Shown here one piece after another: positions 1 through 64,000 of a DNA stretch of 64,000 nucleotides. The position numbers were made by a program, and so were the translations under genes. Source of the stretch: Morinoia aosen (lineage: Eukaryota; Arthropoda; Malacostraca; Amphipoda; Talitridae); NCBI GenBank assembly GCA_030386875.1, contig CM059563.1, positions 45,848,102-45,912,101 of the forward strand. The letters are read 5' to 3'. The first letter of the stretch is position 1. Every line of letters starts with the position of its first letter. Below the pieces are notes generated by a model that was given only the letters and a program-made list of their open reading frames with translations, was not told where the DNA came from and searched no databases.

Positions 1-215
1 TATATTCCTTTAAAAGTTTAAATCTACATATCGTCCAATGATCTTTTGTATTTGCGTATATGATTTCATACATGTGATAAAGTGAAATTTCACGTATATA
101 AATATATTCGAGTGTAAATAAAACCTCGAAACCTGTCTTGCTCATCACATCCAATAGACCCATATATATAACACAAAAAAGCTCAAATTAACAAGTGATG
201 GTATTATTTTTTAAC

Positions 216-1562
216 TCAACTGAGGGTTGGATTAATTCGATTGTTACTTGAATTAATTTGACCTTGACTTGGATTAATTTGACCTTGACTTGGATTAATT
301 TGACCTTGACTTGAAATAATTTGAACTTGACTTGGATTAATTCGAACTTGACATGGATTAATTCGAACTTGACTTGGATTAATTTGAACTTGACTTGGAT
401 TGAATTGAACTTGACTTGGATTAATTTGAACTTGACTTGGATTATATTGAACTTGACTTGGATTATATTGAACTTGACTTGGATTAAATTGAACTTGACT
501 TGGATTAATTTGAACTTGACTTGGATTAAATTGAACTTGACTTGGATTAATTTGAACTTGACTTGGATTAATTTGAACTTGACTTGGATTGAATTGAACT
601 TGACTTGGATTAATTTGAACTTGACTTGGACTGAATTGAACTTGACTTTGATTAATTTGAACTTGACTTGGATTAATTTGAACTTGACTTGGATTAATTT
701 GAACTAGACTTGGATTTATTCGAACTTTACTTGGATTAATATGAACTTTACTTGGATTAAATTGAACTTGACTTGGATTATATTGAACTTGACTTGGATT
801 AATTTGAACTTCACTTGGATTAATTCGAACTTGACTTGGATTAATTCGAACTTGACTTGGATTAATATGAACTTGACTTGGATTATATTGAACTTGACTT
901 GGATTATATTGAACTTGACTTGGATTAAATTGAACTTGACTTGGATTAAATTGAACATGACTTGGATTAAATTGAACTTGACTTGGATTAAATTGAACTT
1001 GACTTGGATTAAATTGAACTTGACTTGGATTAAATTGAACTTGACTTGGATTAATATGAACTTTACTTGGATTAAATTGAACTTGACTTGGATTATATTG
1101 AATTTGACTTGGATTATATTGAACTTGACTTGGATTAAATTGAACTTGACTTGGATTAAATTGAACTTGACTTGGATTAAATTGAACTTGACTTGGATTA
1201 AATTGAACATGACTTGGATTAAATTGAACTTGACTTGGATTAAATTGAACTTGACTTGGATTAAATTGAACTTGACTTGGATTAAATTGAACTTGACTTG
1301 GATTAAATTGAACTTGACTTGGATTAATTTGAACTTGACTTGGATTGAATTGAACTTGACTTGGATTGAATTGAACTTGACTTGGATTGAATTGAACTTG
1401 ACTTGGATTGAATTGAACTTGACTTGGATTGAATTGAACTTGACTTGGATTGAATTGAACTTGACTTGGATTGAATTGAACTTGACTTGGATTGAATTGA
1501 ACTTGACTTAGATTAATTTGAAGTGACAAAGGAGTAGAATTATCTGATTTTATAGCGTCCAT
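216..1562 (-). CDS. Possible heptapeptide-repeat protein encoded by the 21-bp array
   Basis: This is a 448-codon minus-strand frame with its own ATG and stop. A 14-residue unique start (MDAIKSDNSTPLSL) leads into about 60 copies of Q-[FIY]-N-P-S-Q-V, and the tail is N/S-rich. Substitutions swap F, I and Y at one position and Q, H and R at another. There is no signal peptide, membrane segment or recognised domain. Among the six frames it is the only one open through the whole array and into unique flanks on both sides. Other frames of the same repeat are also long (128, 164 and 256 codons), so much of the openness belongs to the unit. I see no splice or promoter support. It is most likely a non-coding minisatellite, with a repetitive secreted or structural protein as the alternative. 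Confidence 0.2.
   Translation of the reverse strand: MDAIKSDNSTPLSLQINLSQVQFNPSQVQFNPSQVQFNPSQVQFNPSQVQFNPSQVQFNPSQVQFNPSQVQFNPSQVQINPSQVQFNPSQVQFNPSQVQFNPSQVQFNPSQVQFNPSHVQFNPSQVQFNPSQVQFNPSQVQFNPSQVQYNPSQIQYNPSQVQFNPSKVHINPSQVQFNPSQVQFNPSQVQFNPSQVQFNPSHVQFNPSQVQFNPSQVQYNPSQVQYNPSQVHINPSQVRINPSQVRINPSEVQINPSQVQYNPSQVQFNPSKVHINPSKVRINPSLVQINPSQVQINPSQVQINQSQVQFSPSQVQINPSQVQFNPSQVQINPSQVQINPSQVQFNPSQVQINPSQVQFNPSQVQYNPSQVQYNPSQVQINPSQVQFNPSQVQINPSQVRINPCQVRINPSQVQIISSQGQINPSQGQINPSQGQINSSNNRINPTLS
238..1517. repeat. 21-bp minisatellite, about 61 units
   Basis: A head-to-tail array of a 21-bp unit, on the plus strand close to GAACTTGACTTGGATTAAAT plus one base. Units vary mainly at the TAAATT/TAATTT/TATATT/GAATTG segment and at the GAAC/GAAT junction. 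No indel breaks the 21-bp phase along the array. Neighbouring units at 1330-1510 are nearly identical, which points to recent local expansion, while units at 238-320 and 690-760 are more diverged. Because 21 is a multiple of three, every frame repeats as a heptapeptide, so open frames on both strands are expected. Confidence 0.97.
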
Positions 1563-3103
1563 TTCCTTTAACTGCGATTAGTAATATGTAATGTTCTATT
1601 AGTCGTGTAAAAAATACTGCTATTAAGCTGTTTAACCACAGTTATTATAAAAATTCTTATAAGTGATGAAATCGGGTAGAATCCTTTTTGCGGTTACAAC
1701 TTGAAGAACATTTTCTCTACAGCAGTGTAAGACTTTGTCCAATTCTGCAACAACTCCTGTTTTTTACGGAACCCAAAGTGGAAAATAAAATATTTTCCGT
1801 TCTTTCGAAAGCTCCTGAATTTATTCGGGAACGTTCAAAATGACGTTTTAATATTTGATTCTTCACTTTCATTTCGTTACTTGTGTGAAAGTGCATGGAT
1901 AACTTGACCGGTATAAATAATTGTCAAAGTTTTTCTTGAATGAAAATATAATCATTCTGTGTGGAGATGAATCATGATTTCATTTGTGTTTGGAAAGTTA
2001 TTTTAATTTTCACAATGAAATCTTTTCACCTTTGCTTAAGACATGCGTTATTTTACAAGAACTTAAATTAATTATGAAACTAATAGCAGAACTAAATTAT
2101 TTTCTTCCGTATGAATATTTTCAGGTTCACCTGGAAATGAGTACAGAGCAGAATTTTTTTATTTCACTTAGAGTCCTATAATATAATACTATTCATTAAC
2201 TTGATCTGTGATTGATAGAAAAATATTTTAAAATGCGATTTAACATTTCTAAAGGTATTGCGAGAAAGTAGAATGTTACTTGTATGACTTGTGTTTTGGG
2301 AACTTTTTGTTTCAAAATAGTGAATTCTTGTACTATAGCGTGAGACCTTTACCTTTCATGTTAAATATGAAATTAAAATTGAAAAAATATGTTTTAATTG
2401 TTAGGACATTTCTTGACTACGCATGCGGAAAAGTTCTCACAGATGTACACAGAATTTATCCTAAATGTTGAATAATTTTTTTCACTTCCAGTTCTAAGTA
2501 GATAAACATTTAGTGCTGAATTTGTTTCACCTTTTTTCCTGTTTAGACTTCAACTATTAATTTTCTGAGAAATAAATACCGAGAAAATGTGTATTTCAGT
2601 GTTGAATAAAATGGGCGAACTGAACTGATGCTGTTTTTATTTGAATGAATGAAGGATGTGGTCATGTTGAAGCCTATTTTTAGAGCGTGAAAGTTCTTAG
2701 TTATTTAGAATACAATTCGTTATGAATTCAGGGCTTTCTTCATTCGATGAATGTATAGGTATTGTAACCGCCACAGTGATTCAAGCTCATATATCGTGTT
2801 AATATACATTTAACATTGTTGTGGAGAAGTTATTGAAGATGTTCCCAATTTATTTGCTGATTTCAATTAATCTGTTCTACTCAATAAATTTTTGAAGTTT
2901 CTCTACACTACGGTATGCAATTCAAGAACTGATTTTGTTCTGTGGAAATATAGTGATAATTTTATATTTGAAAGTCAAGAGTTGATACACCATAAGCCTC
3001 AAATACTCGTAGTTCAATAATCCTGTATAACCATTTTTCTTGATCCACGGGCGAGTCAGAGGGGTATGGTAGGAGTAAGTTAAATCTATGTTTTAGGTTC
3101 CGT
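1563..3103. other. AT-rich stretch, nothing recognised
   Basis: Open frames are below 70 codons and show no family resemblance. I see no tandem array and no copy of the dispersed families found elsewhere in the window. Confidence 0.6.
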
Positions 3104-3236
3104 AGATTTCCCCTAGGTGTGTCATGACGGCCCTAAGTGTGTCATGTAACACACTTAAGTGTGTCATGTCGCCTCCATGACACACAATTGTGTGCCGGTT
3201 TTGTGACAAACGTATGACACGCCTAAGTGTGTCAAA
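3104..3236. repeat. Cluster of inverted repeats built on a TGACACAC motif
   Basis: The motif CCTAAGTGTGTCATG (or CCTAGG...) recurs at 3112, 3132, 3154 and 3222, and its complement occurs at 3175 and 3214. Two perfect palindromes are embedded: ACACACTTAAGTGTGT at 3149-3164 and CACACAATTGTGTG at 3181-3194. A TGACAC/GTGTCA pair closes the right side. The block could fold into several alternative hairpins. It may be a small MITE or terminal-repeat remnant. I see no target duplication. Confidence 0.7.
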
Positions 3237-3837
3237 ATGACCCTATATTTTTTCTCAGTGTACCTTTATCGAATACTGCGATGGGTACAGAAGTCGACTT
3301 TTATTGCAGGACGACACGTCTTTAACAATTTACCGTTCGTGTGGATTTCAAAATGGACTCTCACAAACAGCTGTAACATGTTTACTTTCATGCACACGGG
3401 CGGAGTTGCAGAATTTCACAGCCAGTGGCAGTTCATTCTTTACTAAGATGTCAGTGAGAGCTGGTTGCCTGCGCCAGTGCCAGCATATTGACAGTGGTTG
3501 TAATTACGGTACCATGAAAGGAAAGATAAGACTGGGCCGCATTACGCATGAAGAAGGCAAAAACCCCGCGCACGTATACGTGAGAGACTCGGTAAAATTC
3601 ACCTTCTCTTAATCTATTATCTCAAAAATTCGAAGGCGTAACAAACGTCCTTATATTTTTTGTATACGATACATTCCTCTATCTCACATGTGAAGTAGGG
3701 CATGAAGACGATGAAAGAGCCGATCAAAATGACCACCTCTATAGCCGTTTACTTCCATGTCATGGGAAACGCAACGCTTTTTCAACACTTTACCCGTGAC
3801 GTGAGAAGCCGGTGTACACGAAAAGGATTTTGACAAT
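3237..3837. other. No gene recognised
   Basis: Overlapping frames of 69 and 102 codons lie here. The longer starts at a TTG and resembles no family I know. Nothing else is supported. Confidence 0.5.
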
Positions 3838-4070
3838 GCTGCTGACAATCCAGTAGTTACAAACTCAATTTTTATAAATACCTAATCAAATCTGAATAAA
3901 GGCACGATTGAGTTAATGTTTGCTATTTTAAAATTGCTCACGACAATTGGCTTTAAATTTAAATTGAATATTGAACTTTAGTTTAACCCCCAACACGGTC
4001 AACGTGTTGGTGGTCGCATCAAGTCTGTCTTGGGAGCACCCAGTCCTAGTCGCTGTTTTTAGGTGCTGCA
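3838..4070 (+). repeat. Dispersed repeat B, copy 1
   Basis: About 220 bp shared in the same order with 58766-58990. Matching blocks include ACAAACTCAATTTT, TAAAGGCACGAT, GAATA.TGAACTT.AGTTTAAC and CCCAGTCCTAGT. The copies are diverged and gapped, and no coding potential or terminal repeat is visible. Family unknown. Confidence 0.55.
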
Positions 4071-6130
4071 TCGCGAAAAATATCGTTGTCGGTATACAGT
4101 ACATTTGTGCCTTTGAAAGGGCTAAAAACTTTGAAAAAATTAAAATATTAGAGTAAGCCAAGTGTAACGTATACAATTATAACGGTTTATTCCACTGAGT
4201 GTCAAAGGAATGTAAGATTTGTGTTGAAATTATCAGAATTGCTGGCATGAATTGAGATTCAGTTGTGTTAATGCGATCTAGAAAACCCACGAAAAAAGTG
4301 CAGTAAGTTCGTAAAATTTGCACTCAGCCTCGTGAGAAATTATGGATTGCAGGTATGGAAATGAACATTTCCAAATTTATTGGTACTTAAAATATTTTTC
4401 TTGTCAACACGTAGCCCCCTAAAAATGTTAAACTTTTTTATGATTCGAGCTTTATTTGAATGTAACAAACTTTTCACTGAAAACTGTGGTATTAACTTAT
4501 AAATTATTAAAATTATTCATGAATAATTAGATTTTTAATATTACGGTTATTAATTACGCAGTGACAGTTAATTTACTTCTACTCATAGCACATTAATTAA
4601 AGCGGAATATTCTTTCAATCAATTATTCGGCAAAAAAGGTTACAGAGCCTCAGATTAAGAGCACGAAGGCAAGTTGACCTTTTAATACAATATTGTTTTT
4701 CAATTTCAAAGTTTTAAATATTTTCTTCAAGACAGAGTTACATAGAGAATTCAGTTAAGATAACAATTGTTCATTGGCACTTGAACTATTCAACACTGGC
4801 ACTTGACACTTCCTATCACTTGAGTATTCCACCCAGCAGTCGCGTAATCCAACACTCGAATCAGTTTCTATCCCAGCTTAATAATATCGTGAATATATCG
4901 AAAGGCGATATCGCAACAAATAGATAGCAACCTCGCTAAGAGATTGGTGTAAGAAATGGCGAGGGGAAGGGAAAGAAGAGAAAGTAAGAGACAAAGTAAA
5001 GCTCTTGAATTTTTCATTTCTGCATGTATATAATAAGGCTTTAAAATAATTTTTACAACCCAGAGTACTATAATCACTACAGATTTGCGTATTCTTACAC
5101 TTGTTCAAATTTATTTTATAGCAATCATACAGCATTACAAAAATAATGTTTGTGAGGCAGTCGTCAGTAAAGTGGTTGTTGCCTCACAAAAATTGAGTTA
5201 GATTCAATTCGTTGCCTGACATGTATAATGAATTGAAATTGATCATTGTCATATTTGATAAGACAAAGAAAAACAAATAGGCTATAATAAGTTATTGTTT
5301 ATAAAATAGTTTCAAAACGCTTATTAAACCACCTGGTACCCCTAATTCGATATTATTTTTGATTGAAAAATTGAGTGCTTTTGATATTTCAACCAACGGT
5401 GAATCATTTCTTATCTTAGATGTTAGAAATTTGAGGGGAACGTGTTTCTGAATAAAATCGGCACCTAGTGCACTGCCATCTCCAGTTTTATCAGGAACAC
5501 ACGTACCACTATTTTTGCCAAGCACAGAAACCATTTCAGAGGTCAGTGCTCCTTGCTTGAAGTCTGTAAGCCACTGTTGATGTAAGCTTACGTTGGAACC
5601 TCATGAGATTTAGTCTTCCATAAAAGATTTACTGACGCTGAGGCTTACTGTGACGACTGCGATAATGCCTGAACCTGTCATTATTGTCATTATATTACAA
5701 ATAACACTGGCATTAGAGTGAGTTCGCTTCATTGCTCGACCGGCTTTGAGAGGATAATAATAATTCTTATCAACAGGAAACAGCAAAGACTCCTGTTCGA
5801 AAGCATGAAAGAATGATCCCACGCGACAGAAAAAATATTCGAATCAGCAGGTAGCTCTTTCTGAAATTTTTATTTTTGTTTTTATGTGAAAAATGACAGG
5901 AGGTTTATGTTTCTGCTGAAGAGAATTATTTAATAAAAATACATCAGCTTACAAGCTTTTGCAAGATTCATTTACGGAGAATTAATTAGATTTTACACGC
6001 ATAAATTAATGAATGAGAGTAACTGCAACTTCTATATTTGTGTTTCACTTTCGGTGTCAGTGTGTGATTGCGAACTGGTGGCACGACACGCGAGCAACAG
6101 CCCAAGAAAGACCACGTAGGTATGCCATAT
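4071..6130. other. No gene recognised
   Basis: AT-rich. Short frames at 5292-5534 and 5610-5822 (minus strand, about 70-80 codons) resemble nothing known to me. No array or mobile-element copy was recognised. Confidence 0.5.
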
Positions 6131-6134
6131 TGTA

Positions 6135-6260
6135 TCCTTTTTCGTTCCTTTCAGTTCCATTCCATTCCATTCCATCCCATTCCTTTCCATTACATTCTAT
6201 CCCATTCCATTCTATCCCATTTCATTCTATCATATCCCATTCTATTGTATAATTTTCTGA
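6135..6260. repeat. CCATT-type pentanucleotide microsatellite
   Basis: Imperfect tandem CCATT/CCATC/TCATT pentamers run through this segment and decay into a T-rich tail by about 6300. Confidence 0.9.
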
Positions 6261-6385
6261 TCAAATTTTTCCTGTCCTATTCTAATCTATTCTTTAATGT
6301 TTAATTCAAATCTATTTTTCAATTCTATTTCTTTTCATTTCACAACAATTTTTAAAAAATGTATTTGCACTCTGTTCAGTATTTT

Positions 6386-6857
6386 CACTCCAGCACCTGC
6401 CCCACTCCAGCAACTGCCCCACTCCAGCACTTGCCCCACTCCAGCACCTGCCCCACTCCAGCACCTGCCCCCCTCCAGCACCTGTCCCACTCCGGCACCT
6501 GTCCCACTCCAGCACCTGTCCCACTCCAGCACCTGCTCCACTCCAGCATCTGCCCCACTCCAGCACCTGCCCCACGTCAGCATCTGCCCCACTCCAGCAC
6601 CAGCCCCACTCCAGCACCTGCCCCACTCCAGCACCTGCCCCACTCCAGCACCTGCCCCACTCCAGCACCTGCCCCACTCCAGCACCTGCCCCACTCCAGC
6701 ACCTGCCCCCCTCCAGCATCTGACCCACTCCAGCACCAGCCCCACTCCAGCACCTGCCCCACTCCAGCACCTGCCCCACTCCAGCACCTGCCCCACTCCA
6801 GCACCTGCTCCACTCCAGCACCTGCCCCACTCCAGCACCTGCCCCACTCCAGCACTT
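6386..6857. repeat. 17-bp minisatellite, about 28 units
   Basis: The tandem unit is CACTCCAGCACCTGCCC, with few substitutions. The plus strand is C-rich and the complement G-rich. Because 17 is not a multiple of three, each frame cycles with a 17-residue period. That explains the long overlapping proline/threonine- and glycine/tryptophan-rich frames on both strands. These are not genes. Confidence 0.97.
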
Positions 6858-7018
6858 ACCATCTCACTTTTATTCTACTTCAACTCGTCCTTACGAAATT
6901 ATAGTCGAAACAAATGATATATAAAATAATGTTGCCATGCCTCATGACAATGGTACTTCAACACCTTGGCTAGCATGAAGGCATCTTTCTAGCAGACTCA
7001 CATGATAGTCTGCCCGAT

Positions 7019-7210
7019 GACTGTTGCTCACAAGCGCACATCACTTAAATGGCTGCAAGTATTTGTCGACTGGCGGAATTTTCTCAATGACTGTTACTCA
7101 CATGCGTACATCACTGTTATGACTGCAAGTATTTTTTTACAGGCGGAATTTGCTCAATGATTGCTGCTCACATGCGCACATCACTGAAATGACAGCAAGC
7201 GTGTCGAGGA
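7019..7210. repeat. 70-bp tandem repeat, about 2.7 copies
   Basis: Copies begin at 7019, 7089 and 7159 with GA.TG.TGCTCACA.GCG-type sequence and share ACATCACT, TG.CTGCAAG and GGCGGAATTT blocks. The third copy is cut short near 7210. Confidence 0.85.
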
Positions 7211-8243
7211 GCTGCCATGTGTCTCCAGCAGCTGCTAGAAATTTGCAGGCCTTCTCTGCAATCTAAATTAAACCTGAGGATTCGAAACGAAAGTAGGTCA
7301 AAAATCCCCAAATGTCTTTTTTTCGGGGGGAGAGGCAGCTCAAAAAATCGGTCAAATTCCGAGCAGACATTTAAATGCAAATGAAGGGAACGTTCCGATG
7401 TGCCGTTCGCAGTTTTACTCGCATCAACCTGAGTCTGATACGTGAAAATTCTGAAATCTCGGGATTTTTATAAGCCAATGCGGAAATTTGGCTCCAAAGC
7501 TCGCTATTTTCATGAAAGTTGGTTGATTTTGACCCAATAATAGGTTCCTCTTATAGTTGCTATCGCCCGGCGAGGATTTAAACTTATTCCAGTTTTTCCA
7601 ATTATGGCGAGTTGAAGTCGAGGTTACAAGAATTGCCTCGTGTGTGTGTGTGTGTCTTGGGTTTCAGCGTAAGAAGAGAAACCATGCATTTTATTAAGTT
7701 TTCACAGCACCTAGCAAAGCTAAATAAAGTTTTCCTATCTATAATTTTACTCTTTTTTAGTAAATTAACCGTTCTCTAAGATATTCCGATTAAACAGCAT
7801 TATTAACTTCTACGGAACTACATCATTATTTTCTAATTTACGTTATTGTTATTCCCTATTGCACACGAGTAACACTTTACTTATTTTCCGTGTAGTTATG
7901 AAAGATAACGAAGCATTTTCCATCTGGTATTTCTTTCCTCGAAAGCTTGTCATAGTAAAATATTTTATAATGCTACAGTTTCACGGCCAGTGCCCATGCT
8001 AGAGCAGTAATAATGTAGTATTGCAGTAAAGTTGCAGCAATAAAGTTGTAAATAAATTCAACCCTAAATGAAGCTAGAGCACGTCTAGCAGCTAAAACTT
8101 CGTTCACTAAAATACTTTCCATCAGTAGTTGAAGTCGATATTGAATATCCCGTTCATATTTGTGCCCACCTTGAAGAAGAACTTCAGAGGGTCTTAATAA
8201 TTATAAGCGTGGCGTAAAACTGTTATTTTAGTGATTAATATTT
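7211..8243. other. No gene recognised
   Basis: A short TG dinucleotide run lies near 7640. Otherwise this is AT-rich sequence without recognised features. Confidence 0.5.
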
Positions 8244-8259
8244 GAACTACCAAATGATT

Positions 8260-8595
8260 GATTAAAAATTAGTTTTAGCTTCCCTTAGCACTACAGAGAT
8301 GTTCAAGGAGAAGAAGGATGAAGGCACCATTTAGTATGGAGTTACGTGAAAGAAACAGTATGTCAAGAAGGTAAGGGTATGAAACAAGATAAAATTGAAG
8401 AAGAAAGTAGTCGGTGCTGAAAAACAGGACAGCAGTTAAGCGAAAAAATATGGTCCTGTAGAAAACAAAAAACATTATATTTAAACAAAATAGAAAGCCT
8501 ACCTAGCTCTCAGCTCCGGCCCTCACACATTTCCCCAAGGGAGTGTTTTTTACCATACTGTAGATATAACAGTTGTATACCCCTGAGGGGGGTCG
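8260..8595 (-). mobile_element. SINE-A copy 1
   Basis: This copy belongs to a family of about 360 bp found at least 16 times in the window. In element sense, which is the minus strand here, it begins near CCCCTCAGGGGGATAC, runs through a TTAGGTAGGCC block and a T-rich segment, and ends at AGGGAGGCTTAAAC with a short TAATC-type tail. Flanks GAACTACCAAATGATT (8244-8259) and GAACTACCAGATTATT (8596-8611) form a slightly decayed 16-bp target duplication. That length is typical of LINE-machinery retroposition. The minus-strand frame at 8275-8475 is a by-product of the T-rich element. Confidence 0.8.
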
Positions 8596-8657
8596 AACTA
8601 CCAGATTATTCAGATTCTTCGAGCCATACTTCACAATTGATCATTAAAACCCCACTT

Positions 8658-9203
8658 GTTATTAAAACAAAGTTTTTAGCGATGATGGCGCAATTCAGTA
8701 TGGAGTCGAGGGAACGCGGAATCTATGCACAAGGTGCACAGAAACAGTAAGCTAATAAAGATGTTCATGAAACAAGAAAAAGTCGAGGAAGAAAGTAGTA
8801 GGTGCTGAAAAACAGGACAGCAGTGATCCGAAAAAAGATGGTCCGTATTATTATTGTATAAGAAAGTTTAAGCCTCCCTTGACCACGACAAAGATGTTCC
8901 AAGAGAGGAAAGAGGAAGGCACCATTTAGTATGGAGTTGAGGGAACGTGGAATCTATGCACAAGGTGCACAGAAACAGTAAGCTAGGAAAGAAGTTCATG
9001 AAACAAGAAAAAAGTTGAAGAAGAAAGTAGTAGGTGCTGAAAAACAGGACAGCAGTGAACCGAAAAAAGATGGTCCGTAACAAAACAAAAACCTATTCCA
9101 TTTCAACAAAAAGAAGGCCTACCTAAATTTTAGCTCGGGCCCTCACATAGTCCCCCTGGGAGCTCTAATTCCCATAGAATCAAAAGTTGTATCCCCCTAG
9201 GGA
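8658..9203 (-). mobile_element. SINE-A dimeric copy
   Basis: Two family members lie in the same orientation: a partial unit (about 8658-8842) and a full one (about 8843-9203). Only the pair as a whole is flanked by a perfect 15-bp duplication, ATTAAAACCCCACTT, at 8643-8657 and 9204-9218. This implies that the dimer inserted as one unit, or formed inside one insertion. Both parts carry TAGTATGGAGT, GAATCTATGCACAAGGTGCA and AACAGGACAGCAGTGA blocks. Confidence 0.85.
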
Positions 9204-9424
9204 ATTAAAACCCCACTTTCGAAATAACGAAGGGTATACTATTGCTCGTAAGTGTACAGGAAGGTCGCTTCTCATTATGCGTAATGAGACGTGCAGTCTG
9301 ATGAAATCTAATGAAAAGGCCTCCAGAATTCAAGTAGCAAGAGGGAGAAGGAGATTAGGCCCTCTAAGCTCCTCAGACCAATTAATTACCTCCGATACTC
9401 CTCAGAGCTGTCCTCAACTGCATT

Positions 9425-10080
9425 AGGCTATTGCAGTTCTATGCTTTTGAATCCTGGATCATTGATCCCTGGAATTTCGATCATTACATCATTAAAACTT
9501 GGATTATAAATTATTGAACCCTAGATCATTGGTCCCTAGATTATTGAACGATAGATCATTTATTCCTGGTAATTTAACCTTAGACCATTGAACCCTGTTT
9601 GATTGAGACTTAGATCATTGAACCTTAATTGGATTATCAAACCCTAGACCATTGAGTCTTGAATCACTGAATCCTAAACTATTGAATCCTTGATTACTGA
9701 GCTCGAAATCACTGAACTTTTGATTAATTGGCCGTGTGGTAGGCCACTGAGGCCAGATCGTAGAACTCGACATTATTTAAGCCCTTGATTACATATTCAA
9801 CTCTTGATAAATAAACTCTGGATCATAGAGCCATTATTATTGAGCCCTATATTATTGTAGGTAAACCAATTGAGACTCAATTATGCTGAGCTATGCAGAT
9901 GTTTCTGAGCCACATATTTTTACAGACTGCTACATTTTAGCCTGAGATCATAGTTGCTTTATATTGTAGAGTCCTAGATCATAGGACTCTGCATTTGGGC
10001 TTCAGAATATTGAGTCTCGAAGGCTCCTCATTTGAGCTTCAGATTATTGAGTCTTAGATTTTTGTAGACTCTGCCCATGA
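9425..10080. repeat. Decayed minisatellite, unit about 15 bp
   Basis: Irregular repetition of a unit near TTGAACCCTAGATCA, with variants such as TTGAGTCTTGAATCAC and TTGAATCCTTGATTAC. Spacing drifts between about 13 and 20 bp. The array is heavily mutated, so it is old. No open frame uses it. Confidence 0.8.
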
Positions 10081-10332
10081 ACTCAAATGTACTTACGCAC
10101 TCACAGTGAGGAGCCAAGTCGAACTTGAATTTCGCATGAGCACATACCGCTAAAAACTATCAAAGCACTTTTCAGGGCTTGCGCGCACACGTCACTGAAG
10201 GCTCGTTTCTGGGTTCTCTTTTGCTCAGCTTACGAGATTTTATCACGTTACCATTAGATTATCTTTTATATTAACATCATTCTGGAATGAATTATGTGAA
10301 AGAAAGTTTTAATAAGATTGAAATTAAAAGTT

Positions 10333-10702
10333 TGTTTAAGCATACCTATATTATAAGCATATCAAATGTGTTCCTGAGTGACAAAAAAGGAAAAGATACC
10401 ATTTTGTACGAAGTTAAAGAAACGGGGAATCCATGCACAAGGTGTGTTGCACGTGAGGTCTTCTGCACATAGAAGCAGTTTGTAAGGAAGTATGCTTATA
10501 AAACACGTTGAAAGTTGACGAAAAAAGTAGTAGGTGCAGAAAACGAGGACAACAGTCAACTGAAAAAAGATGGTCCGTACATCCATAAAAAATATATTCA
10601 ATTCTAACTAAAGTGAGCCCTACCTAATTGTTTGCCAGGGTTTACATTTTCCCCCTATGAAAGCTAATTCCCATAGACACAATTGTTGTTTCCCAATGTG
10701 GA
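10333..10702 (-). mobile_element. SINE-A copy, diverged
   Basis: Recognised by GTTTAAGC at the left, ACCATTTTGTACGAAG, GGGGAATCCATGCACAAGG, GTAGTAGGTGC, GAAAAAAGATGGTCCGTAC and TTCCCATAGACACAATTGTT. No clear flanking duplication was found, consistent with age. Confidence 0.8.
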
Positions 10703-13700
10703 GCAAGAATTCAGACGGAAAAATTTGATACCTACGTTTGAGATTGAATTTCAAGGCAGTGTTTTTTTCATTTATTCGTAGAGTGATTGTTCACGTTGAG
10801 TTTCGAAATCCCGTGATATTTATTCATCAATTTTGTTTTAACAAAAACAATACTTGCTCGTTGTTTCACTTAATTAGCTAGACGTCAAAGTATACGGTGA
10901 CAGTTGATACAGCAGAGCCATAATTTATTTTTGAAGTGCTGTCAAATTCTCCCTCGCTTAATACGTAAGGAGAACAAGAAAAACGTCAGCGCCGTAAGGG
11001 TTTTGTAATTTTTCCTCGCCTGTCCCCCTTAATTTATAAGGTTTAATTCTAAGTTCAGGTTGTTCGAGAGGGTAAAAATAAAATTATATACGTAGCAAGA
11101 GTGTTGGACTGGTCACTGAATTCACTGAAGAAAAATCAAACACTAAATGCAACCACATTTTTCGACAGGGAATTAACATTCAAAAAAATATTACATAAAT
11201 ATTATTCGAACAATTTCAGTGAAATTTTTGCCAGAATAATTCTATATGTTTACATTAAGTATTTAGAACTGATATTTCACGACTTATGATTTTGCTTTCA
11301 ATTCAAATTTTTCACTAAGGTACGCTTAGTCCACCTTTAAAACACTTTGCAATTCAGAAATTCCATTAGACAAATCCAGTTACATTAGTTCAATATAAAC
11401 TGCTAGTGCAAATTCGAAACTACTTACGTATGTCGGGAAAAATTGAAAAATATATCTAGAGGATTAGGCACCAACGCACTGCATCCACTTGATGTTTTCC
11501 CATTTTAAAACAAATCTAGGCGAAAGATTCCACAAAGCAATAAAACTGTGAATTGGTTTTCCGTAGGGAACAACTTGTTTTATTTTCGGTGGTATGCTTA
11601 AGAGTCTTATAATAAGTCATACGCGAGTGTGGGAGAGAATAGTATTATTTTATTCCATGAGTACAGGTAAAATTTGACTTGCAAACATATCTGTATTTGG
11701 TATTACTAGTCAGCAATAGGTACGAACTGAAAAATTTTATAGTCTATCATGATTTCCAATAATTTATCACGAATGAAAACTCAAGCCACTTTTACCACGG
11801 TCAACAAATCACAAATTTCACCCTGAGAACACTATCTCATCTGAAGATGCAACCCTTCAACTTCAAACGGAGTTAGACTCGTCTAATTAATTCACGGAGG
11901 GAAATTTCAGCTTTCATGTTGGAAGCATGTGACTTTGAGAGGAAGGCAGACAGCGAGTGAAGTCAGCCAGATCTGAGAGCTCAAGGTGGCGGACGTCACT
12001 TCGACTTCGGCAACGACCGGCCGAATTGACGCAATAAAACTTTTGGTGCAGAGAACTCAAGTTCGGGTGCGGCATGCAAATGCATGGAAGTTGGGCCATG
12101 CGTCTTGTGCACTGGAGGGGCCAGATTTGGGCGGCGTTCCCTGTAATTGTATTTTATTGAGCAATCTTAATTTCACACTGGACTGACTAGGTTGTCTTCT
12201 TGAACAAAACTATTACGCTTTGTTGCTACTTCTTGGTCTCCAATATGTAACAGGCGCGTGGCAGCAGATGTCTCAGTCTCTGCAAAACACAGATGTCTCA
12301 GTTACATACATAACTAACATTGATTTTACTTCATACTTCCCTTTTTAATGAGGCAGGAACCTGTGTACTGTGTGGGTGCTTCTGATGGGATTTGAAGAAT
12401 GATGCAAGTTCGATAGGAGTAATTGATGGCTTTTTCAATTACCTCAGGTATCTATATGAACTCATTATACAGATTATTTCTGTGATAAAATTTTTTGAAA
12501 ACTTAAGGGCGTGCAAATATCGCAGTTGCCAAACGAATGGATTGGTTGAAAGTTTCTCTACTTCGATTTAAGATTTACAGAGAAATAGAGCAAAATTTGT
12601 TATGCTCAGCTTCCATTTCCATAGCCTTTTTATGACTCTTAAATAATTGAAAATAATTTTCCATTTTTTGCATCTATATTTCGAACAGAATACATTTTCC
12701 TCGTTGCGTTGTTGCACTGCCATGCAAATATTTTTTGCACTAATACTGTCATCATTACAGTAGTTCACTCATTCACAGCAAATAAAAATCATTCAGCCAC
12801 CCTATTATGATGTGAGCTCTTCAGTAACCTTAGCCACATATTTCTGTCAAACAATCACTCACTTTTTAGCTTCCAACTTCTCTACATCAGATTGGCTGAC
12901 AACGTCGCGGTGTCACGATACTAAAGCACTGTGTTGGCCACGGCGCTGATCAGGTGCCTCCACTGTGTTAGTTCGAATGGAGGACTCGAAACCTCCTTAG
13001 TAAAAGGGGAAAGATGAAAATACAGGGCGGAAAACACAGAAAAAGGGAATGGTAGAACAGTTGGAAAAATAGAGAAAGTAAATACTGATCTGCTCACCCA
13101 CACCAATACCTCAGTTCAACACGGGAAAATGAAACACTGCAGTTAATGGTACATTATTGATTACTTTATTTCAAGTTAACTAATGAACACGTAAAATCGT
13201 ACGTTGAATTAATAACCAGTGCATGTTCAGACATATGTGTGGCAAAATGTGAGAAGTTTACACTGCAGCAATGCCCAACCTTTGCGTTACATATCACAAT
13301 ACCAGGGAATAGAAATGTTGTTACCTCCCAATGCCAAAGCGCCCACTGCAAAGCGTATCGCGTTTCACTGCACCAGCAAACCCCTACGCGCGCGCAACCA
13401 GCCAGCTACTTTCCTGTGTGTAGTTGACCTGCTACGCAGTATGTGCACTGAGGTTAACTTGATTGAACTTGAGTCGCCCCTCAAATGTTTTGCTATCCCG
13501 CTCAGCGACATTTCGCTGAAGGTTGCCCCTAGGCTGCCTGAGATTTGAAAGCTGCAGAGAGCACCACGACTGCCCAGCTGCAAAGACAGCGCTCGGTTGC
13601 AGAGAGAACCGCCCCGGTTGCGGAGGCCCAACACAACCCAACCCGCCTGTGAACAATGAGCATATTAAGTAACTAGTTCCATTTGAATCTTTATTCCCTG

Positions 13701-14147
13701 CAATACACCTACTTCAAATAGACTTGATCTAATTTTACTCCCCTTTAATCCCCAAGTCAATCATAAAATTTATTTATTTTCCCTCTGCGTTGGATGAATA
13801 TTTTACCCCGCTTTACAAAACAAATCACAAAGCACTCGGTTTCAGAATAAGTTTAAATGAAAACCATTTAGCCTGCACTTCAATAGTTCATAAGAACACG
13901 AATATTCTGATTTCCATCTCAGAAATAATGTAAATTAAAATGAAAACCCAAAGAACTAATTTGCTTCCAACATCAACTATGAAAATCACTGCGCCCCACC
14001 TAGACAACAACTTCTATAAAAATATGAAGACTGCGCTTTACTCAAATAAACACGGACATTCTGAATTCCCATTTATCCCATTTCAAATCAAATCGAAACA
14101 CCCCAGCTGAGCAAGGTATTTGAAAAAATACAAAGACTGATTCTTAC
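10703..14147. other. Mixed stretch with GC-richer islands, no gene recognised
   Basis: Mostly AT-rich. Two blocks, about 11930-12190 and 12890-13660, are GC-richer and CpG-bearing and give overlapping frames of 60-109 codons on both strands. None has a domain I recognise. On the minus strand, downstream of the promoter-like block at 14148-14320, an exon is conceivable around 13325-13650, since a GGGAG/GTAAC donor-like site lies near 13320. I cannot chain it into a reading frame. Confidence 0.4.
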
Positions 14148-14320
14148 CTCCCCATCGTGGATAACTTGGGCCAATATCCTGCACTAAGTAAATCGGCGAA
14201 ATAGACCGGCTAGCCTTCTCTCTGCGTTATTTATACGTCGCCCCCGAACAAGGGACGCGCATCGGCTAAGCGGAATGCCCGCGAAAACTGAAAGTGACGT
14301 GGCATTTCTCGATTGGCCAA
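14148..14320 (-). promoter_or_regulatory. Candidate core promoter and first exon on the minus strand
   Basis: Read on the minus strand, this has a CCAAT box within GGCCAATCGAG (14312-14316), a CRE-like TGACGTGG half-site read on plus at 14295-14302, and a CpG-rich segment. TATAAATA follows at 14228-14235. About 75 bp further on, an ATG in a CACGATGGGGAG context abuts a good splice donor, GTAAGAAT (exon end at 14148). The order and spacing fit a Pol II promoter with a short first exon. No coding exon could be linked downstream, so it might serve a non-coding RNA or be part of a repeat. Confidence 0.35.
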
Positions 14321-14749
14321 CCCTCAATCGTCACCTCACTATACTGACGTGTCCCTTACCTCACAATATTGCTACGCATATATCTCTAAAATAAACCCAG
14401 AAACCCCTTATTCCCTAACTCGTATGAAATTAAGTTTTTAACCCACTGTTTTCTGTGCTATGTATTCAAGTTGCCCTCGTCTTATTATGCATGCAATTTA
14501 GCGCACTAGCTTTTCAATCCAGCCTCTACCCCCTATACGTACTCCTCCCTGCTCCTAATGTCCTCCCTTCCTATGCCCCTCGGCCCGCGCAGCGTGGACC
14601 TACCGGTTGCTTGCCTATCCTCTCTACGTATCTATGTCGTAACAGCACACTAATTATCACACTAGTAACATGACGCTAAAGCTTACAATAAGTTACTAGC
14701 TATTGTTACTCAACAAATTTTACATCACAGAAAAAAATACAGTCATCAT
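14321..14749. other. No gene recognised
   Basis: Pyrimidine-rich on plus around 14455-14640, with a 72-codon hydrophobic frame that I do not recognise. Nothing else is supported. Confidence 0.4.
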
Positions 14750-14760
14750 AATTTCTCCAG

Positions 14761-15115
14761 ATTATATATTATTATATAAGAAAGTTTAGCCTCCCTTAAC
14801 CACGACAAAGATGTTCTAAGAGAGGAAAGAGGAAGGCATTATTTAGTATGGAGTTGAGAGAACGCGGAATCTATGTATAAGGTGCACAGCAACAGTAAGC
14901 TAGGAAAGAAGTTCACGAAACAAGAAAAAAAGTTGAAGGAGAAAGTAGTAGGTGCTGAAAAACAGGACAGCAGTGAACCAAAAAAGATAACAAAACAAAA
15001 ACTTATTTTATTACTACAAAAAGGAAGCCTACCTAACCTTTAGCTCGGGCCCTCACATTGTCCCCCTGGGAGCGCTAATTCCCATAGATAAAATAGTTGT
15101 ATCCCCCTGAGGGAA
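14761..15115 (-). mobile_element. SINE-A copy
   Basis: Near full length, from TTTAGCCTCCCTTAACCACG to ATCCCCCTGAGGG. Flanks AATTTCTCCAG (14750-14760) and AATTTCTCCGG (15116-15126) form an 11-bp duplication with one mismatch. The tail region has been extended into ATTATATATTATTATATAAG. Confidence 0.88.
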
Positions 15116-15126
15116 AATTTCTCCGG

Positions 15127-17164
15127 AACGTGACAAAACAAAAATAAAACATTTAATCACAGGCATATCTGCCCCATGTCTCTATTCCTTGCACCAACCT
15201 TGAACAAGCTGCCACAAGCTCAGTACTCCACCAGCAAGAACTTTGAAAAACGTAGAAAGAAGATATGGAGGTCATCTGTAACAGTTGATGCCGCCTGTGC
15301 AAGCCACTTTGGCGAGTTTCGTATGCAGATTGCGTGGTGAAAGTTGGAAAGACACCATCCGGCGGCACTCAGTAACCCAAATCGGTTAAAAGTCCTTCAG
15401 ACGCTGGTCTGTTCTGATTGTATTGTTCAGGAGAGTGTTCCTCCCAGCTGCTCTTCTGTGAGGACATTTCCTTCGTACAACACAAGCGTTCAAATTGCAT
15501 ATTAGAATAAGAAAACTTGTATTTCTGTGCATTCGAACTGAAAAAACAAATTCTGATAAGGGCGAAATTTGTAATTATAGAAATAAGAACCTTACAATTG
15601 AAAGTCTGCAAATTCCAGATGGAACACGAAAGTTTTTTTTCAGAGAATCTTTAAATTTTCTTTCTTCCAAATAAAATCACTGAATATGAATTATGAATTT
15701 TCCAGTTTGAATATCCAAAGTGAGGGCCGAACATAATTTCTTGCTTATAAAACATTAGATTACATAATTTTTTCACGTCTCGAAAACTGTGCTCTCATAT
15801 GAAATGATTTTCATCAAATTTTATGCATACAATCCACATAAGAGTATTTAAAAATTCAAGTCAACTATTTAAATTTTAATCATGAATTGATATAAAATTT
15901 CGCAACATAAATACCGTGAGACATTTATTTTAAAAATGTACTTATCAGATTTTCCCTCTTAGCTCTTAAATTACTTTCACTGGCTTATAAAAATTTTTAG
16001 CTCCAGCCATTTTGAAATAATTTCGCACACGTATGAAACAATACTATTTCCCGAAAGTTAAAGAATGACACAACATATTTGGTGAGCACTGCAGGTGCGG
16101 GGGAACATTTTCTCAAACTGAGTTTTTTTACGGTAAGGCCGCTGAAGTATGATGATGCGGGCTATCAAAATGAGCATGGCGGGTGCAAATTGCTGGACGC
16201 ATTTCAATTTAGCTGGATTAGTTAATATGCTGTGCATGACAATACCTGGAAGCGAGAAAACTCAATTCCTATAAGTGAAATTAGTGCACTCCTTGAATAG
16301 TCAACACGCTCTGCCTGGTAAAATCTCGTAATCACAGATGAAATAACACAGGGCAAGGCTATTTTCATCGCAGGCCAGCAAATTTATATGGGACAACCTT
16401 CTCATTTATTTCAAGTCATTGATCGAGATTCATTTGGGTAGCATCTCAAAAACATTTTCTTTCAATAATGATGAAAATATCAAAGCGTTCTCTTCAGATC
16501 ATTCTTCACGCTGCGCACCATTTTATCCCAATGAAAACCTGCACGAAAATGTTCGTAAAAGAACGAAATTGAAATCTTGAATCAGTTTACAGAGTTGAAA
16601 CAAGAGTTCGTACGCTATAGCACCACATGTTAAATCATCAAGAAAGTGTAATGAAGTACATCTGAGTCTTCATAAACACGATCAAAATGACTTCAGGCAG
16701 ACAAAGTCATTCCACGATGTACGATTTAACGCTCGCAATTTCAAGCTCAGAAATAAAAAGCGGAAACTCTAATTGAAAGCAATTACCTGCTCAAGATTCG
16801 AGGAATATTGGTCCCAATTATGAGCTCCGGTGTCTGAAGCGGGAGCGAGCTCTTTCCAATCTAATCGTTGTGAGGCTCAGTCTCTTTTAATTAACGAGAA
16901 CGGCCGTCAATGGACTGGCCTCCTTAAAATGCCTCTGACTGCTTTAATGAGACTGCAGACGATGTCACAATTCTGGGCCTGGCAGCATGAGGGTGTAGGA
17001 CACCATCAGTCAATTGGAAGGTTCGCAGGTTGATGAAGTCGTTCGGCGCTCTTTTGAGGGCGAAGGCTCTCGTACACAGAAATGAATCAATGAGAAGAGG
17101 CATCAGCGTTCTACTTTACACAACGAGAACACTGAAAATTAGTAAATTTTTCCGATTCCTGGGA
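15127..17164. other. No gene recognised
   Basis: Minus-strand frames of 71 and 80 codons at 15153-15611 and plus frames of 67 and 85 codons at 16830-17287 resemble nothing known to me. AT-rich background. Confidence 0.45.
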
Positions 17165-17270
17165 ATAACTTCATTTCGTACCGTGCAACATAGCTTCCTA
17201 CGTCACAGACGTCGAAGTGTACACATGAATTTGATAGCTCTGAATAAGGAACGATTTAAATTTGGAAAAA
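17165..17270 (+). repeat. Dispersed repeat C, copy 1
   Basis: About 105 bp matching 19030-19135 in the same orientation. Shared blocks are GTACCGTGCAACATA, AGACGTCGAAGTGTACACAT and GAATTTGATA. Most likely an old segmental copy or a fragment of an unrecognised element. Confidence 0.7.
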
Positions 17271-18118
17271 TTAACGCATGGATCTGAGACCATTTATTAC
17301 AGCAGTCGTGTAGGAATTTTGGGAACGTATAGAATAGCATTCCGTCGAATGCTCCACAGTACTGGTAATTGATTAGGAGTTTGAGTTTCAAATCGTTCAA
17401 GGGCCTCTTGCTAGCGTTAGCTTAAAGTGATCACTTATTAACCATTCTCCTACAAGCTCTGAGTATCTGAAACAGAATCTTTGACCTTCCCCACGGGGAT
17501 TGAGCTTCAATTTTCTCCTAATAAAGCGCAATAACATGAGAATGTAAGCTGATAATGAAGCAACCCTGAACTACTTACTCCGGTCGCAAGCACTGAAATA
17601 GACAACAAAATCCAAAACCAGTATTCCAAACTAATGGTTACGGCTATTCCCAGCTATATTTTGCGATAACTAATTTGTATTCCTCATTTTAAAAGCGCGG
17701 AAAAAATGTAGCTGAAAATGATAACACAAGTCTCACGAGTAATTTATTTTGATGAGAGACGCACTGGTAAACATGAATGACTATTCCAACGTTGAATTTT
17801 CTTTACAAATTGATCAGTTATATGTCGAGGAAAATATTGAAAAATAAGACGTAACGTTTTGACATCAATAAATTACAATTCAATTAAAAGTAGGACAAAA
17901 AATTAAAATTACCACCTATATAAAACATTACGTTCATTAGGGCTGCAGAAGAAAAGTAGCAGAGAGTTCAAAACAGGGCAAAACAAGAGGGGAAATCACA
18001 GGGACACTAATTTTTAAAGCTTCAGAGAGCGTGACAGTGAGACGACACTTCTGAAATAGGGCAAACGAACAGTAAAATCTAGTTTACAGGCATCAACTTG
18101 GCAATAAGTTACGAAACC
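17271..18118. other. No gene recognised
   Basis: AT-rich, without arrays or long frames. Confidence 0.5.
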
Positions 18119-18136
18119 GTGATAGAGTGGAAGATT

Positions 18137-18495
18137 AGATTAGATTATAAGTTAGTTTAAGCCTCCCTAACCGCTGCAAAAATAGAGCGTATCGAAGAGA
18201 GGAAGGAGGAAGGCACCATTTAGTATGGAGATAAGAAAATGAGGAATCTATGCAGAAAGGGCATAGAAACAGTAAGTTGGGAAGGAAGATTATGAAACAA
18301 GATCAAAGTTAAAGAAGACAGTAGTAGGTGCTGAAAAACAGGACAGCAGTGAACCGAAAAAAGGTGGTCCTTAACATAACAAAAACATTTTATTTCAACA
18401 AAAAGAAGACCTACCTAACTCTCAGCTCGGGCCCTCACATTGTCCCCCTGGGAGCGCTAGTTCCCATAGATACAATAATTGTATCCCCCTGAGGG
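18137..18495 (-). mobile_element. SINE-A copy, full length with long target duplication
   Basis: One of the two best-preserved members, 359 bp. It is flanked by a perfect 18-bp duplication, GTGATAGAGTGGAAGATT, at 18119-18136 and 18496-18513. In element sense it starts at CCCCTCAGGGGGATAC and ends with TAATCTAATCT. The long perfect duplication and near-consensus sequence indicate recent retroposition. It is close in sequence to the copy at 60083. Confidence 0.95.
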
Positions 18496-18513
18496 GTGAT
18501 AGAGTGGAAGATT

Positions 18514-19029
18514 GGCCTGACATTTCAGTAGTACTTCCCTTCGAGCGTCTCCCGGTTCATTTATGTTCTTTCTCATCCCGATGCAACAAATTCGAAATCG
18601 TTTTAAACCCGGTGAAAAATACGCATATTACTATAACACATTGTAATAATTTGATTACGCTTACCATAGTTTGCTAACAATATTTCTTCAAACATTTACA
18701 GAGCATTTGTAGTAGGAACTACAGCAAAATGTTTCAAATGAATTGAGGTTCAATTCATTTTTAGTGACAACAACCATGCAAATGCCTAGACTATAAAAGT
18801 AATATAAGGCGTACCTTGAGTTTTTTATGGGCCGAATTCTCGGAAAACTGCTCCCTAAGCCTATTCTTTAAGACACAGATTGATGGTTTCATAAAGAACA
18901 GAGGCATCACAAGATTGAGGTGCGCATACAGCGGGTTCTTAAATCTCTGGAGTTTACTTCAACTAAAATTATTGCAGTCACTTCACAGAATTTTGTGTCA
19001 GGCTAATGTATTGTGAATCAAGGGGAAAA
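18514..19029. other. No gene recognised
   Basis: AT-rich. A 66-codon frame at 18816 has no recognisable features. Confidence 0.5.
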
Positions 19030-19135
19030 AATTCATTTTGTACCGTGCAACATAACTCCCAACTTCATAGACGTCGAAGTGTACACATGAATTTGATATT
19101 TTTAAACAAGAAACGATTTGGGTATGGATAGCAAG
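19030..19135 (+). repeat. Dispersed repeat C, copy 2
   Basis: Counterpart of 17165-17270, about 1.9 kb away in the same orientation, with scattered substitutions. Confidence 0.7.
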
Positions 19136-19608
19136 CTCTGCTGCGACAACATTAACTTTTTTTTAACGTGGGAGAACAGTTTTGTTTGAAAATCATAAAG
19201 CTCAAAATCGTCATAAAAAAAGCGGACCATTCAGAGAAAAGCACCGTCAGGTTATACCCCGACGTATGTGCAACTTTTTCGAGCGGTAATATTTCCGTTG
19301 ACGTTTCACCGTTTGTTTTACGGAAGTTTCAGTTTATTTTTTTGGAAAACATGAAAAATACGTAATCGATGTGGATCATCTTTGATTCTACTTTCAGTAA
19401 ATGCCGGTTGGTTGTACATTCTATTGTTAGTGTTTATTTTAGTTTGCGGAAATAAAGGTTGATTCTACAATCAGCTATCAGAAATAATTCAATAATGCTT
19501 ATAACATCGTATGCTAACTCTTGCCACAAATCAACTTAGCAGCTCAGTTGACCTATTCTTACGCAAACACAAATTTCTACTTTAAGACTGAGGCATCCGA
19601 CATTGGTA

Positions 19609-19965
19609 GATTAGATTAGATGGTAGCTTAAGCCTCCCTAACCCCAAAAAGGCGTTCCGAAGAGAAAAAGGCGGAAAGCACCTCCCTATAGTATGGAGTC
19701 CAGGCAAAGCAGAATCTATGCGCGAGGGGCATAGAAGCAGTGAGTTGAGAAAAAAGTTCATCAAACAAGATAAACGTAGACGATGAAAGCAGTGGGTGTT
19801 GAAAAAAAGACAGAAGTGAACCGAAAGAAGATGGTCCTTAACGCAACAAAAACTATTCTACTTCGACAAAGAGAAGGCCTGCCTAACTTTTAGCTCGGGA
19901 CCTCAAATGTGTCCCCTGGGAGAGCTAATTCCCATATATGCAATAATTCTATTTCCCTGAGAGGT
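19609..19965 (-). mobile_element. SINE-A copy, moderately diverged
   Basis: Runs from AGATTAGATGGTAGCTTAAG to TATTTCCCTGAGAGGT and contains TAGTATGGAGTC, GAATCTATGCGCGAGG and GAAGATGGTCCTTAAC blocks. No convincing target duplication remains. Confidence 0.85.
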
Positions 19966-22900
19966 CCCAACTTTGATATTACACTTAGTTCAATAGCCTG
20001 GGAACTAGAATTAGTAATCGAAAATTTCCTGACTTGGCTTTAAGTTATAAATTTCGAGAACCATTTTCACGTTACGTCTTGCAGAAATATTTTCTCAACC
20101 CATTCCATTAATTTCTTGGTAGAACCGAACATATTAAATCAATTCTGTTTCAGATTTACGTAAGCGCACTGCAAGCTGATTTGTGTGAAAAGTGATTTGC
20201 TTCTATTGCACGTATAACTGTCGCTCAGTCATATATATCAGAAATTCTAATCTATAAAATTCAGGTATTGCAAATGAAATTTTTAAACCCATAACACATT
20301 CTAATAAATCTCTTTCAGCATTCAGGGCGGCGAGTTGATTCCAAAAATTATTCTTCAGAACTACATAGTTTCGTTTTTCAGGTCCGGTTGCCCGAGCAGC
20401 GAAGAGGCTTCTCTGAGTTTATATCCTCATCAGAGCGACATATGATCATTTCTGCTTTAAAAAAGAGCCCATGGATTCAGTTCGCTCACAAAGAACAAGG
20501 CAAGTTGCACAGAAATGCCAGCAGTGTTGGAAACATGACGCGTTTCGAAACTTGTTTTGTCTTGTTGATGGTACCATGTGCAATATTTCTCATTAGGCCA
20601 GTCTTGAAAGTTTCTCAAAGAGTTTATTTGATTTCCTGTGACCCATGCGCACTACTTCCCTCACGATATCAATTTAAAAAGATTTTGATACCACTTTTTG
20701 CTTGTTTTCGTTCAACGAATTCTGCATTTCTATCGGTAATAATTGTTCAGGGCTACATTGCAGAGGTTTTTGTTCTGTAAAGGCATCTCTTTGGTGTTTT
20801 TCAGGATGCAATTTTAAATTTTTCTTTTATTCATTTAGCCCGTATTCAGCATATTCAGAAATTTCAGATGCGTGGAGTGCACTACTTTTGCCTATAGAGA
20901 TTCAGTTTCCTCGCTTTCAGGTGTTGTAACGCACAGAATATGAACTAATCATTTTTGGTAGTAAAATTCAAAGTTCACTCCTGCCAATACACGTTCGCCC
21001 CATAGGAAATTAAGTCCACTCGTGCTATCGTTACCGTTAAGAAAAGCAACACCACTGCACACCATTTGACTGTCAGGGAGTTTCACAATTTTAAACGATT
21101 ACTGCAGGTCGTAGTTGGATCCATCACTATGAAGGATGAATAATCTTGGAGCCTCTCCTGAACGTGTTTTCGTCAGTGTATTTCATCTTCCACTAACTAC
21201 TTTGGTGTCCAATCATTTTTCCATCGAGAAGCCATCCGTTACCTCTCCATAGTTTCGGTGAGCGAGAAATTCTTGGTGGTTCACTGAGTTGACATTTTTC
21301 AATCCATCCGCAGCCGATGTTGACCGATCTGTTAGCCATGTTTTCTTGGATAGTAGATTATCTTGTTCTGTAGGCTGATGATTATCGTGACTAGATCTGA
21401 TATCACTGCTCGTTTCAGGATCTTGTGAGTACAGACGGAAGTCTTCTTATAGGCTCCAAGGCACGGCTTCCTTGGGGGCAAGTACGGAAGAAAGCAAAGC
21501 AGCTACATTTTAAGAGGTGATTCCACCTCACACAGGTTGTTAACCCCATTGGCCACAACTATCACCGACGTTCCTTGCAGTAATCGGGAGAGGACGAGAG
21601 TCTTCTCTCTCATTTACGGATCGGTACGGCCACTTCTTGTGACCGTACGTTAACATGCTGTTAAGTTGGTCCAAAACAGGGCGCTGGGAAGCAGCGTAGA
21701 GGAAATACTTTCTCATAAAGCTCAAGCAGCACTCTGAAGTGTTGTGTGTTTGTGAGCTGTCGAGCGAGGCAGAATCTAGTGCACTAAGGAATCATATAAC
21801 TAGCTCTTCTAGTATTCCTTCAGCAGAAATGCTAATTGAAATTTGAGCGTAAAATGACAAGTATGATACTTCTGTTTCAAATATATGTAGCTTGTTGTCC
21901 ACGCTATTCGAACGCTATTCCACTAGTTTTTCTGCTTGATTCTCTCAGAAAAGTTGTTAGGTGACCAAGAGCGATCAAATTATTTCCTCACGTTCGACCA
22001 ACACTGAATCGGATTAATCCCGCGTCAATTTAATAAATCCGAAGTGATAGGGAGAAATTTGGAGGCCATTGAGAATAAATATCCAGGATAGCATTTCCAA
22101 TGCATCGACAGACGTCGGGAAAAAAACTTCTAAATGCAAATATGCTTTGCTTCCCTTATGAATACCGTTTAATGATGTATAAAAGGAAGTCAATGCTGGA
22201 ATTTCAGGGAATTAACAATTTTTCAAGAGTAATATTTGCCTTGTAATATATCCAGATTATAACTTACAGAAGTAAACTTTTAGGCAGGGGCTCCCAAGGC
22301 TTTGTTCTAAAAAAAAAGAAAACGCAGTTCAACTGATGTAAAAGTAATTTTTCACTTTTACAAGCGTGAGGATCTTTTACGTCATTGAATACTAACCGAC
22401 TGCATCATGAGTGATGTAAATGAGAACTTTTTGCTAATCTTCAAAGAAAACTTTAGCGAAGCTTTATGATTACAAAGAATGAAGCACCACTACTCATGCG
22501 CTTGGATGCATGGACGGTACGTATACGGAGTGTGATTGCGCTTTCATGAGAAACAGGTGGTAGGGGTTCCTTGTAGGTTATACTGTTGCTTATGGTAGGG
22601 CTGCTGTCATCGTAAATTTGAGCACTTCCAAAGAATCACGATCAGTTTTCAGAAGTTCCTTATAAATGGCTAGTGCTTATTTTAATTATGAGGCTTGTTT
22701 ATTTGTTACCTCAGCAATGAATTGACTAGAGATAATGTACTGTATTTCTACATCACTTTGATTACTTTGTTATTTTGGTTTTTGAGTTTAGTTTGTTCGC
22801 ACAAAATATTTTCATGAGACGAAATTTCCAAAAAACATTAAACTGGTCACCAGTTCCTAAAAACAGTTTCAAATGGCTTGATACTTATACATCTGACAAG

Positions 22901-23487
22901 ATTTTTTCTGACGTAGAAAATACCCTTAAATCTTATTTTTATTCATTATAAAACTCTGTAAAACATAAATGAATTCATCTATACAAGAATGTCTCTCGCT
23001 TCAACATTCGAAAATTTGAAAAAAATCCTCCGACCTTTTAGCTTGCTTTACTTTTGAAATGCTCCTAACGTAATCTTTACTTCTTTCTCATTGCACTTTC
23101 CACTGATTTTGTGTCTATTCAGTCGCTATAAAATAAATTAAAAGTTGATGAATTTCTAAAATGATAGCCTGCCAAGTTTCTGAAAAATTAAGTTTTATTG
23201 AAATAACTTTAAGAAACACACTTTGTAAAGAATGGCTAGGAAATTACAGCCTCAAATATTATCAAGGAGCAACGAAAAAGAACGTAAATGTTGTACTATA
23301 CCTTTCCCGCATTAATACTTATTTTGAAGTAGCTTGGATGCATTCTGGAGGCAGTAGTCAATCATAAGCTTAGTGATTGTTGTTGGAACAATTGGAAGAA
23401 AGACGCAATGCTAAGCGATAATTTGATCTATTCTAGAACAATATGAGGAACAGAAAAAAGAGTTGCTGTAGAGAAAACACGGTTGCT
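19966..23487. other. No gene recognised
   Basis: Contains a 130-codon plus frame (20388-20780) that opens at TTG just after an acceptor-like TTTTTCAG. It has hydrophobic stretches but no domain I recognise. A 61-codon minus frame lies at 21540-21725. Neither is supported as a gene. Confidence 0.45.
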
Positions 23488-23897
23488 TTTGACAATTCGA
23501 AGATCACAGACACAATTTTCTCGAGACAACTGGAAGATCAGAGACACAGTTGTCTTAGGACAACTTGAAAATCACAGACACAATTGTCTCGAGACAACTG
23601 GAAGATCAGAGCCACAGTTGTCTTACGACAACTTGAAAATCACAGACAAAATTGTCTCGAGACAACTGGAAGATCAGAGACACAGTTGTCTTACGACAAC
23701 TTGAAAATCACAGACACAATTGTCTCGAGACAGCTGGAAGATAAGAGCCACAGTTGTCTAACGACAACTTGAAAATCACAGACACAATTGTCTCGAGACA
23801 ACTGGAAGATCAGAGACAGTTATCTTAAGACAGCTCGAAGACCAGAGATAGAGTTGTCTTTGGACAACTCGAAGATGAGACACACTTGTCTTGAGAC
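23488..23897. repeat. 34/68-bp hairpin-bearing tandem array
   Basis: About twelve 34-bp half-units alternate in two flavours, making a 68-bp higher-order unit. One flavour carries the perfect 14-bp palindrome TTGTCTCGAGACAA. The other carries the stem-loop AGTTGTCTTACGACAACT, with 7-bp arms and a TTAC loop. The linkers are GGAAGATCAGAGACAC and TGAAAATCACAGACAC. Every half-unit can therefore fold on itself. The right end (23800-23897) is degenerate. Open frames through it are by-products. Confidence 0.95.
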
Positions 23898-26800
23898 TAG
23901 TGTGCTGACGGGCTTACGATAGAACAGCTCACTCTCATTTCTCTGTGAAATGGTGTTTAGGTCCTCAAGAGAACCCCGACTATGAAGATATCCTCGTCAC
24001 GTCCCCAGCAGCAGGACCAGCAAAATAAGACGCCCGCGAGTCACCAGTAAATAGCATTGGTTAGAGCTGGGTTGCCTTCACTCTTCTCAATTGTAAGAAA
24101 TTAATTTGTATGATCATTATTTACCTTTCTGTTCCTCGCAACATTTGGTGGCTTCGAGAGAGGCAAATAAGAATCGTAACGAAATTTAATTTGGTTTTAA
24201 GCACGAATTGTAATTCGATAGAATATGAGAAGGATGTGGCAAAATTTTCGTTTTACCTTAGTTTTCGTAGGCAAAACATTTTCATACCGATGGCTGTATG
24301 CGTCAAGAAAATGAGGTTTTACCAGTTCAGAATAGTTTTTTACGTAGATAAGAATTGTGTGCAATTCAGAAGATTAGAAAGGTCTTCTATAAAGCTTAAC
24401 TGTATAACCCAGTCAGCATTTATTAATGGCTGTTCAATGGGGTGACGTAGGAAACGAAGGGTCAGTACTGGATTCCCGTGGAAAGTGTAATTTCAGTACG
24501 GGATTAACTCTGGCTTCTCTTTAAAGAGTAAATTTACGTCTCGGGCGAGTTGGGTCAGTAATGGGTTCCCATTCTCAACGAGATTATTGTGGGAAGCCTG
24601 TTTCGTTCCGGTATATTCATTTCAGTTGAAAAGGAAAACCGATTGTAAGCCCGTACTGGCACTCCAAGAAAAATACTATACCAAATACATTACTGGAAAC
24701 CAAGCGTAAGAATATGCTTAAAAATGCATATTGTGTAGTTATAAATTAAATTAAATTAAATTATATAAACACCTGGTGTTACGCTACAAGGGAAATAATT
24801 TAATCGTGAAATATAAAAAAATACAACGAGCAAAAAAGTTGTGCGTTAGTGTATGTTTCATGAATTTGTAACGCCAAGAAATTTAAATAAACGTTTAAGT
24901 ACCTAAGAATCATTCATTACAGCAACCATACCTGATTACTAAATCCTTACAAACTACTATTAACATAAGGATTTTGTAGATACGAAATTGTTCAATAGTT
25001 ATTTGCTAAAAAAAATAAAATTAGGCTAGGTACCCTGGTACAGAGTCACCAATTATGGGAACCGAATCACCCATACTGATTGATTTTTCTTACAAGGCGC
25101 ATCCTTCACTGAGAGAAATTGTCTATTCATCATGTATCTCAAAACCGGTCACGGTGTATCGTACTCGACATCAATCGAAAAAGGGGAAAGAGAGATAGGA
25201 AACGACGATTTATGTTTGTTACGAACAATAGCCATCAAAATAGTAACTCTAATGTATCAAATTTGAGAAAACTCGATTAAACACATACATTCAAGAACCA
25301 TTTCGCGGCAATGAAATTAGAAAAAAAATAAAACATTTACAATACAATAAGGTCTTAATAATTTATGAACGCAAATACTAATTCTAATGACGCAGTCAGA
25401 ACAGTACCTATAATACATCAAACTCTGTTGAACACATAGGTCGAAGAAAAAAAACATTTGACATCAGTTAATATGAAGAAAGTAAGGTAATAAAATATTG
25501 ACAATACACCATGGTCGTAATAAATTAATGAAACTGTTCCTGTCCATACATAAAAAAACTTTTTACAAGTTACAGGCCCTATATCACCTCGAATAGTAAT
25601 TATTCATCAATGAAGTTCTTAACTCTTTGCTCGATGGATTTTAGTTGAATTAATTTTGGCTTGTATGAATAATAATTTTGGCTTTTTGGCTTATATAAAT
25701 AATTGAATCATTGGTTCGAGTAAAATATCGCTGTCAATAGGTGTTAAGACAAACTTGCATATGTAGCTTATAGGTTACAGCAAGTTGTCCTTTCAAAAGA
25801 GCAACTTTTATCTATAGCCTGTATGAAGTGTAGGAGCCTATAGTACTTTGCCGGGAAAAATGGCATGTTGAGTTTGCCGTTAAGTTTCGTTGACAGAAAA
25901 TACACATATATTAACAAAGTTCATTTAAATTTTGGACTTTGGTAACTAACAAGAACTAACATATAAGCAGTTGATAACAAGTGCATAAATGTATGGAAAA
26001 CTTGAATAACTACCTAAGTTAAATGTTTTAAGATTATGGGCATAACAGACATTTCTTAATAAGGAAAACTCTTTTATTTGCGCTTCCACTAGGCCTATAC
26101 GTATATCGATTGGGAAGTAATAGACTTGAAAATTTTAAAGTATCAAGTTAGTGCATTTCAGAACAAATGCTTGTACGTTTTCTGGTTTTCAGGGCATTTT
26201 AAATCTGTATACAGGGTTTAAGTCTGTTGAAATGTCATGCTTTGTCACCAATTAGCCCCCTTTAATATCTAGCGGGTATTATGCACTATAAAGACACGTA
26301 TACCAATTGAGGACTCTAATATTATAGTTTAGTAGAAGCCAATATTGGCCATATTTCATTGCATGTATCAACTTCATTGGTGATAAGTTTTTATCTATCA
26401 CATCGGGCTTACATGTTTTATATAGCTGCACAAGCGGTTGTGTTAAGAAAAATGAAGAGACTCTTGCGTAGAACTATACTCTTCAGCGCAGGAATTTAGA
26501 ATAGAATTATTCTAAATAAAAAAATGTAGAAATTTTCGTAAATAATTATGCTATGTTCGATATTTTTATTTAATAAACGTATAGATTACAGAATTACTTG
26601 CGGAAAAGTGTTGATAAAGTTAATGTTGGTATTACTACGCAGCTTTTTTAAACAAGCAATAACCTAAACCTGTCAGACCGGTGTTTGTGTGTGTGTGTGT
26701 GTGCGCGCAAAAAATTCGCGCGTATTTAGCGTGTTATCAACTGTATAGGCATTGTGCATTGTTTTAGGATATTCATAACTTAAAATTAGGGTGTTTAAGT

Positions 26801-26919
26801 TTACCATGCAGCTATTTCTGTTCTTTTGTGCTCATAAAATGAGAAGTAGCTAGGCTTAGTTAGATTAGGCTATGCCTAGTCAGTGTTGAAGTATGACCCA
26901 GGCAGTGTAAAGTAGGGCT
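23898..26919. other. AT-rich stretch, nothing recognised
   Basis: A 111-codon plus frame at 24110-24445 shows no family resemblance. A short TG/CG dinucleotide run lies near 26687-26710. No mobile-element copy was recognised. Confidence 0.5.
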
Positions 26920-27090
26920 ACCTAGCTAGGGTAAAAGCAGGACTGACCGGCCCTGCACTAATAAGCTAACTCTCCTCCTTAACAAAAAGCAATGGAGAAA
27001 AGGAGCAGGCTCTTTACTCCAATTGCTTTTTGTTAAGGAGGCCAGTTATTACTGCAGGGCCGGTCGTTCCTGCCTTTACCCTAACTACCT
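26920..27090. repeat. Foldback (inverted-repeat) element, arms about 70 bp
   Basis: The left arm (26920-26997) and right arm (27017-27090) are inverted copies at roughly 85% identity. Both read AGGGTAAA.GCAGGA, CGACCGGCCCTGCA or its variant, and CCTCCTTAACAAAAAGCAAT. The loop is about 20 bp. Flanks are rich in CTAG and CCTAGTTAG. A partial third copy of the arm lies at 28165-28194. This is MITE-like. The family is unknown and no clean target duplication was seen. Confidence 0.85.
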
Positions 27091-28774
27091 AAGTTAGGCC
27101 TAGTTAACTATACCTAGTTAGCCTACATACGGCTAAGCAGTGTTGAACTATCTAGGCCTAGTTAGAACTAGCCTAAGCTGTGTCTAACTCCTTTTAATAG
27201 GCTATAGTCTTTTGGGGCAATTTTTGTGACTGCCACTTCTCTAACTAGAAAATAGAGTTGAGGCAAAATATTGATATAATATTGAAATCACAATACTATT
27301 TATTCCTTCTCACAAATATGAGGGTGAAAATGGATTTTTTTTTACTTTTTTTGACCTTTCATTTTACAAAAATTAGGGGAATAGAACTTGACCTTTCTTG
27401 TTTTAACCTATTCTTGGTCTGTGTGTGTCTATTTTACTGTTTTCAATAATTTTAGTGAAAGAAAAATCAATTTTTTTGCTCTCCCCCCTCAAATTTTTGA
27501 TAAGGAACAGATATTAAAGTGAATTTTATCAATGTTTCTCCCTAAGTCTGTTTTCTAGAAAAGCAGCAGATTTAAAATTTGACAAAAAGAAATAAATTTA
27601 TATTTATATGGTCATCTGCTAAAGTATTACCAAAAACATTGCTGCCCATAATCAGTAAATAAATGTGAATGCAGCCCATGAGTTACATTTAAGTTTTAAT
27701 CGCTCACAAAAGGCTGTATTAAATTTGTTCCGTGGCAACACTTGTGTTTGTATTTTATTGCTGAAACCAGGCTAGATTTTAATCTTTTTCTCAGAGGTTT
27801 CAAGAAGTTTCCATCATACATATCCTTCTATGGATAGGCCTAACTAGTCAGCAACAAAGTGTTTTCCCCAAGCAAAAATATATTATTTATACAGTAGTTT
27901 AATAAAATTGTCCCTACAAACCTTGTTACCACCTTCTTTCTTGTAAAGTAGAAATTTATTGGTAGAATCTAATATTTTTTGAGTTGTGATAGGAATTTCT
28001 GTTAAGTTTTTTGTGTATTAAATAAGATTTCAGTAGTAACTGTACTTGTACATAGAGTGGGTTAGCCTATGCACTCTGTTAATTGTTCATGAATTAAGAA
28101 GTGTACCTATGTGCAACTGTAAATATTTAAACCGTATTTTTCAAAAAAGCTGTTATCCTCCCCAGTAGGGTAGATGCAGGAGTGCTCGGCCCTGTCTTGT
28201 TTCTGCTTGTACATATTGAGATTAAAAAGTGTTACAAAAAGAATTTAATTATACTAAGGTAGGTTTTTAAGCACTTTTTTGTAGTTGTGTAGTCCATTTT
28301 TCATTGTTAAGTTGATTGAACAATATTTTTGTTACGGGAAATTAATAGCATCGTAGGCTAATCTGACAACTGCGTTTGCCACAGTTAAGCAATGGGTACG
28401 ACTGTCTTACGATGATTCAATAATTCTACCCTGCCAAACGGTGATAATTTGCGTAAAAATCTATTAGCTACTGTCCACTTCAAAAAATTGACCAAAATGT
28501 GCAATGTACTACATATAGTATGACACCTATTGGACAAGCTGCAGGAGACATTTCTTTATTGGAAGTAGCTACTTGTAGCTGACTAAACTTGTACCTGACT
28601 ATGAGAATATGGGACAATCACAAAGAAAACTGAAATTGTTGGAAATTCAGCACAGATGTCTCAAAATGTGTTAATAGAAAATATGAATAATAATAGCCTA
28701 GTAAGAAAAAATAATAGCTACCTACCTTTGCAGAAATCTTAACATCTGATTGTCAGCCTTGCCTGCTGCCTCAG
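27091..28774. other. AT-rich stretch upstream of the transposase
   Basis: Holds one partial copy (28165-28194) of the arm motif of the 26920 foldback, GTAGGGTAGATGCAGGAGTG followed by CTCGGCCCTG. A 63-codon frame at 27258 is not recognised. An acceptor-like CTGCTGCCTCAG ends at 28774, just before open sequence leading into the transposase frame, so a 5' exon could lie here. Confidence 0.5.
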
Positions 28775-28849
28775 GTCTGTGTTCATAGTGTTTATTTAGA
28801 AGCCCCTGATTTTGGAGTGTGTCAGTGCAGTTGTACTAATTTGAAAGAA

Positions 28850-30940
28850 ATGGATAGAAAACGTTTGAAAAAACCTCTCCACGTGCTGGCAAAAAAACAG
28901 AAAAAACGAAGAGTATATGACACTTTGAATGTAAAAGCTCGTGTGTCAAGCATTGATCCAGGTTCACCAGTGAGCACCAGCGAAGCTAGCGACGTCGAGA
29001 GTGATTCACTGTTGGACTCTATGCCTTGCTCATCAGGAGTAGTAGTTAATCATGATGATGAAACTCTACTGGAATCATCCTCTGGTTCTTTTTCTTCCAG
29101 GCTTACAAGTTCTTCTCAAACAGAAAATTTTAGTCAAAATTATTCATTAAACCCTAAAAGTAGTACTTTATTTCAAAAAGAAAATTCTTTGTAATTTACC
29201 ATTGCAGAATGGTTTCAAAAGGAAAAAAGTGTGCCTTACGATGCAGTTGATCGATTACTAAAATTAGTGGAAGCCAATGTCTTTCCAGGGTTTCCGATAG
29301 ATGTGCAAACTTTGGTTCACCACAATAGCATAACTAAGGGCAATGAAAGTGACTTGTTTGAAGGCGGAGCTGAATATGTTCATGTTAACAACTGGATCAA
29401 ATGTCTGAAACTGAAAGAACACTTGAAAGTCAACTGGTCAACTGATCTTGGGAGTAATTTTACCTTGGCCATCAACATTGACGGAATTCCTCTTTTTGAC
29501 AAATCTCCTAACTTTCATCTGTATCCTATTCTTATAAAATGTCAAGAGTGTCCAACTAAAATTTTCACAGCAGGATTATTTTGTACTAATAGAAGTGAAA
29601 ATCAAAAGTTAGTTGATTGCAATCGTTTTTTACAAATGTTAGTAAATGATTTGAAAAACTTATTGGCTGAAAGCATTCCAACTCAGAATGGCAGAGTAAA
29701 ATTTGATATATCTGGACCAATAATATGTGATGCCCCTTGTCGAGCTCAGCTAAAAAACATTGTATACCATTCAGGGTATAATTCTTGTGAGAGGTGTTAT
29801 GTTCATGGTTCTTATCATGGTGGGCATGTAACATTAAATAAGACCGATGTTCCCTTGCGAACTAAACAATCATTTTTGTCACGTGAAGACACTAGGCATC
29901 ATCATGATTCTTCAACATTAATTTTAGAATCGATTGGTATTGATTTAGTCGGTTCCATGGTTCTTGATTATATGCATCTCTGCTGCTTAGGTGTTATGAA
30001 ACGCCTGCTGCAAAGATGGCTCAAGTCACCTGCAGCCAACCGAAAAGCTCAATTTTCTCGCATTGCTGTTGCAACACTTGAGCTTTCAATAAAAGGTGCT
30101 GAACCATTCATTTGCCGTGAATTTGTTAGGCATTTTCAGGTTGGACTTTCTAAACATCGGTTCTGGAAAGCCACTGAGTTTAGACTAATGTTGCTATATG
30201 TTGGACCTGTTGTTTTAAGAAACAAAGCTATAATGTCACATGATCATTACAAAACTTTTCTTAAATTTAGTGTCAGCATGCGACTTCTCTTAAGTGATGA
30301 GCAGCAAGAGAAGTTCAATTTCATTAAATCCCTCTTACTTGAATTTGTTGAAGAGTGTCAGCAACATTATGGCACTGAATTTATTACATATAACGTGCAT
30401 AATCTTATTCACTTACCAGATGATTATGCAAGGTATGGAAACTTAGAAAACATTAGCTGCTTCCCATATGAAAGTTTTCTAGGTGAGCTAAAAAGCTGCA
30501 TCAGGTCAGGTAATAAACCACTCAAACAAATTGAAAAATTTGCTACAGTAAAAAATGAACAAATTTCTACATTAAGTCACCTCCATTCAAAAAGAGAGCA
30601 ACCTGAATTGAAATTTTCTAAAAAAGGAGTAATTATTAATAATAGTCTTATTAAACCAAGTCAAAACCCAAGCAAAGACAACTGTGTAATGCTTAATGAC
30701 AAGTCTGTTGCAATTGTTACAAGTGCATCTCATGAAACACTGAAACTCAGAGTGTTTGAATCCAAGGAAAATTTATTCCATTATCCAATTTCTTCATCTG
30801 ATGTTGGCATACACTTGCTCCAATATTCAGGCATGGAAAAAAAAGGGAAAGTGAAAGATGTGAAGAAAAAGTGTATGATTCTCCCCTACAAAAGAAAATT
30901 TGTTGTAATTGAGCTTCTTCATACAGACTTCTACAGGTGA
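28850..30940 (+). CDS. CACTA/EnSpm-type transposase (Transposase_21-like), one internal stop
   Basis: Cut-and-paste DNA transposase of the EnSpm group, recognised from its conserved blocks. An ATG at 28850 (GAAAGAAATGG) opens a basic, then serine-rich N-terminus. The frame extends upstream to an acceptor-like site at 28774. Counting codons from this ATG, candidate acidic catalytic positions are D211 in NIDG, D294 in CDAP, D373 in DYMHL, E443 in WKATEF and E541 in PYESFLGEL. C313 and C316 (CERC) may bind zinc. The block YNVHNLIHLPDDYARYG is typical of the family. There are 696 codons, interrupted once by TAA at 29192-29194, after which the same frame runs to TGA at 30938. An ATG opens the next gene 4 bp after that stop. 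A donor-like CAG/GTGAGA overlaps the stop. Family assignment is confident. Present activity is not. Confidence 0.9.
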
Positions 30941-30944
30941 GAAG

Positions 30945-33900
30945 ATGTCTTCATCTATAAAAAAATATGTAGGAGTGTATTTTGAAAAATCTAATGATAA
31001 AGCAGTGGTACCCTCATCGTGGGTAAAAACTAGAAAAATGGTTCACACAAAAGTGCTTGGCCTTCACATGGTGATCCAGTAGCCCTTGCAAAGCAGTTGG
31101 AACCACCAGAAGATTCTTGGTCTTTCTACAGCTGCCATATCATTACATCTGCCAGTAAGTAATTTTTGTAGCTACGTGTCATAAATTTTGGTCGAATTAT
31201 GTTCATTTCTACATCTGAATTTTCAATATTTAGACCATGCATACACACATGTTAATGGTAATGATAAAAGTTTTATATGTTAGTAACATTTTGATTGCCA
31301 AGGCATAATTTTAGTGATACATCCCATTAAAATTCACCAATTATACAGTGATTAATTACTCATAAAGTGGGATTGACCCTGTGATTCAGGGTCACTGATG
31401 AACTGTGACCCTGTAAGTCAATGAAATAATTTCTCATTTAAAGGAACTATTTGAGGCAGCAATAATAATGATGGCTGAAATTTTATTTAATCTATTGTGC
31501 CTATCTGCAGCCATTTTTGTATGAGAAACAGCAAAAACTGTCTTTAGAAGTTTTTATCTAGTGGATGATTGTTTAGTTCATTCAGTGCTGCAATATTGTG
31601 TAGAGTGCTGCAGTATTGTGTACAGTGCTGCTGTGCTGCATAGTGTGCGGCAGTATTGTCTACAGTGTTGCAGTGTTGTGTGCAGTGCTGCAGTGTTGTG
31701 TACAGTTCTACAGAGCATGCTGCAGTGGTGTTCAGTGCTGCAGTGTCATATACAGTTCTCCAGTGTTGTGTGTAGTGCTGAAGTGTTGTGTTTATTATGT
31801 TGGGCAAATTTTTACTAGGTTCTCTGGGTCTAAAATGTTTCTTATTTGTAGATTCCTACAAGAAGTGCTACCGGCTGCTGGATGGTTTTGACACGGACAG
31901 CGGTATGTCATCTGTGGAGTGGAGTGATGCTGGTGGCCTACAATCTTCAAGGTAAAATTTCTTAGAAAATAGCCAGTAATAGCAGTTTTTTCAACTGGGC
32001 ATCATTAGCAGCTATTTCTAATGTCACAGTGCTATAAAAAAGGGTAAATGTAAGCAATAATAATGTCATTGGTAATAAGGTGTACGTACCAGTGACCAAT
32101 ATCATTTCAGGTATTGTGCAACATGGGTACACAGAACTAGTGTCTTTAGCTGCCACTATGTAGAATATACTGTATATGTATGTATTTTATGTAAATAGTT
32201 ACATATTTTCACAATTGTTGCTATAGAAATTCAAAAATATGAAATGAACTCAGCTGATAATGTTGCTTCATGGTGTGTGCACTACTAAGAACATCTTATT
32301 TCTGTTCTAATTGGTAGCTACATACCTAGGTATTATATGAAGATTCAAAGTTAGGTTTAGGCTCAACAAGCAATAGTGACAATTTTATATTCTGTACAAC
32401 ATTATTAAAAGTATATTCAATAGTAGTCTATTCTTGATGAGGAATAGCTGGACTACATAGAGGGTAAATTATTACCTATCTCATCAGGTGCTGGCAATTT
32501 CCACCAGTTTAATCATCCTGAGATTGAGCAGAGGGTTGAACTGCGGCATAATCCTGGAACTGGTTGATGGCTATTGCACTGCAATAGTGGTTGAAACCTT
32601 TTGAGTATTTTTCGGGTGGAACTTGGTTTCAAAACCTTTCTTCACGGCTGCCGTGTTGCTACTTGTCTTATCCATCCTAGCAGATGATGAACTTGGATTC
32701 TTTAGCAGCAAAGGGTGAATCTTACATGAAGCTGAACAAAATGTTCACCTAATAATAAAGTTAACTCCTAGTTCAGCTTGAGTTTCAAACCAAGTTTAAC
32801 TTTCAGTAAAGAATCTTCTCTGCCGAAGAGTCCAAGTTCATCATTCTGAAGTATGGAGTAGTAAAGTACTCAGCACTTCTGCTGTGACCAGGGTTTTTAA
32901 AATGAAGATTTTTTTCAAAGACAGGTATTTCAACGACTCCTTGACATGTTCTTTGATTCTACCTCGATCCAATCCGCCATACCTGTTTTTACTCCCTCCA
33001 AATCACGTCGAAGGGGTGTTGGGGTGGGTGGGTTTCGAATACCAACATTTGATGAGGTAATATTTAACTCTTTATAAGGCTCGCGTCTCTCTTGACAGAA
33101 ATGAAATTCATTAAATTAATTTTCAAAAATGAGTTGAAGCCCTAACCCATAAACTTACTCCAGTTCGACCCTCAACTTGTAGCTTTCTTTTAATAATTTC
33201 TCTATATGTCAAGCTATAACTTGGCATTGTGTTCATGACGTTGACCTATACTGTGGAACCCCATTTTGCCCCAAAGCACAGACGTAGTTGCTTTTGTGAA
33301 ACTAAATTTTCTGGCAAATTGTTAAAATTATCATTGCAAGAAAAAAATCCACTTGGCAATCTTTTTGCCAGTTAATTGAAACAATTTCTTGGAACACGAT
33401 CATTAAACTAAACCTGGCTTGCCGGTTGTGGACCACGTCATTTATTCAGTCGATATTGATTACGTGGTCCATATTGTGTATCACATAAAATAATCAGTTA
33501 ATTTTTTTAGTTTGTGATATAGCACAGTATGAGAAAGTTAGCATAACTATGTAGGTATGTAATATACTTACAACTCATCCATTTAAGACCTTTCATTAAG
33601 CAGTAGCAATGCTATTGTACAATTAGCTAATGTCAGCCTTAACGATCAGATCTACTGTGGATGCCTCCAGTAGTTCAGACGCACCTCAAGCGCGCTGTTG
33701 CTGCCAGGACTTGACAGCTGCACTTTCAGCGAAGGTCAGCAAAGTTGCAGCAAATATGCAAGTGAAGATGGACATGATAGAAGAGAAGCTGGACCTAGCA
33801 CTTGAGGATTTGAGGGGTTTGGCCGCAAAGCTTTCCAAGGAAGATCTTATTGCTGGTCCCCCTGCCAACAATGATGATGAGTTGTCTGCACTCATTTCAT

Positions 33901-34868
33901 CGAACCATTTTGTAAGTCACTATTGCTTAGAGCTTAAAAGTTCAGACTGCTGTCGTTTCTACCTGCTAATTGTGTAGATTCTACTTAACTTGCTACCGAA
34001 ATGTTTCGGTAAACCCTCAACGGAGGTACCAAGTTCGAAGTCTCGCTCATTTCAATGTAACAAGGTCAATATACATTCAAGTCCATACGGTTATTGGCGC
34101 AGCTTCCATGGCGTATACCTTAATGACTTGATTATATGATGAGCTGCCAAGTGTTTTATATAGACTCATTTATCACTTACCTATCTGTGCCAATGCGAGT
34201 GTGGCGATTTAGCATTTCTTTCATCATTATTTCCTCTTAAATACCTGAGTCTTTTTCTGGAATACAGCATTTTTATGCTGCAAGAGAAGTACCTACTTAT
34301 AACTGTTTGTGCTTTACCCTAGATAGAGAAATTCAGCGTTATTTGAAGATACTGTACTACGAGCTTGTACGACTTGCTTGTACACGGTATCGACTTGCGT
34401 GTATATAACGCTCTAGATCTTCCTAGGCCTAGTAATTTTTGACAGTAACTTATTATAATGCGGTTGCAGAGTGAAGATGAATGTAACTTCTAGTTAAGCA
34501 GAGACCTCCAACCATTAACGCGAGTGCTAATTTCTTCTTGCGTATCCTTGAGGATTATACACGAGTAACACGACACAAATATATAACCCATCAGTGAGCA
34601 TAGAGAAGAGCAACAAGGTTAGGTTTGTCCATACTGTTCTATGGGAATAAACAGATATTAGGTTACTTCAACTTAGACAGCACTTACCTCTTCTATTTCT
34701 TGGCCACTTTATTTCCTTTAATTTCTATACTTTATTCTTCCTCCTTTTTCTTAATGTGCTGTTCCTATGCGCTAATATAAGTGTCCTGTGCGTAGATTAC
34801 ACATTTCCTTTTGTTCCTTCCTTTTCTGATCTTGGGAACGCCTTGTAGTGGCTAGGGGAAGCCAAAAC

Positions 34869-34932
<64 letters not shown>

Positions 34933-37679
34933 GTACATATGTATATATGTATATATATGTACTACAGTAATACAAATATGTGAATAAACGTACGGAACCA
35001 ATTATGTTTATGCAGCTAGCTAATGCTCAGGTTCACTACCTTTACTTGTCCTAGATTTACATAACGAGTAAACCCCCGATGCACGTTTACGTTTTATTTT
35101 TAACTAACAATTATTATAAAGTAATTTAGGGGAACTAGAACGTTATCATTGTTTTCGTCAGATCATGAGCTTGGCAGCATTGGAAACCCCGAGTCTTCAA
35201 GATACTTTGCGTCGAATGCTGCAGCGAATGATGACGAGAACACTGGCCCAGACGTATTCATTCACTGGGCTTGGTCTCAATCGGCAGCCTACGAAGAATA
35301 AATTTTCTTCTCATAAGGCATATCAGCTTCTCTTAAGTAAGTTATATTTCATGGTGAATTGAATTCACTGTAGCTACTTCTATATAGGAGCGGTATGATT
35401 TTTGTCGTGAAAATGTTGCACTGTTATATTCTTCCTACCTGCTTGTTTGTAAGTTTTTAATGTTTCAAGCATGTCATAATATAAGCGTGTTGAAAATTAG
35501 TTACATATTAATTGTAAATTAGCTATCAGTGAAAGCTTCGTACGATCTTTCTGTACTTGTTTCCTATAATTAATGGAGAGGGAACATACGTGACCAATGT
35601 GTTTTAGCTACTAGCTATTATGTGTTCGTTTTTTCCAGGCGCTCTACGGTGGACAAGATTTAGAGACGTGTCCCTCACCGACATAGAGAAACGAACTGCG
35701 TTGCTCCTGAGGCAGGCTGTGGACTGGTCCGGAAGTACTCGCAAGCGTAAACGTAGTAAGTACCTTCTTTTTGAATTTAGAAACCATTTGTAATCCATCT
35801 GGATTTAGAGATAAAATTAGAATGTGTAGAGTATTCAAGATTTTTCTCTTATCAATTTGAATTTCATAACCGAATTGGGCGTTTGATTGAATTAAGGTTT
35901 GACTCAGTGAAGTTATACATTGCAATATTTATAAGTATGAAAAATGCAGAATTTTATTTGATGATGTACAAAGATGCTGAGAATGTACATTAAATCACCT
36001 TATATTTACTAAGTTATTTAAATACAATAATTATGAATGAATTTAAATAAAACTGCATAGGTTTGATTTAAATGAGAAGTAAATTTACGAAAATAATGGT
36101 GAGCTCGAGGCTACGGTTGTAGTTGAGTGTAGTTTACATGAAGACATATCTTGCCTCAAGTGTGCCAGGTAAAAACCAACACTGTTGAACACCTGAAACA
36201 AGTGATTTCAGCCTCAATTCAGGAAACAACACCTGCTATATTAAATTTTTTCCGGTGCACGGCCCCTCAGGGGGATACAACTATTGTATCTATGGGAAGT
36301 GACGCTCCCAGGGGGATAATGTCAGTGCCCGAATCACTGGTTAGGTAGGCCTTCTTTTTGTTGAAATATTGTGTCTTTTGTTTAGTTAAGGGCCAACTTT
36401 TTTCGGTTCACTGCTATCCTTTTATTGAGCACCGTCTACTTTTTTCTTGAACTTTTTTTCTTGTTTGAACTTCCTTCGTAACTTGCTGTTACTATGCGCT
36501 TAGTATCCTGTGCGGGGCACACCTCGTGCATAGAATCCCCTTGTACGTGTCCATACTAGATGGTCTCCTTCATTATTCCTCTGTGATATCGTCTTTGTTA
36601 CTGAAAACGGAGTCTTAAACCACTCAAATAATAATAATTTCCGGTGCACGGTAGATCACGGGAGACTATGCCCAGCCGTGCAAAAGGAGCAAATACCAGA
36701 GCATATTAAAATGAATTGATTCAATTTCGAGGTATGGTAGATGTTCTTACTGTTATAAAATTTCAGCATTTGAACATAGAAATTACGAGGAATTTCTAAA
36801 TGACCTTGTCAGCGTATGTATTTTTTTGAGGTATTGCTGTACGTATGAAATGTGTATAGGGAAGCTGTTAGAACAGATGAATTTTGAGATATGTTCATAT
36901 CATTCGGTGTCGAAACAGAAAATGACGAATAGTGGTAGCCCAATCTGCCATGTTGCAGATGTTTAGGCGCAAAACGTGTATTTTTGTACTGCATTCTGAG
37001 GCACAAATATTCAATTAAAAGCTGTACTTCGATTGTTTGTCTCGTCAGACTAAGTTAAAACAATGTAATTCTATATATTTAAGGTGTTTGCGAGTGATTC
37101 TGTGAGAGGGAAAACGATAGCACGTTCTTTGGGATGTGGGAATCTATGCACGAAATTTGTGTCGTTCACCTGCTACATTGCAATATTGAGATTGGAAAAA
37201 ACTAGAAAGTTGGGAGTAAAAACTGCTAGAAGAACGAAAGAGCAGTAAATGGGAAAATGTAAACAGTTATGAAAAAAATCTTCGAAAACATAATTAGCTT
37301 GTTGAGATGCTGTTCAACTTTTACCTAACTCATAGCTCCGGCCCTTACTTTCTTATAAAGTGTTGCAAATCCGGAACGTTCAATATTCCTACCCCGGTAA
37401 ATGGAAGTTGTCAAAATCATTACTGTTACGATGATTTTTTCTAAGCGAAATTGTATTGTTTCAGATAGTGCAGTGGGATGCTCAGCTGGTACGTCGGTTG
37501 GTGCGCCCTGTGAGCAAGCATTTGTGGTGGAGCAAGAGTATTGTGCGGCGGGATGCTCAGCCAGTACGTTTGTTGGTGCGCCCTCTGAGCAAGTATTTGT
37601 GGTGGAACATGAGTGCCCCAATCGAGAAGAACAGTGCTCCGTCCTCGGGGGAGCCCTCGAGACATCGTTCTCGCTTTAA
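30945..37679 (+). CDS. Seven-exon DUF4806-domain protein, second gene of the EnSpm-like element
   Basis: Exons assembled from splice sites and phase are 30945-31154, 31852-31951, 32921-33056, 33627-33911, 35162-35336, 35639-35755 and 37465-37679. Donors are GTAAGT or GTAA-type, and acceptors end in pyrimidine tract plus AG. The product is about 412 aa. Exon 1 has a VVPSSWV block and an AWPSHGD block, as in proteins of this group. Exon 4 has a probable coiled coil (AANMQVKMDMIEEKLDLALE). Exons 4-6 form a DUF4806-like domain (LQDTLRRMLQRMMTRTLA, FTGLG). Exon 7 is cysteine-bearing with a 25-residue duplication. Exon 1 changes frame by one base near an A-run at 31048-31053, a deletion or an assembly error. 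The function of DUF4806 is unknown. The gene accompanies EnSpm transposases in animals, so I infer a mobility partner or DNA-binding role. A host gene derived from one is the alternative. Confidence 0.75.
31570..31800. repeat. 20-bp minisatellite in intron 1 of the DUF4806 gene
   Basis: About eleven imperfect units near AGTGCTGCAGTGTTGTGTAC. Overlapping plus and minus frames of 85-91 codons here are repeat by-products. Confidence 0.88.
32683..32845. repeat. Small inverted-repeat element in intron 2
   Basis: The outer arms of about 30 bp match in inverse orientation: left GATGATGAACTTGGATTCTT, and right, when complemented, AATGATGAACTTGGACTCTT. The interior holds a further pair, AAGCTGAAC and GTTCAGCTT. 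It is MITE-like, with no clear target duplication. Confidence 0.6.
34625..34872 (+). mobile_element. Old SINE-A copy in intron 4 of the DUF4806 gene
   Basis: Highly diverged but collinear with the family in element sense: CTATGGGAATAA, CAGCACTTACCTCTTCT, TGCTGTTCCTATGCGC, GTGCGTAGATTAC and TAGGGGAAGCCAAAAC. Its 3' end runs directly into a TA microsatellite, which probably grew from the tail. Confidence 0.6.
34873..34965. repeat. TA dinucleotide microsatellite
   Basis: About 25 TA units, then interspersed GTATATA and GTACATA steps. It abuts the 3' end of the old SINE-A copy. Confidence 0.97.
36263..36637 (+). mobile_element. SINE-A copy in intron 6 of the DUF4806 gene
   Basis: Plus-sense copy beginning CCCCTCAGGGGGATACAACT and ending in an AATAATAATAA tail. 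It is flanked by a perfect 14-bp duplication, TTTCCGGTGCACGG, at 36249-36262 and 36638-36651. This fixes both ends and shows the tail is at the 3' side. Internal blocks include GGTTAGGTAGGCCTTC and TTTTTTCGGTTCACTGCT. Confidence 0.93.
37085..37350 (-). mobile_element. Very old SINE-A fragment in intron 6
   Basis: Minus-sense remnant recognised from GGGAATCTATGCACGAA, a diverged middle and TTTACCTAACTCATAGCTCC followed by GGCCCTTAC. No flanking duplication. It ends about 115 bp before the last exon of the DUF4806 gene. Confidence 0.5.
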
Positions 37680-38089
37680 AAGTTGATTTCGTAGAACATT
37701 TTTTTCTTTCATAAAAATGAGAGAAGTCAGTGATTAGAATTCATTACTTTGCTTTACAGAAAGTGAGCGGATATTATTTGAACAAGAGTAGCTTCTCAGT
37801 AGCTTTGTGCATTATTTTTACTCAAGGAAACGCATCCATCTTATTATTCTGTATTCTTGATTCGTTTTTTAATAAGCCCCTCATGATGATACGAACAGCA
37901 TTTCAATAAGACTTGACACTGTTTTATTTAGTTAAGTGTTTGTTCATTTGAGTTTTTATTTGGCATGCCATTTAATTGAAATAGATTGAGCTTTCTGTTT
38001 TGCTCCGGACTTTCGTTATGGGTTTACTGCTTGCTGTCTTTTCTTCAGTTCTTGTGACTTTCTTCTTCTAATTTCCATTCAAGGATGTA
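37680..38089. other. 3' flank of the DUF4806 gene
   Basis: No canonical AATAAA was seen close to the stop codon. AATAAG occurs near 37875. No further exon or terminal inverted repeat was recognised. Confidence 0.4.
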
Positions 38090-38207
38090 ATGTGCGGGGC
38101 ACCCCTCGTGCGTAGAATCCCCTGTACGTGGCCATACTGGATGGTCTCCTTCATTATTCCCTCTCTTAGAACACCTTTGTTGTGGTTAGGGAGGCTTAAA
38201 CTAACGT
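38090..38207 (+). mobile_element. SINE-A fragment, 5'-truncated
   Basis: Only the 3' third is present: TGTGCGGGGCACCCCTCGTG, GTAGAATCCCCTGTACG, CCATACTGGATGGTCTCC and TTAGGGAGGCTTAAAC. The GTGCGGGGCAC block is shared with the copy at 36263, suggesting a subfamily. Confidence 0.75.
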
Positions 38208-38359
38208 ATGTAACTAACTCAAAAACTATTGAAATCTGATTATGTTTTCTGTTCTATGATTTGTTTGCACGCTTATAGAAAGTGGAAGTTTATTTAACTT
38301 GTTTATGTTCAAAGTGGCCCTCTGTTGATATGTATTTCATGGAAATAGTCGGATTTAGA

Positions 38360-38746
38360 CCCCTCAGGGGGATATAACTATTGTATCTATGGGCATTTAC
38401 ACGTCCAGAGGGATTGTCCCGATGTGGTTAGGTAGGCCTTCTTTTTGTTGAAATAGAATAGAGTTTTGTTTAGTTGAGGACCAGCTTTTCCGGTTCACTG
38501 CTATCCTTTTCTTCAGTACCTCCTACTTTCTTCGTCACCTCCTACTTTCTTCTTGAACTTTTTCTTGTTCGAACTTCTTTCTTGACTTACTGTTTCTATG
38601 CACTTGGTGTCCTATGATGGAAAAACACACCTTGCTCATAGATTCCCCGTGCACGGGCCTATACTAGATGATCCCTTCATTATTCCTCTCTTTAAATCGT
38701 CGTTGTATCGGATAGGGAAGCTTAAACTAATTAATAATCTAATCTT
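38360..38746 (+). mobile_element. SINE-A copy
   Basis: Plus sense, from CCCCTCAGGGGGATATAACT to TAATAATCTAATCTT. A short ATTTAGA repeat at 38353-38359 and 38747-38753 may be what remains of the target duplication. The CCTCCTACTTTCTTC block is internally duplicated near 38518-38550. Confidence 0.88.
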
Positions 38747-38753
38747 ATTTAGA

Positions 38754-39453
38754 TGTGTATGACAGCAATTGATCTCGATTAATGGTACCAAAGGCACTTT
38801 TTTCATGGTGGTTAATAGACTATCTTATGTTATGTGTTATGTAGTATAAAGTATTTCTCTTTGTTTCTTTCTTCTTTCTGACATGCTGCTTCACCGTTGC
38901 TATGGCGTTATATATTGACTCGAACTAGACATTAGCTGTAGGCTGATATATCTGGGAACTTGTAAAGCAATAACTATTTATATGAAGGATTTAGGTTGTA
39001 ATTTTTTGCTCTGGAACGTTGTAAAAAGTAGTAGAATTTAAAAATGGAATCATAGTAGACACCCTGTTATTACTGTTCATAATGTATCATCTAATCAATG
39101 TATCATGTAATTTAGCCATTTTCGCAAATAAATTTCGTCCAATTGAGGTAATTTGCTCCAGTGCAGTAGCTATATGCCTTATTGTTAAGCCACTTCGCGC
39201 GCCTGGTGGGATCTTGGTTTTGGGTGAGTCTGTGCGTGTGCCTGATTCTGGTTTATTATTATCATTATTTTATGCTTGAACGCGATCTTTACTGTCGCTC
39301 CATTAAAAGAACTTTATACGTTGATTTCTTTAAATATATGTGCATTTTTTAAATCAGATTCCTTATCCTGAATATCTTATAGTTTTTTTATTTGTTCATG
39401 GGAGTGAATTGTTACTTATATCTGTAGATGTTAACTAATCAAGATGCAGGCTT
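38754..39453. other. No gene recognised
   Basis: AT-rich. A 65-codon frame at 39082 is not recognised. Confidence 0.5.
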
Positions 39454-39516
39454 GCCTGCACTACTCAGTCTTGACGCAAGGAGCTTCGGTCTTACGTCAG
39501 GACAAGTAGTGCAGGC
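39454..39516. repeat. 12-bp inverted repeat bordering an 87-bp array
   Basis: GCCTGCACTACT at 39454-39465 and AGTAGTGCAGGC at 39505-39516 are perfect inverted copies around a 39-bp loop. The right arm is also the start of the first 87-bp unit. Confidence 0.8.
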
Positions 39517-39700
39517 AAATCAGTGCTAGGATAAGATAGAAATCCCACAATTCTGAACGGGTCAGGGCAGGATTCCCAGCGTTAGAAACGGAATACTGCT
39601 GGCAAGCCAGTGCTAGGAAAAGATAGGAATCCCACAATTGTGAACGGGTCAGGGCAGGCTTCCCAGCGCTAGAGACGGAATACTGCAGGCAAGCCAGTCT
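39511..39700. repeat. 87-bp tandem repeat, two copies plus a start
   Basis: Copies start at 39511, 39598 and 39685 with GC.GGCAA.CCAGT. They share AATCCCACAATT, GAACGGGTCAGGGCAGG and TTCCCAGCG blocks with few differences. Confidence 0.92.
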
Positions 39701-42700
39701 TACGGTGATGGGATATAATATTTTGCCCGTGCCTCAGGATGGTCTTCCGTTACTGGTCCTGCGGTAAGAAATGGGCTGCCTTCGTCAATCCAATACCGGA
39801 CAGCTTGGACATTCCGTGAAAAGTCCAGTAATGAGCTTACTGGGTGAATGCTGGTTCTCTTTCTCTGTGCTCTGTAACGACCCTTTGAACAGCCATCGAC
39901 AAATGCGGACTGGGAATGAACAAACATTCCCAAACTCAAACGCACACAAAGCATAAACGTTATTCACTGGTTTACTTGAACGTTACTTCTAATTACTTAC
40001 TTTAGAAATTTCACCGCCTGCGATGCGTGAAGTTTCAAAAATGTTGTTTTAATTTTTTATCAAAAGCTTGATTGAATCTCTTGATGGCGTAACCCTATAG
40101 CCTTTTTTTAGATTACCAGCATTAACATCAAGTCCTCACTGACTACAGATGATGGAAACAGTTTAACCGTCTTTCAGTGATCCATCAGCTGGCCAAGAGC
40201 CATCGTTCACATACTATGATACGAGTACATCCTCATCAGTCAACCAACACTCAGCAAGTTTGGTCCATCACTCACGCTGTGTCGACATCGCGTCCTTCGC
40301 ACGAGTCCGCTTCTGTTTATCCAGCATCGCGAGTCTCAAGCATGAGAGCTCCATTGACTTCACATGTGATCGCGCCGATGTCACCCTGACAGTAATTGAG
40401 AGGCGGTGACAACGATGTCAGTCAGCTGAAGTGCCGAGTGTGAGCCAGATATTGCCTTCCGATGTTAAATCCGTCAATGGAAGGAAGTCTTTGTTTCTCA
40501 TCTTCAAGCATCGAGTTTTGGTATGACGCTAAACGTCATTGACTTTACTGGAAACAAATTTATTTAACTACTAATTACTAGAAAAATTATATTTACATTT
40601 TCACATTTGGAAAGAAAATTTGAATGTTCATTCCTAAAAATTTCAAGTGCTCGTAGATGACTCACATGTACAAACTACTTAAATCAACGACCAATCGCAC
40701 CTACGCATTAGATCAAGGTTGTACAAGGTTGTCACAAAGTGCGCGGAACTCTTCGAACAAATATCTCCGATATTTCGAAAGATATTCAATCACTGAGCGT
40801 TCTATTACGCATGCATGAGCACCAGGAGAAGTGCTTTACTAGAATTACAGTGCTTTGTACGATGCAAAAATTCCCGCATTAATTATGCGAAGCCCCAAGT
40901 TTCCTCGCGGCGGGGTGCGATATGCTGCAAGTTTCAGCTGCGAGGTGAAGACGGGAAGAGGCATGCATAATGAACTCGATTTAATTTGCATGTATCAAAT
41001 AATGTTCGCTGGGAAATTTACCTCTCATTTTACTTAGATAAATAGACAGTGATTCAATAATTGCTGCATCTTGCATGCAGAATGGTTCTTATTCTTATCA
41101 TGGAACCATGAGATTTGAATGTGAAGCTCAAAATTGGTAGAGTTTTTTGCATAATAGTCGACTAGCTCAAAAATATTTGCAGTACTCCGTGGGAAAAAAT
41201 GAATGTAAAGTATTTGCTTTCGTTCCATTAAATTCCTTCCACAATATGAAACATACTGGAACTGGAACTGGAAACACAACTGGATTGGCAAATGTTTACG
41301 TGAATCCTTCAAAAATTCCCATAATTCAAAATTTAGGCAATAATTCTCATTGAATCTACGTTAACGAAAATTCAATTTTAAGTCCATTGGAAACCATCCT
41401 GAGCCCATTATTTGAAATAGAGCGAGGAAGAGATATTCACAAGTTGTGGGAGACGGGGGGGGTGGGTATGTGGGGTGGAAGTATGGGAGAAAATAAAGGA
41501 GGGTTCGTTTGGCGCTTTAACACGTTGACTGACTCCGATATTGTACGGTTGCTTACGGTCAGTTTGGTTAGGCTAGAAAGAAGTCATTTTGAAAAATCGA
41601 TTTTTCTGCTCTAATACATTCTTAACCTTTTTGAAAAGTGTAAACACTGCACTTGATCCATAATGTGTTACCTTTTACTCTTAAGTTTATTTCGAAAAAG
41701 GTAGCAAAATAGTAGCAATGTTATTTGCATATTACGGTACGTAAATAAGCGATTTACCAGGTGGTACACATATGTGCCACTTAGGAGTCAACGTGTTAAT
41801 CCGCTTTCCATCGTTTAAAATATATATTTGACTTTTTATAAGAAGTCTACGGCAGTGTTGTAAAATAATTTAGTACGCAAATGAACTGAAATCCCGGGAG
41901 TTAGAATGAAAGTAAAATCGAAATTGGTTTTGATGGCATCATTTTCTGCATGACTTCTCGCAAATGTTGTTTCGCTATAAGGTCAAGGGAACATATCATT
42001 GAAATGACTGAATTTAGAATGGCGGAGAAGAGCAGAATTATTCAGAAACTATATTAGAGCAAAATTTTCAGAAATGAAGGAGATCACACAGACTTACACT
42101 TTGTGTTCGCCGATCGACAAACATTCCTCAGTCAATCGATCATGAAACGCAAATTCTACGGATTTCAGTTTAAACAAAAAAGTGATTTATTTTTATAACA
42201 AGCTCATTTAAAAATTTTCATAACCTGTGCAAATGAATTCTGAAAAATTTTCAGATAAGACATCCATGGGGTATTGAATTTATGAGTGAAAAATTTCAAA
42301 ACCGAAGAATAAAGAAATTTTCATGTAATTTCTAAAATATTTTCTTAACAGACGTAAGCACTATTTATGTATAATAATTGCTGGGAATAATCATTAAGAA
42401 AAAGTGGAAAAATAATTTTTTGAACAACTAATGCTATAAAAATGCGGCGTAACTTCCACGAAGATGTAACTTTGCGAATTGCGATACCATGTTCGGCAAA
42501 GTTTTTGAAAGTTTTTAGCTTCTGAGCTTACCAAACAGTCGATGTCAAGTTTTATAAGTGCTCTAACGTAAACAGTGGAAGATTTCTGAGCAAAGATATT
42601 CATAAATATCAGAAGAAATTTAAAAAGTTTCAAAATAAAAAAATCAGGATACTTCAAATCCAAAATTTTGCAACATTTAAAGCAAGGCCTCCACAGAATT

Positions 42701-42990
42701 TCCAACAAAAAAATAACAGAACATTTCGGAGCAAAAAATTCATGGAAAATAAAAAAAAAAAAGTTGTCCGAATTTCAGAGCCAAAGAACTCACAAATATC
42801 CAGGTAGAAAAATCCATCTACTATCAGAACAAACTAATTGGGGCAATTCCACAACAGCAGCATTCAAATAATTCCAAAGCCAGCATCCGACTGCCTCACT
42901 TGCTTCGCCGGCCTGCCTGGGCCTCACTGCCCGGCGCAGCGAGTGCGCCGCGGCACCGCGGCTGTGCCAGGGCACGTCGAGGGTACAGGT
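39701..42990. other. No gene recognised
   Basis: Short frames lie on both strands (60-104 codons). One, at 40177-40389, is rich in Ser and His. None resembles a known family. A G-run lies near 41454. The stretch 42880-42985 is CpG- and GC-rich and leads into the array that follows. Confidence 0.45.
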
Positions 42991-43745
42991 CAAGTGGACT
43001 GGTCAAAGGAGCAGGTCAAGGGTACAGACCAAGGGAACAAGTCAAGGAAACAAGTCAAGGAAACAAGTCAAGGGAACAAGTCAAGGAAACAAGTCAAGGG
43101 TACAGGGCAAGGGTACAGCCAAGGGTACAGCCAAGGGAACAAGTCAAGGAAACAAGTCAAGGAAACAAGTCAAGGAAACAAGTCAAGGAAACAAGTCAAG
43201 GAAACAAGTCAAGGAAACAAGTCAAGAGTAAAGGTCAAGGGTACAGGCCAAGGGAACAGGTCAGGGGCAGGTCAAGGTGCAGGTCAAGGGGCAGGTCAAG
43301 GGGCAGGTCGAGGGGCAGGTCAAGGGGCAGGTCAAGGGGCAGGTCAAGGGGCAGGTCAAGGGGCAGGTCAAGGGGCAGGTCAAGGGGCAGGTCAAGGGGC
43401 AGGTCAAGGGGCAGGTCAAGGGGCAGGTCAAGGGGCAGGTCAAGGGGCAGGTCAAGGGGCAGGTCAAGGGGCAGGTCAAGAGACAGGTCAAGGGGCAGGT
43501 CAAGGGGCAGGTCAAGGGAACAGGTCAAGGGAACAGGTCAAGGGATCAGGTCAAAGGAACAGGTCAAGGGAACAGGTCAAGGGAACAGGTCAAGGGAACA
43601 GGTCAGGGGAACATGTCAAGAGACAAGTGAAGGCATCGGGTCAAGGGAACATGTAAAGTAAATAGGTGAAAGGGACAGGTTAAAGAGCACAACTTAAAAG
43701 AACAGGTCCAGGGAACAGATCAGGGACCAGGTCAGGGAAACAAGT
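42991..43745. repeat. Compound 13/12/13-bp G-rich minisatellite
   Basis: Three blocks share a GTCAAGG core. The first is a 13-bp unit near AAGTCAAGGAAAC (about 43020-43255). The second is a 12-bp unit, AGGTCAAGGGGC, nearly perfect for about 20 copies (43258-43515). The third is a 13-bp unit near AGGTCAAGGGAAC (43516-43745). Because 12 is a multiple of three, the middle block is open in many frames as GQGA, RSRG or LDLP repeats. The 272-codon plus frame and its minus-strand counterparts are by-products. Confidence 0.95.
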
Positions 43746-45615
43746 CAACATATATGCCTTAATATTATAAGGTGTAGGTCAAGTTGACTTTTCCTATTTA
43801 GGAGAGCAGTAAATAGCCCGAAATAACCCCTTGCATACGTTTTTAGCGTTGCATATAATTGTTCAGATCGTTTTCTGATATTCAAGCTTTACGGATTTTC
43901 CGCACTCTTCTTTAGAAATTATCCCGCATTCGAAATGATTTATGAAACACAATTAGAAGGATCTATGTTATCACTAAAATCAACTTTTAAAAAGTTAGTT
44001 CAAAATCTGGACTGTTTTAAAATGAAGGTATCAGTCAAAATAAGAGATTATAAAAACATTGTTGAGTGAATTTGACCGTTCAGCTCCACCTTAAGCATTA
44101 TCAACACCTGGAACAAGAATAAAGTAAAGAGTAAATTTCGTTTATGAATAAAATCACGCAAAAAATACAGTAAGAAACCTAGAAAAAATGCTTCTTAAAA
44201 TGTATGTGAACCTTATTTCATGATTAATATACATAAAAATCGCCAATCCATTAAGGAGGGTCTTTGGGACTATGCTTTTACCTGGTGGTCTCAGAAGAGC
44301 TGCTCTCCAGATGACGGCAAAATAGACCACTTGCGAAAAGACATGACGATCAAGCGAAATTTCCAGCAGGAATCGTGTACATTAATTTTCACGAGCAGCT
44401 CAGAGATTGCAAATGTCAGGTCTAAGGGATAACGGAGACGCAGGGTAGTAAAGAAGTCTAATATATGATACTTGGGACTTTAATTTTCAATCAGCAACTG
44501 AGAGGCGAATGCGACTCTTGCCGTCACCGAACTTCTACCATGTCTCGGATGAGCTTTACGACATTGAAGTAAAGAGTCCGGCGATGAAGTGCTTAGTTGA
44601 GCATGTTGCTTCGATCTCGTTATGAGGAATACTACATGATTACACGGATAAGAAACACAAGAAACACGTTTTACAGACTTGGCTGATGAGTTTGTTCAAC
44701 TCAAGCCTGCGCGTCCCGACTAGACGAAATGTAACTTCATCCTTCCGGTGCAGCAGAGAAGATGGTCTGGTCAGACTTCCTTCCACTTCGAGAAAGCAGG
44801 AAAATTTCCTCACTAATTTCCTGAGAGCAGACAACGTCTCGTTTCTTAAACGAAGCTCGTCTCTGAAATGGAAGTAAATTTTTCAGTGAAGTAGGCAGAG
44901 CATCGCCGCAAGTTGCAGGTCGTCATTTGCAGTTCTTTTCACCGAGTTAAATTAAACCTGACAATCTTGACAGAAAAATGTGATTCCACAGAATGTGCTT
45001 ATGAATTTCGTTAGGGGTTTTTAGAAGTGAAAGGTATTATGCTCAAAAAATAGTAAAAATTCTATCACTGCCGGGCACTGTTCTTATTTACGACCAATTG
45101 CGTCCGATTTAGGAAGTGGGATCATCGGTCGATGAGTTATAGCCGCAGGATTGCTGTATTCGTGCTATTTTTTGACCACAGCAGCGGCTTCTATACATTC
45201 ACGAATTACTTTTCAAAGGTCGGCAATACGGTAATCATTTTCGAATTAAATTGCTCAACAAGTGATTACTCCGACTAATACCGTAGCACGTGCCATTTTA
45301 CGTGAATGTAAGTATTGCACAGAAATCCAGGAAAACGCAACTCAAAGCATGAGCTCATATGCAGATGAAATCACCTAGACGACGATAATGAAAAGTACGC
45401 TCGTCTCTTTCACGATGAAATATCCCTCGTTAAGTTATTTTTATTTTCCAATGTAGTGAGCTTACTTTAATTGTCTAATGAGGCCAATTTTCTTGCAAAG
45501 CCTTCCTGTGCGCTCCACATAGGCGTATTCTCTCCAGTCATGAGCGCTTGGATATGATATGTGTGAAAGCAGCACAACAACTGAAGAAATGAATAGATGA
45601 TGTTAAAGCTCATTC
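43746..45615. other. No gene recognised
   Basis: Overlapping frames of about 60-70 codons on both strands, none recognised. AT-rich background. Confidence 0.45.
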
Positions 45616-46045
45616 GGAATTTAAAAACGAAGAATGCACCACGTATGGAAAGCATATTTATTCAAGATTTTATACGAACTATAAACTTAAAACTAAGTCA
45701 GTTCTATAAAACGTTTCGGAGACCAGCTCCATCTTCTGTTAACAGTCTGCAAAGATAAAAAAAAGAACAAAATCAGTCTTTCCATATAAAATACATGGTC
45801 ATATAAAACCTTCAAGTAAATTTACTTATCCATTGCAAATTTACTTGTAGATTTTATATGCCCATGTATTTTGTATAGAAAGACTGATTTTGTTCTTTAT
45901 TTTATCTTTGAAGACTGTTAACTGAAGATGGAGCTGGTCTCCGAAACGTTTTATACAACTGACTTAGTGTTAAATTTATAGTTCGTGTGAAATCTTAATT
46001 AAACATGGTTTCAATACGTGGTGCATTCTTCGTTTTTAAATTCCT
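45616..46045. repeat. Near-perfect palindrome of about 430 bp with hammerhead-like cores
   Basis: The left arm (45616 to about 45830) and right arm (about 45843-46045) are inverted copies at about 90% identity, with a centre of only about 12 bp. Weaker matching continues to about 45600 and 46063. Shared arm blocks include GAATTTAAAAACGAAGAATG, CGTTTCGGAGACCAGCTCCA and AGAACAAAATCAGTCTTTC. Each arm carries a CTGAAGA / GGAG-loop-CTCC / GAAAC arrangement pointing outward: plus strand at 45922-45947, and minus strand at 45713-45738 with one change in the core. This matches the consensus core and stem II of hammerhead ribozymes. Penelope-like elements are known to carry such motifs and often sit in inverted pairs. 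No reverse transcriptase is present. Confidence 0.85.
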
Positions 46046-46063
46046 AATGATCATTCTAACTTT

Positions 46064-47900
46064 CCTGACTTTATAAAGCTCATTTAAACTGTGGCTACGG
46101 AACAGTTTAGAAAAGACATTGAGAATCAAATGTTAATTATACTAGATAGTAAGTTTTTCTCAACGAATTATTCTCAAATTGTTTACCGTGTTGGACACAA
46201 CGAATTTTAGGTTTAGTGAAAGTTTTGAGAGTTTTTCGCCTCGGAGGAAATCTAAACGTGCATTAAGAAACGCATTTAATAGTCTGCAATATAAGCCCCA
46301 TCTATCTCAATTGCATCTTCCCACCTGCCATTAAAGTTCTTGCTGCCTTTTTTATAGATTTTTTTTGTAGCAGCTATGTTATGTTTTTCTACTTTACTTC
46401 ATCGTTTTATGTTTAAGTGAGCCTTGCACTATTAAAATTATAGCGTAAGTGTATAAAAAATAATAATTTGATGATGCTCAGTCAGGAAACTATTTTATAT
46501 GAGATGTTACTTCCCAATCACATACATATTATGAGTCTGGTTACCTCAGATGCTCAACGGGGTTAATTGTTATTAAGGTTCAAAATCACTCCTTTTACAT
46601 CAATCAATTAAAGCTGTTTTTCCGTAGAGCTGTTCTTATATGACTGAGCACCTGGGCTTACATTTCAACTGCAATGGTTCCAGCTAGTATACACCTACAA
46701 CTTATAGAGGATATTTCCTCTTTTTACCACCTTCATAAACTCAACAAAATCGTTCATGCTTGTCATTTTCAGGTTGTGGGATATGGCCTTTCATAAAGTC
46801 CAGCTATCGCCTTTTTTTTGCTCGTCATTATTGCACCTGACCGATTTTGTCACATCGAGTGATGATCATACCAAGAAAAAGTAATAAAAGTTGACAAGAA
46901 CGCAATGAGACGTAGCAACGAGTAGAAAGTTAGAGACAGTTTTCGAATAAGCAATCGGTACCGGTCCCAATTTTTCAGCTTTCACGATCATACCAAGCCA
47001 TTCTATTTCATGCAAAACAGTTTAACTGACATGAAGTCCACAGTTCAGTTCCTTAGTGGCAAGAGAAGGATTTTTTTTTAAATCAGCAAGCAATTTCTGA
47101 TAAAAAAGCTCCTTCGGGTATCCATCTCATGGTTGATCTCTTCGACTCAAATCGTAATTTTTAAATCATGGAAGCCATTTTTTCTACATGGTTTCACTGC
47201 GTCACAATATTTCCCAAATGCTATCTAGATTTGAGTTGAATTGAAGCATCTATTGAATCCATCTACAGATATACGATGCATTTTTGTTATCCATAGTTTT
47301 TACTATACGAGAACTTATTTCCCCTCAGCAGAGATCTTGGTTGTGATGGGAAGCCTTTCTATATTCAAGTTTCAGCGCTGGCTTGTTTGGCAACGCCATC
47401 TTTGAAGAGCCTGGAAGCCACAAGAAGTGTGCAATTGAAAGGAGTAAATACAAGACCCTTCGCCGCGAGTTAGCTTTCTTCTCCTGCTTCACGTCGATGT
47501 AAAACAACACACAATTTGAGGCTTGCTCTGCCTGTCTGGCCATCCTTCTTGCGTGTCGGTAAATTGGATACCTGAACACCCTAGACTCTAGAGTGACGGC
47601 AATTTTCGGTTTTTAAATTGCAAGTTAAAAGAGTTGTTCGTTTGAAAATCATTCTTACATGATACGTAAAAAAATCGATAGAAGAAAGGACATGCATTCT
47701 AACAGTTTATGCTAGAAGACTTTAAACCTTACTAATTATAGCTCTACTTCGAAAATAACGCCACCTTTTTAAGCGCAGCGGCACATTTTTATTTACAGCA
47801 GAAATATTTTGATTTGTACCAAAAGTTTGGCGCAAAAAACTGGTCTTCATTTTACGTAGCAATGTCAAGGAAAACCAAGTGGTATATTTTTTCAAGCAGT
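46064..47900. other. No gene recognised
   Basis: An 84-codon minus frame at 47325-47579 resembles nothing known to me. AT-rich otherwise. Confidence 0.45.
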
Positions 47901-47929
47901 TGCGCCTAGCCTACAATTATTTTCTCGTG

Positions 47930-48281
47930 TCATGCTACAAAATGTTCAATAAATTTTGATGAAATGCTATTTCCCAAAGTTACTGTGACACAAGCCTGTA
48001 TTTCTCCGTTCTCACTATATTTTTTTAATCTTCTCAATGTTTTTCTTCTATAGTAAACTAGTCCAACCCCCTTTATTTGAAATAAAAAAGAGGGCGAAAT
48101 GAGAGAAAGGCCATAAGAAATTAAAAAATACAATCTCTCGAGAGTTGATGAGGCCGCGTGAACACGGCCCGTCAAAATATATAGGGCTGGAGCTTGTATC
48201 ACAGATACGCTAATCACACACTGCAGGCTGGCTTCGGACAGACAAAGAGACGGACGGAGGCGGCTCTTATTATAGTATAGA
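47930..48281 (-). mobile_element. Possible Helitron 5' terminus
   Basis: Read on the minus strand, sequence starting at 48281 is TCTATACTATAATAAGAG, preceded by A. This resembles the TCTATACTAATATTAT starts of insect Helitrons and their A/T insertion site. A GC-rich hairpin (GGCCG...CGGCC) lies at about 48150-48170. No rolling-circle replicase and no CTRR-with-hairpin 3' end could be identified, so the lower limit given is arbitrary. A 95-codon minus frame lies inside and is not recognised. Confidence 0.25.
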
Positions 48282-48447
48282 TTTATTGCCTAGAATTGTA
48301 GGCAAATTTTAGACGGCTGAGATACACCAGGAGGCATACCCCAGCTATCTCTTGATGTATTAAATTCTTTACAAGATATGCTGTTCTTACTGACTTGCAA
48401 TGTTCACACGACTGTCCAGATGATTATTTAGTAGGAAAAATGATCAT

Positions 48448-48814
48448 AGATTAGATTAGTTCAAATAAATTAGTCTAAGTCACCCTAACCACAACAAAAG
48501 CGCTCCGAAGAGAGAAAGGATAAGGCACCATTTAGGACCTGGAACCTATGCACTTTGTGTATTCCCACAAAATATCCCCTGCGCAAAGAAAATTAAGTTA
48601 AGAAGAGAGGCTATGAATCCTAATAAAAGTTGAAAAGGAACATTGGAGGTCCTGGAAAAGAGGTCTCCGATGAAAAGAATAAAGATTGTCTTTAAAAAGA
48701 TAAGATATTTTATTTCAACACGAAAGGCCTACCTAACTTTCCGCTCGGGACCTCACATTTCCATGTGGGGGCACTTATTCTCATAGACTCTATAGTTGTA
48801 CTCCCCGTGAGGGG
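48448..48814 (-). mobile_element. SINE-A copy, diverged
   Basis: Recognised from TAGATTAGATTAG at the left, AGTCACCCTAACCACAAC, AGGCCTACCTAACTTTC and CTCCCCGTGAGGGG at the right. The middle has a GTGTATTCCCACAAAATATC segment unlike most copies. No clear target duplication. Confidence 0.8.
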
Positions 48815-49149
48815 AACTTATCTAATTTTTCCTATGAAATAGTATACGCACTATTCTCCAATTATTGAACTGCACGTTGATCACCCAAATGGCTTTAAAG
48901 TTCGTCAAACCAGTCTAACTTTTTCTCCGCCTGTATACATGTTTTTCACCGTCTACGCGATTAAATCACTTAGGCGGCGAAAAAGATGCATGTAGGTTGT
49001 GAAAAAGTTTGACTTGGCTTAGCTGTCCACTTCCTAACGGGAATTATTCTAAACTCAAGAAATTTGCTACTGAAATACTTGAGCATCTTCGAAATTGAAT
49101 TGGCAGTGGTCCTGATACTTTTTTACGTCGATAATACACCATTATTACG

Positions 49150-49420
49150 GTAATTTAAGACTCCCTTGCCTTAATATAAGCGAACTCATGAGAGTAAAAT
49201 AAGAGACTAATGGTGTAAACTACGGGGAATGGGAAATCTATGCATAATATGCTTGAAGTGCTTTCCCAATCAGAATTCCCCATACATATAATCATCAAGC
49301 TGCGTAGGAAGTAGAAGAAAATACAAAGAAAATATGAAGGAAAAAGCATACAAATAGGAAACAGCAAAGAGGACACGAAAGATGGAAGTCCCGAAGGCCT
49401 ATCCACAGCTCAGGTAAACT
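49150..49420 (-). mobile_element. Very old SINE-A fragment
   Basis: Weakly collinear with the family: TTTAAGACTCCCTTGCC, GGGAAATCTATGCATAATA, AAGTAGAAGAAAAT and GAAGGCCTATCCACAGCTCA. Ends uncertain. Confidence 0.45.
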
Positions 49421-49927
49421 TACTGTATCATTTCTTGGTTGGCAGTACACATAATTTTGAATAGCTAAACCTAACTAACCATTAAACACCGACTATCCTA
49501 GGCTCCCTGAATGGTCAATGTTGGACAATTATTAAAAGAGTGGAATTTTTAAAAAGATGGCATAAGATGCAGTTTTAGTCTCATTCGAATCTAGAGGTAG
49601 CTCAGGCTGGTGCTAGCTGCAATATGTTCATTATTACGGGTAATTATTGCTTTAGTTAAGTTAGCGGGACATAATTAACCATCGGCATCATCTTTGAAAA
49701 ATTATTGTTAGAAATGTGACTGAAAGTGCGTAGTAATTGACACGTATTGATGTAAATATGTTTTCAAGACCTAACAAAGAAACTTCCGCCTCAGCAGAAG
49801 TCACTGTAGCTCACTGCTGCGTGTACATCGCCACATCTCAGACGTCGATAATTCGTTCACATTGAAAACTGCTTAGACATAAGATTATGCTTACGTTGGA
49901 ATGCAGTTAATTTTAAAGAAACGTGCA

Positions 49928-49983
49928 CAAATGTGTCTCTTTAAAATGAGTAAACATCTCAAATGTGTCTCGTTAAAATGAGT
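49928..49983. repeat. Short tandem duplication
   Basis: AAATGTGTCTCTTTAAAATG and AAATGTGTCTCGTTAAAATG occur twice in tandem, each followed by AGT and separated by a short spacer. Confidence 0.85.
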
Positions 49984-49999
49984 TGTTGCGAGACTCAAC

Positions 50000-50025
50000 T
50001 TGAAGATGCGAGACGTATCGAAAGT
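50000..50025 (+). other. Weak hammerhead-core lookalike
   Basis: TTGAAGA, then GATGCG-AGA-CGTATC (6-bp stem with one G-T pair), then GAAAG. The core departs from CTGANGA at its first base. It is probably a decayed relative of the motif at 50630, about 630 bp downstream. Confidence 0.2.
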
Positions 50026-50629
50026 TAATATCGACAAAAAATGTTATTATCAAAAACATAATCCTAGAATACGTTCAAGAATCATAAGCTAGAATACACC
50101 CCAAACTCTGACTAATCGTATACCGCAGAACTTACTCTACACACGCACTCAAGGGTATTTCCTGCGGTGCTTAGCTCAAGGATATGACAGGATGTCTCTC
50201 ATGGAACTCCTTTTGTTTTATGCTAACTAAATTGAAAACGAAGCATTTCCATAAACCATCAACTGCTGAACATTTTTAAAGCAATAAGAGACTGAAAATA
50301 GATGATCAGTTTATTTAATAATTGATGCAAATGTAATGTATAGAGCGACTGAGGTAAACGAGTGTGTTTTGACGGTGAACCAAGTATTTCAAAATCATAA
50401 TGTGGATAGCATTCAAGAGAAAAATAAATAGATTCAACCGTAACAAACCTTTTCTAACTTTTCAGCCTTTCGAAATAGTTCAATTTCTTCTCGTGTAAGT
50501 TGACTGAAAATGTGATCCTTTGTCTAGTCGCTTTCTTCTTTTGTGATCCACATGTCTAGTCTATATTGCTTAAGTTTAGTTTATGAGATTTCCAATGTGA
50601 CTGAAAATTATTCTGTAATTTTTTCCAGC

Positions 50630-50657
50630 CTGAGGATGATGTTAGATACGTCGAAAC
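50630..50657 (+). other. Hammerhead-ribozyme-like core
   Basis: CTGAGGA at 50630-50636 fits the CTGANGA core. A 5-bp stem follows (GATGT, loop TAGAT, ACGTC, with one G-T pair), then GAAAC at 50653-50657. Stem III and the cleavage-site strand could not be placed, so catalysis is unproven. Such motifs occur in Penelope-like and other retroelements. No coding part of one is visible nearby. Confidence 0.35.
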
Positions 50658-50659
50658 GT

Positions 50660-52900
50660 TGCATCTTATTATGAGACAAAAATATAGATTTTAATGAATT
50701 GCTGTTTTTAGTACAAAAATGCGAGGCGCATTCCTGAATAATTACTGCTAGTAATTAAGTAAAGCGTGTAGCCACATCAGGTCGTAGCAGATACTTTATT
50801 TTTCAAGAAATATTTTTCTTTAATTTTATTTTCTTTTACTTCACATAGTTAGGAATTCGGATAGACGACGAATACACAGAATGCTGCCATTTGCAGCAAC
50901 ATCAAAAACAGCTAATATTACCATTTGCTACAACATCCAAATGATATGTACAAAACATCTAATTACAGCCGTCTCCAACATGAACAAGATTACGATTAAC
51001 ATTGATACCAGAAGATTATAGATTTACTATTTGTGACCGCGTCAGCGCTGTACAGCAAATTGTACGACAATAGCCGTCATCGCTGCCGCACCGCAGCACG
51101 CGGCCCAGTTTATTTACATCCTGCGTTATGGCCACGGAATTTGAGCGGAAGTCGATTTGTTCTTAAAATTGAAGGATTATTTATGTCTACTTTAGTGGTC
51201 ATATATTCTATTGAAAGTCGATTGTTATGGTATAGTGGAGCAACGAGGAAACGTTCAGGGATTTGTGTACACTTTGCATGCTGATTCTTATCAATGCCAT
51301 CAAACTTTCCGCTTTCATTCTATGCATAATTAATAAGTCATGTGGTTAACTTGTGACATTTCGTCGTTATACAGTAAATAGTCAATTATTTGAAACACTT
51401 TCAACTCGACTAAGGTAAAATAAAATAAAAGCTCAGAGAGTTACAAATAATTTAATCTACGCAAACCACTATAACGTTAAATTTTAGAAGTACTTGATAT
51501 GTTAGTTTACATTTTTTATTTTACGTAGACTAACCATTTTTAAGCTACGTACTCGACACCTGGCATATCATCACACTTATAATTTCCATTCACCCAAAAA
51601 CCTGACTGGATAACATTTCGAATCTTCGTTTCACATCTATGTCAATTCTCGGACACCAGCATATATGCGGCACGTGGATGTTGCTCTTCACTTTCTGTTC
51701 TACCTTGCATCTCACCCCATCGTCTCTTTCAAGTTTGTTCGGCGTCAAACTCCTCAACTTTTCTCTTGGCATCGACCGCCTCAATCAAAGCGCGAGAGAA
51801 AATTTGTACAGTAGGGAATATTTTAACTAAGACATCTGCAGCGCCCAGACTTCACCAATGAACAGAAACTCGATACTTAAATCGATAAATTTCAAAGAAA
51901 TTGTTACTGCAGATATAAAATTAAAGCATGGTGAAATTATGAATAAATTCACTGATGCTTGTGCCAATCTCACTTTGAATTTGAGTTCAAAATCGAACGG
52001 CGAAAATTCAAGGTCAAATGAAATTATGAATATGCATATTTTCATACGCATTTTCATACAAAATATGAATATGGGTGGAAATTCATTTCATTTGTTCGGT
52101 CAAATGAAAGTACGCCTTTGGGCGAAAGTAAAAAAACATCGGAAACACTTGTGTATAACAGAAATTCTCACCACGAGGCGCAAATCTTTTTAATATCATT
52201 TAAGACTTAGTATTCACGTTTCTATTCAATCAAACTACATTCACTGCCTTTTAATGGTGTTAGGCAACCGACATTTCCCATCATAGTTGTTGCATTTTCA
52301 GTTATTTAATATCTTCGTAATCACCGTGATCTGTTGGCTTAGAGCGTTTGCATTTCGTGTGAAATGGACGAGGGTTTGAAACTCGGCCGAGTGAGTCCTG
52401 TAGTTCTTCCCTTTGGAAACAGAAAGAACTTCCGACACAACCCCCTCAACTTCAAAAAGGGCCACCATCATAACGCCCTCATGTTAATAAGACATTTGAA
52501 AAATCAACGTATGAAGTTTCATGTAACTGCCCTACTGAAATAAAACATCCTTCAGTTTTGAACAGAACCACTTGTCCTTAATACATTCACTCCACACGAG
52601 GATCGTAGCCCTTCTTCACGAGGACGTTACAAAAGAAGAACCGTTTAACTAGGCCCAAATAATCATAAATTTTTCCACCCCATAGTAGTCGAGTGACTAG
52701 GGAGGCTGAGAGGCAATGTTTGGTGGGGCAGCACGGAAAAAAGAGCGGCTCAGAATTGATGGTCGAGGTTCTCTGACTTACGGCATCAATTTGTGCCTCT
52801 CGCTTGAATGCAAGCAGCGTTGTACAGGCAAGGCAGGCCGATGTGGTGCCGGCATCAATCATGCCGCCTTTTATGTTCACACCATGTTAACCGCTGAGTA
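50660..52900. other. No gene recognised
   Basis: Contains short frames up to 111 codons (51858-52193, with a minus-strand overlap) and a GC-richer patch near 51030-51150. None resembles a known family. Confidence 0.45.
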
Positions 52901-52902
52901 AA

Positions 52903-53117
52903 TGCCTCAATCTGAACGCTGTTCACTTTTCCGTGATTGCGTCAATCTGTAAGCTGTTAATTTTTCACTGACTGTTAATCTGCACGCTGTTAACTTTTCA
53001 CTGACTGTCAATATGTGCGTTATTAGTTTTCTACTGATTGCATCAATCTGCACGTTTTTAGCGGGTTAGTGATCGTGTTAATCTTTACGCCAGTAAATTT
53101 TCACCAATTGCGTCCAT
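52903..53117. repeat. Degenerate tandem repeat, unit about 33-40 bp
   Basis: About six units built from TCAATCTG.ACGCTGTTAA and TTTTCACTGACTG or TGATTGCG. A similar but weaker pattern with GATTGCAT and GTCAAT occurs at 56920-57060. Confidence 0.75.
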
Positions 53118-53291
53118 GAAAAAAGAAAGAAAAACACTCGATTTCCAATAGAGATAGTACAAAAGTACTATCATTGGTTTTTAAAATATCTTAAAGTTAA
53201 TTCAATTAGATGATACACACACACGAGTATTGCAATACTCATGTCACTAGTAAAAAATAAATGATTGAGGGCAATGTACTCCTAATCTTGC

Positions 53292-53393
53292 TTAATCCAC
53301 ATTTGATAATACATGTAATGATAATTATAGCGAGCTCCCTAGTTAATCAACATTTGATGATACACGTAATGATAATTATAAGAGACAATAAAA
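53292..53393. repeat. 51-bp tandem duplication
   Basis: Two copies starting at 53292 and 53343, each TTAATC.ACATTTGAT.ATAC then GTAATGATAATTATA. Confidence 0.85.
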
Positions 53394-53689
53394 TTTCATG
53401 GACGATGCATTTTCATTGTGGGTTGAGAACACTTTTGACAAGTTACAGATACATGATCTAAAACTTCGCGATTCTTGACGCCTGGAAATAATATTAGAAT
53501 TGTTTCTTTCGGAAGATGTTTAAAAATGACATTTTAAGAAAGCATGAAAAAAATTAATATACAAATATATAAGCATGAGGACCACGAAAATTACAAGATT
53601 TGTATTTCTAATTAAATAATTTTAACATAATGGTCATTCGTTGATAAGTATTTCATTTAAATATAAATGTATGATCACACAACATATGT

Positions 53690-54330
53690 ACAGTTTTTTT
53701 ACGTGAATGCTATGCAATAATAAAGAGATGACGAGTTGAGTAATGTTACAAATTGAGAGTGAACGGAAAAAAAAACATTATCTCTAGTCAAATGCCAGTT
53801 GTCAGTTTAGTACACACATATGTGCATATATACATGTAAATATATAGAGATAAACATGCACATACATACCTACGCGCATACATACACCTAATACGTAAAC
53901 ATACACAAATACATTAAATTTTTCTATGCATCGAGGCAATCACATTATATGCGCGTTCTATTAAAATGCTGTGCGATGTTCTGATGTATAGGATAATGAG
54001 CAAAGGAAATTCGTGACAACTCTTGCAGTATGTGTTGCTGCTTACAATTTCTAATGGAATATTGTAACGATGTTTATTAAATATTGTATCGAAAAGATCG
54101 ATGGTTGATAAGCGCCTCATTTATCATTTGTGGGTGATCGCGCGACAAATATATTTGTATTTATATATTTTATAAATGCTGTACAATAATCAAGTGAAAT
54201 GAAGTATTACGTAGAGACACACTCACCTATCTACGTACGCATAGCGTGCACAAGTACTCATATACACAAGTAAGCATGTGCGCAAATATCAGCGTAAACT
54301 AAACAGTATAAACTAGCATTCCAATCGAGG
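53690..54330. repeat. Dispersed repeat D, two diverged copies
   Basis: Segments at about 53695-53900 and 54170-54330 share AATGCT.T.CAATAAT, an ATGA..TGA.GTA.TGTTA block and a run of ACACAC/CATACATA-type sequence. A third copy lies at 54980-55170. No coding potential. Confidence 0.5.
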
Positions 54331-54515
54331 GAATCGGAGAAAATATCTTTTATTATGACATGAATTTTATAAATGTTCCGTACTAAAAGTATTGGCACAA
54401 AACAGTCTACCTTAGTCAGAAACATGGAAACGATTGTTCTACAACGGTTCCCAAGTACAGAAAATTTCCAGAAGTACGCGAGGCTTAGGTGCGGTTGTTA
54501 TAATATACTCTAGAG

Positions 54516-54759
54516 CATTGGTTCCCAACCTGGGGGTAAATTACCCCCTAGGGGTAATTTAGCATTTTTCGGGGGTAATGGAGGGGTGATAGAAAAATGT
54601 TAAGAATTCTGAAAATCAAGTAAGCATTGGTATTAGGATTAATGTTAACTTTGTTTAGCCATATATGTATTAATTTTGACAACATTTTGTGAAAGGGTTA
54701 ACATGCTTAATGTGGCATGCTAAATTGGGTAACAAGCTGAAAAAGGTTGGGAACCACTG
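54516..54759. mobile_element. hAT-type MITE with perfect 8-bp target duplication
   Basis: A 244-bp non-autonomous element. The left end is CATTGGTTCCCAACC and the right end complements to CAGTGGTTCCCAACC. Both match the CAGTGGTTCCCAACC terminal repeat known from Charlie-like hAT elements. It is flanked by CTCTAGAG at 54508-54515 and 54760-54767, the 8-bp duplication hAT transposases make. The interior is AT-rich and has a GGGGGTAA..TTACCCCC hairpin near the left end. No transposase frame. Confidence 0.95.
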
Positions 54760-54979
54760 CTCTAGAGCGTAAGAGATATGATAATTTGTACTACACTAGC
54801 CTACCATTTGCAAGAGCATTTTTGGACGTGAAGAAGAATGAAACACGAATGTCCTATAAAGGTACCATATTAGGAAAAAATCACATTATCTTTGATATAT
54901 GGCGCAAAATGTCTGCAATTGATAAACATACATAGGTACCCCATTTTACATGTACAAGAAATTTAAGCTTTGGATTGCC

Positions 54980-55170
54980 TTAAAATAATGAAATGAAATG
55001 ATGTGTTGGGTAGTGTTAGAATTGGGAGTGAGAAAAAAGTCTGGTATTTATAGTTTATATACCAGCTGCTAGTCCAGTGCACACATGTGTATTGTGCACA
55101 CATGCACACCCATATACGTACACACATATACAAGCATGCTTGCAAATCTCAGCGTATAGGCGATCAATTC
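54980..55170. repeat. Dispersed repeat D, third copy
   Basis: Shares GAAATGATG.GTTG.GTA, GTTAGAATTGGGAGTGA and a CACACATG-rich segment with 53700-53860, then GCAAATCTCAGCGTA with 54285-54300. Confidence 0.5.
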
Positions 55171-55311
55171 ATAATACCTACGCATACTTCAAGACTGTTG
55201 TGTGATATCTTGAATTATAAAGAAAATGAGCAAGGGAGAGTATTAAGCAATGGAGATACCAGGCAAAATGAGATTCGTCATTACGTGTTCAGTATGTTCT
55301 GTAACTAAGAA

Positions 55312-56830
55312 TTATCGTTGAGACGAAAGGTGACGAATTATTTTGGCTTTAAATTCTCTAGGTCTTTGAGGGATTTTAATACTCAGGGGAAGTTTGTTCC
55401 ACAGTAAGGCGCCTGATATTGACTAAGCCTTCTGCCCTATGTGAGATGAACGATAGTTGACTAAGACATTATTGTTTCTGTTTGGCTTTTGGTTGGTTAC
55501 AGTCGGTGGATGGAAACGCACTTTCTCAGTATTGCTCTGAGGAAGATACAACGAGGAGAATACGTATTGGGACCTCTGCATGAGGAGCCTTTCTTGAATA
55601 GGAATCCAGCCGAGTTTATTAAGGAGAGGGGTTACGTGATCGCTTCTTTTGAAATTGTTGTTGCATACCACCTTGGCTGCGAAGTTTACACATTTTTGTT
55701 AATCCCTCTGAATGATTGAGGTAAGTCTCCCCATACTAGGTTGCAGTAGTCAATGCGCGATAACACAAGGAATTGAATGGCTAATAATCTGGATTTTTCG
55801 TCTAGCATACTTTTTATACGATGAAAAAACATTAAAGTTCCGTAGATTTTGTTGCAAGTAGTCTCAACGTGAGACTTGAAAGACATATTTCTATCAAACC
55901 AGATACCTAGATTTTGAACTTTTTCTGATGCATTAATATTATCATTTCCAACTGCGGAAGTAAGATCTGAAGTTTTTTTAATAGCATCATCGGATTAGAA
56001 AATAATGGATTGTGTTTTATTAGCATTTAATTTGAGACCATTTCGGTCGTAACATGATTTCAGGCTAGTCAGTATAGTTTCGGCTTTAATTTGCGTCTGT
56101 GGTATTTCCGATACAGAACTTGTTATTGAAATTTGAACATCATCTGCATACATTGAGATCCGTGCGTTAGAAGGCATCGGAGGGAAATCATCAACGGAAA
56201 TAGAAAACAGTAGCGGACCAAGAATGGATCCTGGTGGAACACCAAAATTGTTTTGAATGAATGGGGACAATTTGTCTTCCATGCGGACTGCAAGAGATCG
56301 ATTTGACAAGTAACTTTCAAACCATTGCGTGTCAACTCCCAAGTTCAGTATTTTACGTAGAAGTTTATCACGTTCGTCGCTATCGAACGCTTTAGAGAGA
56401 TCGAGTAGCAGCAAGAGTGTTTCATTCTTCTGATCGATGTCACTGTATATTTTTTCAGAGATATTGAGCAGAGCATCTTGAGTGCTAGTGTTTCTAATTT
56501 AGGCGTATTGATTTCGGTGAAGTAGATTTGACTCGTCCAGGTGAAATGACAGTTGATTTGTCACCACTTTCTCCAATATTTTGGACATTACAGGTAAAAG
56601 ACTGATGGGCCTGTAGTTTGATGCTGTATTTAGGTCACCCCTTTTATGCAACGGTCTAGTAAAGGAGTATTTCTATTGGTTTGGAAACGTGTTGGCTGCT
56701 ATTGCTGTATTAATTATCAGACGAATCCATGGTGCTGTGACTGGGTCTTTGATATATTGAAGACTGATACCATCATGTCCAACTGCCTTTGTGTTTTTCC
56801 ATGAACATGTTGATCATTGGTTTCTAATCT
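55312..56830 (-). mobile_element. CR1/L2-like LINE, 5'-truncated and broken
   Basis: Reverse transcriptase part of a non-LTR retrotransposon. In coding order it shows AVGHDGISLQYIK (near 56790), NYRPISLLPVMSKILEKVV (near 56620), LLLLLDLSKAFD (near 56410), GVPPGSILGPLL (near 56240), MYADDVQ (near 56145) and NGLKLNANKTQ (near 56010). Then come the thumb block SRIDYCNLVWG (near 55730) and the C-terminal LLWNKLPLSI (near 55400), ending at TAA 55312. The reading frame is interrupted by at least one stop after the NANKTQ block, another upstream near 56500, and frame changes near 55680 and 56680. The endonuclease domain and first ORF are absent. The LLWNKLPLSI tail favours the CR1/L2/Crack group over Jockey or RTE. 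Confidence 0.9.
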
Positions 56831-57921
56831 TGTGAGTCTAAAAGCCGTTACCTGGTTAGTGATTTTATAAATTTAAATTTTGAGGACTGCTGAGTAATCC
56901 AATTGACGCTGTTGATTGCATTACGATTACGTCAATCAACTGATTACATTACGATTACGTTAAAGTTTAATTTTGCGTTAACAATATACGTCAATTGACT
57001 CAACAAACTGGTCACCGATTGCATCATTTCAGACGTCGTTAGCTCGTACCTGATAGCGTCAATGTACAAATGTTAAAGTCTCTAAGCAAGTTTATTTACT
57101 CGTTATTTTAAGATAACTATCTAGTGTTATGCGGTAAGTTTTGCCAATACACACGTAATTAACATCTCGCCTCACCATCCAAATCCAATATCAGTGAAAA
57201 TATGAAGCTTGCCGACAGCTGAACCACTTACATCGATAAAATGAGAACGCGCAAACGCGACCACTTTCATTCTTGGGGAAACAAAGCTTTGGAAGCAATG
57301 AGTAAGAATTGTTTTCTTTTGAATTAGCGCCTTACCCGCGTAATTGCAAATAAACGTGCTGCAATACGATATTTAGAAGACACTGAAATGTTCCCAGTTT
57401 TTGGCGAGGGAATTCGGACTGAGAGTCGAAAGCTTTTCTTTGAAACAATCGCGAATGCTTATCTGAATTTTCTTTCATTTTCACTGAGATAATAAACGAA
57501 AAAGCATTCAAACAGATCACCAGGTTATAGCATTTAAAGTCATCTTGAACCCACGCTGTCTTGAGAAGCTTCAGAAATTTTTACATTTGAGGCTTTCCAC
57601 AAAAAAAATGTCACCGTATGATGCTCAAAATTTACCATTTTTATAGTGACGTAATGAGAAACGAGCGAGAAGCTAATGAATGCTTCATTTCATGTTACGA
57701 GTCTGAGCAATTACGCGTGGGCAACAGCCTTGAGTTCACTGGACATCTGTCCTGTAACCTAGAAAGTGAAGCAGAGTTTGAAGCTTTTTTGAACGACGGC
57801 AACTTCCTAAGGAGAGAAGTTGAGTTTCTAGAGATCGACGGAAGCAAGAGCCGGACTTGGGTGATCTAAAGCAGCGCCTAAGTTTCCAGCCAAATGCACC
57901 TGCATCGCCGCAATTGGAGAT
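56831..57921. other. No gene recognised
   Basis: Contains direct repeats of ATTACGATTACGT at 56921-56980 and an unrecognised 83-codon plus frame at 57618-57869. Confidence 0.45.
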
Positions 57922-57933
57922 AACTTTAGCGAA

Positions 57934-58291
57934 TATTAGATTAGATATTAGTTTAAGCTTCTCTAACCGCAAAAGTATTTTCGAAAGAGAGAAAGGAGGA
58001 CTGCGCCATTTATGTATGAACTTAAGAAAACGCGGAACCTATGCACAAAGTGCATAGAAACAGTAGGTAAAGAAATAAATTCATGAAACAAGATAAAAGT
58101 TGAAGAAGAAATCATAGGTGCTGAAAAACAGAACAGCAGTGAACCGTAAAAAGATTGTCCGTACCAAAAAAAAAAACATTTCTTTTTTAACAAAATGAAG
58201 GCCTACTTAACTTTTAGTTCGGGACCTCACATATTCACCCTGGGAGCGTTAGTTCCAACAGAAACATCAGTTGCATCTCTTTGATGGAATG
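57934..58291 (-). mobile_element. SINE-A copy
   Basis: From TATTAGATTAGATATTAG to the decayed head near CTCTTTGATGGAATG. Flanks AACTTTAGCGAA (57922-57933) and AATTTAGCAAAA (58292-58303) look like a decayed target duplication. It contains TATGCACAAAGTGCATAG and GAACAGCAGTGAACCG. Confidence 0.85.
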
Positions 58292-58303
58292 AATTTAGCA
58301 AAA

Positions 58304-58765
58304 CGCTTAACGGAGCCAACAAAGCAAGAGAATATATAGCAGTAAAGCTATTTTTTTTCACAGTTAACAGAATAATACAAGTCTTCATATTTATGACTGG
58401 TTTCTATCGGATGCTGTAGTGTACCAAAAATCCTACTGAAGCATATTATAGGGAAATTCGAATTCGCTAAAAAAATTAAGGGAAACATTTGTGTGTTTTT
58501 TCACTTGCAAATAAAACTACAGCTGGCAATGCCTCACTCTATTATGAATGTAATGCACAAATTATTCTATGAAGCGCAGGATTTATCAATAGTTTTTTCT
58601 TAAAAATTTTCACCCTCAACTCATCGTCATAATTTAGTGTCAGCGAACTACGAGGCGCCTTACGAGTAGGTACCCACACCATTTGTATTAAATATAAGTC
58701 GGTAACATTTTTAATCCTTTGCCTGTGATTCGACCCCTTGGTGGTCACAGTAGATTTGTGAAGTG
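58304..58765. other. No gene recognised
   Basis: AT-rich. An 86-codon minus frame at 58542-58802 overlaps the start of repeat B and is not recognised. Confidence 0.45.
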
Positions 58766-58990
58766 CTGCTGACCGACCAGCAGTCACAAACTCAATTTTC
58801 ATAAATGTTTAATGACCACTATATAAAGGCACGATCTATTTAATGTTCGTTGCTTCCAAAATTGATCTTTAAAATGAACTCTAATCTGAGTTGAATAATG
58901 AACTTCAGTTTAACAGAAAATAAACTGATAAATTAATATAATAAAACCTAATTTGAACGCACCTTGTCCCAGTCCTAGTTGGGTGCAAAG
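58766..58990 (+). repeat. Dispersed repeat B, copy 2
   Basis: Counterpart of 3838-4070 in the same orientation. It has an extra AT-rich segment near 58918-58950 before the CCCAGTCCTAGT block. Confidence 0.55.
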
Positions 58991-59308
58991 CTCAAAAGAG
59001 CGTTAACACTCTATTTAACCCTTTAAAAAATCGTTGCGGTGGGCGGGGAAGGATCTGACATTTAGCACCTCATTTGCGTGGCTGGTAGCGCCGGTTCTGC
59101 GCAGCGGCTGCCTAAAAATGTCCAAGTAACCGCAGTAGCACAGTGTGACGCGAATGTTCTGTGAGAAGCCGCCTAATTCTGGGCAACCACATGGCAGCCC
59201 CGGCCGCTTCCTAAGACGCTGTGGCGACTAGTCCTATAGTGCGAGTGAACCTCACCCTGCACGGGCTTTGCTGCGCTGATTTGCGCAGATCCAGGATGTG
59301 AATCATAG

Positions 59309-59625
59309 ATGAAATCATAATTTAAGCCTCCTTAATCGCTAAAAACAAGCGTGCCGAAGAGAGGAAGAAGAAGGGAACCATTTAGTATGAAGATTAGGTA
59401 ACGCAGAATCTATGCAGAACTGCTACATGGAAGAAGAGCTCCTTTCAATCCAGAAACAGTAAGTTGAGAAGGAAGTGTATGAAACAAGATAAAAGTTGAA
59501 GAAGAAAGTAGTAGGTGCTGAAAAACAGGACACCATTAAATCGAAAAATGGTGGCCCGTTTCAACAAAAAACATTTTATTTCAACAAAAAAAAGGCCTCC
59601 CAAACTCTCAGCCTGGGCCTCAAGG
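59309..59625 (-). mobile_element. SINE-A copy, 5'-truncated
   Basis: Lacks the CCCCTCAGGGG head and stops at the GGGCCTGAGCT-equivalent block. The duplication TGTGAATCATAG (59297-59308) against TGTGAATCATGG (59626-59637) brackets the truncated element. The 5' part was therefore missing at insertion, as expected for incomplete reverse transcription. It carries an extra CTGCTACATGGAAGAAGAGC segment. Confidence 0.9.
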
Positions 59626-60082
59626 TGTGAATCATGGTTATGTCTCGGGAATATATTCACATGAATACGAGCGCTTCTGCGGACAAAATGTTGTTGCACG
59701 ATTCCAAATAAATACGGTATAAATTACAAGCGAATAAAGAAAAAATTTTAAGTCTATTATCAACGAAAACTCAGTCGCAAGTACACTTGACCTGATTAAT
59801 ATTTTTCACTAGAAAAAGCATGGTACTCTTCGAGTACAAGACATGGGTTAGATTCGTACAAATTTTTCTCAGCATTTTTATCCAGCAACGTGTCTATTGG
59901 TAGAACTGAAACTCTTGTTATACACCTAAAGTCATACGAATCATAGAACGAAACTAGCCATCGTGGAGTTAATCAATAAAAAACTTCAATTATTTTTTTT
60001 CAAGCCCCTTCACCATAAAAAGTATACTAATCAGTTTTTTTATATACGGGGCCCGAAAGATCTTTAATTACTTTTGATACAA

Positions 60083-60442
60083 GATTAGATTATAAGTTAG
60101 TTTAAGCCTCCCTAACCGCTGCAAAAATAGAGCGTATCGAAGAGAGGAAGGAGGAAGGCCCCATTTAGTATGGAGATAAGAAAATGAGGAATCTATGCAG
60201 AAAGGGCATATAAACAGTAAGATGGGAAAGAAGTTCATGAAATAAGATAAAAGTTGAAGAAGACAGTCAGAGGTGCTGAAAAACAGGACAGTAGTGAACC
60301 GAAAAAAGGTGGTCCTTAACATAACAAAAAACATTTTATTTCAACAAAAAGAAGGCCTACCTAACTCTCAGCTCGGGCCCTCACATTTTTCCCCTGGGAG
60401 CGCTAATTCCCATAGATACAATAGTTGTATCCCCCTGAGGGG
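60083..60442 (-). mobile_element. SINE-A copy, full length
   Basis: A 360-bp member with a perfect 14-bp duplication, TACTTTTGATACAA, at 60069-60082 and 60443-60456. It is nearly collinear with the copy at 18137, sharing the AAAATAGAGCGTATCGAAG and AAAATGAGGAATCTATGC blocks, so the two may be sister insertions of one recent subfamily. Confidence 0.95.
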
Positions 60443-60456
60443 TACTTTTGATACAA

Positions 60457-61479
60457 TGAACGGATTCTTCTGTAGTTTTGTTTTCAAAAATTCGTTCTTT
60501 TATCAAAAGTTATTAAGGATTTTTTCGGGTCCCGTATTAAAAAAACACACCCTTTTTAGCACTGATTCACACATAAAAACAATTATATTTAGGTAGCAAT
60601 CTTTTCCGACAGTTCAAGAATATTTTCACAGCCCAAGAGAAAATATCCGAAGACATTTTCTCTAACAACTGTAAATCTACAGTAGAGATATATGGAAGTT
60701 TTGCCTTATCGTTCTTGCAAAATTTCTTCATCCAATAATGGCGATTCAGATCCGTAAGGCGAGATTGAGAATCGCTGCAACTCTTGTTTCACTTCATCTC
60801 TAACCAAGGCAGTGTCAGAAAAAATAAAGAACAAGAATTTCCCGCCATTGCTTTTAATTTTCTTTATATTCTAATGCCTCCTCAAAAAAAAAAAAATCAG
60901 GAGAACAAACGTATAGGAAAACAAATTCAGAACAAACGTATACAAGGTTATCATTTCTGGACCGCGCTATGCGTCACAAGTCATTCGAACAGAAAAGTGT
61001 GTTTAAACTCCGTATTTTTCAGCCGCCGTCACTCTCAAGAGAAGAGCCTACGCACGACCTCGTTATCTGCTCGTTCCAACGCTCACAGCAGCGGAAAGAA
61101 GTTGGTCTTAAAATGCGCTTCGGTTTGGGAAATGACGTACGACATTTTGCCCTAGAGCTGAAAAATATTCAATCCAGGGAAGTATTTTCCTCAAAAATAT
61201 TTGGTGCAATTTTGTCATGAAATAACAACTTAAAGTCGAACATGACAAAAAATATAATATTTTCTCGACTCGCCGGATATGTAAAAGAGCTTTGCATCTT
61301 GGGTCGCGAACAAAGAAAGCAGTTCGTCATGCATGCGTCGTTGCGTCATTCACGAAGTACGCCTCAGAATGATGTCCCTCTACACTGTAGCCCTGATACG
61401 CTCTCATGTGTGAACACCTCATGACAGACTTGCCTGCACTCCGTAACCATAACACGCATCAACAAGCCGCTCAGAGCCC
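60457..61479. other. No gene recognised
   Basis: Frames of 83-123 codons at 60784-61220 overlap one another and resemble nothing known to me. Confidence 0.45.
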
Positions 61480-61674
61480 ATGTCCTATAGCGTCTTCATC
61501 TCCTTTATTTTCCTGCTTCTGACATGCTTGCACTCTTGTGAACAAAGCACTGCGGATCCTCGTCTTTACCATGCATGTGATGAGCCAAGCGAAGTGACAA
61601 AGTGCTGCACGCTCTGGGCACCATTTTCTTCTCCCGGCGAGATGACTGAATGCGAAAAATTTTCAGCGTTATGA
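61480..61674 (+). CDS. Possible small secreted cysteine-containing peptide
   Basis: A 64-codon frame with an ATG start. Residues 1-25 look like a signal peptide: a short polar start, a hydrophobic core SVFISFIFLLLTCL, and a possible cleavage after QSTA. The predicted mature part of about 39 residues has four cysteines, including a CC pair (HAC, KCC, TEC). I recognise no family. There is no visible promoter, intron or poly(A) signal to support it. A chance frame of this length is common in 64 kb, so support rests only on the signal-peptide shape. Confidence 0.2.
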   Translation: MSYSVFISFIFLLLTCLHSCEQSTADPRLYHACDEPSEVTKCCTLWAPFSSPGEMTECEKFSAL

Positions 61675-63254
61675 AGCATGCAACTACCGCCAGCAAAACG
61701 GTAGAGGGGCGTGTTCTAGGGCGATCGCTGTTATAGCGCCAGACTATCATTATAGTGGATGTGACAGTAAAGTTACAATATTCAGATGAGGAAGTTTAAT
61801 ATTAGGGGAATCGTTTCACTTAACTTCACTTGAGGATATATTTTTACTGACGTAGAACTATCCCAGCTATGAAATTACTGTGCATGATAATTTAGTTCTT
61901 GATCTTGAGTACTTGAGTAGTAAAAGTCGAACACTAAAAATTTAACAATTCCTTCGCGGTATATTGAAGGGTTTATTCAAGCCATAATTATTTGATAGGA
62001 ATCAAATCAAACATGATACTACCCCCAGATTACCCGAGAATAAGTGAAAACGCTTTCGTGTCGTATCAAATTGTGCACTGTAGAGCCCTAACAACCGAAT
62101 GAATCATCATAGCTTATTTTGCCTAAAAAAAGAGCAATGATTATTAGCACCGGCGAATAAGAAAGAGAAGTAAACTCATTGATTAGATGGTAATTCCAAG
62201 TTGATAAAGCTCCGATATCGTAATACTTAGCTGCCCGCAGGCTGATCAGCAACTTATGAGCTTTATGCTGGCCCTATTTTAACCTATTGGCTACCGAAAT
62301 TTATTTAATGACAAGTATTTTAATACGCAGTATAAACTGAATAAACCGAAGCTCGTAAATACTATTCATGGTCACTATTTTGATACGCAGTGTAAATGAG
62401 GTAAACCGAGGATTGTAGACCAGATTTAATGACCACCCTTCTAATGCACAATATAAGCTGGATGAACAGAAATTCATGGTTTGGAATTTGCCACTTACTG
62501 TGTGTACGCGTATCATCGGAGTAGAGTGTTGCGTCTTAAAAACGCGAAAGTCAGATTTACATTTATATTTTAAACTTTTTTCCTAGTCACCTTTCAACTT
62601 GTGAAGAAAATTCCTCACTTAAAATTAGTACATAAATCCTACGCTAGCACTAGAGCAAATTGGTATTTCACTGTTTCTGGAGGCGGCAAATCGCTATATT
62701 TACTTTATATTCACACTCTTCCTCCGCATGACAGAGCGGACTGGACGACCTGATTAAAAAATAATTCGAAAAAGCATAAGATTTATTCAACATATAATAA
62801 TCACAAGAAATCTTGCATGATTTAATAATTTTATTGATAAAAATTAAAACTGAGAAAATACAGAAGTCGTAATACCTGATACATATGGATGTATAATTTA
62901 GCACAAAAATCACTTCACGTTTTCGCAGGATTTCATGTGAAAAATTATTGAAAATACTGTATCCCAAAGAGTTGCTAAAAGGGAAGAAATTTATTAATAT
63001 TTACTAGAACATTATTTAGTTCAAATTTCTTCTACTATCATAAAGGCGCAATTCGAACACTCTACTGAGTCTCTTGTATTACACTTCACAGAATGACACG
63101 TGAAACGTTACGACTTTCTCCGATAGTATTGTATTTCAGTTCTCGAAAACAATTTGGAAACTTAAAAAAAAAAGATTTTGTGCGTATTCTTGAAAAATTT
63201 GGAGTCAAATTCGGCGATCGTGAAGGCAAAAAAAAATTATCATAATGGAAACTT
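61675..63254. other. No gene recognised
   Basis: Weak repetition of a TAATACGCAGTATAAACTGA-like phrase at about 62320-62480 (three loose units). A minus frame of 99 codons at 62668-62967 is not recognised. AT-rich. Confidence 0.45.
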
Positions 63255-63267
63255 AGTCAACATAGAA

Positions 63268-63615
63268 AATTCGATTAAATAGATTAGCCTCCCTAACAGC
63301 AACAATGGCGTTCCAAAAAGAGGAAGAAAGAATGCACCATTTAGTACGGAGATAAGGGAGTGCAGAATGTACACACAAGGTGAATAGAAATAGCAAGTTG
63401 AGAAAGAAGTTCATGAAATGAGATAAAGTTGAAGAAGAAAGTAGGAGTGCCTTAAAAACAGGACAGCAGTGAACCGAAAAAAAAGGTCTAAATCAAAACG
63501 TAAAGAAAATATTTTAACAAGATGTAAGCCCACCAAATTCTCAGCTAGAGACCTCACATTTTCCCCGTGGGAGAGCTAATTCATATTGATACAATAGCTG
63601 TATCCCCCTGAGAGG
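63268..63615 (-). mobile_element. SINE-A copy
   Basis: From AGATTAGCCTCCCTAAC to TATCCCCCTGAGAGG. Flanked by AGTCAACATAGAA (63255-63267) and AGTCAACCTAGAA (63616-63628), a 13-bp duplication with one mismatch. Confidence 0.92.
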
Positions 63616-63628
63616 AGTCAACCTAGAA

Positions 63629-64000
63629 CAGCTATCCTCGCCGTTCCATTTGTTGCATGAGGCGTGGGCTCATATTGCTGGATTCACATTCGTATCGTAA
63701 ATGCAATTTAAAACCTAACAGGTATCATATTCGATTTACACTAGACCAGAAACTCAAATCCCGCATAGTTTGCGCATTATATATGTACAAATTGGTTAAA
63801 TGACTTGGGACCCATACTATCATTATTGTTTGAGATAGAAGCGATAATGTGAAAATTATGTTTTTCTACTAAGCCATCCAACATAATAAAGTTTTATACT
63901 CAGAAAGGATGCCAACACACATTTCTAATGAGCTCAAGGTTGTAATAAGGTGTTTAGTTAATATAGCTTTATGGCCTCGCAAATTTGAAGCTAATGCGAA
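63629..64000. other. No gene recognised
   Basis: AT-rich window end with no array, mobile-element copy or meaningful frame. Confidence 0.5.

Follow-up and report, generated by a model that had tools for sequence, protein, structure and literature searches.

Background

The window analysed here, a stretch of 64,000 nucleotides from the genome of Morinoia aosen, contains two genes that directly follow one another on the same strand, a transposase gene and a second gene (gene 2) which had been described as DUF4806-like. This arrangement raises the question whether both genes travel as one mobile module and, if so, how far the module extends and what the second protein does for it. DUF4806 (PF16064) is a domain of unknown function found in animal proteins. 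A conserved tie to transposons would provide a concrete candidate function for this domain and would make the function testable in a cell-based transposition assay. It would also offer a possible source of DUF4806 expansions such as the one in Hydra, which the accessible part of a published paper tabulates among transposase domains (PMC7642931).

The initial annotation of the locus took it as known that EnSpm transposases often adjoin DUF4806 genes. We found no such statement in print: in the literature covered, which took in few subscription papers, none of the passages naming DUF4806 ties it to a transposon, and BEN domain and EnSpm were not found together.

In this study, we describe the transposon that carries the pair, with its ends, a target duplication of 2 bp, its recent burst and its two-gene layout, and show that this layout recurs in other transposon families of the same genome.

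Results and discussion

The two genes lie within a complete transposon

The mobile unit is a complete transposon of 15,507 bp (Table 1), and the extent 28850-37679 assigned to the module at first was too small. The ends were set by the inverted repeats and by ten further copies which end identically; the exact ends are common to all 11 complete copies. At both ends, the terminal repeats begin with CCCAGTC. The alignment of the flanks of several copies, proposed in the initial annotation, thus recovered terminal inverted repeats, and the target duplication turned out to be 2 bp instead of the 3 bp assumed there: 10/11 complete copies (the window copy and the ten others) carry a 2-bp duplication and 0/11 a 3-bp duplication. 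The chance of finding a 2-bp duplication in at least 10 of 11 copies is about 3e-11. Copy c1 is the only complete copy without a target duplication. An empty counterpart of the window insertion was not found in a search of the genome, in which the joined flanks had no match apart from the two flanks themselves.

The proposal that the pair is one mobile module draws strong support from the terminal repeats that the copies have in common, from their target duplications and from the large number of copies dispersed in the genome, and two other families described below have the same gene order.

Table 1. Coordinates of the transposon and its parts in the window
Feature	Position	Strand	Remarks
Complete EnSpm/CACTA-type transposon	24408..39914	+	inverted repeats; 10 other copies
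Left target-site duplication AA	24406..24407	.	flank comparison across copies
Left terminal inverted repeat CCCAGTCAGCATTTATTAATGGCTGTTCAATGGG	24408..24441	+	34 nt, 85% complementary to right arm
Transposase frame	28850..30940	+	intact in 6/10 other complete copies
Candidate splice acceptor ATACAG	30925..30926	+	18 nt before gene 2 ATG, inside last transposase codons
4-bp spacer GAAG between the genes	30941..30944	+	same in 11/11 copies
Gene 2 exon 1, N-terminal domain	30945..31154	+	frameshift near 31033 in window copy
Gene 2 exon 2	31852..31951	+	
Gene 2 exon 3	32925..33056	+	border uncertain
Gene 2 exon 4	33650..33911	+	acceptor border uncertain
Gene 2 exon 5, DUF4806-like region	35162..35336	+	
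Gene 2 exon 6, end of DUF4806-like region	35639..35755	+	
Gene 2 exon 7 with stop codon	37465..37679	+	internal 75-nt duplication
Two 87-bp direct repeats near right end	39507..39680	+	89% identical
Right terminal inverted repeat	39881..39914	-	34 nt
Right target-site duplication AA	39915..39916	.	flank comparison across copies

A subterminal binding motif was also considered. The top candidate, CAGTANNGG, occurs six times at the ends and once inside the element. It does not stand out from what random blocks yield, a comparable motif being found in 38/200 random block pairs.

A recent burst followed by decay

The genome searched (1.99 Gb in 29 contigs) contains at least 76 transposase matches, some of which are pieces of one copy; 69 reach 95-100% identity, and the matches come from 75 scored candidates out of 1745. 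Element ends are found at least 40 times each on the left and on the right, and among the matches listed 39/40 left ends have a transposase match downstream on the same strand. For the comparison, ten copies were picked in which the two listed ends span about 15.5 kb and the transposase is listed as well; the set leaves out at least two end pairs spaced by about 22 kb and one, spaced by about 11 kb, that had no transposase match.

The 11 complete copies differ pairwise at 79-116 positions in about 15.45 kb (0.5-0.75%), and from this low divergence it follows that the family burst recently. Private changes occur at an even density along the element, affecting 2.9-3.4% of columns (11 copies) in each of its parts: the upstream and downstream stretches, the transposase, the exons and the introns. 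Variants common to at least two copies number 14, with only two such changes in the transposase and two in gene 2, too few to read selection on either gene. This star-like pattern points to one source that gave rise to the copies in a recent burst, after which they decayed neutrally.

The window copy itself is coding-dead. Its transposase has a stop codon within the frame (29192-29194) as well as an insertion of 6 bp near 29405, and exon 1 of gene 2 is broken by a frameshift near 31033, so that the description of the module as nearly intact fails for the coding sequences. Among the ten other complete copies, the transposase is intact in six, gene 2 in seven and both in five.

Two repeated blocks inside the element (36244-36662 and 38091-38730, including CCCCTCAGGGGGATA) show no gap against the majority of copies, and short frames elsewhere in the window (at 8421, 18375 and 60258) bear similar peptides. 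This suggests a dispersed host repeat that was already present in the source copy before the burst. Three long open frames of the window (188-1577, 6261-6917 and 42753-43661) are, by the look of their translations, short tandem repeats (minisatellites) and not genes. Two adjoining frames on the minus strand (55686-56498), the peptide of which contains YADDVQ, presumably resemble fragments of a non-LTR reverse transcriptase.

The transposase and its classification

The transposase contains the motifs D-x-M-H-x3-L-G and CxxC, while its DG box is recognised by a relaxed pattern only. Its earlier designation as a transposase of the Transposase_21 type finds no backing in Pfam, since Transposase_21 (PF02992) gave no Pfam match in the window transposase. 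DUF4218, a domain found in CACTA transposases, was the only one to give a signal, and at 19.2 bits (E 0.0011) this stays under the cut-off of 27; two relatives of the window transposase described below score 18.7 bits (L053 family) and 13.9 bits (L060 locus). Genome-wide searches for Transposase_21 and DUF4218 (PF02992 and PF13960) yielded 0 matches at E 0.001 and left their own controls silent too, so that an insensitive model and real divergence of Transposase_21 look the same here. With Transposase_21 undetected by Pfam, it is on its other features that the element is filed as an animal EnSpm/CACTA (TRC-type) transposon.

Structural and viral comparisons added little. An AlphaFold2 model of 29195-30937 from the single sequence reached a pLDDT of 33 and was unusable, solved structures gave no meaningful match for either the transposase or the gene 2 protein, and a search of viral contigs returned two pattern matches and no transposase relative.

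Gene 2 encodes a divergent relative of DUF4806 proteins

The proposed chain of seven exons largely stood up to the comparison of copies. All six predicted introns are GT-AG in 11/11 copies, and the joined frame of 403 codons plus stop is open to one terminal stop in 7/10 other copies. When the 922 AGs of one copy were ranked with a consensus matrix, the acceptors of exons 3 and 4 came out at ranks 105 and 402, and these two borders are therefore provisional. The first intron contains a tandem repeat with a unit of about 20 bp (31565-31791).

Direct comparison of gene 2 with DUF4806 gave 13.1 bits (E 0.13), under the gathering cut-off of 25, and the link was therefore tested via relatives, five PF16064 loci of the genome being read as sequence. 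The protein of locus L053 passes PF16064 with 28.8 bits. In a four-sequence comparison, gene 2 matches this protein with 51.6 bits over the N-terminal 72 aa and, further along in colinear order, with 26.6 bits in the C-terminal part; the three remaining proteins gave weak matches (E 0.045 or higher). Gene 2 differs from the DUF4806 animal proteins in its own score, which stays under the cut-off, and is tied to them by its homology to a protein of the same genome that passes it. Judged on these alignments, it is a divergent relative of DUF4806 proteins, and the label DUF4806-like can be kept by way of the L053 protein, though not by the direct match.

The gene pair recurs in other transposon families

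In the 9 kb read at L053, a transposase 30.6% identical over 599 aa to that of the window, and split by a stop, lies on the same strand as the DUF4806 gene and ends 215 bp before its ATG. A further locus (L060/L056), which is also broken, has the same gene order. Here the transposase is 29.0% identical over 482 aa to that of the window and is followed, after about 900 bp, by a DUF4806 gene scoring 35.5 bits. With a homologous partner beside transposases of 29-31% identity, the pairing looks old.

Across the genome, at least 138 DUF4806 matches were obtained (150 scored of 224 candidates). Fifty-two of the 138 lie within 20 kb of one of 95 transposase matches, where 0.26 pairs are expected by chance, and all 52 are downstream on the same strand. 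With 44 rows from the search with a further family included, the count rises to 60/138 within 20 kb, again all downstream on the same strand (60/60), two of the 60 pairs being more than 10 kb apart. Besides all 138 DUF4806 and all 95 transposase matches, the two comparisons drew on every row of the searches with the window element (76 transposase, 40 left-end and 40 exon-4 matches). The 44 rows, out of 93 in the further-family search, were judged by eye to be the query's own family; the 49 left out, at about 37-52% identity, were taken as already represented among the 95 transposase matches.

The spacing between the matched parts is constant within families (about 1467, 2035, 2212 and 2840 bp, and for the window family 2714 bp as far as exon 4). 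Copies are not independent, and the 60 loci therefore stand for about five families and not for 60 events; in two of these families the pairing is known from coordinates alone. For the window family, 38/40 scored exon-4 matches lie downstream of the transposase on the same strand, one of them 14 kb away, and 2/40 do not.

No transposase match lies within 20 kb of the remaining 78/138 DUF4806 matches, and 43/95 transposase matches are without a DUF4806 match. Part of this may be a matter of detection, as DUF4806 of the L053 family scores about 30-31 bits, near the E-value limit, and scoring was confined to the best candidates. Another part is real loss, as in L055 (L055/L061, G000:C6:1876900-1881000), where the 128 N-terminal residues of a transposase are fused out of frame to a DUF4806 exon. 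An origin of the joined frame from a spliced mRNA was rejected, because the junction falls inside the exon at a 5-bp microhomology, which indicates an internal deletion. At L063, no convincing transposase match was found in the 1.6 kb upstream (one match of 12 residues, E 0.007), a result which says little, since in linked copies the transposase is farther away than 1.6 kb.

One further transposase family, with four listed matches and long open frames (G000:C26:8778018, C11:22188160, C21:9225504 and C11:19339376), has no DUF4806 match within 20 kb; its partner is either absent or diverged. At G000:C8:38255694-38257049, the open frame that holds a transposase of the L053 family runs to 1557 aa, more than double the 665 usually seen, and may be a fusion.

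The second protein as a putative helper of transposition

The presence of a similar gene pair in several distantly related families suggests that DUF4806 belongs to a helper protein of these transposons. Our best explanation of the locus, to which we give a probability of roughly 0.7, is a recently inserted, coding-dead, high-copy animal CACTA/EnSpm (TRC-type) cut-and-paste transposon with gene 2 as an alternatively spliced helper gene. The transposase, of the DDE type, would cut at the 34-nt terminal repeats, and the second protein would bind DNA in or near the ends and help to pair them. It might also regulate the element, a role that TNPA has in maize Spm. According to the accessible part of a published account, maize TNPA binds subterminal repeats and is required together with TNPD (PMC2613891). 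By analogy, gene 2 is best read as a counterpart of plant TNPA made by alternative splicing, and its protein would help transposition.

A broader reading extends this to DUF4806 as a whole. In animal EnSpm transposons, the domain would mark a dedicated second protein, equivalent to TNPA and with a DNA-binding fold of the BEN type, and its metazoan spread and the host genes that carry it would be by-products, some copies having been domesticated as chromatin or transcription factors. The BEN-type fold is reported in a published statement that cites Pan et al. 2023. We consider this extension conceivable, with the odds somewhat against it.

The second gene might instead encode an inhibitor, a silencing factor or a targeting factor, such as a chromatin protein that dampens or directs the element, and not a required helper. 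The internally deleted L055, which retains the DUF4806 frame and has lost the transposase core, would suit such a role. A place next to the transposase in about five families, however, fits a needed function, although regulation would be compatible with it as well, and maize TNPA is itself reported to both help and regulate in the accessible part of the same account (PMC2613891). An inhibitory, silencing or targeting role in place of a needed helper function appears unlikely to us.

Alternative splicing may produce both proteins

The reported junction was borne out: the TGA of the transposase (30938-30940) is followed by GAAG and by the gene 2 ATG at 30945 on one strand, identically in 11/11 complete copies. 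The 4-bp spacing is specific to this family and absent from the two other families read. For expression from a shared transcript, both reinitiation and alternative splicing had been suggested, and of these alternative splicing appears to fit better. Under this reading, both proteins would come from one transcription unit: the gene 2 mRNA would skip the transposase frame as an intron, and a longer mRNA with two frames would keep it. In the same one-copy ranking as above, the candidate acceptor just before the gene 2 ATG takes rank 15 of the 922 AGs, which supports the splice model. So does the L060 locus, where the best of 251 AGs lies 57 bp before the gene 2 ATG. In the L053 family the support is weak, the best acceptor near this ATG ranking no higher than 34/348.

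Alternatively, one mRNA with two frames could yield both proteins if translation ended at the first frame and reinitiated beyond the 4-bp gap. The identity of the spacing in 11/11 copies would agree with this, as would the tandem arrangement of frames in other elements: in the accessible part of PMC1636069, the partial SmTRC1 cDNA B4 has two tandem frames with the transposase part first, and it is likened there to the maize Spm TnpD transcript, which also carries two. The gap measures 215 bp, however, in the family of L053, and at the L060 locus it is about 900 bp, so a short spacing is not a conserved feature, which speaks against reinitiation, and we regard it as quite improbable.

Another alternative is that the element once picked up a DUF4806 gene of the host and has kept it as a passenger. 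The weak similarity of gene 2 to Pfam DUF4806 and the known capture of host DNA by CACTA elements might suggest this, but it is very hard to reconcile with a homologous gene in the same place beside transposases only 29-31% identical to that of the window.

Comparison with known systems

The element can be compared with the animal TRC group and with maize Spm/En. The comparison with the TRC group draws on the accessible parts of DeMarco et al. 2006 (PMC1636069). According to these, the ends of animal CACTA elements begin with CCC, the Aedes element beginning with CCCAGTCAAC; SmTRC1 has CCC ends, a 2-bp duplication in 7/14 copies and alternative splicing. The window element, which begins with CCCAGTCAGC, shares with this group the repeats starting with CCC, the 2-bp target duplication, the motifs D-x-M-H-x3-L-G and CxxC, and a second, spliced frame that follows the transposase, the splicing in the window being predicted from DNA sequence. 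It differs in size (15.5 kb versus about 4.5 kb for SmTRC1) and, unlike the TRC group, in that Transposase_21 is undetected by Pfam. Animal CACTA elements are reported to produce second proteins through alternative splicing; those of SmTRC1, PrA and PrA2, are not named DUF4806 in the accessible parts of PMC1636069, section 4 of which reports no detectable conservation among the non-transposase parts of animal CACTA elements. The element adds to a known type. Its tie to DUF4806 was not seen in print in the passages covered, which is not proof of novelty, and may be published elsewhere.

The likeness to maize Spm/En lies in the layout, with two proteins, a transposase frame upstream of a multi-exon second gene, and a single mobile unit. 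The two differ at their ends, which are CACTA in maize and CCC in the window element, and in the target duplication, which is 3 bp for Spm and 2 bp here. Splicing has been shown for Spm/En and is predicted for the window element.
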